This document shows positions 1-41,200 of a DNA stretch of 41,200 bases, in pieces. Origin of the DNA: Roseofilum halophilum BLCC-M91 (GTDB taxonomy: Bacteria > Cyanobacteriota > Cyanobacteriia > Cyanobacteriales > Desertifilaceae); NCBI RefSeq assembly GCF_030068445.1, contig NZ_JAQPOK010000139.1, forward strand, positions 1-41,200, in the 5' to 3' direction. A program made the translations under genes and the position numbers. The stretch's first letter is position 1. Each line of letters begins with the position of its first letter. The notes beneath the pieces are model-generated. The model searched no databases, was not told the DNA's origin, and was given only the letters and a program-made list of their open reading frames with translations.

Positions 1-95
1 TCGATGTTATGAGGTACAGTAATCGAAATGTTCCTTGAGAGTGTTGTCCCATGAAAAGCCTGAAGAATGGGCACTCTAGCGTAAAAAATGGTTTT

Positions 96-123
96 CCCAT
101 TACCCATTACCCATTACCCATTA
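96..123. repeat. Short tandem repeat, 4 x CCCATTA
   Basis: Four perfect head-to-tail copies of the 7-mer CCCATTA are visible. They are followed by a GCGCGAAGCGC palindrome at about 127-137. The array lies inside the broken reading frame of the restriction-modification remnant, so it probably expanded after that locus decayed. It belongs to the short tandem repeat class seen again near 25.5 kb and 32.9 kb. Confidence 0.85.
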
Positions 124-190
124 CCGCGCGAAGCGCTGTAATGACAGATTGAATTGCTTCTTTAATTAATTCTTGACTGGATTTACTCAT
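107..190 (-). pseudogene. N-terminal stub of a gene downstream of the C5 methyltransferase (possible restriction partner)
   Basis: An ATG at 190 on the minus strand lies 5 nt after the stop of the methyltransferase remnant. It opens a frame beginning MSKSSQELIKEAIQSVITAL. The frame then runs into the GCGCGAAGCGC palindrome and the TAATGGG tandem repeat and stops after about 27 codons. A gene starting a few bases after a C5 methyltransferase is often the cognate restriction enzyme, but 20 native residues are too few to identify the family. The stub reading rests on position and on the abrupt switch from protein-like sequence to repeat. Confidence 0.3.
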
Positions 191-195
191 AACTC

Positions 196-626
196 TTAAA
201 ATAAGACTTTAACTAAGGATTGAGCTAAATAATAAACAACCGGCACAGAAACTGCATTACCTAACTGTTTCTTGGCTGTACTCTCTCGCTGGGCAAGCTG
301 AAACCATTCAGGGAAACCTTGTAAGCGGGCATAATCTTGGGCAGAAATAGGTTGGTATTTTTGACGCTGATAAACTCGCTTAATAAATTCCTGTTTATAG
401 CGCTTGGGATCTTGGCAATCAAAACAAATCGTAGCGATATAATCTCTCATTCCAGTAGCAGTTAAGGTTCCAAAGGTGATATTTTTTGCTTCTGTACGGG
501 TTGCTTAGAGACCCCCTCAATAAAATCATAGAGTTTGGGATGTTGATTTAAGGGTTGGGGAAATTGAAACTGATGCTGATTTTCAAGCTGTTGATGAATA
601 CCGACAATAAAACCGCTACAATTCAT
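196..626 (-). pseudogene. C5-cytosine DNA methyltransferase, C-terminal remnant with frameshift
   Basis: The last 84 codons (450 down to 196) carry the family's C-terminal signature: a LQGFPEWF motif followed by KQLGNAVSVPVV, the motif IX/X region that closes the fold of C5 methyltransferases. Upstream, a different minus-strand frame (626 to 462) encodes a target-recognition-like stretch (GFIVGIHQQL, then QFPQPLNQHPKLYDFIEG). The two pieces join only if a frameshift near 505-515 is accepted, because a TAA blocks the downstream frame there. The catalytic half (SAM-binding motif I, the PC motif IV and the ENV motif) is absent, and a stop precedes the fragment near 665. This is a 5'-truncated, frameshifted and surely inactive gene. 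The ATG at 450 should not be taken as a real start. Confidence 0.75.
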
Positions 627-702
627 AGTGTGTGGATTGTAGACAACAACGAAAATATTCCTCGTTTAGTGACTTGCTATATTCTTTAATGGAGCATAGA
701 CT

Positions 703-921
703 ATGAAACTTCTAGATGTGGTTGCCTTACTCGAAAATTTACCAGAAGTTGGACTCTATCGAGGGCAGGTGGGAACCATTGTAGAACAATACGAACCCCA
801 AGTTTTTGAAGTGGAATTTAGCGATAATGACGGGAAAGCCTATGCTATTGAAACCTTAAATGAACATCAACTGATGGTACTGTATCACGATCCGATAAAT
901 CCTGAAAAAGTAGCTGTTTAG
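703..921 (+). CDS. DUF4926 family small protein
   Basis: The 72-residue product reads MKLLDVVALLENLPEVGLYRGQ and continues with GTIVEQYEP, FEVEFSDNDGKAYA and a terminal LMVLYHD. This matches my recollection of DUF4926, small beta-rich proteins frequent in cyanobacterial accessory regions and often beside a DUF6883 gene. No such partner is recognisable downstream. Families of this shape are suspected toxin-antitoxin or immunity-like pairs, but no activity is established here. The ATG at 703 follows TTTAATGGAGCATAGACT, where GGAG gives a plausible ribosome site. It sits between a decayed restriction-modification locus and the giant DUF4157 gene. Confidence 0.7.
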   Translation: MKLLDVVALLENLPEVGLYRGQVGTIVEQYEPQVFEVEFSDNDGKAYAIETLNEHQLMVLYHDPINPEKVAV

Positions 922-1242
922 AGCAATCAATTCTTGTCTGGATTAACACAAACATTTGAGGAGTGCGGCGATCGCTATACCATCCCGGTCTGCTATTTGC
1001 TGGATGGAGATGTTATCATAAAGAATCATTGTCGTACAGTGTATGGCTGCAAAGATTATGCTTGGGGATGGAAACTCACACCATTGCCTAATATAGGTTG
1101 GTTGAGTCTGGCGATCGACTAACGTCTCGTCATTTCTCTAACATTTCATCCAGTATATGGCTATTTTAAGTTCGCTTATCCCCAAATGTTAGGATAGAAT
1201 CTACCTATCTCCTTTATGGGGCCACAAGCGAGATGATCGGCT
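922..1242. other. Intergenic stretch, no convincing gene
   Basis: A 62-codon open frame from a TTG near 934 has no recognisable family, no ribosome site and a composition unlike its neighbours, so I do not call it. The segment must contain the promoter for the DUF4157 gene. A TAGAAT at 1195-1200 could be a -10 element, but no good -35 box precedes it at the right distance. Nothing else stands out. Confidence 0.4.
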
Positions 1243-4200
1243 ATGGCAACGAAAACTAAAACCCAAGTTCCAGTTACTCCGACTCCTGCAACTCCGGCGA
1301 AAAATGCTCTCCCTACACCGAAACCGTTTACGGAGTCTTTGCCGGTTGTGGAGACGGATACGGAGAGTGAAACGGTACAGATGAGCGCCATGAGTGCTAC
1401 GCCTCCAAATGAGGAGGGAACGGGTAAAGGCGATCGCCCCCAACTCTCTCCCCTAGGGTATCAATTCAGTCAAGTTTCCGTAGCTCCGACTCGTACAAAT
1501 CCGGCCCTATTGCAATCTCAAACAGAGGAAGAAGACCGGCCCAAATTTCGCAGAGATGGTACATTCGAGACGAGTCAATCTGTAGAAAAACGGATACAAG
1601 CGAAGCGAAGAAAAGGGCAACCTCTACCCGATCGCACGCGATCGTTTATGGAAGATCGCTTCGGCAATGATTTTAGTCAAGTTAGAATTCATACTGATAG
1701 TACAGCAGTACAACTGAGCCAAGACCTAAAAGCTAAAGCCTTTACCCATGGTCATGATATTTACTTTAATTCCGGGCAATATAACCCCAGTTCAACGGGC
1801 GGTAAACGGCTTTTAGCCCACGAACTGACCCACACCATCCAGCAAAAAGGGGCGACACTGAAACCCAAAATAGCCGAGACTGAACCCACAAAACCCCATA
1901 AAGTTGGTTCAGAACCGGAAAAACTGAATAAAAAAACACAAGAAATTAAGCGAAAACCGTTAGCGAAAACCGTTCAACGTCAAGAAGAAAAAAGTGGTAT
2001 TGATGTTAATTTGAAGCCTTTGGGGGGAAATCTGCAACCCAAAGAAGAATCGAGTGGTATTGATGTTAACCTCAAACCTCTTGCGGATCGCGTGCAACCG
2101 CAGGAAGAACAGAGTGGCATTGATGTTAACCTGAAACCCCTGGCGGCTCAGATCCAGCGAACCAACAGTGATGGGGCGAAGATCCAGACAGAATTAATTG
2201 TAGGTGCAGCAGGCGATCGCTACGAACAAGAAGCAGACCGCATGGCCGATCGCGTCATGGATCGCTCCTCCACCCTACAACAAGACCCAGAACCCGATCG
2301 AGAACCCGAACCTGAAACCAGTGCCGACCTGAACCTCAAACCCCTACAAGAGAGAATACAGCGCGGCAATGGTCGGCCAAAAAGTCGTCGCCCCAAAGCC
2401 ATCCCCTATGCAGCCATTTTAGGCGGCCAGGAAGAAAGCGAAGACGAACAGAACGTAAGTATTACCCTCAAGCGCGAAGACGATGCAGAAGAACCCCCCG
2501 CACCACCCCAGTTACCGGACATCAACACAGATGAACAGAACGTTAACATCACCCTGAAGCCAGAACCCGAACCCATCCATGATGCACCCGCAACCCTGCA
2601 AGCCGATAGCGATGGCTCATTTGAGGCCAGTAGCGGCATAGAACGCACCATTAAGAGTAAAGAAGGGGGCGGCTCCTCCCTACCCAAAGAGACCAAAAGC
2701 TTCATGGAATCTCGCTTTAACAACGACTTTAGCGGGGTTCGCGTCCATACCGATAGTGACTCGGTGCAGATGAACAAAGACCTGGGCGCGAAAGCCTTTA
2801 CTCACAAGAAAGATATCTATTTTAATTCCGGACAATATAACCCCACCTCTACCGGTGGCAAACATTTACTCGCCCACGAACTCACCCACACCATCCAACA
2901 AACCGGCCCCAGTGTGAAAACTCAGCCGGATATTCAGAAAGAAGGGGATGAAGACACCAGTGAAGACACCAGTGAAGACAAGAGTGAGGACACCAGTGAA
3001 GACAAGAGTGAGGACAAGAGTGCAGATGATAGTGAAGACAAGAAAAGTATCAGCGAAGTCGATGAAAAGACCACGGAAATTAGCGACGATGACTATAGTG
3101 AAGACGACATTGAAAAATTAGATAAAGATGCTGCCAAGACCGAGCAAGACGTAGAAAAAGATAAGGAAAAAAAACAAGATGATGGCAAAGGAGATAAAAA
3201 AGAGAAAGAGGATGAGGATCAACCAAAAGATGAAGTAGCCCCTCAAGAAACCGATGACTCTAGCGAGCCGGATGTTACGGAAGACCTAAAAAAACAAGCG
3301 CCTCCACCTCCTCCAGACGACACAGCCGCTCCTGTTCCTGTCCCTGATGTGGTTCCCGGCCAGGTTCCCGACGACCCCCACCAGAACCCGGCATTCCTGG
3401 CAGTTACTGGGCAAATTGAACAACAGGGGACAGAGTTTTCTAAGCATGATGACCCCAAACAGGAAGCGGTGGAAGTTCAGGACGCAGTAGTGGATGAAAA
3501 CCAAGCTGACCGCAAAGCCAAGGAAAGGAAAGGTGACACAGCCGCCAGTCAAGACCCGGCAACGTTTGACCGAGAAGCCTTTGTACAGAACCTGTTCGCG
3601 GCTTTGGGTATTGAAGAACCCAAGAGTATGAAGGAAGTCGAAAGTGGTGGAGGCGTTGGTAAGGAAGCAGAAGCCACCATTGACAAGGAAGTGGGTTCGG
3701 CGACAACTGATGCGGGTGGAGGAATGCCAGAGGCTGCCCAAGCGCCCCCAGAGATGAAAGACGAGGATATTAAGCCGGTTAAGGAGATCGAGGGGGTTGA
3801 AGACAAGATTAATGATATGCAGGATGTTGTTCCTGAAGTGGATAAGGCTGCTCCCCCAGAGACTTCTACGGAGAAGGTAGAAGATAAGTTAACGGAACAG
3901 CAGGAGGGGTTAAAGGAAACATTTGGGGATTTTGGCCAGGCGAAGTTGATGGTGGGCGGGCCCCAGGATCGGTATGAGGTGGAAGCCGATCGCATGGCGG
4001 ATACGGTGATGGAGATGCCCGATCCCCAACCGGTGCAAGCGAAAACCATTGAAGCGTCAGATGTAGGGGCGGGTTCCGTAGGGGCGGGTTCTGTAGGGGC
4101 GGGTTCTGTAGGGGCGGGTTCCGTAGGGGCGGGTTCCGTAGGGGCGGGTTCTGTAGGGGCGGGTTCTGTAGGGGCGGGTTCCGTAGGGGCGGGTTCTGTA

Positions 4201-7200
4201 GGGGCGGGTTCTGTAGGGGCGGGTTTGAAACCCGCCCCTACGGAAATGGATATTACCCGACAGATCCTGCGAGCGAAGACCTTAGCCGAAACGATCCATC
4301 GCTCTCCCCAGTGGATTTTGCAACGGGAAAAGGAGGTGGAACCGGAGAAAGCCGAATCGGTGGATCTGGGGACGGGGACGGGGAAAAGCCTGACGACGAA
4401 AGATATGGAAACCTTCAGCGATCCGGCATTTGGAGGAGATAAGGCGCTGCAAGGGTTGCAGGAGACGGAGAAATTTAGTCAAGAAGGGCCGGAAGATTTC
4501 CGCAAAGAGGAAGAAGGGGCGATCGCCGATACCAAAACGCGCAACCAAGAAAAATCGCAACAAACCACGCAAGCGATGAAAGATCAGCGCCTCCAAACCA
4601 TGACGGACATGACCACCAAGAAAGAGGAAACCAAGGGTACAAATGAAGCGGCGCGGCTGAAAATTACGGAAGAGCTAAATGCCATTTATACCGAATCTCA
4701 AGCCAAAGTAGATGGCATCCTAGCAGAGATGGATGGGGAAGTCCAACGCAGAATGGCACTGGGGAAAAAGGTTGCTCGCCGCGCCTTTGAGATCGTGCAA
4801 AAAGCCGCCTTCAAAAAATGGCAGAAAAATTATTACTACCATCGCCACGGCATTAAAATTAAAATTTTCTGGAAAAAATTCAAGATTTTCAATATTTTCC
4901 TGTGGGCCAAAGAAAAGCTATTTACCGGACTCCCGGATGAAGTCAATCAAATCTATAGCGATGCCAGAGAAGTTTACGTCAACTTCTTAAGACAGTCCAT
5001 TGCTGGAGATGCTGGTTTTAAGCCCAAAGTCGAAACAGGCGAAGTTAAAGCCGTTCTCGGAAAAGTATCTGGGCTATACGAACAACTGGCTCCCAATGCG
5101 ATCGCGCCCTACGTGGAACAGAAAATGCTCGAAGCAAAGGCTGCCATTGACGAAGGAAAGTCCAAATTTCAGGCAGCCGTAGACAAACTCGGCCCAGAAG
5201 AAAAGCAACTAGCAGAAGGCGCGATTTCTAATATTCAAGGGCAATTTGATAATCTAGAAAACAATGTTAAATCCTATCAAGACAACTTAGTTAACGACAT
5301 TACCGAAAGTTATAAACAAGGCTTAAAAGAAATTGATGACCGCATAGAAGCCCTCAAAGCCGCGAACCAAGGGTTAGTACAGAAAGCCTTAGCCTTTATT
5401 GGAGATGTCATCAAAGCCATTCTTAAAGCGCTTTTGACTCCAATTAAATGGATTTTATCTAAATTTGGAGTCGATAGTGCAGTTTTAGATGCCATTATTG
5501 ACGATCCCGGTGGATTTATGAGCAACTTCTTCACCGGACTCAAAGATGGCTTTCTCAATTTCGCCAAAAATTTCCCCAAACATTTTCTTAATGGTTTAGT
5601 TGAATGGCTATTTGGCAATATCGGCCCGATTAAACTCCCCGCCAAATTTGACCTCGCCGGATTTTTCGATATCTTCATGCAGGTAATGGGATTTACCAAA
5701 GATGCTATTTTTGCGATTGCATCTGAGGTTTTTGGTTCTGATATTGTCGGTGTGATTGAATCTGCAATTGAAGGAGCGAATATTGATGAAATCATCGACG
5801 GTATGGAAGAAAAAACAGCCACTATTGTTGAGTTGTTTTATACTTTAATCACCAAGGGAGTAGCAGCAGCTTGGAATTTCCTCGGCGATGTCATTGACGA
5901 GATGAAAACACTGTTCATCAAAGAACTGACCATAATGGTCAGCATTGAAGTAGTTAAAGCTGCCATTACCTGGTTAATTGGAACACTCAATCCAGCAGCA
6001 GGAATTGTCAAAATTATTAAGGCGATCGTTGATGTTATAATTTGGTTTGCCCAAAACTACGAACACATAGTTGAATTAATTAAAACCATTTTTGCCGGTT
6101 TGTCAATGATTGCCAAGGGAGATACGGCTGGTTTTTCCAAATCAATAGAACTGGTGTTAGCGGGATTAATTCCAATTGCACTCGGATTTTTAGCCACTTT
6201 AATTGGGTTAGGCGGTATAGCTAATAAGATTCGCAAAATCCTGGATAAAATCACAGGCCCTTTCCGCAAAGGCTTGAAAAAAATGTTTGAGAAAGTCGCA
6301 GCGCCATTTAAGAAAGCATTCGGCAAAGCAAAGGCCTGGGGTGCGAAGAAATATAACTCAGCTAAGGAAAAAGCTAAGGCAGTTAAAAATAAAGCTAAAG
6401 AAAAGTTTACTCCTAAGAAGAAAAAGGAGACAGAAAAAACTGAGAAGCAAAAACAAAAAGACGAATATAAGCGTAAGGTCAAGCAGCAGAAGACTGAAGT
6501 CAAGCAAATGATTTCTGAGGGAGAGGGTGAAGGAGAAAAGCTGATTACGAACAAGCGCGACCCCAAAGATGTCAAAAAAGGAGCGAAAAATATTAAATCT
6601 TCAGTAGAAAAAGGAAAAGAGTTTGCTGAAGTAAAAGATGTGAAAGTAAAGAGTGGTTTTGGAGGAAAATACAGTAATAAATATACGTTAACGGGGACGA
6701 TTAAGAAGCTGAAAATTCCTAAAAAGAGTTCTAAAACTGCTAGTCGTCAACCGATGGCTGGCAATTCCACAATTCCCCAAGAAGCATTGCAAACAGAATT
6801 ACCGCCTTTGGTTCAGCTTCGTGCAGTGCCCTTGAAAAAGCTACAACGGAAGAAAGATAAATGGAAAGATAAGAAGAAAAAGTTGATTGTTGACGACCAA
6901 TCTACATCCAGTAAATTTGTCCTGAAAGCCAAACTGATCGATGAAGGTGAAGTTCTGACTAAGTTAGCCAGGGATATTGAGAAGAAAGCTCGCAGAATTA
7001 AGGATAAGAAACCGGTCACTTATTTCAAAGGACTATTGCCCAAGTACAAGAAACAGTATGACCTGACGAGTATTGATATAGATGATAAGACGGGGTTGAT
7101 GGATAAATTCGATCGCGAAATCGAATATGAAATTACCGCCAAAGTGCCACCCCAGGAGAAGAAGAAAGCCAGTCGTAAAGAGGCTTCGGGCAGACTCGCG

Positions 7201-8415
7201 GCTCCGGTTAGTCACTCGATTGAACAACGCATTCAGCGATCGCAAGGAAAAGGCGAGAGTCTCAGCCATACCGTCCGCGAACCCATGGAACAAGCCTTTG
7301 GTGTAGACTTTAGCGGAGTTAGAATTCATCGCCAAACAGAAGGCGATACCCTCAGTCGCTCCCTCAACGCCAAAGCCTTCACTACCGGACAAGATATCTA
7401 CTTTCGCAGCAACACCTATCGTCCCGATACCTCCTCCGGAAGCCACCTCATTGCCCACGAACTCACCCATGTTGTGCAACAATCGGGTCATAAACCCCAA
7501 GTCCAGCGCAGTCCCTTCTTCCCCCAAAACCTGGTACAGCGTCAAGGCGACGGGCCGCCTCCCAAACCCCTATTCAGTCATCTAGGGAGCGATCGCATTA
7601 TTCAGCGCGATGAAGACGGAGACCTGGATCTGAGCCAGACTGCCGTTGTTGCTGGAGCGGTTGCCGTAGGAACCGCCGCCAAAGTGATGGAAAGTTCCTC
7701 CAGCCTGAAAACAGATGTAGATGTCTATAAAGATATCAGCAAGAAAAAAGGCACAATGGAAGTCTTTGTGCGGGTGCAGAAACCCCAATACCAAAGTACC
7801 CCAGAACAGCAAATGGCAGACATGGCCGATGATAGTGAAGGCATTCCCGAATTTACCCGCACCTTAATCGCCAAACATATTGAAACCATTCTCCGCCAAG
7901 ACCCTACCAGAGAAGTCGTAGAGAAAAAACTACCAGAAGTCGCCCTCAAGTTTGACCTCGATCTAGTCAAGATAGCAGGCTATACCGAAATTGGTGCCAG
8001 TAGCTTTGAGTATAAAGTTTTAGCCCAAGGCAATCCCAAAGCCGTCGCCAAGAAAAAAATCGAAGACATGCTGAAAAAAATGGCTAAAATGGGTGGTGCT
8101 AAAGCACAATCTTCTCCACCCCAACAGGATGGGACAACGGAACTACCCCCCAAACCTGCACCGCAAGAAGCGACTACCGATAAATCTAAATCAGAGGCAA
8201 GTCCAGACACCGATACCTCAGATCGAGATCAAGCAACTCCATCCACTCCAGAATCCCAAAAAGCCAAAACCACCCAAGTTAAACCTGCCGGTACACCAGA
8301 CGGAGCAGATACTGCCAGCGCTCAACCTCTCAGCACCAAAACCCAAATTAAACCCGGAGGCGATCCTAAAACCCTATTTGTCATCGCTCGCGTCGATCCC
8401 GAAGACAAAAAATGA
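1243..8415 (+). CDS. Giant protein with three DUF4157 domains, contractile-injection-system type
   Basis: The product is 2390 residues long. Three DUF4157 domains end in an HELTH zinc-metallopeptidase-like motif at residues 193-197, 545-549 and 2072-2076. The first two are close copies (both contain KAFTH, DIYFNSGQYNP and LLAHELTHTIQQ); the third is divergent. Two D-RYE-EADRMAD motifs (from residues 325 and 909) are also typical of this family. In order the protein has: an N-terminal Pro/Thr-rich tail, DUF4157 no. 1, three 20-residue repeats containing SGIDVNLKPL (about 248-307), DUF4157 no. 2, an acidic SEDTSEDK-repeat region (about 570-605), a (VGAGS)10 tract (941-990), a charged helical region, a long hydrophobic/amphipathic module (about 1383-1683, including FLATLIGLGGIANKIRKIL), a Lys-rich region and DUF4157 no. 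3 near the C terminus. The hydrophobic module resembles the tape-measure-like segment of proteins encoded in eCIS loci. Known family role: DUF4157 proteins are candidate cargo or assembly proteins of extracellular contractile injection systems. No CIS structural genes are in the window. There is no clear ribosome site at the ATG. Confidence 0.85.
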   Translation: MATKTKTQVPVTPTPATPAKNALPTPKPFTESLPVVETDTESETVQMSAMSATPPNEEGTGKGDRPQLSPLGYQFSQVSVAPTRTNPALLQSQTEEEDRPKFRRDGTFETSQSVEKRIQAKRRKGQPLPDRTRSFMEDRFGNDFSQVRIHTDSTAVQLSQDLKAKAFTHGHDIYFNSGQYNPSSTGGKRLLAHELTHTIQQKGATLKPKIAETEPTKPHKVGSEPEKLNKKTQEIKRKPLAKTVQRQEEKSGIDVNLKPLGGNLQPKEESSGIDVNLKPLADRVQPQEEQSGIDVNLKPLAAQIQRTNSDGAKIQTELIVGAAGDRYEQEADRMADRVMDRSSTLQQDPEPDREPEPETSADLNLKPLQERIQRGNGRPKSRRPKAIPYAAILGGQEESEDEQNVSITLKREDDAEEPPAPPQLPDINTDEQNVNITLKPEPEPIHDAPATLQADSDGSFEASSGIERTIKSKEGGGSSLPKETKSFMESRFNNDFSGVRVHTDSDSVQMNKDLGAKAFTHKKDIYFNSGQYNPTSTGGKHLLAHELTHTIQQTGPSVKTQPDIQKEGDEDTSEDTSEDKSEDTSEDKSEDKSADDSEDKKSISEVDEKTTEISDDDYSEDDIEKLDKDAAKTEQDVEKDKEKKQDDGKGDKKEKEDEDQPKDEVAPQETDDSSEPDVTEDLKKQAPPPPPDDTAAPVPVPDVVPGQVPDDPHQNPAFLAVTGQIEQQGTEFSKHDDPKQEAVEVQDAVVDENQADRKAKERKGDTAASQDPATFDREAFVQNLFAALGIEEPKSMKEVESGGGVGKEAEATIDKEVGSATTDAGGGMPEAAQAPPEMKDEDIKPVKEIEGVEDKINDMQDVVPEVDKAAPPETSTEKVEDKLTEQQEGLKETFGDFGQAKLMVGGPQDRYEVEADRMADTVMEMPDPQPVQAKTIEASDVGAGSVGAGSVGAGSVGAGSVGAGSVGAGSVGAGSVGAGSVGAGSVGAGSVGAGLKPAPTEMDITRQILRAKTLAETIHRSPQWILQREKEVEPEKAESVDLGTGTGKSLTTKDMETFSDPAFGGDKALQGLQETEKFSQEGPEDFRKEEEGAIADTKTRNQEKSQQTTQAMKDQRLQTMTDMTTKKEETKGTNEAARLKITEELNAIYTESQAKVDGILAEMDGEVQRRMALGKKVARRAFEIVQKAAFKKWQKNYYYHRHGIKIKIFWKKFKIFNIFLWAKEKLFTGLPDEVNQIYSDAREVYVNFLRQSIAGDAGFKPKVETGEVKAVLGKVSGLYEQLAPNAIAPYVEQKMLEAKAAIDEGKSKFQAAVDKLGPEEKQLAEGAISNIQGQFDNLENNVKSYQDNLVNDITESYKQGLKEIDDRIEALKAANQGLVQKALAFIGDVIKAILKALLTPIKWILSKFGVDSAVLDAIIDDPGGFMSNFFTGLKDGFLNFAKNFPKHFLNGLVEWLFGNIGPIKLPAKFDLAGFFDIFMQVMGFTKDAIFAIASEVFGSDIVGVIESAIEGANIDEIIDGMEEKTATIVELFYTLITKGVAAAWNFLGDVIDEMKTLFIKELTIMVSIEVVKAAITWLIGTLNPAAGIVKIIKAIVDVIIWFAQNYEHIVELIKTIFAGLSMIAKGDTAGFSKSIELVLAGLIPIALGFLATLIGLGGIANKIRKILDKITGPFRKGLKKMFEKVAAPFKKAFGKAKAWGAKKYNSAKEKAKAVKNKAKEKFTPKKKKETEKTEKQKQKDEYKRKVKQQKTEVKQMISEGEGEGEKLITNKRDPKDVKKGAKNIKSSVEKGKEFAEVKDVKVKSGFGGKYSNKYTLTGTIKKLKIPKKSSKTASRQPMAGNSTIPQEALQTELPPLVQLRAVPLKKLQRKKDKWKDKKKKLIVDDQSTSSKFVLKAKLIDEGEVLTKLARDIEKKARRIKDKKPVTYFKGLLPKYKKQYDLTSIDIDDKTGLMDKFDREIEYEITAKVPPQEKKKASRKEASGRLAAPVSHSIEQRIQRSQGKGESLSHTVREPMEQAFGVDFSGVRIHRQTEGDTLSRSLNAKAFTTGQDIYFRSNTYRPDTSSGSHLIAHELTHVVQQSGHKPQVQRSPFFPQNLVQRQGDGPPPKPLFSHLGSDRIIQRDEDGDLDLSQTAVVAGAVAVGTAAKVMESSSSLKTDVDVYKDISKKKGTMEVFVRVQKPQYQSTPEQQMADMADDSEGIPEFTRTLIAKHIETILRQDPTREVVEKKLPEVALKFDLDLVKIAGYTEIGASSFEYKVLAQGNPKAVAKKKIEDMLKKMAKMGGAKAQSSPPQQDGTTELPPKPAPQEATTDKSKSEASPDTDTSDRDQATPSTPESQKAKTTQVKPAGTPDGADTASAQPLSTKTQIKPGGDPKTLFVIARVDPEDKK
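4063..4241 (+). repeat. In-frame array: 10 x 15-nt GTAGGGGCGGGTTCY plus terminal 29-nt palindrome
   Basis: Ten head-to-tail copies of a 15-nt unit (GTAGGGGCGGGTTC followed by T or C) start at 4063 and repeat every 15 nt. They end in a complete 29-nt palindrome at 4213-4241. Inside the DUF4157 gene this encodes VGAGS ten times, then VGAGLKPAPT. The identical palindrome forms the core of the MITEs at 16222 and 19804 (16267-16295, and 19849-19877 with one central base changed). The unit length is a multiple of three, so any copy-number change keeps the frame. Confidence 0.95.
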
Positions 8416-8429
8416 CACTTCTAGGTCTA

Positions 8430-8546
8430 ATACCATTTCTCTTTAAGTTTGCACTTAATCACTGTGGATTCTTCGGGTGCGTTAGCGACAGCGTAACGCA
8501 CCCTACAGCAAGGAATATTAAACGCATCATCATAGAGAAATGGTAT
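8430..8546. mobile_element. MITE-like element with 13-bp perfect terminal inverted repeats
   Basis: ATACCATTTCTCT at 8430-8442 is repeated as its exact reverse complement at 8534-8546, enclosing 117 bp in total. The interior holds a second palindrome near 8477-8506 (GTGCGTTAGC, then GCGTAACGCACC). It has no coding capacity of its own. It begins 15 nt after the stop of the DUF4157 gene and abuts a gene remnant, so it probably inserted into or beside that gene. The same terminal sequence recurs at 19977-19989 without an obvious partner end. Confidence 0.7.
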
Positions 8547-8711
8547 CAGTTAAGGTTTCAGGGCGGACGCAAGTTTTTGGACACTGTTACCCGCATCAAT
8601 GATTTTCGGAATACCTATATCGCCCACCAGGAACAAGAGTTGACGGATAAAAACCTGGCTGAACAGGAACTCAAGATCTCGATCGAGGCATTGCACAGGA
8701 TTGGAAAGTGA
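8547..8711 (+). pseudogene. C-terminal remnant of a HEPN-like gene
   Basis: After the MITE end, about 53 codons read FQGGRKFLDTVTRINDFRNT followed by YIAHQEQELTD and a helical tail, ending at TGA 8709-8711. The R-DFRN-Y-AHQ pattern resembles HEPN-type helical ends found on some cyanobacterial restriction or helicase proteins; this assignment is from memory. The open frame extends upstream through the MITE to 8412, but that part is element sequence and not protein. The remainder of the gene is missing. Its position directly before the helicase operon suggests it once belonged to the same island. Confidence 0.4.
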
Positions 8712-8739
8712 TTGACTATCCAGAAAATGTCGGTATAAT
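8712..8739 (+). promoter_or_regulatory. Sigma70-type promoter for the defence operon
   Basis: TTGACT at 8712-8717 and a perfect TATAAT at 8734-8739 are separated by 16 nt. Transcription would start near 8746, giving an untranslated leader of about 150 nt before the helicase ATG at 8895. The box overlaps the end of the upstream remnant, so it is probably the operon's own promoter. No operator or repressor gene is evident. Confidence 0.6.
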
Positions 8740-8894
8740 AAATAGTTATCCCTACTGACGCTGTGGGTTAGTTAAGCGTGTTCCTCCCGTTGTCAAGATC
8801 TTGGGCTATAAAAAGAACAGAGCGCATCTGAACGTCGAGGAACGGTGAACGTCCGACTTGTCACAAAGATTCTATTACCGAAAACTCATAGCCT

Positions 8895-11800
8895 ATGGCT
8901 CAACTCGAAGAACTTACACGCGGTGCAACTGTCAGAGGAATTCTGCCAAACCATAACGTCACGGTCATTGATGCTAAGTGGCACGGTACCGACGTGGTCG
9001 AGTTGACCTACAAGGATACGAACGGACAGCCCCATACTGAAATCTTGTTTCGAGACCGGGAGCCAACCTTAGAGGTCGTCACCGAAGGACGGCCCTGGAG
9101 CTTTGACGGCGACGGCGGATTGCTACGGCTCGTCTCAGAAGCTCATCGCATCCGGCTGGCTCATCTATTTGATCCACTGCTGGCCGTCCACACCTCTTTA
9201 GTCGAACCCCTCCCTCACCAAATCACAGCCGTCTATAGCGAGATGCTGACCCGTCAACCGCTCCGGTTCCTTCTGGCTGACGATCCTGGGGCTGGAAAGA
9301 CGATCATGGCGGGTCTCTTTATTCGAGAACTACTAATCCGTGGGGATTTACAGCGATGCATGATCGTTTGCCCCGGTAGTCTCGCAGTTCAGTGGCAGGA
9401 TGAACTGTTTCAGAAATTCCATCTGCCTTTTGAGATCCTAACCAACGATCGCATCGAAGCGGCTCGTACTGGGAATGCCTTTGGTGAAATACCACTCGTC
9501 ATTGTTCGGCTCGATAAACTCAGCCGGAATGAAGACCTGCAAGCCAAGCTTGGGCAAACCGATTGGGATTTGGTGGTGGTGGATGAGGCTCACAAAATGT
9601 CTGCCTCATTTTTTGGCGGTGAAATTAAGGAAACCAAGCGCTACAAGTTAGGTAAGCTCCTGTCTACCTTGACCCGTCACTTCCTGCTGATGACGGCGAC
9701 TCCTCATAACGGGAAAGAGGAAGACTTCCAGCTTTTCCTGGCGCTGCTCGATGGCGATCGCTTCGAGGGAAGATTCCGAGACGGGGTGCATGTCTGTGAT
9801 ACTTCCGACATCATCCGTCGTCTGGTCAAGGAAGACCTACTGAAGTTTGATGGCAAGCCCCTCTTCCCTGAACGTCGGGCACACACGGTAAAGTACATCC
9901 TCTCTGACCTGGAAGCTGTCCTCTATAAGCAAGTCACTGACTATGTGCGAGAGGAGTTTAACCGAGCTGAAGCCCTGTTCAATGATGGCCGCAAAGGTAC
10001 GGTAGGCTTTGCCTTGACCATCTTGCAACGTCGCCTCGCCTCGTCCCCTGAAGCAATTTATCAATCCCTGCGGCGACGGCGGGAGCGGTTACAGAAACGA
10101 CTCCGAGAAGAGGAACTCCTCAAGCGAGGACTCTCAGCAGAGCTAGACTTTGGGCCAACCATTGATCTGGAAGACTTAGACGATGATTTTGAGGATTCTT
10201 CCGGTGAGGAACGAGAAGCCACCGAAGAGGAAGTCGTCGATCAGGCCAGTGCGGCGCGAACGATCGCTGAACTCCAAGCAGAAATCGATCGGCTTGAGAA
10301 ACTTGAAAACTTAGCGCAGCAGGTGCGGCGTGGTGGCAAGGATCGAAAGTGGGATGAGCTATCAAAACTCCTCCAAAACAGTGCTGAGATGTTCTATGCT
10401 GGTGGCCATCGGCGCAAGCTCGTCATCTTCACTGAACACCGGGACACCCTCAATTATCTTGTCAGCCAGATTACAACCCTGATCGGGCGACCTGAAGCGG
10501 TCGTCACAATTCATGGTGGCATGGGCCGTGAAGAGCGAAAGAAAGCAGAAGAAGCCTTCAAGCAAGATGTCGCCGTTCAGGTGTTGATCGCCACCGATGC
10601 CGCCGGGGAAGGGATTAACCTGCAACGGGCACACCTGATGGTGAACTATGACCTGCCCTGGAACCCGAATCGACTGGAGCAGCGATTCGGTCGGATTCAC
10701 CGGATTGGCCAAACAGAGGTCTGTCACCTGTGGAACCTGGTCGCAGAGGAAACCCGCGAGGGAGATGTCTATCTAGCGCTGCTGAAGAAGTTGGAAATCG
10801 AGCAAAAGGCTCTCGGCGGGAAAGTCTTTGATGTCCTCGGTAAAGCGATCGCCGGAAAAGAACTGCGAGAACTCCTAATTGAAGCTATCCGCTATGGCGA
10901 TCGCCCCGAAGTCAAAGCCAAATTAGATCAGGTGGTGAGTCGCCTCGATCGAGAGCATCTGCAAGAGCTATTGGAAGAGCGTGTCCTGGCACGAGACTCC
11001 ATGGACTCCACCAAAGTTCAGAAGATTCGTGAAGAGATGGAACGGGCAGAAGCTCGTAAACTCCAGCCTCATTTCATCGCAGCCTTTTTCCTAGAAGCCT
11101 TTCAACGCTTAGGGGGAACCATTCGGCAACGGGAACCGAAGCGTTACGAGATTACCCATGTTCCAGCGGCGATCCGCAATCGAGACCGTCTCATCGGCGT
11201 GGGTGAAGCCATTCTGAAACGGTATGAGCGGGTCTGTTTTGAGAAGGAGTTGATTAGCATCCCAGGAAAGCCCCTCGCTGATTTCGTCTGTCCGGGTCAT
11301 CCCCTCCTCGATGCCACAATTGATCTGACGTTAGAGCGTCACCGCGATCTACTTCGCCAGGGGGCTGTTCTCGTCGATGAAAACGATCCAAGTGAGGAAG
11401 TCCGGGCGCTGGTGTACCTAGAGCATTCCATCCAGGATGCTCGCACTGATAGGAATGGACGGCGGCGGGTCGTCTCACGCCGTATGCAGTATGTGGAGAT
11501 GTGGGAACCACAAAGACACAAAGGGCACAACGTAAGAAATGCAGGGTATGCACCTTACTTGGATTATCGTCCCCTGACCCCTGATGAACGGACAGTATTA
11601 AAAACTCTAGATCCTTTGTGTGCTTTGTGCCTTCGTGATTCAGATCTCGAAGCTCAAGCCACGACCTATGCCATTACCCAACTTGTCCCCCAACATCTTC
11701 AGGAAGTACGGGAACACAAGGAAGAGCTGATCGAGAAAACGGTTCGAGCGGTGAAGGATCGGCTCACAAAGGAAATTAACTATTGGGATCAACGGGCAGC

Positions 11801-12548
11801 AAACCTGCGGCTACAGGAAGAAGCGGGTAAACCCAATGCCAAGCTCAATTCGGCCAAAGCCCAGCAACGGGCTGATGAGTTGGCCGCTCGGCTCCAAAGG
11901 CGGCTCTCAGAATTAGAGCAAGAACGGCAGCTTTCTCCTATGCCACCGGTGGTCGTGGGTGGAGCTATGGTGGTGCCGATTGGACTCCTGCAACGGCTAG
12001 AAGGCAAGCGAGATTCAGCCCCGGCTACCTTTGCCAAAGAAACGAAACGAGTCGAGATGGCTGCCATGAACGCGGTGATGGCCGCTGAACGAGCATTAGG
12101 ATACGAGCCACAGGATGTGAGCGATCAGAAGTGTGGCTATGACATTGAATCCTCTGTTCCCCAACTCCTTCGGAGACGCGATGCGAACGCCCAGCTTGGG
12201 AGAGGGGCTGGGGGTGAGGGCGGACGGCTACGGTTCATTGAAGTCAAGGGTAGGATAGAGGGAGCTGAAACGGTCACGGTGACGAAAAATGAAATCCTCG
12301 CAGCCCTCAATAAACCCGATCATTTTATCTTGGCGCTGGTGCAAGTTCCTGCGGATCGGGCTTTCCCAGAGGGGGATGCGTATGCGGTGCGCGAGCCTGG
12401 TGGGGATTATCAGGTTCAAGGCAAGGGTTGTATCTTGCGCTATGTTAAGGAACCGTTTCAACAGCCAGATTTTCGATCGTGTAGTGTGAACTACCCCTGG
12501 AAAGAGTTGTGGAATGGAGGATATGACCCAAGGAGGACAACCCTATGA
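8895..12548 (+). CDS. SNF2/DEAD-type helicase with C-terminal DUF3883, defence-associated
   Basis: The 1217-residue product has the superfamily 2 motifs in order: Walker A DDPGAGKT (129-136), DEAH box (230-233), TATPHNG motif III (from 268) and, in the second RecA domain, VLIATDAAGEGINLQ and QRFGRIHRIGQ (motifs V and VI). The last 110 residues (LRFIEVKGRI, then TVTKNEILAAL) match DUF3883, a nuclease-fold-related domain often at the C terminus of phage-defence helicases. Proteins of this architecture translocate on DNA, like the DrmD helicase of DISARM. Two repeat-derived segments lie in frame (about residues 871-915 and 1100-1110). Its stop overlaps the next start as ATGA, so it is co-translated with the antitoxin gene. 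The start is the first ATG after the promoter; no strong ribosome site is seen. Helicase identity is firm; the defence role is inferred from context. Confidence 0.85.
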   Translation: MAQLEELTRGATVRGILPNHNVTVIDAKWHGTDVVELTYKDTNGQPHTEILFRDREPTLEVVTEGRPWSFDGDGGLLRLVSEAHRIRLAHLFDPLLAVHTSLVEPLPHQITAVYSEMLTRQPLRFLLADDPGAGKTIMAGLFIRELLIRGDLQRCMIVCPGSLAVQWQDELFQKFHLPFEILTNDRIEAARTGNAFGEIPLVIVRLDKLSRNEDLQAKLGQTDWDLVVVDEAHKMSASFFGGEIKETKRYKLGKLLSTLTRHFLLMTATPHNGKEEDFQLFLALLDGDRFEGRFRDGVHVCDTSDIIRRLVKEDLLKFDGKPLFPERRAHTVKYILSDLEAVLYKQVTDYVREEFNRAEALFNDGRKGTVGFALTILQRRLASSPEAIYQSLRRRRERLQKRLREEELLKRGLSAELDFGPTIDLEDLDDDFEDSSGEEREATEEEVVDQASAARTIAELQAEIDRLEKLENLAQQVRRGGKDRKWDELSKLLQNSAEMFYAGGHRRKLVIFTEHRDTLNYLVSQITTLIGRPEAVVTIHGGMGREERKKAEEAFKQDVAVQVLIATDAAGEGINLQRAHLMVNYDLPWNPNRLEQRFGRIHRIGQTEVCHLWNLVAEETREGDVYLALLKKLEIEQKALGGKVFDVLGKAIAGKELRELLIEAIRYGDRPEVKAKLDQVVSRLDREHLQELLEERVLARDSMDSTKVQKIREEMERAEARKLQPHFIAAFFLEAFQRLGGTIRQREPKRYEITHVPAAIRNRDRLIGVGEAILKRYERVCFEKELISIPGKPLADFVCPGHPLLDATIDLTLERHRDLLRQGAVLVDENDPSEEVRALVYLEHSIQDARTDRNGRRRVVSRRMQYVEMWEPQRHKGHNVRNAGYAPYLDYRPLTPDERTVLKTLDPLCALCLRDSDLEAQATTYAITQLVPQHLQEVREHKEELIEKTVRAVKDRLTKEINYWDQRAANLRLQEEAGKPNAKLNSAKAQQRADELAARLQRRLSELEQERQLSPMPPVVVGGAMVVPIGLLQRLEGKRDSAPATFAKETKRVEMAAMNAVMAAERALGYEPQDVSDQKCGYDIESSVPQLLRRRDANAQLGRGAGGEGGRLRFIEVKGRIEGAETVTVTKNEILAALNKPDHFILALVQVPADRAFPEGDAYAVREPGGDYQVQGKGCILRYVKEPFQQPDFRSCSVNYPWKELWNGGYDPRRTTL
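11506..11638 (+). repeat. Repeat-derived arms inside the helicase gene
   Basis: The left arm, AACCACAAAGACACAAAG at 11506, and the right arm, CCTTTGTGTGCTTTGTGCC from 11613, are imperfect inverted copies of each other. They are homologous to the repeat cluster at 16131-16220. They encode EPQRHKGHN and LDPLCALCLRD around a native-looking core (GYAPYLDYRPL). The frame is kept throughout. Confidence 0.6.
12192..12223 (+). repeat. In-frame copy of a dispersed GGGAGAGGGG/TGAGGGC repeat
   Basis: CAGCTTGGGAGAGGGGCTGG followed by GGGTGAGGGCGG encodes QLGRGAGGEGG in the helicase, just before its DUF3883 domain. Relatives lie in intergenic DNA at 34394-34430 and 40189-40226 in the opposite orientation. 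Confidence 0.65.
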
Positions 12549-12778
12549 ATGCCCATAAGCTCGCTGCGACCCTGATGGAAGATGGAACCCTGGTGCTGAA
12601 GGGTTTACCCTTTCATGCTGGGGATACTGTGGAAATCATTATTCTGGAGCAGCCAAAGGAACAGCCAGCATCCCCATCCCAACAAACCGAGTATCCTCTT
12701 CAGGGAAAACAACCTTATCGCTACGATGATCCGTTTGAACCTGCCGTACCTGCCGAAGATTGGGAGGTTTTGAAGTGA
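12545..12778 (+). CDS. VapB-like antitoxin
   Basis: The 77-residue protein starts MNAHKLAATLMEDGTLVLKG and continues with LPFHAGDTVEIIILE, the swapped-hairpin-like N-terminal pattern of small cyanobacterial antitoxins. It then has a Pro/Gln-rich linker and an acidic tail (YRYDDPFEPAVPAEDWEVLK), as expected for the segment that wraps the toxin. A strong AGGAGG ribosome site at 12531-12536 sits 8 nt before the ATG. The ATG overlaps the helicase stop (ATGA), and its own stop overlaps the toxin start (GTGA), so it is translationally coupled on both sides. By analogy with VapB it would neutralise the PIN toxin and autoregulate, though no local promoter is seen. The family assignment rests on pattern and partner. 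Confidence 0.75.
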   Translation: MNAHKLAATLMEDGTLVLKGLPFHAGDTVEIIILEQPKEQPASPSQQTEYPLQGKQPYRYDDPFEPAVPAEDWEVLK

Positions 12779-13164
12779 TTGTACTAGACACGCACATCTG
12801 GATTTGGTGGGTGCAAAAAGATAACAGGTTAACCCAACAACACGAACAGTGGCTCCAGCAATATCGATCAGAGGGGCTAGGGGTAAGTATCTTTAGCTGC
12901 TGGGAAGTTGCGAAGCTGGTTGAGAAAAATCGGCTAAACCTGCCAGAGCCGATTGACCAATGGCTTAATACCGCATTGGCTTATCCCGGCGTGCAACTGC
13001 TAGATTTGACGTTGCCTATTGTGGTGAAAGCAACCCAACTGGAAGGGTTTCACAATGACCCGGCGGATCAAATCATTGTGGCAACAGCGCAAGTCTATGA
13101 CTGTCCGTTGCTGACGATGGATGCAAAGATCGTTAACTATCCCCATATTCAAATTCTGAAGTAG
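12775..13164 (+). CDS. PIN-domain toxin (VapC-like ribonuclease)
   Basis: I start the gene at GTG 12775, overlapping the antitoxin stop by four bases. The alternative ATG at 12760 would add only five residues and lies inside the antitoxin. The 129-residue product has the PIN acidic residues in place: LDTHIW near the N terminus, SCWEVAKL, then NDPADQIIVATA and LTMDAKI. VapC-family PIN proteins are Mg-dependent RNases that cleave tRNA or rRNA and are held inactive by the antitoxin. All four catalytic acids appear intact, so it is probably active when released. It ends 13 nt before the methyltransferase start, placing the toxin-antitoxin pair in the middle of the defence operon. Confidence 0.85.
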   Translation: MIVLDTHIWIWWVQKDNRLTQQHEQWLQQYRSEGLGVSIFSCWEVAKLVEKNRLNLPEPIDQWLNTALAYPGVQLLDLTLPIVVKATQLEGFHNDPADQIIVATAQVYDCPLLTMDAKIVNYPHIQILK

Positions 13165-13177
13165 TATTGATGCCCCT

Positions 13178-16129
13178 ATGACCTACCGCAAAAAGCTAAT
13201 TGAAGTCGCCCTCCCTCTCGAAGCCATCAACATGGAGTCTGCCCGCGAGAAGTCCATTCGCCACGGTCATCCCTCGACGTTACATTTATGGTGGTCTCGA
13301 AAACCTACAGCCACTGCTAGAGCAGTGTTATGGGCTTCTTTGGTGGACGATCCCAGTAGTTGGCCGGAGCGGTTTCCCACAGAAGCAGAGCAGCAAAAGG
13401 AACGGCAACGGCTTTTTGATATTCTGGGACGGATTAAGGTAGAGACGGATAAGAAAGGAAATCAGAAGCAGGTGGTGCGGGGGTTGGTGTCTTGGAATGA
13501 TATCAATGACCCCAATTCTGGGGTGTTATTGGAGGGACAACGGGAGATCGCTCGCTGTTTGGCATGGGAGCGGGGAGAAGAGCCACCGAAGAAACCGGAG
13601 GAGGTGCGGGAATACATCGCCAAGTATGCGCCTCCGGCTTATGATCCGTTTGCCGGGGGTGGGTCGATTCCTCTAGAGGCTCAACGTTTGGGGTTGGAGG
13701 CTCACGCCAGCGATTTGAATCCGGTGGCAGTGTTGATTAATAAGGCGTTGATTGAGATTCCGCCAAAGTTTAAGGATTTACCGCCTGTGAATCCGGAGGA
13801 TCGGCAGAAGCAGAAGATAAGTTCGTGGCATGGGGCGCAGGGTTTGGCGGCGGATGTGCGGTTTTATGGGGCTTGGATGCGGGAACGGGCGTTTGAGCGG
13901 ATTGGGGATTTGTATCCGAAGGTGAAAATTAACCACGAAGGCACGAAGGAGGCAACGGTGATTGCGTGGTTGTGGGCGCGGACGGTGAAGTGTCCGAATC
14001 CGGCTTGTGGATGTCAGATGCCTTTGGCAAATAAATTTTCGCTTTCGACGAAGAAGGGGAAGGAAGCTTGGGTGGAGCCGGAGGTGATTAACCACGAAGA
14101 CACGAAGGACACCAAGGAATCTCTTCGTGATCTTGGTGCCTTTGTGGTTCCAAAAATCCGGTTTGTGGTGAAGTCGGGGGAGGGGAAAGCACCGGAGGGG
14201 ACGGTGGAACGGAAGGGGGCGCGGTGTCTTGCCTGCGAAACGCCTGTGCCGTTGGATCATGTGCGGAGTGAGGGCAGAGCGGGACGCATGGGGGCGCAGT
14301 TGATGGCGATCGTCGCTGAGGGACAAGGTGGACGGGTTTATCTATCGCCTCAACAAGAACACGTTGAAATTGCTGATTCAGCACAACCCACTTGGAAACC
14401 AGATGCCGACTTACCGCACAATCCAAGGGATTTTAAGACTCCGAACTATGGAATGAAGAAAATTTCCGATCTCTTCACCCCGCGTCAACTGGTTGCCCTC
14501 ACCACTTTCAGCGATTTGGTCAGCGAGGCACGGGAACAAGCCACCCAGGATGCCATTGCTGCTGGGCTACCCGATGATGATGTGCCTCTGAATGAGGTTG
14601 GAACGGGGGCTAGGGCTTATGGAGAGGCGATCGCGGTTTATTTGGCATTTGGAGTTAGTAGAGCAGCTAATACTCTATGCACAATTGCCCGATGGACTGC
14701 AAGTAGGGATCAAACTGTTACTGCATTTGCAAGACAAGCAATCCCCATGACATGGGATTATCCTGATGTCAACCCCTTTTCTGGTGCAGCAGGTGATTTA
14801 CAAGTTTCTTTGTCCTCAATTTGTGAAGTTCTAGAAAGAAATCAGATTAACTCAAATGGACAAGCTATCCAACACGACGCGATCGCCCCCCACCCCAACG
14901 ACACCACCCCCAAACTCATCTCCACCGATCCGCCCTATTTCGACAATATCGGGTATGCAGATTTGTCAGATTTTTTCTATGTTTGGCTGCGGCGTTCCCT
15001 GGGTTCCATTTATCCCAACATTTGCAGCACCTTATTAGTACCCAAAGCCCAAGAATTGGTTGCTACACCCTACCGATTTGGCGGCAGCAAACAAAAAGCC
15101 AAAGAATTTTTTGAAGAAGGACTGAGCAAAACCTTTGAGCGTCTCAATAAAGTTGTTTACTCAGACTATCCGCTAACGGTTTACTACGCCTTCAAACAAG
15201 AAGAAACCGATCAAAAAGGTCAAGATGATGAGTCTGTAGCCTCCACAGGCTGGGAAACGATGTTAGAAGGCTTGATCAACAAAAATTTCAGCATTGATGG
15301 CACATGGCCGATGCGTAGCGAACTGAGTAACCGCATGGTGGCATCAGGAACCAATGCCCTCGCCTCCTCCATCGTCCTCGTCTGCCGCCCCCGCCCCACC
15401 GACGCAGCCAAAATCACCCGTCGCCAATTGCTCACGGAACTCAAACGCCAACTCCCCCACGCCCTCAAAACCCTCCAACAAGGCAACATCGCCCCCGTTG
15501 ACCTTGCCCAAGCCAGCATTGGCCCCGGCATGGCCATTTTCTCTAAATACGCTGCCGTCCTCGAAAACGATGGCTCCCCCCTGCGCGTCCGCACTGCCCT
15601 GCAACTGATTAATCAGATCCTCGACGAATTCCTCACCGAGCAAGAAGGCGAATTCGACGGCGATACCCGTTGGGCGCTCACCTGGTTTGAGCAACATCAG
15701 TTTAACGAAGGGCAATACGGCGATGCCGAAACCCTCAGCAAAGCCAAAAATACCAGCGTTAGCGGCATGGTCGAAGCAGGAATCCTAGAAGCGAAAGCCG
15801 GAAAAGTGCGATTACTCAAACGCGATGAACTAAAACCAGACTGGAACCCTAACCAAGACGACCGGATGCCCGATTGGGAAGTGGCTCAATACCTAATCCA
15901 CGCCCTCGACCAAAAAGGCGAAACTGGAGCCGCCGAACTCCTTGCTAAACTGGGAGACAAAGGCGAAATTGCTCGCGACCTCGCCTATCGCCTCTATAGC
16001 TTGTGCGATAGAAAAGGCTGGACGCAAGAAGCAATTTCCTATAACAGCCTCGTCATCTCTTGGCCCGAAATAAATCGGTTAGCATCGGAAGTGAAACCTA
16101 ACGACCCCATCCAAACCAGCCTGTTCTAA
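13178..16129 (+). CDS. DUF1156 (COG1743-type) adenine-specific DNA methyltransferase
   Basis: The 983-residue protein begins with the DUF1156 signature (LIEVALPLEAIN, then HPSTLHLWWSRKPTATAR). SAM-binding motif I is DPFAGGGS at residues 156-163, and the amino-methylation motif IV is DPPY at 584-587, followed by FDNIGYADLSDFFYVW. A Zn-ribbon-like pair lies between them (CPNPACGC, then CLAC). This order fits the COG1743 group of N6-adenine methylases with a Zn ribbon, which includes PglXI of type 3 BREX and relatives in DISARM-like loci. It should mark host DNA as self. Two repeat-derived peptides are inserted in frame: NHEGTKE near residue 252, and NHEDTKDTKE through GAFVVP at 305-324. Both fall between motif I and motif IV, in or beside the Zn-ribbon region. 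Base usage changes from G-rich to neutral to C-rich along the gene. No ribosome site is visible before the ATG. Confidence 0.85.
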   Translation: MTYRKKLIEVALPLEAINMESAREKSIRHGHPSTLHLWWSRKPTATARAVLWASLVDDPSSWPERFPTEAEQQKERQRLFDILGRIKVETDKKGNQKQVVRGLVSWNDINDPNSGVLLEGQREIARCLAWERGEEPPKKPEEVREYIAKYAPPAYDPFAGGGSIPLEAQRLGLEAHASDLNPVAVLINKALIEIPPKFKDLPPVNPEDRQKQKISSWHGAQGLAADVRFYGAWMRERAFERIGDLYPKVKINHEGTKEATVIAWLWARTVKCPNPACGCQMPLANKFSLSTKKGKEAWVEPEVINHEDTKDTKESLRDLGAFVVPKIRFVVKSGEGKAPEGTVERKGARCLACETPVPLDHVRSEGRAGRMGAQLMAIVAEGQGGRVYLSPQQEHVEIADSAQPTWKPDADLPHNPRDFKTPNYGMKKISDLFTPRQLVALTTFSDLVSEAREQATQDAIAAGLPDDDVPLNEVGTGARAYGEAIAVYLAFGVSRAANTLCTIARWTASRDQTVTAFARQAIPMTWDYPDVNPFSGAAGDLQVSLSSICEVLERNQINSNGQAIQHDAIAPHPNDTTPKLISTDPPYFDNIGYADLSDFFYVWLRRSLGSIYPNICSTLLVPKAQELVATPYRFGGSKQKAKEFFEEGLSKTFERLNKVVYSDYPLTVYYAFKQEETDQKGQDDESVASTGWETMLEGLINKNFSIDGTWPMRSELSNRMVASGTNALASSIVLVCRPRPTDAAKITRRQLLTELKRQLPHALKTLQQGNIAPVDLAQASIGPGMAIFSKYAAVLENDGSPLRVRTALQLINQILDEFLTEQEGEFDGDTRWALTWFEQHQFNEGQYGDAETLSKAKNTSVSGMVEAGILEAKAGKVRLLKRDELKPDWNPNQDDRMPDWEVAQYLIHALDQKGETGAAELLAKLGDKGEIARDLAYRLYSLCDRKGWTQEAISYNSLVISWPEINRLASEVKPNDPIQTSLF
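13931..13950 (+). repeat. Half-copy of the AACCACGAAG repeat inside the methyltransferase
   Basis: AACCACGAAGGCACGAAGGA encodes NHEGTKE in the methyltransferase frame. It matches the left arm of the fuller copy at 14090 and of the intergenic cluster at 16131. No right arm is evident nearby. Confidence 0.6.
14090..14150 (+). repeat. Full palindromic NHEDTK-type repeat inside the methyltransferase
   Basis: The left arm AACCACGAAGACACGAAGG is answered by the right arm CTTGGTGCCTTTGTGGTTCC, forming an imperfect hairpin of about 60 nt. In the gene's frame it reads NHEDTKDTKESLRDLGAFVV and then P. That kind of peptide is a known signature of this intergenic repeat when it is read through in coding sequence. 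The inserted stretch is compatible with the reading frame on both sides. Confidence 0.75.
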
Positions 16130-16130
16130 C

Positions 16131-16220
16131 CCTTCGTGCCCTTTGTGCCTTTGTGGTGAATATAACCACGAAGACACAAAGTACACAAAGTTCTTAGTCT
16201 CCTTTGTGCCTTTGTGGTTC
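16131..16220 (+). repeat. Intergenic cluster of the AACCACGAAGACAC repeat
   Basis: Three arms are visible directly after the methyltransferase stop: CCTTTGTGCCTTTGTGGT-type arms at about 16131-16158 and 16200-16220, and an AACCACGAAGACACAAAG arm at about 16164. They can pair as alternative hairpins. The same family occurs in frame in the two upstream large genes and, within this window, nowhere outside this operon. Confidence 0.75.
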
Positions 16221-16221
16221 A

Positions 16222-16328
16222 TATAGTAGATTCAATTAAGATTGAGACAATCATAATTGGTCTATTGTAGGGGCGGGTTTGAAACCCGCCCCTACAACCG
16301 TGTCTCATTGCTATTTGAATTGACTATA
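16222..16328. mobile_element. MITE copy A, 107 bp, TATAGT ends, upstream of DUF499 gene
   Basis: The ends TATAGTAGATTCAATTAAGA and the reverse complement of the 3' end (TATAGTCAATTCAAATAGCA) agree at 21 of the first 27 positions. The centre is a 29-nt palindrome, GTAGGGGCGGGTTT with its complement, at 16267-16295. TA at the termini and the small, non-coding, palindromic build suggest a MITE mobilised by an IS630/Tc1-type transposase. No such transposase is in the window. It lies 34 nt before the DUF499 start and so occupies that gene's leader. Confidence 0.8.
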
Positions 16329-16362
16329 TCTTCCTCCCCATCACACCATCACCCAAAAACCT

Positions 16363-19300
16363 ATGGCAATCAACAACAAAGAACGAGTCGGTCGCGCCCT
16401 TGACACCCTCCTTAAAGGCTTATATCCCTTCGTCGAGCGAGAAATGAAAGCCACCCACAGCAAACACTGGCTCGTTCGTGCCGCCAGCTACCTCAAAGAA
16501 GATCGAATGGGTCGTGACACCGCCCAAATTCTGCAACAAGACATCGCGGAACTCCTCTACATCATGATCTGCGAATGGCGCGATGTCTTCAGCCAACCCC
16601 TCGGCCAAACCCAACGCGCCTTTGTCAGCGAACTCAAAGAAATCCGCAACCAATACGCTCACGGTAGACCCTTCTCCACCGACGACACCTATCGCGCCCT
16701 CGATACTGCCAGCCGTCTTCTCTCTGCCATTTCTGCCCCCGAAGCCGCCGAAGTCGATAAGCAAAAACAAGAACTCATGCGACTTCGCTACGAAGACCGA
16801 GCGCGCCGCGAAACCCGCCGCGCCGCCCCCACGGAAGGCCAACCTCTTTCCAGTCTCAAGCCTTGGCGAGAAATCGCTACTCCCCATCCTGACGTTGCCT
16901 CCGGTCAGTTCCAACAAGCGGAATTTGCTGCTGACCTCTGGCAAGTCTACCTCGACGAAGGATCTGACGAATACCGCGACCCGACCGAGTTTTATCGTCG
17001 CACCTACCTCACTGAAGGTCTGCAACAACTGCTAACCAACGCCCTGCGGCGGCTCAGTGGTCAGGGGGGCGATCCGGTCATTGAACTGCAAACCAACTTC
17101 GGCGGTGGCAAAACCCACGCAATGCTCGCGCTCTATCACCTTTGCCAAGCCTTGCAAATCTCTGATCTTCCGGGCATGGAACCCATTTTTCAGGCAACAG
17201 ACCTCAAGCAACCACCCCAGAATGTTAACGTAGCCGTTTTAGTCGGTAACAAACTTCAGCCCAGCGGTATCGTTCCCTATGGTTCCAATGCCGCAAAACG
17301 CCCATTTATCAAAACCCTCTGGGGGGAATTGGCATGGCAACTGGGCGGAGCGGAGGGATATGAATTCGTTCGTCAGGCTGATGAAACCTCCACCAACCCT
17401 GGCGATGCCCTCAAGGTATTGTTCAATCGCTTTTCACCCTGTTTGATTCTGATTGATGAATGGGTGGCCTATGCGCGGGAGTTATACGATCGCAGCGATA
17501 CCGCAGGAGGCAGTTTCGACACCCAGTTTACCTTTGCCCAGACCCTCAGCGAATCGGCAAAGAATGCAGACCGAACCCTCTTGGCCGTTAGCATCCCCGC
17601 CTCTGAAACCCAAGATTCCAAAACAGGACAAACCCGAAGTACCGATATTGAAACCGGAGGAGAACGCGGCAAGGAAGCCCTAGACAGACTCAAAAATGCG
17701 ATCGGTCGGGTGGAATCCCCTTGGCGACCCGCCAGCGCGGAAGAGAGTTTTGAGATTGTGCGGCGGCGGCTGTTCCAAACTACAACCGACCCCAGCCTAT
17801 TTGTGCAACGGGACGCTGTGGTGAAAGCCTTTGCCGATATGTATCGCACTCAGGGACAGGAGTTTCCTAGCGAATGCAAGGAAGCTGACTACGAGCGGCG
17901 AATGCGAGATGCCTACCCCATTCATCCCGAATTGTTCGATCGCCTTTATTCCGACTGGTCGAGTCTGGATAAATTCCAGCGCACCCGTGGCGTACTGAGA
18001 CTGATGGCAAAGGTTATTCATTCCCTCTGGGAACGCAACGACCAAAATCTCATCATCATGCCCGCTCATATCCCCATGGACGATGCTCAAGTCCAGTCGG
18101 AACTGACGCGCTATCTCGACGATAATTGGCTTCCCGTCATTGATAAGGATGTGGATGGAGCCAATTCTCTGCCCCTTTCCCTCGATCGCAACAATCCGAA
18201 TCTGGGTCGTTACTCTGCCTGTCGCCGCGTCACCCGCACCGTCTACATGGGGTCTGCGCCTACCTTGCGAGCTGCCAATCGTGGGTTAGAAGATCGCAGA
18301 GTCAAGCTGGGCTGTGTTCAACCAGGGGAAAGTGTTGCCACCTTTGGCGATGCCCTGCGACGGCTTACCGATCAGGCGACCTATCTCTATATCGACGGGA
18401 ATCGTTATTGGATTTCAACCCAGCCCAATGTCAACCGCACCGCCCAAGAACGAGCCAATCAGTTTTTGAGCGATCGCTACCTCGTCTGGGAAGAAATCAT
18501 CAAACGCCTCAAGGCCGATAAAAATCGGGGAGAGTTCAGTGCTGTCCATGTCGCCCCCGACTCCACCGCCGATATCCCAGACGATCCAACCCTGGGAATT
18601 CGCTTGGTGGTGCTTGATCCGCAACATCCCCATAGCAAAGGCACAGAAGATAGCGCAGCCCGCCAGTGGGTCGAGAATGCCCTGAACCATAAGGGCAGCA
18701 GCCCCCGCTATTACAAAAACACCCTGCTTTTTCTGGCATCGGATAAAAGTAAAATTGAAAACCTGGAACGCAACACGGCTCAATATCTGGCCTGGAAAGC
18801 GATCGTGAATGACAAAGATGCTCTCAACCTCGATGTCTTTCAAAGCAAGCAGGCTGCCACCAAGCTCAAACAATCTCACCAGGATGTTGAGAATATCCTC
18901 CGCGATACCTATCAGTGGCTCTTAATTCCCGATCAACCGGATGCTCAGGGTGGCATTGAGTGGAATGAAACTCGACTACCCAATCAAGACTCCCCTATTC
19001 TGCAAGCGAGCCGCAAAGCCAGCCATGAAAGCGATCTTCTAACCACCTATGCAGCTACCAACTTGCGACTGGAAGCCCTCGACAAGTACCTCTGGCGGGA
19101 TAGCAACCACATCGACCTCAAGCGTCTCTGGGAATATTTAACTCAGTACCTCTATCTGCCCCGCCTCAAGGATCAAAACGTGCTGGTGGAAGCTGTTCGA
19201 GACGGCGTAGCGTCAACGATTTGGGCTGACAACTTCGCCTTTGCCGAAGCTTTTGATGAAGAAAAAGGTAAATACCTGGGACTTAAAGCAGCAACAGGCA

Positions 19301-19761
19301 TAAATCCAAGCATTAGTATTCAAAGCCTCCTGGTGAAGCCTGACATTGCCCAGCAGCAGTTTGATGCAGAAGCAGCCCAGGCAACCACCATTACCTCTGG
19401 TGGTTCAACGACTATCACGGGGGAAGGAACGTCAGGCGGTGGCTCATCAACCAATGGCTCCGGTGACGGTACAACGGGCAGTGATGGTGGTTCTGCCAAT
19501 GGGATGGGAGATAGCCAAACGACTGTCCTGCGTAGGTTTTATGGCAACGTCGATATCGATGCGATGCGGATAAACCGGGATGCACCAGCGATCGCTAATG
19601 AGGTCATCCAGCATCTCACTGCTCTCAACGGTGCCAAGATCAAAATCACGCTCGAAATCGAAGCAGAGATTCCTGACGGAGTACCTGATGATGTCGTTCG
19701 TACTGTGACTGAGAACTGCCGAACACTGAAGTTTAACAGTCAGTCATTTGAGCAGAGTTGA
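16363..19761 (+). CDS. Swt1-like HEPN plus DUF499 (COG1483-type) P-loop ATPase
   Basis: The 1132-residue protein starts with about 120 residues typical of a Swt1-like HEPN domain (RVGRALDTLLKGLYPFVERE, then EIRNQYAHGRPFSTDD, where RN-x3-H is the HEPN-type motif). The DUF499 ATPase follows: FYRRTYLTEGL, Walker A NFGGGKTH with GGGKTH at 247-252, and Walker B LILIDEW with D365 and E366. A Gly/Ser/Thr-rich linker (about 1012-1048) precedes a compact C-terminal domain ending KITLEIEAEIPDG and onward. DUF499 proteins accompany DUF1156 methylases in defence loci; the ATPase probably powers assembly or remodelling on DNA, and the HEPN part could be an RNase. The gene is preceded by a MITE and by repeats instead of a recognisable ribosome site, and another MITE follows its stop by 42 nt. 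It may thus depend on read-through from the methyltransferase. Confidence 0.85.
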   Translation: MAINNKERVGRALDTLLKGLYPFVEREMKATHSKHWLVRAASYLKEDRMGRDTAQILQQDIAELLYIMICEWRDVFSQPLGQTQRAFVSELKEIRNQYAHGRPFSTDDTYRALDTASRLLSAISAPEAAEVDKQKQELMRLRYEDRARRETRRAAPTEGQPLSSLKPWREIATPHPDVASGQFQQAEFAADLWQVYLDEGSDEYRDPTEFYRRTYLTEGLQQLLTNALRRLSGQGGDPVIELQTNFGGGKTHAMLALYHLCQALQISDLPGMEPIFQATDLKQPPQNVNVAVLVGNKLQPSGIVPYGSNAAKRPFIKTLWGELAWQLGGAEGYEFVRQADETSTNPGDALKVLFNRFSPCLILIDEWVAYARELYDRSDTAGGSFDTQFTFAQTLSESAKNADRTLLAVSIPASETQDSKTGQTRSTDIETGGERGKEALDRLKNAIGRVESPWRPASAEESFEIVRRRLFQTTTDPSLFVQRDAVVKAFADMYRTQGQEFPSECKEADYERRMRDAYPIHPELFDRLYSDWSSLDKFQRTRGVLRLMAKVIHSLWERNDQNLIIMPAHIPMDDAQVQSELTRYLDDNWLPVIDKDVDGANSLPLSLDRNNPNLGRYSACRRVTRTVYMGSAPTLRAANRGLEDRRVKLGCVQPGESVATFGDALRRLTDQATYLYIDGNRYWISTQPNVNRTAQERANQFLSDRYLVWEEIIKRLKADKNRGEFSAVHVAPDSTADIPDDPTLGIRLVVLDPQHPHSKGTEDSAARQWVENALNHKGSSPRYYKNTLLFLASDKSKIENLERNTAQYLAWKAIVNDKDALNLDVFQSKQAATKLKQSHQDVENILRDTYQWLLIPDQPDAQGGIEWNETRLPNQDSPILQASRKASHESDLLTTYAATNLRLEALDKYLWRDSNHIDLKRLWEYLTQYLYLPRLKDQNVLVEAVRDGVASTIWADNFAFAEAFDEEKGKYLGLKAATGINPSISIQSLLVKPDIAQQQFDAEAAQATTITSGGSTTITGEGTSGGGSSTNGSGDGTTGSDGGSANGMGDSQTTVLRRFYGNVDIDAMRINRDAPAIANEVIQHLTALNGAKIKITLEIEAEIPDGVPDDVVRTVTENCRTLKFNSQSFEQS

Positions 19762-19803
19762 CTCTGCGAGAGGAAGAGAGTAGCGAAGCGACTGGTGAAA
19801 GAT

Positions 19804-19910
19804 TATAGTAGATTCAATTAAGATTGAGACAATCATAATTGGTCTATTGTAGGGGCGGGTTTCAAACCCGCCCCTACAACCGTGTCTCATTGCTATTTGA
19901 ATTGACTATA
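19804..19910. mobile_element. MITE copy B, 107 bp, downstream of DUF499 gene
   Basis: This copy is identical to copy A at 16222-16328 except for one base at the centre of the palindrome (GTTTCAAAC instead of GTTTGAAAC). It has the same orientation, so the DUF499 gene is bracketed by 107-bp direct repeats spaced 3,582 bp apart. The near identity implies recent insertion or ongoing gene conversion. Confidence 0.85.
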
Positions 19911-19975
19911 AGCGCAGATCGCCTATGAGGAGCAGCACAATCATGCGATCGCCTCAACTTGCTGTAATAGTTTAC

Positions 19976-20090
19976 AATACCATTTCTCTATCAATACCTT
20001 CGCCATTTTCCTGTAGGTTGGGTTGAACGAAGTGAAACCCAACCTCAACCCAACGTATTTGTTGGGTTTCGTTCCTCAACCCAACCTACA
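19976..20090. repeat. Long imperfect hairpin, TGTAGGTTGGGTTGA family
   Basis: TGTAGGTTGGGTTGAACGAA at 20012 and its partner ending CAACCCAACCTACA at 20090 form an arm pair of about 30 nt, with a further CCCAAC pair inside. It is preceded at 19976 by AATACCATTTCTCT, the same end sequence as the MITE at 8430. A half-copy of the hairpin recurs at about 34461-34490. The stretch 19762-20103 contains this, MITE copy B and no gene. Confidence 0.75.
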
Positions 20091-20103
20091 AATCAAGGCA
20101 TTT

Positions 20104-20979
20104 TTAATTTTTAATTGATTGGCATTGGGGGCAAAAATGACTCGATCGCCCCCCCAACTTCATGCGCTCAATTATCGTGTTACAACGGCGACAGGGTTCA
20201 CCCCTACGACCATACACCCACGCCACCCCCGCATAATTGCCATTTACCCCCTGCACATTCAAAAAATGGCTAAACGTCGTACCCCCCTCCCGCAAGCTAT
20301 CTTCCAGCACCTGAACCACCGCCCTCGTTAACCCCTCCACCTGGGAATTAGACAGATCGCAACAGCGCGTTTCTGGATGGATTCCACAGAGAAAAATCGC
20401 CTCATCCGCATAAATATTACCCAGTCCAGCAATTAAACTCTGATCCAATAAAGCCGTTTTAATCGGTCGCTTGCGGTTCTCCAACTTGCCGCGCAAATAG
20501 ACCACCGAAAACTCCTCAGAAAGCGGCTCTGGCCCCAATTTTCCTAAGCCCGTCATCACCTTCTCTAGGGCTACATCCGCAGGAACCCACCAAACCCGAC
20601 CAAAGCGACGCTGATCCACAAACCGTAACTCTTTTCCCGACTTAAACCCCAATCTTACCCTCGTATGTTTCGCCAGAGGTTCCGTCGGAGCCACCCATAA
20701 CAACTGCCCCGTCATCCGCAAATGCACCCCCAAAGTGCCTCCAGGCTCTCCTTTGCGGGTTAACTCAGCTAACAAATACTTGCCGCGACGATGCCATTGC
20801 TTAATCTTCGCTCCCCTTACCCCCTGCAAAAATTCATCCACAGAAGAAGGGTGGGCAATGCTGTGACTTAAGCCAGATATCCGGCGATCGCACAACACTT
20901 CCCCACCCTCAATCTCCTGCCCTAGCGTCAGTTGATTGAGTCCTCTACGAACCGTCTCAACCTCTGGTAGTTCAGGCAC
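20104..20979 (-). CDS. mutM: Formamidopyrimidine-DNA glycosylase (Fpg/MutM)
   Basis: The 291-residue enzyme removes 8-oxoguanine and other oxidised purines and cuts the abasic site by beta,delta-elimination. It begins MPELPEVETV, exposing the catalytic Pro2 and Glu3 after Met removal. It carries a KYLL motif with the conserved lysine, LRMTGQL, DQRRFGRVWW, and the helix-two-turn-helix region LDQSLIAGLGNIYADEAIF. It ends with a zinc finger (EPCRRCNTIIERMKLGGRSS, then HFCPQCQ). Full family length. Oxidative DNA repair is a natural load in a phototroph. It lies 48 nt downstream of psaE on the same strand but is functionally unrelated. The start is fixed by the invariant MPELPE. Confidence 0.97.
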   Translation of the reverse strand: MPELPEVETVRRGLNQLTLGQEIEGGEVLCDRRISGLSHSIAHPSSVDEFLQGVRGAKIKQWHRRGKYLLAELTRKGEPGGTLGVHLRMTGQLLWVAPTEPLAKHTRVRLGFKSGKELRFVDQRRFGRVWWVPADVALEKVMTGLGKLGPEPLSEEFSVVYLRGKLENRKRPIKTALLDQSLIAGLGNIYADEAIFLCGIHPETRCCDLSNSQVEGLTRAVVQVLEDSLREGGTTFSHFLNVQGVNGNYAGVAWVYGRRGEPCRRCNTIIERMKLGGRSSHFCPQCQSIKN

Positions 20980-21027
20980 AACTCTTGCTCATCCTAGATA
21001 GACTTCGCCAAAAGACTATGTTAAGAC

Positions 21028-21237
21028 CTACTTAACTTCTTCAAGCTCGCTTTCTGCAAAGTTATTGGTATTGAGTCCAGAAGGGCTACCACTAAAACCG
21101 GTATAGTTCACTTTCTCAAAGCGAACCACAACGGGGTATTTAATCCCGCTTTTGTCGATGGTGGCTACCGTACCGACATCGTTATACCAGTAGGACTCTT
21201 TGCGTTTAATACGGACTTTAGAACCACGTTGAACCAT
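21028..21237 (-). CDS. psaE: Photosystem I reaction centre subunit IV (PsaE)
   Basis: The 69-residue stromal subunit of photosystem I supports ferredoxin docking and cyclic electron flow. The sequence [20 protein letters not shown], then [20 protein letters not shown] and [18 protein letters not shown], is the standard SH3-like PsaE fold. An upstream in-frame ATG at 21273 would add 12 unrelated residues. I choose 21237 because it matches the universal MVQRGSKV start and has an AAAGGA ribosome site about 10 nt upstream. The stop codon lies inside a 15-mer that recurs before the next upstream gene. Confidence 0.97.
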
Positions 21238-21334
21238 GATGACTGTTTCCTTTGAGTATTTGTTAACGAGCATTGTTTCTCAGGGTACTACTCAACGGCT
21301 CTCGTCGGCACGCTTAGTATTTTAAGTTTTGTTA

Positions 21335-21913
21335 CTAATCCTGCCATCCCACGCGCACAAAATGGGCCGGTTTCCCCCACATATCTTGAGTTTCCTCAAT
21401 TCTGACGATTTCCAGGTTAAAGGGAATGGCGGTCGTTAGGTAGCGTTGGGCAATGGGCCCCACATCGGGGGCTAACTGGGAAGCCGCCATCGCCGCCACT
21501 CCCACACCCAGCAATTGCCCTAGGGGGTCTTTGGGCATCATGAAATTCACGCCCAGGGTAAAACCAGCCGTCAGCAGCAACGCCACAGAAATATTGGTTC
21601 CGCACCGGGGATGAACGGCCAGGTTCCATTCTCCTCTGGTAATGCGGTCAAGGGCACTATACACGGCTCGCCGTAAGGTTTGAGGGTTAACCTGGCCATA
21701 CAGATAAAATCCCTGTTCTGTAGACATGCCTCCCAACAGTTCACCACTGCTGTCTAACTCCGTCAGCACCCAAACGGTAGCATGTTCTAAGGCATGAACT
21801 TGGCGCACCATTAACACTTCTTTCAAACCCGGCAGAAAACCCAATTGTTCCAGGGTTTGCCGGTCTTGAGTCGCTTGAGGCACAAAGTCAAAGGAAGAGG
21901 CTGTTTCTGTCAT
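21335..21913 (-). CDS. DUF6391-like cyanobacterial protein
   Basis: The 192-residue protein contains LMVRQVHALEHATVWVLTEL, then VHPRCGTNISVALLLTAGFT and a Gly/Ala-rich hydrophobic stretch (LLGVGVAAMAASQLAPDVGP). The HALEHATVWVL block matches what I recall of DUF6391, a cyanobacterial family of unknown function. The two hydrophobic stretches could be membrane-associated. It ends about 100 nt before psaE on the same strand, so co-transcription with psaE is possible, but the gap is long enough for a psaE promoter. No function is proposed. Confidence 0.65.
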   Translation of the reverse strand: MTETASSFDFVPQATQDRQTLEQLGFLPGLKEVLMVRQVHALEHATVWVLTELDSSGELLGGMSTEQGFYLYGQVNPQTLRRAVYSALDRITRGEWNLAVHPRCGTNISVALLLTAGFTLGVNFMMPKDPLGQLLGVGVAAMAASQLAPDVGPIAQRYLTTAIPFNLEIVRIEETQDMWGKPAHFVRVGWQD

Positions 21914-21930
21914 GGTTATGGTTGGATGAA

Positions 21931-21945
21931 TTAAGACCTACTTAA
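21931..21945. repeat. 15-mer TTAAGACCTACTTAA, second copy at 21021-21035
   Basis: The same 15 bases occur at 21021-21035, spanning the psaE stop codon, and here, 18 nt upstream of the DUF6391-like start. Both copies have the same orientation. It is partly self-complementary at its ends (TTAAG, then CTTAA). It may be coincidence or a small regulatory or processing motif. Confidence 0.6.
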
Positions 21946-22013
21946 ATGGTAGCTAGAAATTCCCAGACTCATTAACAGTGAGGACGGGTTAAGAACCCGC
22001 CCAAAATCAGAAA

Positions 22014-23189
<1,176 letters not shown>

Positions 23190-23221
23190 CTAGGTCACAC
23201 TAGAGTGTGATTAACATCATA

Positions 23222-23251
23222 TTGACAGATGTGGCAAGAATTCGTTACATT
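23222..23251 (+). promoter_or_regulatory. Candidate promoter of the Psb35-like gene
   Basis: A perfect TTGACA at 23222-23227 is followed 18 nt later by TACATT at 23246-23251, an acceptable -10 hexamer. This -10 overlaps the HLR1 site at 23244-23261, so a bound RpaB would block polymerase. The predicted start near 23258 leaves a leader of about 38 nt. Confidence 0.5.
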
Positions 23252-23261
23252 AGTTTACAAG
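23244..23261 (+). promoter_or_regulatory. HLR1 site (RpaB-binding motif)
   Basis: GTTACATTAGTTTACAAG fits the published HLR1 consensus of two imperfect direct repeats, (G/T)TTACA(T/A)(T/A)NN(T/G)TTACA(A/T)(A/T), at every defined position but the last. RpaB is the response regulator that binds HLR1 under low light and releases it in high light. The position, overlapping the likely -10, suggests repression in low light. Confidence 0.65.
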
Positions 23262-23295
23262 AGACGAAACAAAAGTTCACACAAAGGAGAACATC

Positions 23296-23532
23296 ATGGT
23301 TAACTTAGTTATTCTTTCCTTACTCTTCATCGCTGGTTGGGTTGCTGCTTCTGTCATCGGAACCCAAGCCTACTTCATGGGAGAACAAACCAAATCCATC
23401 CACGAACGCAACTGGGATTCCGATGGCTTCAATAGCATCGCTAAATCTGTAACCGGTCAAGAAACCGACTACACCAACCGCGTCCCTGGATATAGCTTAG
23501 ATACCTATGGCAGCAACAACCTGGCGAGCTAG
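23296..23532 (+). CDS. Small photosystem II assembly protein, Psb35-like
   Basis: The 78-residue protein has one N-terminal membrane helix (about residues 3-22, VILSLLFIAGWVAASVIGTQ). A conserved cytoplasmic tail follows: YFMGEQTKSIHERNWDSDGF, then TDYTNRVPGYSLDTYG. The pattern matches what I recall of the cyanobacterial Ssl2148/Psb35 family, reported to stabilise the CP47 assembly module with high-light-inducible proteins. I give this from memory and leave the symbol blank. AAAGGAG just upstream of ATG 23296 is a strong ribosome site. The promoter carries an HLR1 motif and a strong terminator follows, so it is a monocistronic, light-regulated gene. Confidence 0.7.
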   Translation: MVNLVILSLLFIAGWVAASVIGTQAYFMGEQTKSIHERNWDSDGFNSIAKSVTGQETDYTNRVPGYSLDTYGSNNLAS

Positions 23533-23583
23533 TCATCTCGGTAGCGTGAGTACCCTAACTTCCCGTACTCACCTCTATGTCTT

Positions 23584-23620
23584 AACGCTAATTCCTTTTT
23601 TTTGGAGTTAGCGTTTTTCT
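23584..23620 (+). terminator. Rho-independent terminator of the Psb35-like gene
   Basis: AACGCTAATTCC (23584-23595) pairs with GGAGTTAGCGTT (23604-23615) over 12 bp with one wobble. The loop is eight T, and the stem runs into TTTCT. It lies 52 nt after the stop. Confidence 0.85.
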
Positions 23621-23990
23621 GTCTCTAATCGAATGACAATTGTTGAACCAGATTCGATATTACTCATTACAGCAGTTTTCGCGCTGTATGAGGTACATGA
23701 ATGGCGGTTTTTAAGAAGAGCCAGAATAGCTCACTCGCCCTTATTGAGTCTGTTGTTCACTCCCCCCATTCCCCCGCTCCCCCATTTCCCCACCCAGAGC
23801 GCGAAGCGCTGTATTATCTCAAGTCCGCTTATTGATGTCCGCGAAGCGGAAATACCCTAATTAAAAATCCAGGGAGCAAGATGCTCCCACTCCAGTCAGA
23901 TCAAAGAATTCGAGGAGTGCGGGCATCTTACCCGCTTCTCAACCTCAAGCGTTAAAATCAGAAAAAGTTGTATCGAAAGAGAAAACTTTT
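23621..23990. other. Gene-free repeat-rich gap before gltX
   Basis: The stretch holds several small palindromes: GCGCGAAGCGC near 23798, CCGCGAAGCGG near 23839, and GGGAGCAAGATGCTCCC at 23872-23888, which recurs in the opposite sense at 40946-40962. An open frame at 23633-23860 is low-complexity and unrelated to any family, so I do not call it. The gltX promoter should lie in the last 100 nt, but no clear boxes are seen. Confidence 0.6.
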
Positions 23991-25430
23991 GTGAGCGTTA
24001 GAGTCAGAATCGCACCGAGTCCCACCGGAAATCTGCATATTGGTACAGCACGGACGGCTGTATTTAACTGGTTATTCGCCCGCCATCTGGGGGGAAAGTT
24101 TATTATTAGGATCGAAGATACAGATCAGGAGCGATCGCGCCCCGAATATACTGATAATATCCTCGAAGGCCTGAAGTGGCTCGGTTTAACCTGGGATGAA
24201 GGCCCCTTTTATCAGTCCCAACGGCTCGATATGTACAAGCAAGCCGTGCAAACCTTGCTCGATAAAAAACTCGCCTATCGCTGCTATTGCACCACAGAAG
24301 AACTCGACGACATGCGAGCCAAGCAAAAAGCCGCCGGACTTGCTCCCCGCTATGATAACCGCCATCGCCATTTGACGGAACAGGAACAAGCCACCTTTGA
24401 AGCCGAAGGTCGTAAACCTGTAATTCGGTTTAAGATCGACGACGATCGCACCATTGTCTGGAAAGATTTAGTCCGGGGAAGTGTCAGTTGGAAAGCTGGC
24501 GACTTAGGCGGAGATATGGTCGTTGCTCGTGCTGCCGAAGCCGGAGGAGTCGGCCAACCCCTCTATAACTTAGCCGTAGTCGTCGATGATATGGACATGG
24601 CCATCACCCATGTCATTCGCGGCGAAGACCATATCGCCAACACCGCCAAACAGATATTACTCTACGAAGCCTTGGGGGGACAGGTTCCCGAATTTGCCCA
24701 CACGCCCCTAATTCTTAATCAAGAAGGGCGCAAACTCTCCAAGCGCGATGGCGTAACCTCCATCTCCGACTTCCATAAGATGGGGTATATTGCTCCCGCC
24801 CTAGCCAATTATATGACCCTGTTGGGTTGGACAGCTCCCGATGCGACGCAGGAACTCTTTACCCTAGAGGAAGCGGCCAAAACCTTTAGCTTCGATCGCG
24901 TCAATCCAGCCGGTGCTAAATTTGATTGGGACAAACTCAACTGGATTAACAGCCAATATCTCCATCATCTCCCCGTCAATGAATTAACCGATCTGATTCT
25001 TCCTCTCTGGAAAGCCGCCGGTTATGACGTAGACTCCCAAGAGCGCCCCTGGTTAGAACAACTCGTTGCCTTAATCGGCCCCAGTTTAACCCGGTTGCCC
25101 GAAGCTGTGGAATTAGGGCAAATGTTTTTTACCCAAGAGATCGACTTCTCTGAAGAAGCGCGGGAACAACTGCAAAAAGAGGGCGTAAAAGAGATTCTAG
25201 AGTCCCTCTTAGCCACCGTCGAGGGCGCTACCCTGACGGAAGACACCCTCAAAGATGCCATTAAAGCTGTCACCAAAGAAAAAAAGGTGAAAAAAGGCTT
25301 AGTGATGCGGAGTGTACGCGCTGCCTTAACCGGTGAAGTCCACGGCCCCGACTTGATCCAATCTTGGTTACTCTGGAATCAGAACGGACAAGATGGCGAT
25401 CGCCTTAAACAAGCCCTACAAACCCTATAG
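23991..25430 (+). CDS. gltX: Glutamyl-tRNA synthetase
   Basis: The 479-residue class I synthetase charges tRNA-Glu, which also feeds tetrapyrrole (chlorophyll, haem, bilin) synthesis through glutamyl-tRNA reductase. The HIGH-type motif is HIGTA at residues 16-20 within [20 protein letters not shown]. The KMSKS-type loop is KLSKR at 248-252. Blocks such as [24 protein letters not shown] and LGWTAP are canonical, and the C-terminal anticodon-binding region is complete. The start is GTG 23991, giving [13 protein letters not shown]; no ATG lies nearby in frame. A long tandem-repeat block begins 14 nt after the stop. Confidence 0.97.
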
Positions 25431-25443
25431 CCAGTCGGGAATG

Positions 25444-25720
25444 GGGAATAGGGAATAGGGAATAGGGAATAGGGAATAGGGAATAGGGAATAGGGAATAG
25501 GGAATAGGGAATAGGTAATGGGTATTTCTCCGTGTCCCCGTGTCCCCGTGTCCCCGTGTCCCCGTGTCTCCGTGTCCCCCCATCTCCCCATCTCCCCATC
25601 CCCGTGTCTCCGTGTCCCCCCATCTCCCCATCTCCCCATCTCCCCATCCCCGTGTCTCCGTGTCCCCCCATCTCCCCATCTCCCCATCCCCGTGTCTCCG
25701 TGTCCCCCCATCCCCCTATC
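25444..25720. repeat. Short tandem repeats: 10 x GGGAATA, then CCGTGTCC and CCCATCTC arrays
   Basis: Ten perfect copies of GGGAATA occupy 25444-25513. From about 25530 to 25720, 8-mers CCGTGTCC/CCGTGTCT and CCCATCTC are arranged in a higher-order pattern of roughly 40 nt that repeats about four times. The CCGTGTCC part is the reverse complement of the array between zwf and opcA. Open frames through this block on both strands are artefacts of period-8 repetition. Confidence 0.95.
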
Positions 25721-26091
25721 TTCACGGAAATAGGGGGTCAGAGGTCTAGGGGGAAATCCGGATTTTCTATTTAGTATTTTAAGTAAATTCCCCTTGTACG
25801 CCTGTCCTGACTTCAAGCACCGGTAAAACCCAATCGTAAAAATTCGGATATTTTGTTCTCTTTGAACAGGATGTCGGTTAAAAGTTCGCTAATATCACTG
25901 AAGATTGACGATCTTGGGAGTATTCAGCCGCAGTGATAGAACTTTAAAAATCCTGTATGCTGGAAGAGAGGCCAGACAAAAGTTTCCCTGATCCCAGCCG
26001 AGAAACCCCGGCCAAAAGCCTCAATCGCCCTTAAATTCAACCTTTTTTAAAAAAATTTGCTTCAAACCTTAATCTTTTTTAACTTTAAGTC
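25721..26091. other. Gap between repeat array and next gene
   Basis: CCCCCTAT and ATAGGGGG at about 25708-25737 could form a hairpin closing the gltX transcript. The rest is AT-rich with no recognisable gene or RNA. No ribosome site is evident before the ATG at 26092, which is preceded by T- and A-rich sequence. Confidence 0.4.
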
Positions 26092-26472
26092 ATGGTTCTT
26101 CAACAACATCCATTAAGAAAATTTGCCATTTACCAGCAGTCTCGTCGCAAAAAACGATATATCAGCGTTGTTGCCTATTTTGACCGCCATGGTATTCTCA
26201 ATGATTATGTGGTTCTCGATCAAAGCCTCAAAGTCGATTGGACGAGAGTCATTTTCCAAACCATTTCCCTCAAACTGTTGATGGGGTCTTTCCTCAGTTT
26301 AGAAGGATTCACAAAAGTTACCATTAAGGGTAAAGGATTTAAGGCAGCCATTATTCCCATTAACACCGGATATAGAGCCATGATCTATGAGCAATCTGAG
26401 GATGGTGAAGAAACAAAAAAACCTCCTGGCATGGACAGTAACTATACCTTTCCTCTAGTCAAAGCTAACTAG
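26092..26472 (+). CDS. Conserved-looking hypothetical protein
   Basis: The 126-residue protein is basic at the N terminus (LRKFAIYQQSRRKKRYISVV) with alternating hydrophobic strands afterwards (VVAYFDRHGILNDYVVLDQS, then FTKVTIKGKGFKAAIIPINT). It has no signal peptide, no cysteine and no clear membrane helix. The beta-rich pattern, normal codon use and a methionine start support a real gene. I do not recognise the family. It stands alone between a repeat block and the serpin gene. Confidence 0.6.
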   Translation: MVLQQHPLRKFAIYQQSRRKKRYISVVAYFDRHGILNDYVVLDQSLKVDWTRVIFQTISLKLLMGSFLSLEGFTKVTIKGKGFKAAIIPINTGYRAMIYEQSEDGEETKKPPGMDSNYTFPLVKAN

Positions 26473-26676
26473 AAATTAACTCAATTTCTCAACATAAACT
26501 CAGGAAAGTTAGGTATTGAATCAATAGGTGAATGGGGAGGATAGTCTATTTCCCTATTGCCTATTGCCCATTCCCCCATGCCCTTCCCTTGGTTACAGAA
26601 AGGGTAACACCACTGCCATCTGCCGATCGCTATGACAGCCTAGAAGTATAGATCCCTATATTCTGGAGTGCGGAGC

Positions 26677-27936
26677 ATGAATGCACAAACGCTAAAAAAG
26701 ATCGGTATACTGATGACAGCAGGTTTAGTCCTCTTGGGGTTGTGGGGATGTTTTCGTCCGACGACTCCAGGGGCGATCGCCTCATCTCCAATTCTCACGG
26801 CTACCGATACTCCTGTGAATCCCCAGTTAACCGATGCTCAAACCCGGTTTAGCTTTAAGCTATGGCAGCATTTATTAGCCCAGCAAAAAAAGGAAAATAT
26901 CTTAATTTCTCCCTCCAGTGTGGCGATCGCCCTCACCATGACCTACAATGGCGCATCAGGAGACACTCAAACCGCCATGCATGATGCCTTAGAACTACAA
27001 GGCATGAGCTTAAGCGAAGTCAATCAAGCCTACGCCAACCTCAAGCAGCGTTTAGAACAGAGCGATCCATCCGTTCAGCTCAAATTAGCCAATTCCCTTT
27101 GGGGCAGAAATGACATTAACTTCAAACCCGACTTTCTGCAACAAACCCAAGCCTATTATGATGCCAATCTGCGATCGTTGGATTTTACCGATCCAGCCAC
27201 TCCCAAACACATCAATCATTGGGTGAGCAAGCAAACCCAAGGTAAAATCCCCCAAATTGTCGATCAGGTTAATCCCAACGATCTTCTCTTCCTGATTAAT
27301 GCCACCTACTTTAAAGGAAACTGGCAAAACGAATTTAATCCTAATCTTACCCAAAACCGTCCGTTTCACCTCCCCAACGGACAAGAAAAACAACATCCCA
27401 TGATGTTCCAAACCGGGAGCTACGATTATCTCGAAACCGAACAATTCCAAGCCATTCGCCTACCCTATGGTGAAGGCCGATTTAGTCTCTATATCTTTCT
27501 ACCCCAAGCCGACCATAACCTATCCCAATTCTATAGCCAACTCAACAGTACCACTTGGCAAACCTGGCTAGGGCAATTTGCCCAACAGGACGGTTCTATT
27601 ACCCTGCCTCGATTTCAACTGGAATATGGCGTAGAACTCAAACCCGTTTTATCCGCATTAGGCATGGACATTGCCTTTAGTGACAATGCTGATTTTTCTG
27701 GCATCAGCGACTCGTCTGCCAAAATCGATCGCGTGAAACATAAAACCTTTATTGAAGTGAATGAAAAAGGCACAGAAGCGGCTGCGGTAACCTCCGTTGG
27801 CATTGTCGCCACCTCGATTCGTCCGCCCTCTAATCCCTTTGAAATGGTTGTCGATCGCCCCTTTTTCTACGCCATTTACGATCGGGAAACCCAAACTCCT
27901 TTGTTTTTAGGATCGATGGTCAATCCTGCCATCTAA
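26677..27936 (+). CDS. Serpin family protease inhibitor with N-terminal export signal
   Basis: The 419-residue protein starts with a lysine-flanked hydrophobic signal (MNAQTLKKIGILMTAGLVLL), then GLWGC. Cys25 could be lipidated, although Trp at -2 is unusual for a lipobox. The serpin fold is evident from FSFKLWQHLL, NILISPSSVAIALTMTYNGA, LLFLINATYFKGNWQNEF, and the closing block VVDRPFFYAIYD with LFLGSMVNP. The reactive-loop hinge EVNEKGTEAAAVTS fits inhibitory serpins. Taking Gly365 as P15, P1 falls at Thr379 with Ser380 as P1'. Inhibitory serpins trap serine or cysteine proteases covalently. I prefer ATG 26677 (GGAG 8 nt upstream) to GTG 26668. It is single, with no neighbouring protease. 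Confidence 0.92.
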   Translation: MNAQTLKKIGILMTAGLVLLGLWGCFRPTTPGAIASSPILTATDTPVNPQLTDAQTRFSFKLWQHLLAQQKKENILISPSSVAIALTMTYNGASGDTQTAMHDALELQGMSLSEVNQAYANLKQRLEQSDPSVQLKLANSLWGRNDINFKPDFLQQTQAYYDANLRSLDFTDPATPKHINHWVSKQTQGKIPQIVDQVNPNDLLFLINATYFKGNWQNEFNPNLTQNRPFHLPNGQEKQHPMMFQTGSYDYLETEQFQAIRLPYGEGRFSLYIFLPQADHNLSQFYSQLNSTTWQTWLGQFAQQDGSITLPRFQLEYGVELKPVLSALGMDIAFSDNADFSGISDSSAKIDRVKHKTFIEVNEKGTEAAAVTSVGIVATSIRPPSNPFEMVVDRPFFYAIYDRETQTPLFLGSMVNPAI

Positions 27937-28013
27937 AAGTGATTATTCAGATTTGATCTTACTAAGATTGAAGGCGGATGAAATAGGTGACCGAGGCCCT
28001 GTTGACCTGGCCC

Positions 28014-28787
28014 CTAGCCGATCGCTGTTGAATCTAAATCGGGGGGGATATCCTGTAAACGACCGGGGCCGATCGCCTGTAGCGCTTCCTTCAATACCAC
28101 ATCACCGGTGTATAACGCCTTACCCACAATCACCCCAGTCACCCCCAAACGTTCTAGGGCCAAGAGACTGAGCAAATCCGTCACGCTACTGACTCCGCCG
28201 GAAGCAATCACCGGCACATCCACCGCTTCCGCTACTTCTCGCAAGGCGGGAATATTGGGCCCCTTCAGGGTTCCATCCCGATGAATATCCGTATAAATAA
28301 TGCCATAAACTCCCATCTGGGCGCAATTTTGGGCCAATTCAATTCCAGAAATGGTCGAGTTTTCCAACCATCCCCGCGTCGCCACCTTACCCTCACGGGC
28401 ATCAATCCCCACCATAATTTGCCCTGGAAACTCCTGACAGAGCTGTTGGACAAGTTCGGGATTTTCCACCGCCACCGTACCGAGAATCGCCTGTTTGACC
28501 CCAGTCGAGAGCAAATTGGCCACCCCGGCACGGTTTCGCAAGCCGCCTCCCACTTGTACCGGAATCGGAATCGCTTGGGCGATCGCCCGAATCACCTCCA
28601 AATTCACCGGCTCTCCCGACTTCGCGCCATCGAGATCTACCACATGCAAGCGTTTTGCCCCCTGAGAAACCCATTGTTTGGCGATCGCCACCGGATCTTC
28701 ATCAAACACCTGACTTTGCTCATAATCACCCTGATACAAGCGCACACAGTTCCCCTGGAGCAAATCAATCGCCGGAATCACATCCAT
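28014..28787 (-). CDS. hisA: ProFAR isomerase (HisA)
   Basis: The 257-residue (beta-alpha)8 enzyme catalyses the Amadori rearrangement of ProFAR in histidine synthesis. It starts [20 protein letters not shown], with catalytic Asp8. It contains [12 protein letters not shown], the phosphate-binding VQVGGGLRN, the second catalytic Asp in [22 protein letters not shown] and IASGGVSS. It sits alone, without other his genes. A divergent open frame antisense to it is a shadow. The C terminus is extended by about 15 residues ([14 protein letters not shown]) relative to many HisA proteins. Confidence 0.95.
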
Positions 28788-28851
28788 AACACTTATTCTC
28801 CTAACACCTCAAAATCCCCTCTATCCTACCCCATTCCCTTCTCTTTTTCCC

Positions 28852-29769
28852 TCAAACAAACTGATCCGTTTGCGCCTCATGTTCCACCCGAAAAACATTC
28901 GCATACAAATTAGCAATCACCTGCTTCCCTTCCTGCGTCAACTTCAAATGATTCAACGAAGGCTTAATATATGGCGCAACCACATTCCAGAAAAACGCCG
29001 GATAATTATTCCGCAAATCCCCAGGATTCTCATACCCTAACTGTTTATTAGCCCCATTTTCCTCAAACTCATAAAACAGGGCCGGAATCTTTTGTAAATA
29101 CTGCGGATCGCTCAACTGACCAATTAAATCCGCCCCCCGAACCAAACCCGGATAATTCGCCGTATCCGCATGATCTTCATCCTTGGGAACCGGAAAACGA
29201 GTCAACTCAATATTGCGTTTAATTTCCTCTGCATCAATTAATTTATGTCCCCCAAACCGCTCCTCAATAAACCGCATACCCCGGTCTACATGATAAGGCG
29301 TAAGCCCCGCATCCGTTGCCCCTGGTGGCAACTCAATCATACTATTATCGATCCCAGAATCATACAACCGTTCTGAATGCCGATCCTGACGACAAACCCC
29401 CTTAATATAACCAATATCATGACAGAGCAAAGAAATCATAAAATGCAGCCAATCTTCTGCCGAAACACCACCCTCACGAATATGTTTTCCGCGAAGAATT
29501 TCTTGCCCCACCAATGTTACGAAAATCGTATGTTCCACATTATGATAAAGGGCATCACTATTGGCAATATTTTCCAGGGCCATACTTCCAGCCCAAACGA
29601 TAATATCCGCATAATCAGGTTTATAGCCACCATAAGTCCGGTGGTAACCTTCCCGGATTTTTACCAAGAATTCATTAATGACAACAGAAGTCAGATTTAA
29701 CATTAGAGTCTTCGCGGACGTGCATTCATCTGGCATTGGATCTTCGTCAATTATAAAGGATAACTTCAA
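28852..29769 (-). CDS. HD-domain phosphohydrolase
   Basis: The 305-residue protein carries metal-binding histidines in LYHNVEHT (H76, H80) and the HD pair in LLCHDIGY (H117-D118). Further conserved-looking blocks are GYHRTYGGYKPDYADIIVWA, HIREGGVSAEDWLHF and LVRGADLIGQLSDPQ. Such proteins usually hydrolyse phosphate mono- or diesters, including cyclic nucleotides, but the substrate is not evident. No sensor domain is attached. The ATG at 29769 gives MKLSFIIDEDPMPDEC; a start at the internal Met near residue 12 or 23 is equally possible. It lies 65 nt upstream of hisA on the same strand, so read-through is possible. Confidence 0.8.
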   Translation of the reverse strand: MKLSFIIDEDPMPDECTSAKTLMLNLTSVVINEFLVKIREGYHRTYGGYKPDYADIIVWAGSMALENIANSDALYHNVEHTIFVTLVGQEILRGKHIREGGVSAEDWLHFMISLLCHDIGYIKGVCRQDRHSERLYDSGIDNSMIELPPGATDAGLTPYHVDRGMRFIEERFGGHKLIDAEEIKRNIELTRFPVPKDEDHADTANYPGLVRGADLIGQLSDPQYLQKIPALFYEFEENGANKQLGYENPGDLRNNYPAFFWNVVAPYIKPSLNHLKLTQEGKQVIANLYANVFRVEHEAQTDQFV

Positions 29770-30106
29770 CCGCCGGTCAGAGAGTTTAAAACAACAACCA
29801 GACTCAGCTTATCAATCCGGCGATCGCCCTCTCAGAACCCATGAGTACAGTCTCTCCATTCTTAAGCAAAATCGATCCTCTTTTTTCCTGATTAATCCTG
29901 CCAATGCCCCCCAAAACCTCAACCCCCCAGTCACCCTCTAGCATAGGTAATTAAACCCTGGCTCCCTTTCCCAACCAGCCATTTCTATAGTTCATCTTAA
30001 GCTTAGAGCCATTGAGTAACCCCATTCCTTAACATAATCAACAAGTCCATCTCAAGGGATGACAAACTGTCCATTGCATTAGAACGTTAAAAGAGGAACC
30101 CGACCC
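29770..30106. other. Divergent intergenic region with fbp leader
   Basis: GAGGA at 30093-30097 is the fbp ribosome site. A weak TTGAGT (30012-30017) and CATAAT (30033-30038) pair with a 15-nt spacer is the best promoter-like candidate. The rest is C-rich and contains no gene, repeat or RNA that I recognise. It should also hold the promoter of the HD-domain gene on the minus strand. Confidence 0.4.
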
Positions 30107-31135
30107 ATGGCCGATGCCCATGTCGAAGTTGCCCAAGAACATGCCCTAGACCGGGATTGTACCACCCTATCCCGCCACGTCCTCCAACAACTGCAAAGCT
30201 TTTCCCCAGACGCTCAAGACCTCAGTGCGATCATGAATCGCATTGCCCTCGCCGGAAAACTCATCTCCCGTCGTCTGTCCAGAGCCGGACTGATGGATAA
30301 CGTTCTCGGATTCACCGGAGAAACCAACGTCCAAGGGGAATCCGTCAAAAAAATGGATGTCTACGCCAACGACGTATTCATCAGCGTTTTCAAACAAAGC
30401 GGCCTCGTCTGTCGCCTCGCCTCCGAGGAAATGGAAAAACCCTATTACATCCCGGAAAACTGCCCCATCGGCCGCCAAACCCTGATTTACGACCCCATCG
30501 ACGGCTCATCGAATGTCGATACCAACCTCAACGTTGGCTCCATCTTCTCCATCCGCAAACAAGAAGGCATAGATTTAGATGAAAGCGCCTCCGACCTCCT
30601 CCAAGACGGACACAAACAAATCGCCGCCGGGTATATCCTCTATGGCCCCAGTACCATACTCGTCTATTCCGTCGGCAACGGAGTCCACGCCTTCAACCTA
30701 GACCCCAGCTTAGGAGAATTCATCCTCAGCCGAGAAAATATCAAAATTCCCAGCCATGGAGCCGTCTACAGCGTCAATGAAGGGAATTTCTGGCAATGGG
30801 ACGAACCCATGCGCGAGTATGTGCGCTATGTTCACCGCCACGAAGGATGCACGGCTCGCTATGGCGGAGCCTTAGTGGGCGATTTTCATCGCATTTTATT
30901 CCAAGGGGGAGTCTTTCTGTATCCGGGGACTCTGAAAAAACCAGAGGGTAAACTACGGTTACTCTATGAATCAGCACCCTTAGCCTTCCTCGCCCAACAA
31001 GCAGGAGGCCGCGCCAGTACAGGGACTCAAGATATCTTAGAGGTAATCCCCAAAGAACTGCACGCCAGAACGCCCTTGATTATCGGCTCTCCAGAAGATG
31101 TGGCCTTAGCCGAATCTTTCCTCAACCGTGCCTAG
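30107..31135 (+). CDS. fbp: Fructose-1,6-bisphosphatase class I
   Basis: The 342-residue enzyme dephosphorylates fructose-1,6-bisphosphate in gluconeogenesis and the Calvin cycle. The metal/phosphate motif DPIDGSSN is at residues 129-136, and LASEEME supplies metal-binding Glu residues. [13 protein letters not shown] and [17 protein letters not shown] form the substrate site. It is the first gene of the conserved cyanobacterial fbp-zwf-opcA order, with zwf 70 nt downstream. Relatives in some cyanobacteria have a tal gene between fbp and zwf; here there is none. Confidence 0.97.
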
Positions 31136-31205
31136 CGAGATAAAATAACCCCACACCAACATTCTGTACATCTAGATTAAACCCACTATCGTCAATTGAC
31201 TCTCT

Positions 31206-32735
31206 ATGGTTACACTCACAGAAAACCCTCTGCGCGTTGGACTGCAACAAGATCGTATTCCTGAACCCCAGATTTTAATTATTTTTGGTGCATCTGGAGA
31301 CCTGACTCAACGCAAATTAGTCCCGGCTCTCTACCAAATGAAATTAGAGAGACGACTGCCCCCAGAATTGACTATTGTGGGGGTGGCTCGTCGCCAGTGG
31401 AGTCATGACTTTTTTCGCGAGCATATGCGCGAAGGTGTGGAAGATTTTGGGGGCGGTCTTCAGTCAGAAGAGTTGTGGCATGAGTTTGCCCAAGGCCTGT
31501 TTTACTGTCCTGGAGATATTGACAACCCGGAAAGTTATCAAAAGCTCAAAGTGTTTCTGGAAGAACTCGATAGTCAACGGGGAACTCGCGGTAACCGGGT
31601 GTTTTATCTCTCGGTTGCGCCTCGCTTTTTTGGAGAGGCGACCCAACAGTTGGGGAATGCGGGGATGTTGGACGATCCCACTAAACAACGGTTGGTGATT
31701 GAAAAGCCCTTTGGCCATGATTTGGGTAGCGCCCGGACTCTGAACCGGGTGGTAACTCAAGTGTGTGATGAAACGCAGGTGTACCGCATTGACCATTATT
31801 TGGGTAAGGAAACGGTACAGAATTTGTTGGTGTTTCGGTTTGCTAATGCCATTTTTGAACCCCTGTGGAATCGCCAGTTTATTGACCATGTGCAAATTAC
31901 GGTGGCGGAAATGGTGGGCTTGGAAGGACGAGCTGGCTATTATGAAACGTCTGGGGCGCTGCGGGATATGGTGCAGAACCATTTGATGCAGTTGTTTTCG
32001 TTGACGGCGATGGAGCCGCCGAATTCTTTGGATGCGGATAGTATTCGTAATGAGAAGGTGAAGGTGGTACAGGCAACCCATTTGGCTTCTTTGAGCAATT
32101 TGGATGCATGTGCGGTTCGGGGTCAGTATACGTCGGGTTGGATTAAGGGTAAGCAGGTTCCGGGATATCGGGATGAGGAGGGGGCGAGTCCGGAGTCGGT
32201 AACTCCTACTTATGCGGCGCTGAAGTTGAATATTGATAATTGGCGCTGGAAGGGGGTTCCGTTCTATTTGCGGACGGGGAAACGGATGCCGAAAAAGGTG
32301 TCGGAGATTGCGATTCAGTTTAAGGATGTGCCCTATTTGATGTTCCAGTCGGCGGCGAAACAGGCGAACCCGAATGTGCTGGCGATGCGTATTCAGCCGA
32401 ATGAGGGGATTTCGATGCGCTTTGAGGTGAAAACGCCGGGGAGTTCTTTGCGGACGCGATCGGTTGATATGGATTTTCGCTACGATCGCGCCTTTGGTCA
32501 AGCGAATACGGATGCTTATAGCCGCTTGTTGATTGATTGTATGTTAGGCGACCAGACTCTGTTTACCCGTGGCGATGAGGTGGAAGCGTCTTGGCGAGTG
32601 TTAACGCCAGTGTTGGATGTTTGGGATGCTCCGGCTCCTCCGGAAGTGATTCCCCTCTATGAGGCGGGGACTTGGGAACCGGTGGAGGCAGAGTTATTGC
32701 TGAACCGAGATGGCCGCAGGTGGCGGAGACTTTAA
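31206..32735 (+). CDS. zwf: Glucose-6-phosphate 1-dehydrogenase
   Basis: The 509-residue enzyme makes 6-phosphogluconolactone and NADPH, the entry step of the oxidative pentose phosphate pathway used at night. The NADP-binding [11 protein letters not shown] is at residues 28-38 and the active-site RIDHYLGKE at 194-202. The C terminus is complete ([15 protein letters not shown]). It is followed by opcA, its activator. The second half is markedly G-rich at third codon positions (CGG, TTG, GCG, GGG), unlike fbp upstream, although the protein sequence is normal. A tandem-repeat array starts 8 nt after the stop. Confidence 0.97.
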
Positions 32736-32742
32736 AGCGAAG

Positions 32743-33050
32743 ATGGGGACACGGGGACACGGAGACGCGGAGACGCGGGGACGCGGGGACACGGGGACAC
32801 GGGGACACGGAGACGCGGGGACACGGGGACGCGGGGACACGGGGACACGGGGACACGGAGACGCGGAGACGCGGGGACGCGGGGACACGGGGACACGGGG
32901 ACACGGAGACGCGGAGAAGATATGGAGAATTAACTCTTGCCTCTTGCCTCTTGCCTCTTGCCTCTTGCCTCTTGCCCATTCCCTATTCCCCATTCCCTAT
33001 TCCCCATTCCCCTATTACCCATTACTCATTACTCATTACTCATTACTCGT
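32743..33050. repeat. Composite short tandem repeats filling the zwf-opcA gap
   Basis: From 32743 to about 32917 the 8-mers GGGACACG, GAGACGCG and GGGACGCG alternate. At 32934-32975 there are six perfect copies of CTCTTGC. From 32976 to 33050 there are TATTCCCCATTCCC-type and CATTACT units. The whole 316-nt gap is repeat apart from short joints. The frame stays open from the end of zwf through the array into opcA, purely because the units lack stops. Confidence 0.95.
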
Positions 33051-33051
33051 C

Positions 33052-34386
33052 ATGACTTCTACTCCGATTGTTACGTTACAAAAACCGAAGGATATTTCTC
33101 TAGGAGAGATTGAGGCGGAACTGAATAAGATTTGGTTGAGCCAAAATACAGGCAAGGCTACGCCAGTGGCTACGCGAGCGGCGACGTTTAGTATGGTGAT
33201 CTATGAGCCGGAGGAATTCCAACAGTTGTTGGCTGGTTTGGGGTTCTATAGTGGCTCCATTGATGGTATTAATGGCCCGATGATGAAGGAGGCGGTGCGT
33301 GAGGCTCAGATGGCTTACGATCTGAGGATCACCAGTCGCATTGATGGGGAGACGCTACACCGTTTGCGCGAGGAGTATGGGAAGCGATCGCCTTCTCAGG
33401 TAGCCGATCTCAGTAATGTAGATTTGCGGGGATCGAGTGTCAGTGAGGCGATCGCCTCCCAAAATCCCTGTCGGATCATTACTCTCTGCCCCGTTTTAGG
33501 CGAAGATCGAGGCGTGAGCGCCCAGGTTTCTGCCTATTGTCCCATTCAAAAAAGCAGCAGCAGCAGCACCTTGGTCTGCTGTGAATACATTACCCTACGC
33601 GGGACAAAAGAAGCCCTAGAACGGGTGAAAGAGTTGATTTCCTCCCTATTAATCCCCGATTTACCCAAGTTTGCTTGGTGGAAAGCAACCCCCAACCCAG
33701 AGCAACCCTTATTTCAACATTTAGCTGAACAAGCCAATTGTATCGTCGTCGATTCCTGTTATTTTAGCGATCCGGCTTCCGAATTGCTCAAAATTTATGA
33801 GTTAATCGAATCAGAAACCTATATTGCCGACTTAAACTGGCATCGGTTTTATCCCTGGCAAGAATTAACCGCCGCCGCCTTCGATCCGCCAGAGCGCCGA
33901 GATTCCCTAGGCGATATCGATCAGGTAACCATTGACTATGAAAAAGGCAATGATGCCCAAGCTTTGATGTTTTTGGGATGGTTAGCCAGTCGCCTTGGTT
34001 GGCAACCGGTAGCTTATAACGATGAAGGCGGCGATTATGATATTAAACGGATTGAGTTTTCTGGCCCAGAAAATAAGAAAATTTATGCGGAGTTAGCCGG
34101 AATTCCGACGGCTGACTGGGGCGAAATTCCAGGGGATTTAGTCGGGGTTTTGCTCAATTCTAGTAATCCTAGTGCCAATTGTTGCACGATTTTATGTTCC
34201 GAAACCACCGGATGTATGCGGATGGAAGCCGGTGGCAGTGCCAGTAATAGTCGCACCGAACAGGTGACTGCGGTTACGGATCAAAAGGCAGAAGAGATGA
34301 TGAGTCAACAGTTGCAACGCTGGGGACGAGATGTTTTATATGAGGAAAGTTTGGCGGTTACTGCCCAAATTTTGAAGTTGCGATAA
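33052..34386 (+). CDS. opcA: Glucose-6-phosphate dehydrogenase assembly protein OpcA
   Basis: The 444-residue protein activates and assembles G6PDH oligomers in cyanobacteria; the family is reported to be redox-controlled through thioredoxin. I start at ATG 33052 (MTSTPIVTLQKPKDISLGEI), the first residue outside the tandem repeats. An in-frame extension to 32710 consists of repeat-encoded GHGDTETR units and is not credible. Residues of about 46-110 (FQQLLAGLGFYSGSIDGING, then PMMKEAVREAQMAYDL) resemble a peptidoglycan-binding-type helical fold. The C-terminal part has the OpcA blocks (SETYIADLNWHRFYPWQELT, FLGWLASRLGW). The usual ribosome site is missing, because CATTACT repeats run to the start. 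Confidence 0.93.
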   Translation: MTSTPIVTLQKPKDISLGEIEAELNKIWLSQNTGKATPVATRAATFSMVIYEPEEFQQLLAGLGFYSGSIDGINGPMMKEAVREAQMAYDLRITSRIDGETLHRLREEYGKRSPSQVADLSNVDLRGSSVSEAIASQNPCRIITLCPVLGEDRGVSAQVSAYCPIQKSSSSSTLVCCEYITLRGTKEALERVKELISSLLIPDLPKFAWWKATPNPEQPLFQHLAEQANCIVVDSCYFSDPASELLKIYELIESETYIADLNWHRFYPWQELTAAAFDPPERRDSLGDIDQVTIDYEKGNDAQALMFLGWLASRLGWQPVAYNDEGGDYDIKRIEFSGPENKKIYAELAGIPTADWGEIPGDLVGVLLNSSNPSANCCTILCSETTGCMRMEAGGSASNSRTEQVTAVTDQKAEEMMSQQLQRWGRDVLYEESLAVTAQILKLR

Positions 34387-34538
34387 GGCATAGCCCTCAC
34401 CCCCAACCCCCTCTCCCACGGGAGAGGGGGCTAAATAAATGACTGCCCAACTTAAAACTGTAGGTTGGGTTGAACGGCAGTGAAACCCAACAAAGTCAAC
34501 TATCGTAGGGTGGGCATTGCCCACCTTATTTTCAGTCA
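34387..34538. repeat. Three dispersed repeats in the opcA-thioesterase gap
   Basis: CCCTCACCCCCAACCCCCTC followed by a CTCCC-ACGG-GAGAGGGG hairpin lies at about 34394-34430. A half-copy of the TGTAGGTTGGGTTGA hairpin follows at about 34461-34490, and GTAGGGTGGGCATTGCCCACC at about 34506-34526. The last could serve as a convergent terminator, but it has no T-run. These are the common small repeats of this genome. Confidence 0.7.
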
Positions 34539-34943
34539 TTAATTTGACCATTGATCGAGCCAGTTGAGTAAGAATTCTGGTATGGGTTGCCGGGTGCGCT
34601 GGTGAGCGTTGATACAGACATGGCGGGTGGTGGCTTGGGCTGCCAGGCGATCGCCCACTTTAATATGATAATTAATCTCATATTCATCCGGTGGACAAAA
34701 GACCGGAGTCAGTTCAATTTCTAGACTATCTCCACAAGTCAGAGGTCGATAAAAATCCGCTTTACTATGAATAATTGGAAAAGCCATCTTCGGCTGACAA
34801 AAGAACTCTTTTAAGTCAATTCCAGCAGCAGCCAAAGACGCTTCATAGGCTTCATGACACAACTGAAACACATTAGCAAAATAAACCACACCAGCAGCAT
34901 CCGTTTCTGCAAAGCGAACCGTCCGAGTATAGCAAAATGGCAT
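34539..34943 (-). CDS. Hotdog thioesterase, 1,4-dihydroxy-2-naphthoyl-CoA hydrolase-like
   Basis: The 134-residue single hotdog domain begins MPFCYTRTVRFAETDAAGVV, then YFANVFQLCHEAYEASL, the 4-hydroxybenzoyl-CoA-thioesterase pattern with the catalytic Asp in ETDAAG. Cyanobacterial members of this type (Slr0204 family) hydrolyse DHNA-CoA in phylloquinone synthesis, needed for photosystem I. That is the most likely role, though other acyl-CoA substrates cannot be excluded. It starts 13 nt after the ATP-grasp gene on the same strand, so the two are probably one transcript. Confidence 0.85.
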   Translation of the reverse strand: MPFCYTRTVRFAETDAAGVVYFANVFQLCHEAYEASLAAAGIDLKEFFCQPKMAFPIIHSKADFYRPLTCGDSLEIELTPVFCPPDEYEINYHIKVGDRLAAQATTRHVCINAHQRTRQPIPEFLLNWLDQWSN

Positions 34944-34956
34944 GATATTCTGTCCT

Positions 34957-35787
34957 TTAATCTGACTCCATGAGAGATTTTAAAAGCTTCTCAAATACCT
35001 CTACCACCAGCCCCTCTGGATTATCGCGAATGAAAATACCATAATTCGGATTAGAATTCATTTCAATTAGCCACAAATTTCCTGACTTATCCTCCGCAAT
35101 ATCAAATCCTCCATAGCTAATCGGTAACACCTCAAAAACAGGCTGGATAAACTGCTCAATGGTGCTAATTTTGTCTCGATCGCCAATATGAATAGCTTGA
35201 GCGCCTTGCCAATGGAGAGGACTCAAGTTACCCACAAAGTTGGCTGTTTGAATATTTTTTTCATAAAGCAACACCAATGATTGATTTAAGAAAATGGCTC
35301 TATATTCTGTTTCAATATTAATCGTCTGTTGCGCCAACGCCACATAATCATAATCTTTAGTGTGCAGATCGAAAATTTTCTCTAAGGATTTTTGTATCTC
35401 AGAGGCTCGATCGCACAAAAACACATTCACTCCACAAGATCCTGTATTTCTCTTGATGATGACTGGCCAATCAAAAGTGTCTTCAATGTCCGTGACTATT
35501 TTGGGGATTGTTTTATAAGTTACATAATTTTTATAGGTTGGATTATCAGGGTCAATATATGCAGAGGTTTTCGGCATCAACACCCTATCCTTAAGGATAT
35601 GATAAGTATAATCCTTATCCTTCAAAATCCTCATCATGCCCCCGGTTGACATCGGGGTAAATCCATTAACAAAGAAATAGGGCTTATCCAGATTAACTTT
35701 AATCAGATTTTGGTTGGGATGAACAATCTCATAATCTAGGTTTAAAGACTGGCAAGCTTCCAGCAAAAGGCGAATATTGGTAAACAT
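34957..35787 (-). CDS. Stand-alone ATP-grasp ligase (RimK-like)
   Basis: The 276-residue protein has the ATP-grasp layout. A central lysine-bearing strand (DWPVIIKRNTGSCGVNVFLC) is followed by a glycine-rich loop. The adenine-binding strand is DYVALAQQTIN with a following acidic turn, and the metal-binding end is GGFDIAEDKSGNLWLIEMNS with NPNYGIF. This E-x-N pattern chelates Mg in RimK/glutathione-synthetase-type enzymes, which form amide bonds through an acyl phosphate. Substrate unknown: the N-terminal domain is short and no precursor-peptide gene is adjacent. Its start is 66 nt from the divergent pcrA start. Confidence 0.8.
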   Translation of the reverse strand: MFTNIRLLLEACQSLNLDYEIVHPNQNLIKVNLDKPYFFVNGFTPMSTGGMMRILKDKDYTYHILKDRVLMPKTSAYIDPDNPTYKNYVTYKTIPKIVTDIEDTFDWPVIIKRNTGSCGVNVFLCDRASEIQKSLEKIFDLHTKDYDYVALAQQTINIETEYRAIFLNQSLVLLYEKNIQTANFVGNLSPLHWQGAQAIHIGDRDKISTIEQFIQPVFEVLPISYGGFDIAEDKSGNLWLIEMNSNPNYGIFIRDNPEGLVVEVFEKLLKSLMESD

Positions 35788-35807
35788 TAGGCGGGGTTAA
35801 GAGATGT

Positions 35808-35813
35808 TATAAT
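35808..35813 (+). promoter_or_regulatory. -10 box of pcrA (TATAAT)
   Basis: A perfect TATAAT lies in the short divergent gap, with only a poor -35 (CATTAG, 17 nt upstream). Because it covers the ATG at 35812, translation must begin downstream, at ATG 35854. Confidence 0.5.
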
Positions 35814-35853
35814 GTTTTTTTTGATTTGCCGTAGACTCAGCCTTGTTCCGACC

Positions 35854-38247
35854 ATGACCCAAACCTCAGACTTTCTCAGGGTTCTTAACCCTTCACAACG
35901 AAACGCAGTTGAGCATGTGTGCGGCCCAATGTTAGTGGTTGCTGGAGCAGGTTCGGGGAAGACTCGCGCCCTCACCTATCGGATTGCTAATTTAATTTTA
36001 CGGCATCGGGTCAATCCAGAACAGATTCTGGCAGTAACGTTTACGAATAAGGCAGCACGGGAGATGAAGGAGCGCATTGAGCGCCTCTTTGCCGAGCAGT
36101 TAGCGACGAGTGCTACGGGACGAGATTGGGATGATTTGGGGGATGCAGAACAGATGCGGTTGCGATCGCGCATCTATCATGATTATATTAAACCCTTATG
36201 GGTGGGAACATTTCATGCCTCCTGCGCTCGCATGTTACGCTACGACATCGATAAATATCAGGATGAAAGGGGCAGACGGTGGGATAAACAGTTCTCCATC
36301 TTTGATGAATCCGATGTGCAAGGTCTGGTGAAGGAAATTGTCACCAAAGACTTAAACCTTGATGACAAAAAATTCAATCATAAATCCGTGCGTTACGCCA
36401 TTAGTAATGCCAAAAACAAAGGTTTATCCCCCCAAGACTTTCAGCAGGAACAACCCAATTATCGAGGACGGGTCATTTCTGAAGTTTATGAAATGTACCA
36501 GAAACGACTAGCAGAAAATAATGGCCTCGATTTTGACGATTTAATTTTAGTCCCTGTGAAGTTAATGCGCCAAAATGAGCAGGTTTTAGCCTACTGGCAT
36601 AACCGCTTCCGTCATATTTTAGTCGATGAATATCAGGATACCAACCGCACCCAATATGACTTGATTCGCCTGTTAGCAACAGGAGAAGTCAATAGCCGTG
36701 ACTATAAAGACTGGGAAAATCGCTCCATTTTTGTCGTCGGCGATGCAGATCAATCCATTTATAGTTTCCGCATGGCAGATTTCAGGATTTTGATGGATTT
36801 TCAACAAGACTTCGGCGATGGTTTACCCGATCGCCAGAGCAAGACAATCGTTAAACTCGAAGAAAATTATCGATCGCGGGAAAATATCCTACAAGCCGCC
36901 AATGCACTGATTCAGAACAACCAAGAACGAATTGACAAGGTGTTACGCCCCACTCGTGATTCAGGCGTTCCCATTACTTGTTACCAAGCCGATAATGAAA
37001 TCGAGGAAGCAGAATTTGTCATCCGTCAGATTCGTCAACTGACACAAAAGAATCCCGATGTGAATTGGGGCAGCTTTGCCATTTTATATCGCACCAACGC
37101 CCAGTCCCGTGCCTTTGAAGATGTCTTAGTACGTCAGAATATCAAATATCGGATGGTGGGGGGATTAAAATTTTACGATCGCAAGGAAATCAAGGATGCC
37201 ATTTGCTACCTAAGACTCTTAATCAATCCCGCCGATACCGTCAGTTTGCTACGCATCATTAATGTGCCCCGTCGTGGGATTGGCAAATCTACCTTAGATC
37301 GGCTCTTAGGCGCATCCGCAGAACTGGGGATTCCCCTATGGGAAATTATCAGTGATGAAACCTCTGTGCGGACATTAGCCGGACGCTCAACCAAAGCAGT
37401 GATGAGCTTTTATAACCTGATTACCCGTTGGCAAGCGCGGGTGGAAACCGACAATGCTTCAACCATTGCCCAAGGTATTTTAACCGACTCCGAATATCTC
37501 AAAGATTTGAAATACCAAGGAACGGACGAATCTGAAAATCGCCTACAAAACCTGCAAGAGCTGTTGAGTGCCATTACCCAATATGAGGAAGAAACTGGAG
37601 ATCCCCATTTATCCAGTTATCTCAATTATGCTCCCTTACAATCGGATTTAGATAAACTAGAAGAAGGGGAAAATGCGGTTACCCTGATGACGCTTCATGC
37701 AGCCAAGGGGCTAGAATTTCCGATTGTGTTTGTAGTGGGTTTAGAAGAGGGTTTATTCCCCAATTTTCGTAGCATGGATGATCCGGCTGCCCTAGAAGAA
37801 GAACGGCGCTTATGTTATGTCGGCATTACTCGCGCTCAGGAACAATTATTTTTAACCCATGCCCAGGAGCGTCGGTTATGGGGAAATCGAGAATCGGCTA
37901 CTCCCTCTCAATTTTTAGGGGAATTACCCCGGGAATTGTTAAAGGGAGGTACGGCTTACCAAGCCCTAGTTACTGCTCCGAGTCCAGCTCCTAAAAAGTC
38001 ACCGCCCAAAACGGTGAGTAAACCAGAGAAAAAATCAGCCGGTAAACCTACCAGTAAGGGCAAAAAGAGCCAGAAAAAAAATACGGATTGGCAAGTGGGC
38101 GATCGCGTACTGCATCGGAGCTTTGGAGTTGGGCAAATTACCCATGTTTTCGGCGCTAAGGAAGAACAGCAATCGGTTGCCGTTCAGTTTACTGGTTTAG
38201 GGCGAAAAATCCTCAATCCTAAAGTAGTCCCTTTGCAAAAATTATAA
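35854..38247 (+). CDS. pcrA: ATP-dependent DNA helicase PcrA/UvrD
   Basis: The 797-residue superfamily 1A helicase unwinds DNA 3'-5' in excision repair and replication. Walker A GAGSGKT is at residues 31-37 in LVVAGAGSGKTRALTYRI. Other motifs are VTFTNKAAREMKERI (Ia), LVDEYQDTN (II), VVGDADQSIYSFR (III), EENYRSRENIL (IV), VTLMTLHAAKGLEFPIVFVV (V) and EERRLCYVGITRA (VI). A Lys/Pro-rich linker leads to a C-terminal tudor-like RNA-polymerase-binding module (DWQVGDRVLHRSFGVGQITH), as in other PcrA proteins. The start at 35854 (MTQTSDFLRVLNPSQRNAV) is chosen over 35812 because the earlier ATG lies in the -10 box. Confidence 0.95.
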   Translation: MTQTSDFLRVLNPSQRNAVEHVCGPMLVVAGAGSGKTRALTYRIANLILRHRVNPEQILAVTFTNKAAREMKERIERLFAEQLATSATGRDWDDLGDAEQMRLRSRIYHDYIKPLWVGTFHASCARMLRYDIDKYQDERGRRWDKQFSIFDESDVQGLVKEIVTKDLNLDDKKFNHKSVRYAISNAKNKGLSPQDFQQEQPNYRGRVISEVYEMYQKRLAENNGLDFDDLILVPVKLMRQNEQVLAYWHNRFRHILVDEYQDTNRTQYDLIRLLATGEVNSRDYKDWENRSIFVVGDADQSIYSFRMADFRILMDFQQDFGDGLPDRQSKTIVKLEENYRSRENILQAANALIQNNQERIDKVLRPTRDSGVPITCYQADNEIEEAEFVIRQIRQLTQKNPDVNWGSFAILYRTNAQSRAFEDVLVRQNIKYRMVGGLKFYDRKEIKDAICYLRLLINPADTVSLLRIINVPRRGIGKSTLDRLLGASAELGIPLWEIISDETSVRTLAGRSTKAVMSFYNLITRWQARVETDNASTIAQGILTDSEYLKDLKYQGTDESENRLQNLQELLSAITQYEEETGDPHLSSYLNYAPLQSDLDKLEEGENAVTLMTLHAAKGLEFPIVFVVGLEEGLFPNFRSMDDPAALEEERRLCYVGITRAQEQLFLTHAQERRLWGNRESATPSQFLGELPRELLKGGTAYQALVTAPSPAPKKSPPKTVSKPEKKSAGKPTSKGKKSQKKNTDWQVGDRVLHRSFGVGQITHVFGAKEEQQSVAVQFTGLGRKILNPKVVPLQKL

Positions 38248-38289
38248 AGTTTAGTCTTTTTGCAGGAATTTTTGGAAAAGGAGTGCGAT

Positions 38290-38760
38290 ATGTCAGGCTC
38301 GAATCAGAAAACACTCAAAGTCGTGGGGATTACGTTTTCCAGTATTGGTTTTCTCCTGTTGATTGTCACTGGCGTTCTGGGGTTTAATACTCGCTCCTTC
38401 CTTGAAGTGGCTAAAAAAGCAGAAGGCTCAGTGGTGGAGTTAATCCGGAGAAGAAGCAGCAATAGCAGTAGTAGCACGAGCCGGTCTTACGTTTTTCATC
38501 CAGTGATACAATTTGAAACGGCTAATGGAGAAGCGGTCGAATTTGAATCGAATAGGGGTAGTAATCCCCCCGCGTTTCAGACTGGACAATCGGTAATTGT
38601 TCTCTATAATCCTGAAGAAGTCAATCAGGCAAAAATTGATTCGTTTTGGGATTTGTGGCTGATTGCGATGATTACAGGATTGAATGGTAGTGTGTTTTTC
38701 TTCATTGGAGTGGTGTTACTCTATTTTGCTATCCGTCAGGGAGGGGATACGACAAGCTGA
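38290..38760 (+). CDS. DUF3592 membrane protein
   Basis: The 156-residue protein has two membrane helices. The first (about 10-30, VVGITFSSIGFLLLIVTGVL) and the second near the C terminus (LIAMITGLNGSVFFFIGVVL) flank a soluble beta-rich domain. In that domain YVFHPVIQFETANGEAVEFE and TGQSVIVLYNPEEVNQAKID are the DUF3592 signature. The domain's function is unknown. I start at ATG 38290, which has GGAG 8 nt upstream; an earlier TTG would add unlikely residues. It lies 42 nt after pcrA and may be co-transcribed, and is convergent with the amidohydrolase gene. Confidence 0.85.
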   Translation: MSGSNQKTLKVVGITFSSIGFLLLIVTGVLGFNTRSFLEVAKKAEGSVVELIRRRSSNSSSSTSRSYVFHPVIQFETANGEAVEFESNRGSNPPAFQTGQSVIVLYNPEEVNQAKIDSFWDLWLIAMITGLNGSVFFFIGVVLLYFAIRQGGDTTS

Positions 38761-38806
38761 ATGGTGGCTGAGAGTGTAAAGCGGTGTAACTGCTGTAAGT
38801 TGGAGT

Positions 38807-40123
38807 TCAAAGGCGATCTAATTCGGCATAGTCGGGTAAGGTGGTATCGATGGGTTGACCGTTACGGAGTACGATGCGGTCATGTTGGGAACGGGCTAAC
38901 AGTTCGGTAAAGCGTCGTCCTTTGAAGAGAATGAGGTTAGCGGGTAAACCGACGGCGATCGCTACTGGATTGGGTAATTTCATGATTTTACCGGGAATTG
39001 TGGTCACCGCTTGCGGCCAATTTCCATAGGGGATATCTAAATGGGCAATTCTCACGGTTTGATTAAAGACTTCTAGCAAGTCATGATCGCCAAAGGCAAA
39101 GAAGGGATCGCGACAATTGTCAGAAGCGAACATGACGGGAATTCCCATCTGTTGCATTTCTTGAATTAAGGTCACCCCGCGATAGGTGGGGGTTTTTCCC
39201 GGTTGTCGGTCTTGCAGGTAGAGATTACACAGGGGTAAGCTGACGATCGCAATGTTAGCCGCTTTGACTGCTTCTAGGGTTTCTTGAACCATTTCTGGCG
39301 GTTGTACGGCTAAACTACAACAATGACCGCAGGTAATTTGCCCTTGAAATTGATGATTTTGGGCTGTTTTGGCTACGTGATAGAGGGTACGCGCTTCTGG
39401 ATTTAGATTTTCATCGGTATGAAAATCTAGGTCTAAGTTACGCTCTTTAGCCATAGGAAACACCTGACTCAGTTGGCGCTCCAGATTAGGGTTCATCAGG
39501 GGCATTCCCCCTAAAATTCCGCCCATTTCCGCTAGGCGATCGATCGACTGTCGTCCTTCTGGGGTCAGTAATTCTTCTAACGTGCTTAAACTCACCGCTT
39601 GCAAGTGAATTTTCCCTTGCCATTCTTGCTGGAGGGTTTGGAAGACTTCCCAAGTGACTTCTGTTTCTTCGCCTCTAAAGTCGAGATGGGTGCGGATGGC
39701 TGTGGTTCCGTGAGCATAACTACATTTTAGGGCGAAATTCATCCGCCGATAGAGATCGTCGGCTGTCCAATAGCGATCGCCATCTTCCATAGAAGCGGCG
39801 ATCGCCCCAGAAAATGTACCATCAGGATTCTGGCTCCGATGCCAAATATGGCCCTTATCCAGATGGGTATGGATATCGACAAAGGTTGGCCAAACTTGGC
39901 CCCCCTTCATATCATAGACATCCTTTTCATTGCTCGGAGGGCGATCGCCACTGGCGCAAATTTCCGTAATCATGCCCTCCTCGATATGAATATCCACCCG
40001 CACCAATTTTTCTGAGTTCGGCGTAATTGTGGGAGGGCAATGTTTAGGAAGAAACAGACACAGAGGAACTTGGGCGTTACAGAGCCAGTAGCGATCCTGT
40101 TCTAGAATACTCTGAGGGGTCAT
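38807..40123 (-). CDS. codA: Cytosine-deaminase-type amidohydrolase (CodA-like)
   Basis: The 438-residue metal-dependent hydrolase of the TIM-barrel amidohydrolase superfamily carries DIHTHLDKGH (first metal histidines and the CodA-typical LDKGH). LDFHTDE, GHCCSL and ASDNCRDPF follow, where the Asp is the catalytic metal ligand. CodA deaminates cytosine to uracil for pyrimidine salvage. Related enzymes act on isoguanine, creatinine or similar rings, so the exact substrate is an inference. An N-terminal beta-sandwich (about 1-75) and its C-terminal return strand are present. The ATG at 40123 is preceded by a poor ribosome site. It is not clustered with a permease. Confidence 0.85.
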   Translation of the reverse strand: MTPQSILEQDRYWLCNAQVPLCLFLPKHCPPTITPNSEKLVRVDIHIEEGMITEICASGDRPPSNEKDVYDMKGGQVWPTFVDIHTHLDKGHIWHRSQNPDGTFSGAIAASMEDGDRYWTADDLYRRMNFALKCSYAHGTTAIRTHLDFRGEETEVTWEVFQTLQQEWQGKIHLQAVSLSTLEELLTPEGRQSIDRLAEMGGILGGMPLMNPNLERQLSQVFPMAKERNLDLDFHTDENLNPEARTLYHVAKTAQNHQFQGQITCGHCCSLAVQPPEMVQETLEAVKAANIAIVSLPLCNLYLQDRQPGKTPTYRGVTLIQEMQQMGIPVMFASDNCRDPFFAFGDHDLLEVFNQTVRIAHLDIPYGNWPQAVTTIPGKIMKLPNPVAIAVGLPANLILFKGRRFTELLARSQHDRIVLRNGQPIDTTLPDYAELDRL

Positions 40124-40188
40124 GGGGGAGTAGGGCGCAAAGGATTGATTATACTACTTTACGCCTTTTCTTTTGTACGAGACATGCA

Positions 40189-40226
40189 GCCCTCACCCCC
40201 AACCCTCTCTCCCAGAGGAGAGGCGG
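40189..40226. repeat. Dispersed CCCTCACCCCCAACCC repeat
   Basis: CCCTCACCCCCAACCCTCTC followed by a CTCCCAGAGGAGAG hairpin. It matches the copy at 34394-34430 and, in the opposite sense, the in-frame copy in the helicase at 12192-12223. Confidence 0.75.
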
Positions 40227-40276
40227 CATAAAAAATGTTATAGAGTAAAGAACCATGGTGTGGAGTTGATTTGTCT

Positions 40277-40909
40277 ATGTCTTTGAGTGAAAGTATCGAT
40301 CGCTTTTTTCTATCGTCTAAAGTCGCCCTCGAAGGCGCTCTCAACCATTCAGAGATTCAAAATGACTTGCTCGAATTTGGCTATACCCCGGAGCGCATGG
40401 AGCGGGGAAAAGCCCTGTACGATTCAGCTTGGGAAGCGCTGATGAAGCAACCCATACCCGGAGAACGGGATATGAGCATTGTGGAAGAAGCTTTAGCAGT
40501 AGCTCAACCGAGCTACGATATGCATTTAAGGATCGCTCGTGTGGCGTTTCGCAAAGATGGGGTAACCCATGTAAAACTGGGGTTAATGGGCGATCGCAAA
40601 CCGAGTTTATCCGGTTGGCTGATGCAAGCCAAACAGTTCTATACTCAGAGTTTAGATGATTTGAGCCTTGTGGATGTTTTAGCCGATTATGGCCTAAGTC
40701 AGGAGCGTTTAGAGGCCGGAAAAGTTAAGGTAGAAGCGGTTGATAAGGCCTATGCAAGCTATCAAGACGGCATAGAAGCAGCCATACGCCATCGAGATGA
40801 TGCGATCGATGTGTTAGCTGATTGGATCGCGGACTTTCTGGCGATCGCCCAAATTGCGATCGAAGATCGTCCCGAATTGTTACCCGTTTTAGGAATCGAA
40901 AACGCTTAA
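40277..40909 (+). CDS. Hypothetical helical protein with internal duplication
   Basis: The 210-residue all-helical protein has two matching segments, DLLEFGYTPERMERGKALYD (30-49) and VLADYGLSQERLEAGKVKVE (134-153). Each is followed by an A-W/Y-x helix, suggesting a duplicated helical hairpin. It has no membrane segment, no signal and no cysteine. I do not recognise the family. ATG 40277 is preferred to the in-frame TTG at 40271, though both lack a strong ribosome site. It is flanked on both sides by dispersed repeats. Confidence 0.7.
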   Translation: MSLSESIDRFFLSSKVALEGALNHSEIQNDLLEFGYTPERMERGKALYDSAWEALMKQPIPGERDMSIVEEALAVAQPSYDMHLRIARVAFRKDGVTHVKLGLMGDRKPSLSGWLMQAKQFYTQSLDDLSLVDVLADYGLSQERLEAGKVKVEAVDKAYASYQDGIEAAIRHRDDAIDVLADWIADFLAIAQIAIEDRPELLPVLGIENA

Positions 40910-40940
40910 AGAAAAAGGCGATCAATCGATTGATATTACT

Positions 40941-40964
40941 GTAGTGGGAGCATCTTGCTCCCTA
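40941..40964. repeat. GGGAGCATCTTGCTCCC palindrome
   Basis: GTAGTGGGAGCATCTTGCTC and the closing CCTAC form a short hairpin just after the hypothetical gene. The same core occurs inverted at 23872-23888. It has no T-run, so it is a dispersed repeat more than a terminator. Confidence 0.7.
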
Positions 40965-41078
40965 CGTTCAGACAAAAAATGTCTTCTGGATAGGGATGAT
41001 GGTCTAAATACCGTCGCAGAGGAGGACGCACGATCGCCCGATGATAACGTTCCAGAGTTCATTTATACAATGTAAGAG

Positions 41079-41200
41079 TCATCTGCGCTGCTCCAATTTC
41101 CGACTCCAGTTTTGCACCGCTCGAATCACCCGATTGTGCGGTTGCGTTTGGCGTAAAATCAGAAAATCATTTAACCGAGTAGCCGTTACCCTGGGAAAAG
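41079..41200 (-). CDS. 3' end of an unidentified gene (cut by window edge)
   Basis: The minus-strand frame is open from the window edge to TGA at 41079-41081 and encodes 39 residues, including RLNDFLILRQTQPHNRVIRA and VQNWSRKLEQRR. The basic, helical C terminus is protein-like, but it is too short to assign a family. Confidence 0.45.
   Translation of the reverse strand, partial: FPRVTATRLNDFLILRQTQPHNRVIRAVQNWSRKLEQRR

Follow-up and report, generated by a model that had tools for sequence, protein, structure and literature searches.

A cyanobacterial copy of the Hma (Type-1 BREX-Related) system with a predicted VapBC cassette between hmaA and hmaB

The window (the whole 41,200-nucleotide stretch of DNA analysed here) carries three adjacent plus-strand genes, hmaA, hmaB and hmaC, interrupted only by a VapBC-like pair, and all five reading frames are open with their catalytic motifs intact. 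An earlier sequence-only reading had placed the genes at these positions and on this strand, and its domain names (DUF3883, PIN, DUF1156 and Swt1-HEPN/DUF499) agree with Pfam. The genes, their main domains and a promoter-like site are:

8712..8739, + strand: sigma-70-like promoter TTGACT-16-TATAAT, upstream of hmaA
8895..12548, + strand: hmaA, Swi2/Snf2 helicase with a C-terminal NOV_C/DUF3883 PD-(D/E)XK nuclease (PADLOC and Pfam)
12051..12356, + strand: NOV_C/DUF3883 nuclease domain of HmaA (Pfam PF13020, 69.7 bits, aa 1053-1154)
12545..12778, + strand: vapB-like antitoxin, 77 aa, whose ATG overlaps the hmaA stop (ATGA)
12775..13164, + strand: vapC-like PIN-domain toxin (ORF open from 12760; Pfam PIN, 57.3 bits)
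13178..16129, + strand: hmaB, DUF1156 amino-methyltransferase with DPPY motif (PADLOC HmaB; Pfam DUF1156, 100.2 bits)
16363..19761, + strand: hmaC, Swt1-like HEPN fused to a DUF499 AAA+ ATPase (PADLOC HmaC; Pfam)
16393..16734, + strand: HEPN domain of HmaC, active-site motif RNQYAH

HMM and PADLOC searches, proposed earlier as a check, returned Hma, with three profiles matched nearly end to end: HmaA (1663 bits, aa 1-1204, profile positions 1-1164 of 1176), HmaB (1211 bits, aa 4-974, profile 8-958 of 967) and HmaC (1087 bits, aa 164-1130, profile 2-940 of 941). HmaA matches SNF2, Helicase_C and NOV_C in Pfam and retains GAGKT, DEAH, RIHRIGQ and GYD...IEVKG motifs; an ExK-like motif lies within the last 220 aa of 82 of the 83 helicases read. 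HmaC combines HEPN_Swt1 (123 bits, aa 11-124) with DUF499 (105.8 bits) and carries both the HEPN motif RNQYAH and a GGGKTH Walker A motif, and the R[ND]x3H motif is kept in 77 of 81 HEPN-bearing relatives. Within its genus the operon is patchy, as 2 of the 6 same-genus genomes listed (its own included) match HmaB strongly, and the GC content of its 3-kb blocks is 51-53%, vs. 45-48% in 8 of 9 other blocks. The promoter, which the sequence-only reading had called good, does match 11 of 12 consensus bases; however, the region holds 3 promoter-like sites vs. 7.8 expected by shuffling, and with fewer sites than in shuffles the match is weak and no evidence by itself.

By its profile matches the locus is thus a cyanobacterial example of a three-gene anti-virus system that was described before, the Hma helicase, methylase and ATPase of PADLOC (Payne et al., 2021; PMC8565338), from which the window differs by an N-terminal HEPN additional to the HmaC profile, whose match begins at aa 164, and by the VapBC pair between hmaA and hmaB. 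The same system was reclassified in 2026 as Type-1 BREX-Related (Type-1 BR), whose published text reports the HEPN fusion for 1370 of 2446 taxa and a helicase with an active REase in 79% (PMC12839542). The window shares the DUF499-centred tripartite core and belongs to the HEPN-fused form: HmaA bears a C-terminal PD-(D/E)XK nuclease (NOV_C, GYD...IEVKG), HmaC an N-terminal HEPN on DUF499 with its active motif intact, and the methylase is of the DUF1156 type, while DUF3780, the Type-2 mark, was found in none of the 19 window proteins scanned by Pfam, Hma and VapBC included. A closely matching set had already been tabulated in 2013, in the form of the Anabaena HEPN-DUF499 ATPase Ava_2192 in an R-M-like operon (PMC3710099); that operon shares with the window the Swt1-HEPN-DUF499 ATPase, R-M components including an SNF2 helicase-DUF3883 protein and a cyanobacterial host, but no VapBC is noted in the relevant part of that paper. 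The earlier suspicion of a minimal stand-alone defence system agrees with the three-gene profile matches, but the outcome named beforehand as refuting that reading, a match to a system already named, has come about, since Hma has the same genes. The operon is therefore an ordinary member of the family, its core already known and changing little by itself; what is less expected is to find a VapBC pair lodged tightly between hmaA and hmaB.

HmaB carries DPFAGGG and DPPY motifs, the latter being the mark of an amino (N6-A or N4-C) methylase. This contrasts with the label of m5C methylase given to HmaB in the relevant text of the Hma paper (PMC8565338). Across four near-identical operon pairs, identity in the central stretch of HmaB (between ~aa 300 and 800) drops to 30-84% per 50-aa block, vs. 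94-100% at aa 151-300 and in the C-terminal 170-200 residues, and such a drop between conserved ends fits the expectation for a specificity region.

The pair between hmaA and hmaB has the features of a type II VapBC system. PIN toxins have four acidic active-site residues, and VapC retains the corresponding motifs (LDTH, WEV, NDPAD and MDAK); its most likely start is GTG 12775, which overlaps the stop of the antitoxin as GTGA, and 13 bases separate its stop from the hmaB start. The small VapB-like protein matches no Pfam family, not even with the threshold relaxed to E 10, but it is a conserved, immediately upstream partner, with a tblastn match in 29 of 30 fetched toxin loci, the window's copy included (in 8 of those 29 only the C-terminal part is matched). 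The same family lies between hmaA and hmaB in the window, L072, L073, L081, L096 and L097, and between hmaA and hmaC in L266. Between the window and L072 the identity is 91% for VapB and 86% for VapC, vs. 75, 76 and 75% for HmaA, B and C. An order-wide search found a VapC homologue (E <= 1e-20) in 166 of 388 genomes, and most of the homologues listed sit outside Hma operons; in those solo loci whose wider surroundings were read, the pair adjoins MutS, RNase II, STAND-type ATPases and other neighbours. On a toxin tree built after removing identical sequences, L094, L110 and L195 (which duplicates the window), with matches below 40 bits ignored, there are 6 changes between embedded and solo states, at least 4 of them forced. 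Together, the tree and the order-wide search led us to reject VapBC as a fixed Hma subunit: the family is widespread in cyanobacteria and has entered or left Hma operons several times, and as judged from these comparisons the window's pair is a predicted mobile cyanobacterial toxin-antitoxin cassette.

Repeats lie in and around the operon:

11505..11646, no strand: CCACRAAG repeat within hmaA, present as two inverted arms (repeat search and genome pattern search)
14089..14150, no strand: palindromic CCACRAAG repeat lying in frame within hmaB and encoding the peptide NHEDTKDTKESLRDLGAFVV
16132..16225, no strand: palindromic CCACRAAG copy between hmaB and hmaC (predicted hairpin of -30.8 kcal/mol, z -4.5)
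16222..16328, + strand: 107-nt interspersed repeat before hmaC, 99% identical to 19804-19910
19804..19910, + strand: second copy of the 107-nt interspersed repeat, after hmaC

The hmaB repeat is predicted to form a hairpin (-26.7 kcal/mol, z -4.7), the stretch in hmaA folds no better than shuffles (z -1.46), a partial copy lies in hmaB at 13930-13957, and no CCACRAAG repeats flank the window's own VapBC. In the window's genome, 7 of 8 CCACRAAG sites (up to 1 mismatch) fall within the operon, the pattern having been designed on the window, so that the window's own matches arise by construction. As a locus-specific repeat CCACRAAG was rejected, since in some lineages it is interspersed genome-wide: genome G402 has 125 exact sites, no fewer than 36 of which fall within its Hma operon. 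In the remaining five genomes from the genus of the window the counts are 0, 0, 0, 0 and 1. Because the repeat is genome-wide elsewhere and (nearly) absent from those five genomes, it more likely marks a foreign origin of the operon here.

A neighbourhood comparison, also suggested beforehand, covered 135 Hma loci, of which 126 were kept after removal of duplicates (L094, L110, L115, L116, L127) and of loci without a usable HmaB match (L064, L066, L075, L080); the complete three-gene set recurs across many phyla. Where both spacers were readable, a PIN toxin lay inside 15 of 35 cyanobacterial operons (20 of 35 had no interior PIN gene by the profile used) vs. 2 of 46 elsewhere; the embedded pair, described earlier as unusual, is thus so outside the cyanobacteria but not within them. 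PIN genes made up 17 of 146 interior vs. 2 of 266 flanking ORFs (HMM; p ~1e-6, uncorrected for shared ancestry), and 19 of 106 same-strand interior ORFs (Pfam) where the density of PIN genes in the genome predicts 0.41. Part of the length of interior spacers comes from the inserts themselves, so a per-base comparison flatters the enrichment and the per-ORF one is fairer, neither being corrected for shared ancestry. The L073 VapBC, which lies inside a chained HmaB match, is counted in no interior total, and the L102 PIN gene (28.1 bits, Pfam) was missed by the PIN profile; the flank set of 124 is less diverse than that number suggests, as three near-identical loci (L082, L083, L091) share the same ATP-synthase genes.

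As a control, 40 regions with type I restriction operons were taken from the same genomes, and 31 proved usable; they too hold interior PIN genes, in 5 of 31 loci, or 5 of 71 ORFs, vs. 3 of 173 flanking ORFs. L262-L264 had been picked knowing of PIN genes near HsdS; L262 and L263 are among the five and L264 was unusable, so the fair figure is 3/29. The difference between Hma and type I operons in interior PIN genes per ORF is not significant (p 0.35), and a Fisher test by locus (15/44 vs. 3/28, p 0.029), its denominator slightly wrong, is only suggestive. The hotspot is therefore not special to Hma, and comparison among the related Hma operons suggests that such insertions are common in cyanobacteria. 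The Hma operon here is a cassette hotspot, and a published description of it was not found: the accessible portion of PMC12839542 names PIN endoRNases among the rarer auxiliary effectors, mentions nucleases within loci and yielded nothing on interior toxin-antitoxin cassettes or repeats, and no account of such cassettes in Hma operons turned up in searches of an open-access library.

We consider it probable (about three in four) that the locus is an Hma (HEPN-fused Type-1 BR), restriction-modification-like defence operon into which a mobile VapBC cassette has been inserted. HmaB would most likely methylate adenines at sites set by its variable target-recognition region, marking the cell's own DNA, while HmaC, as AAA+ ATPase, and HmaA, as Snf2 translocase and PD-(D/E)XK nuclease, would scan for and cut unmarked invading DNA; the HEPN RNase of HmaC may act as a second-line, suicidal effector. 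The VapBC pair appears to have landed in one of two interior slots (A-B and B-C) where cassettes and small nucleases recurrently collect, and it is probably an addiction lock and/or a backup RNase: if a phage or a deletion stopped expression of the operon, the labile antitoxin would fall and VapC would be freed.

The strongest competitor, somewhat short of even odds, is that the insertion is neutral hitchhiking, with toxin-antitoxin pairs jumping often in cyanobacteria and surviving best in dispensable, well spaced defence operons while adding nothing to defence. The 30-32 PIN genes of the window's genome, the pair's mostly solo occurrence beside varied neighbours and the similar inserts in type I operons all fit this, as does the tree, where embedded and solo toxins are no more clustered than in shuffles (61 of 500 shuffles scored as low); yet the interior excess over flanks, the 4-base overlaps that stitch antitoxin to hmaA and toxin to antitoxin, and the AriA/AriB pair that one relative (L081) carries in the same slot speak against it. 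That pair, absent between the window's Hma genes, resembles PARIS (PMC11455837), and systems of this type are known to sense anti-restriction. Those overlaps, together with recurrence of the family in the A-B slot and in L266, could be taken to indicate a dedicated, co-evolved fourth component controlled by Hma proteins, much as the PrrI restriction complex silences PrrC. That precedent comes from hsd operons: PrrC, a HEPN-ABC protein of the PrrI type Ic R-M locus, is likewise an RNase toxin whose gene lies inside a restriction operon and provides second-line defence (PMC3710099). PrrC is silenced by the R-M complex, whereas the PIN toxin here has its own antitoxin, and a dedicated component is made unlikely by the forced state changes, by the operons without an interior PIN gene and by the window toxin's nearest relative (92-93%), which is encoded away from Hma in a genome that has an Hma operon, but one without this VapC.

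It is quite unlikely that the operon is decaying and has lost its function through repeat invasion of hmaA and hmaB. Palindromic repeats do lie inside both genes, and a repeat-like insert of ~18 aa containing QLGRGAGGEGG stands directly before the IEVKG motif of the HmaA nuclease domain (absent from all 12 relatives compared, although L062 has a different repeat-like insert in the same place); but the frames are open, the motifs are intact, and the repeat inserts are in frame, in two loops that also carry inserts in other full-length HmaB proteins. A degenerate remnant of DISARM or of BREX type 3, systems to which a resemblance had been drawn beforehand, is an extremely improbable reading of the operon. 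The helicase is distantly similar to DrmD (427 bits; 371.5 bits in NCBIfam, vs. a cut-off of 610) and BrxH (348 bits), matching DrmD- and DrmA-labelled models among the best 25 of 63 PADLOC families, and BR systems are related to type 3 BREX according to the text seen of PMC12839542; nevertheless HmaA scores about 4-5 times higher, the methylase matches PglXI at 14.3 bits vs. 1211 for HmaB, the ATPase is DUF499 vs. the BrxC/DUF6079 of BREX type 3, and the complete set recurs in many phyla. Both assignments were rejected accordingly, and the proposed absence of partner genes from the 41 kb holds insofar as PglZ, BrxA, BrxB, DrmB and DrmC were the best match of none of the proteins scanned (9 by PADLOC, 19 by Pfam); the DrmA and DrmD matches of the helicase are weaker than its match to HmaA.

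For the preferred reading, a Hma operon with an acquired cassette, the recurrence of cassettes inside rather than beside the operon bears on the open question of whether the toxin-antitoxin genes of defence islands ride along as passengers or serve as guards, and the insertions hint at how defence operons gather extra safety switches. More tentatively, as possible rather than probable, cyanobacterial Hma operons may be cassette platforms, with toxin-antitoxin pairs, small nucleases and PARIS-like guards coming and going in their two interior slots. In some lineages this would proceed by recombination between arrays of 74-bp palindromic repeats bracketing each cassette (a recombinase-free counterpart of an integron), giving each strain its own fail-safe triggers, wired into the restriction operon, and its own HmaB specificity. 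Cassette turnover itself is seen in relatives. Between the 98% identical operons of G402 and G415 the largest length difference is an 855-bp cassette that ends in palindromic repeat arrays and holds a small gene pair; its 71- and 138-aa proteins have no Pfam match passing the cut-off, so the toxin-antitoxin label rests on the two-gene layout. Four loci of one genus, 93-98% identical in HmaA and HmaC, carry partly different inserts, and these loci, with the G402 and G415 operons one small-gene cassette apart, are ready-made test material.

The predicted defence operon at 8895-19761 runs in one direction throughout, with three long genes and a pair of short ones:

8895-12548, + strand: helicase gene (hmaA), Pfam SNF2/Helicase_C/NOV_C
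11505-11646: CCACRAAG-family palindromic repeat inside hmaA
12545-12778, + strand: antitoxin, a small ORF ahead of the toxin
12775-13164 (frame open from 12760), + strand: PIN toxin, Pfam PIN
13178-16129, + strand: DUF1156 methylase gene (hmaB), Pfam DUF1156
13930-13957 and 14089-14150: CCACRAAG-family palindromic repeats, in frame inside hmaB
16132-16225: CCACRAAG-family palindromic repeat in the hmaB-hmaC (B-C) spacer
16222-16328 and 19804-19910: 107-nt direct repeats flanking hmaC, 99% identical
16363-19761, + strand: HEPN-DUF499 ATPase gene (hmaC), Pfam HEPN_Swt1 and DUF499

We found catalytic motifs in all of the large proteins (GAGKT, DEAH, RIHRIGQ and GYD...IEVKG in the helicase-nuclease; DPFAGGG and DPPY in the methylase; RNQYAH and GGGKTH in the HEPN-DUF499 ATPase) and the acidic motifs in the PIN toxin. 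The VapBC pair is stitched into the operon, since the antitoxin start overlaps the hmaA stop (ATGA), the likely toxin start overlaps the antitoxin stop (GTGA), and hmaB begins 13 bases after the toxin stop.

The PADLOC HmaA, HmaB and HmaC profiles matched the three large proteins over nearly their full length (1663, 1211 and 1087 bits), whereas the helicase scored 427 bits against the nearest DISARM model and 348 bits against the nearest BREX model, and the methylase 14.3 bits against the BREX methylase PglXI. Hma was named in 2021, with 1,638 instances in 26 phyla (PMC8565338); a 2026 survey, which files the same genes under Type-1 BREX-Related, finds them in 2446 taxa (HEPN-fused in 1370) and reports an active C-terminal nuclease on the helicase (PMC12839542); and a 2013 HEPN survey lists Anabaena Ava_2192, a HEPN-DUF499 fusion whose operon holds R-M components, with DUF3883 carried by an SNF2 helicase (PMC3710099). 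The core of the operon is therefore already known, and the locus is a member of Hma. Under the model of PMC12839542, HmaB would mark self DNA, HmaC and HmaA would scan and cut unmarked DNA, and HEPN would act as a suicidal second line.

In a phylum-wide sample of 386 genomes, 62 had HmaC-profile matches (E ≤ 0.001), above 800 bits in 22 cases; in the order, 161 of 388 genomes matched the HmaB profile when matches of all strengths are counted, including relatives of other types. On plasmids, HmaC was matched by tblastn (E ≤ 1e-20) in 118 of 72,556 records, 49 of which cover 80% or more of the protein. The operon was probably acquired, because within the genus it is patchy (a strong HmaB match in 2 of 6 listed genomes, its own included) and its GC content is 51-53% vs. 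45-48% in eight of the nine other 3-kb blocks of the window (52.5% in the ninth).

Across 126 distinct Hma loci, the interior spacers proved to be a hotspot for small genes. Cyanobacterial spacers are long, with medians of 1566 bp between hmaA and hmaB (A-B, n=36) and 917 bp for B-C (n=44), and their 106 same-strand ORFs of 60-300 aa include 19 PIN, 8 Uma2, 7 PDDEXK_3 and 4 PemK, with MazE, PrlF, HicA, HepT-like and 23S-IVP as minor families; in other phyla PIN accounts for 2 of 72 interior ORFs, amid mixed nuclease and toxin families. Among the 124 same-strand ORFs flanking the cyanobacterial operons within 4 kb, PIN was absent from the best 25 of 72 families, the commonest being ATP-synthase subunits (from three near-identical loci) and then Uma2 (4). 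By an in-house profile, counting either strand and the whole fetched flanks, PIN was found in 17/146 interior vs. 2/266 flanking ORFs (Fisher p ~1e-6, only indicative because the 15 PIN-holding cyanobacterial operons, which span ten genera, are not independent). Where both spacers were readable, a PIN gene lay inside 15/35 cyanobacterial vs. 2/46 other operons, and a tight pair of small ORFs inside 18/35 vs. 4/46. The number of PIN genes expected in 111,572 bp of spacer is 0.41, from 950 PIN matches in 259 Mb (49 genomes). Type I RM operons from these genomes also contain PIN genes, as often or less often, so that this seems to be a trait shared by restriction-like operons of these bacteria rather than one peculiar to Hma.

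The inserted VapBC pair is mobile. Toxin homologues (E ≤ 1e-20) occur in 166 of 388 genomes of the order, and Hma genes stood at 3 of the 30 best toxin loci fetched (the window's own, L197 and L208; flanks of ~1.5 kb or less); a wider look around solo copies showed MutS, RNase II and STAND-type ATPases among their neighbours. A tree of 34 toxins required six switches between the embedded and solo states; well supported branches force four or more of these, and the two states clustered on it no more strongly than in shuffles (61/500 as low). The nearest toxin (92-93%) lies near a contig end in genome G080, apart from that genome's own Hma operon, which is without such a VapBC pair. At this copy (L265, G080:C10, near 9410), ~25 bases past the toxin stop match the start of hmaB, as though an hmaB gene had once followed it. 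Between the window and locus L072, VapB and VapC are 91% and 86% identical vs. 75/76/75% for HmaA/B/C; either the pair moved between operons after these had split, or it evolves more slowly.

For the embedded VapBC pair we favour a mixed role in addiction and guarding, by analogy with PrrC, which sits inside an hsd operon and is released upon phage block of restriction (PMC3710099), and with a PARIS-like AriA/AriB pair that occupies the same A-B slot in a relative operon. Neutral hitchhiking of VapBC is a serious rival. On a plasmid of Gloeocapsa PCC 7428, the genes between hmaA and hmaB are a DUF29 gene, one for a small hypothetical protein, an AAA ATPase gene and a DUF4435 gene; the hypothetical protein is the antitoxin of the VapBC pair, behind which lies the toxin, its frame split, and the ATPase together with DUF4435 scores as AriA/AriB-like (90 and 74 bits). 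The Gloeocapsa plasmid NC_019759.1 (L285/L081), whose Hma operon encloses VapBC and the PARIS-like pair, is mobilizable. A Tolypothrix PCC 7601 plasmid carries XisH, XisI and Uma2 between hmaB and hmaC. Two loci, L078 and L082, have two hmaB genes per gene cluster, possibly with two specificities.

Close relatives differ in their cassettes. The Hma regions of G402 (L084) and G415 (L087) are ~98% identical, and their largest length difference is 855 bp in the B-C spacer, present in L084 only, which carries a 71+138 aa gene pair; its ends lie within or border on arrays of palindromic repeats ~74 bp long. Another indel, of 76 bp, has roughly the length of one such repeat. In the B-C spacers of both operons, small gene pairs are bracketed by palindromic arrays, one of which enters the start of the first ORF. 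Four loci of one other genus (L102 matches a Microcystis wesenbergii record) have HmaA at 93.5-98.0% (three pairs; the contig of L096 ends within hmaA) and HmaC at 94.6-97.7% identity, with partly different slot contents:

L068: A-B, 126-aa gene (PDDEXK_3 by scan); B-C, no same-strand gene
L069: A-B, likewise a 126-aa gene; B-C, 119+PIN
L096: A-B, 225-aa gene and VapBC; B-C, 169-aa gene
L102: A-B, 170-aa gene; B-C, 69+PIN

Their HmaB proteins are only 81-89% identical, because 50-aa blocks in stretches between ~aa 350 and 800 drop to 30-82%; identity holds at 94-100% over aa 151-300 and at the C-terminus, and in L068 pairs aa 51-150 drop as well, to 78-80%. The central drop looks as if a specificity, or target-recognition, region had been swapped. 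HmaB identity also drops sharply in a central stretch between ~aa 300 and 800 in L084/L087, operons otherwise near-identical.

The window's repeats, in hmaA, hmaB and the B-C spacer, belong to the same family as the relatives' palindromic arrays. The window's VapBC is not bracketed by them. Seven of the eight CCACRAAG sites (up to one mismatch) in the 4.85-Mb genome lie inside the Hma operon. Hairpin folding beat shuffles by a wide margin for the hmaB copy (z -4.7) and the B-C spacer copy (z -4.5), but the hmaA stretch had no such advantage (z -1.46). Over the 126 loci, 143 interior matches fell in 8 of 50 cyanobacterial loci, with 5 outside and none in the 76 other loci; in 48 loci used as controls (type I RM regions plus surroundings of other toxin copies, one an Hma region), 823,585 bp gave 16 matches. 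In some lineages the repeat is genome-wide (at least one exact site in 16 of 30 genomes tested), and it therefore probably came into the window with the operon.

HmaB inserts near aa 250 and 305-325 would fall between strands of a beta-rich module in a moderate-quality model. In the first HmaB loop, L101 (G406) has an in-frame insert of ~150 aa that by eye resembles a small endonuclease-like domain such as DUF559, and other relatives have repeat-derived inserts in this loop. Less similar copies of the 107-nt repeat occur at other places in the genome, the best (93%) on C82, and recombination between the two flanking hmaC would remove the entire HEPN-ATPase gene.

Adjoining the operon, 1243-8415 encodes a 2390-aa protein that matches eCIS_core three times and is predicted to be of the extracellular contraction injection system type; within the gene a 15-bp repeat recurs 11-fold (4032-4255). 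A full-length serpin (414.7 bits), of a family best known from eukaryotes, is encoded in this cyanobacterium at 26668-27936. Two 8-bp-repeat arrays, at 25519-25729 and 32713-32941, lie 7 kb apart in opposite orientation with arms of 173 nt that are 80% complementary, and the latter overlaps the start of an OpcA-like ORF at 32710.
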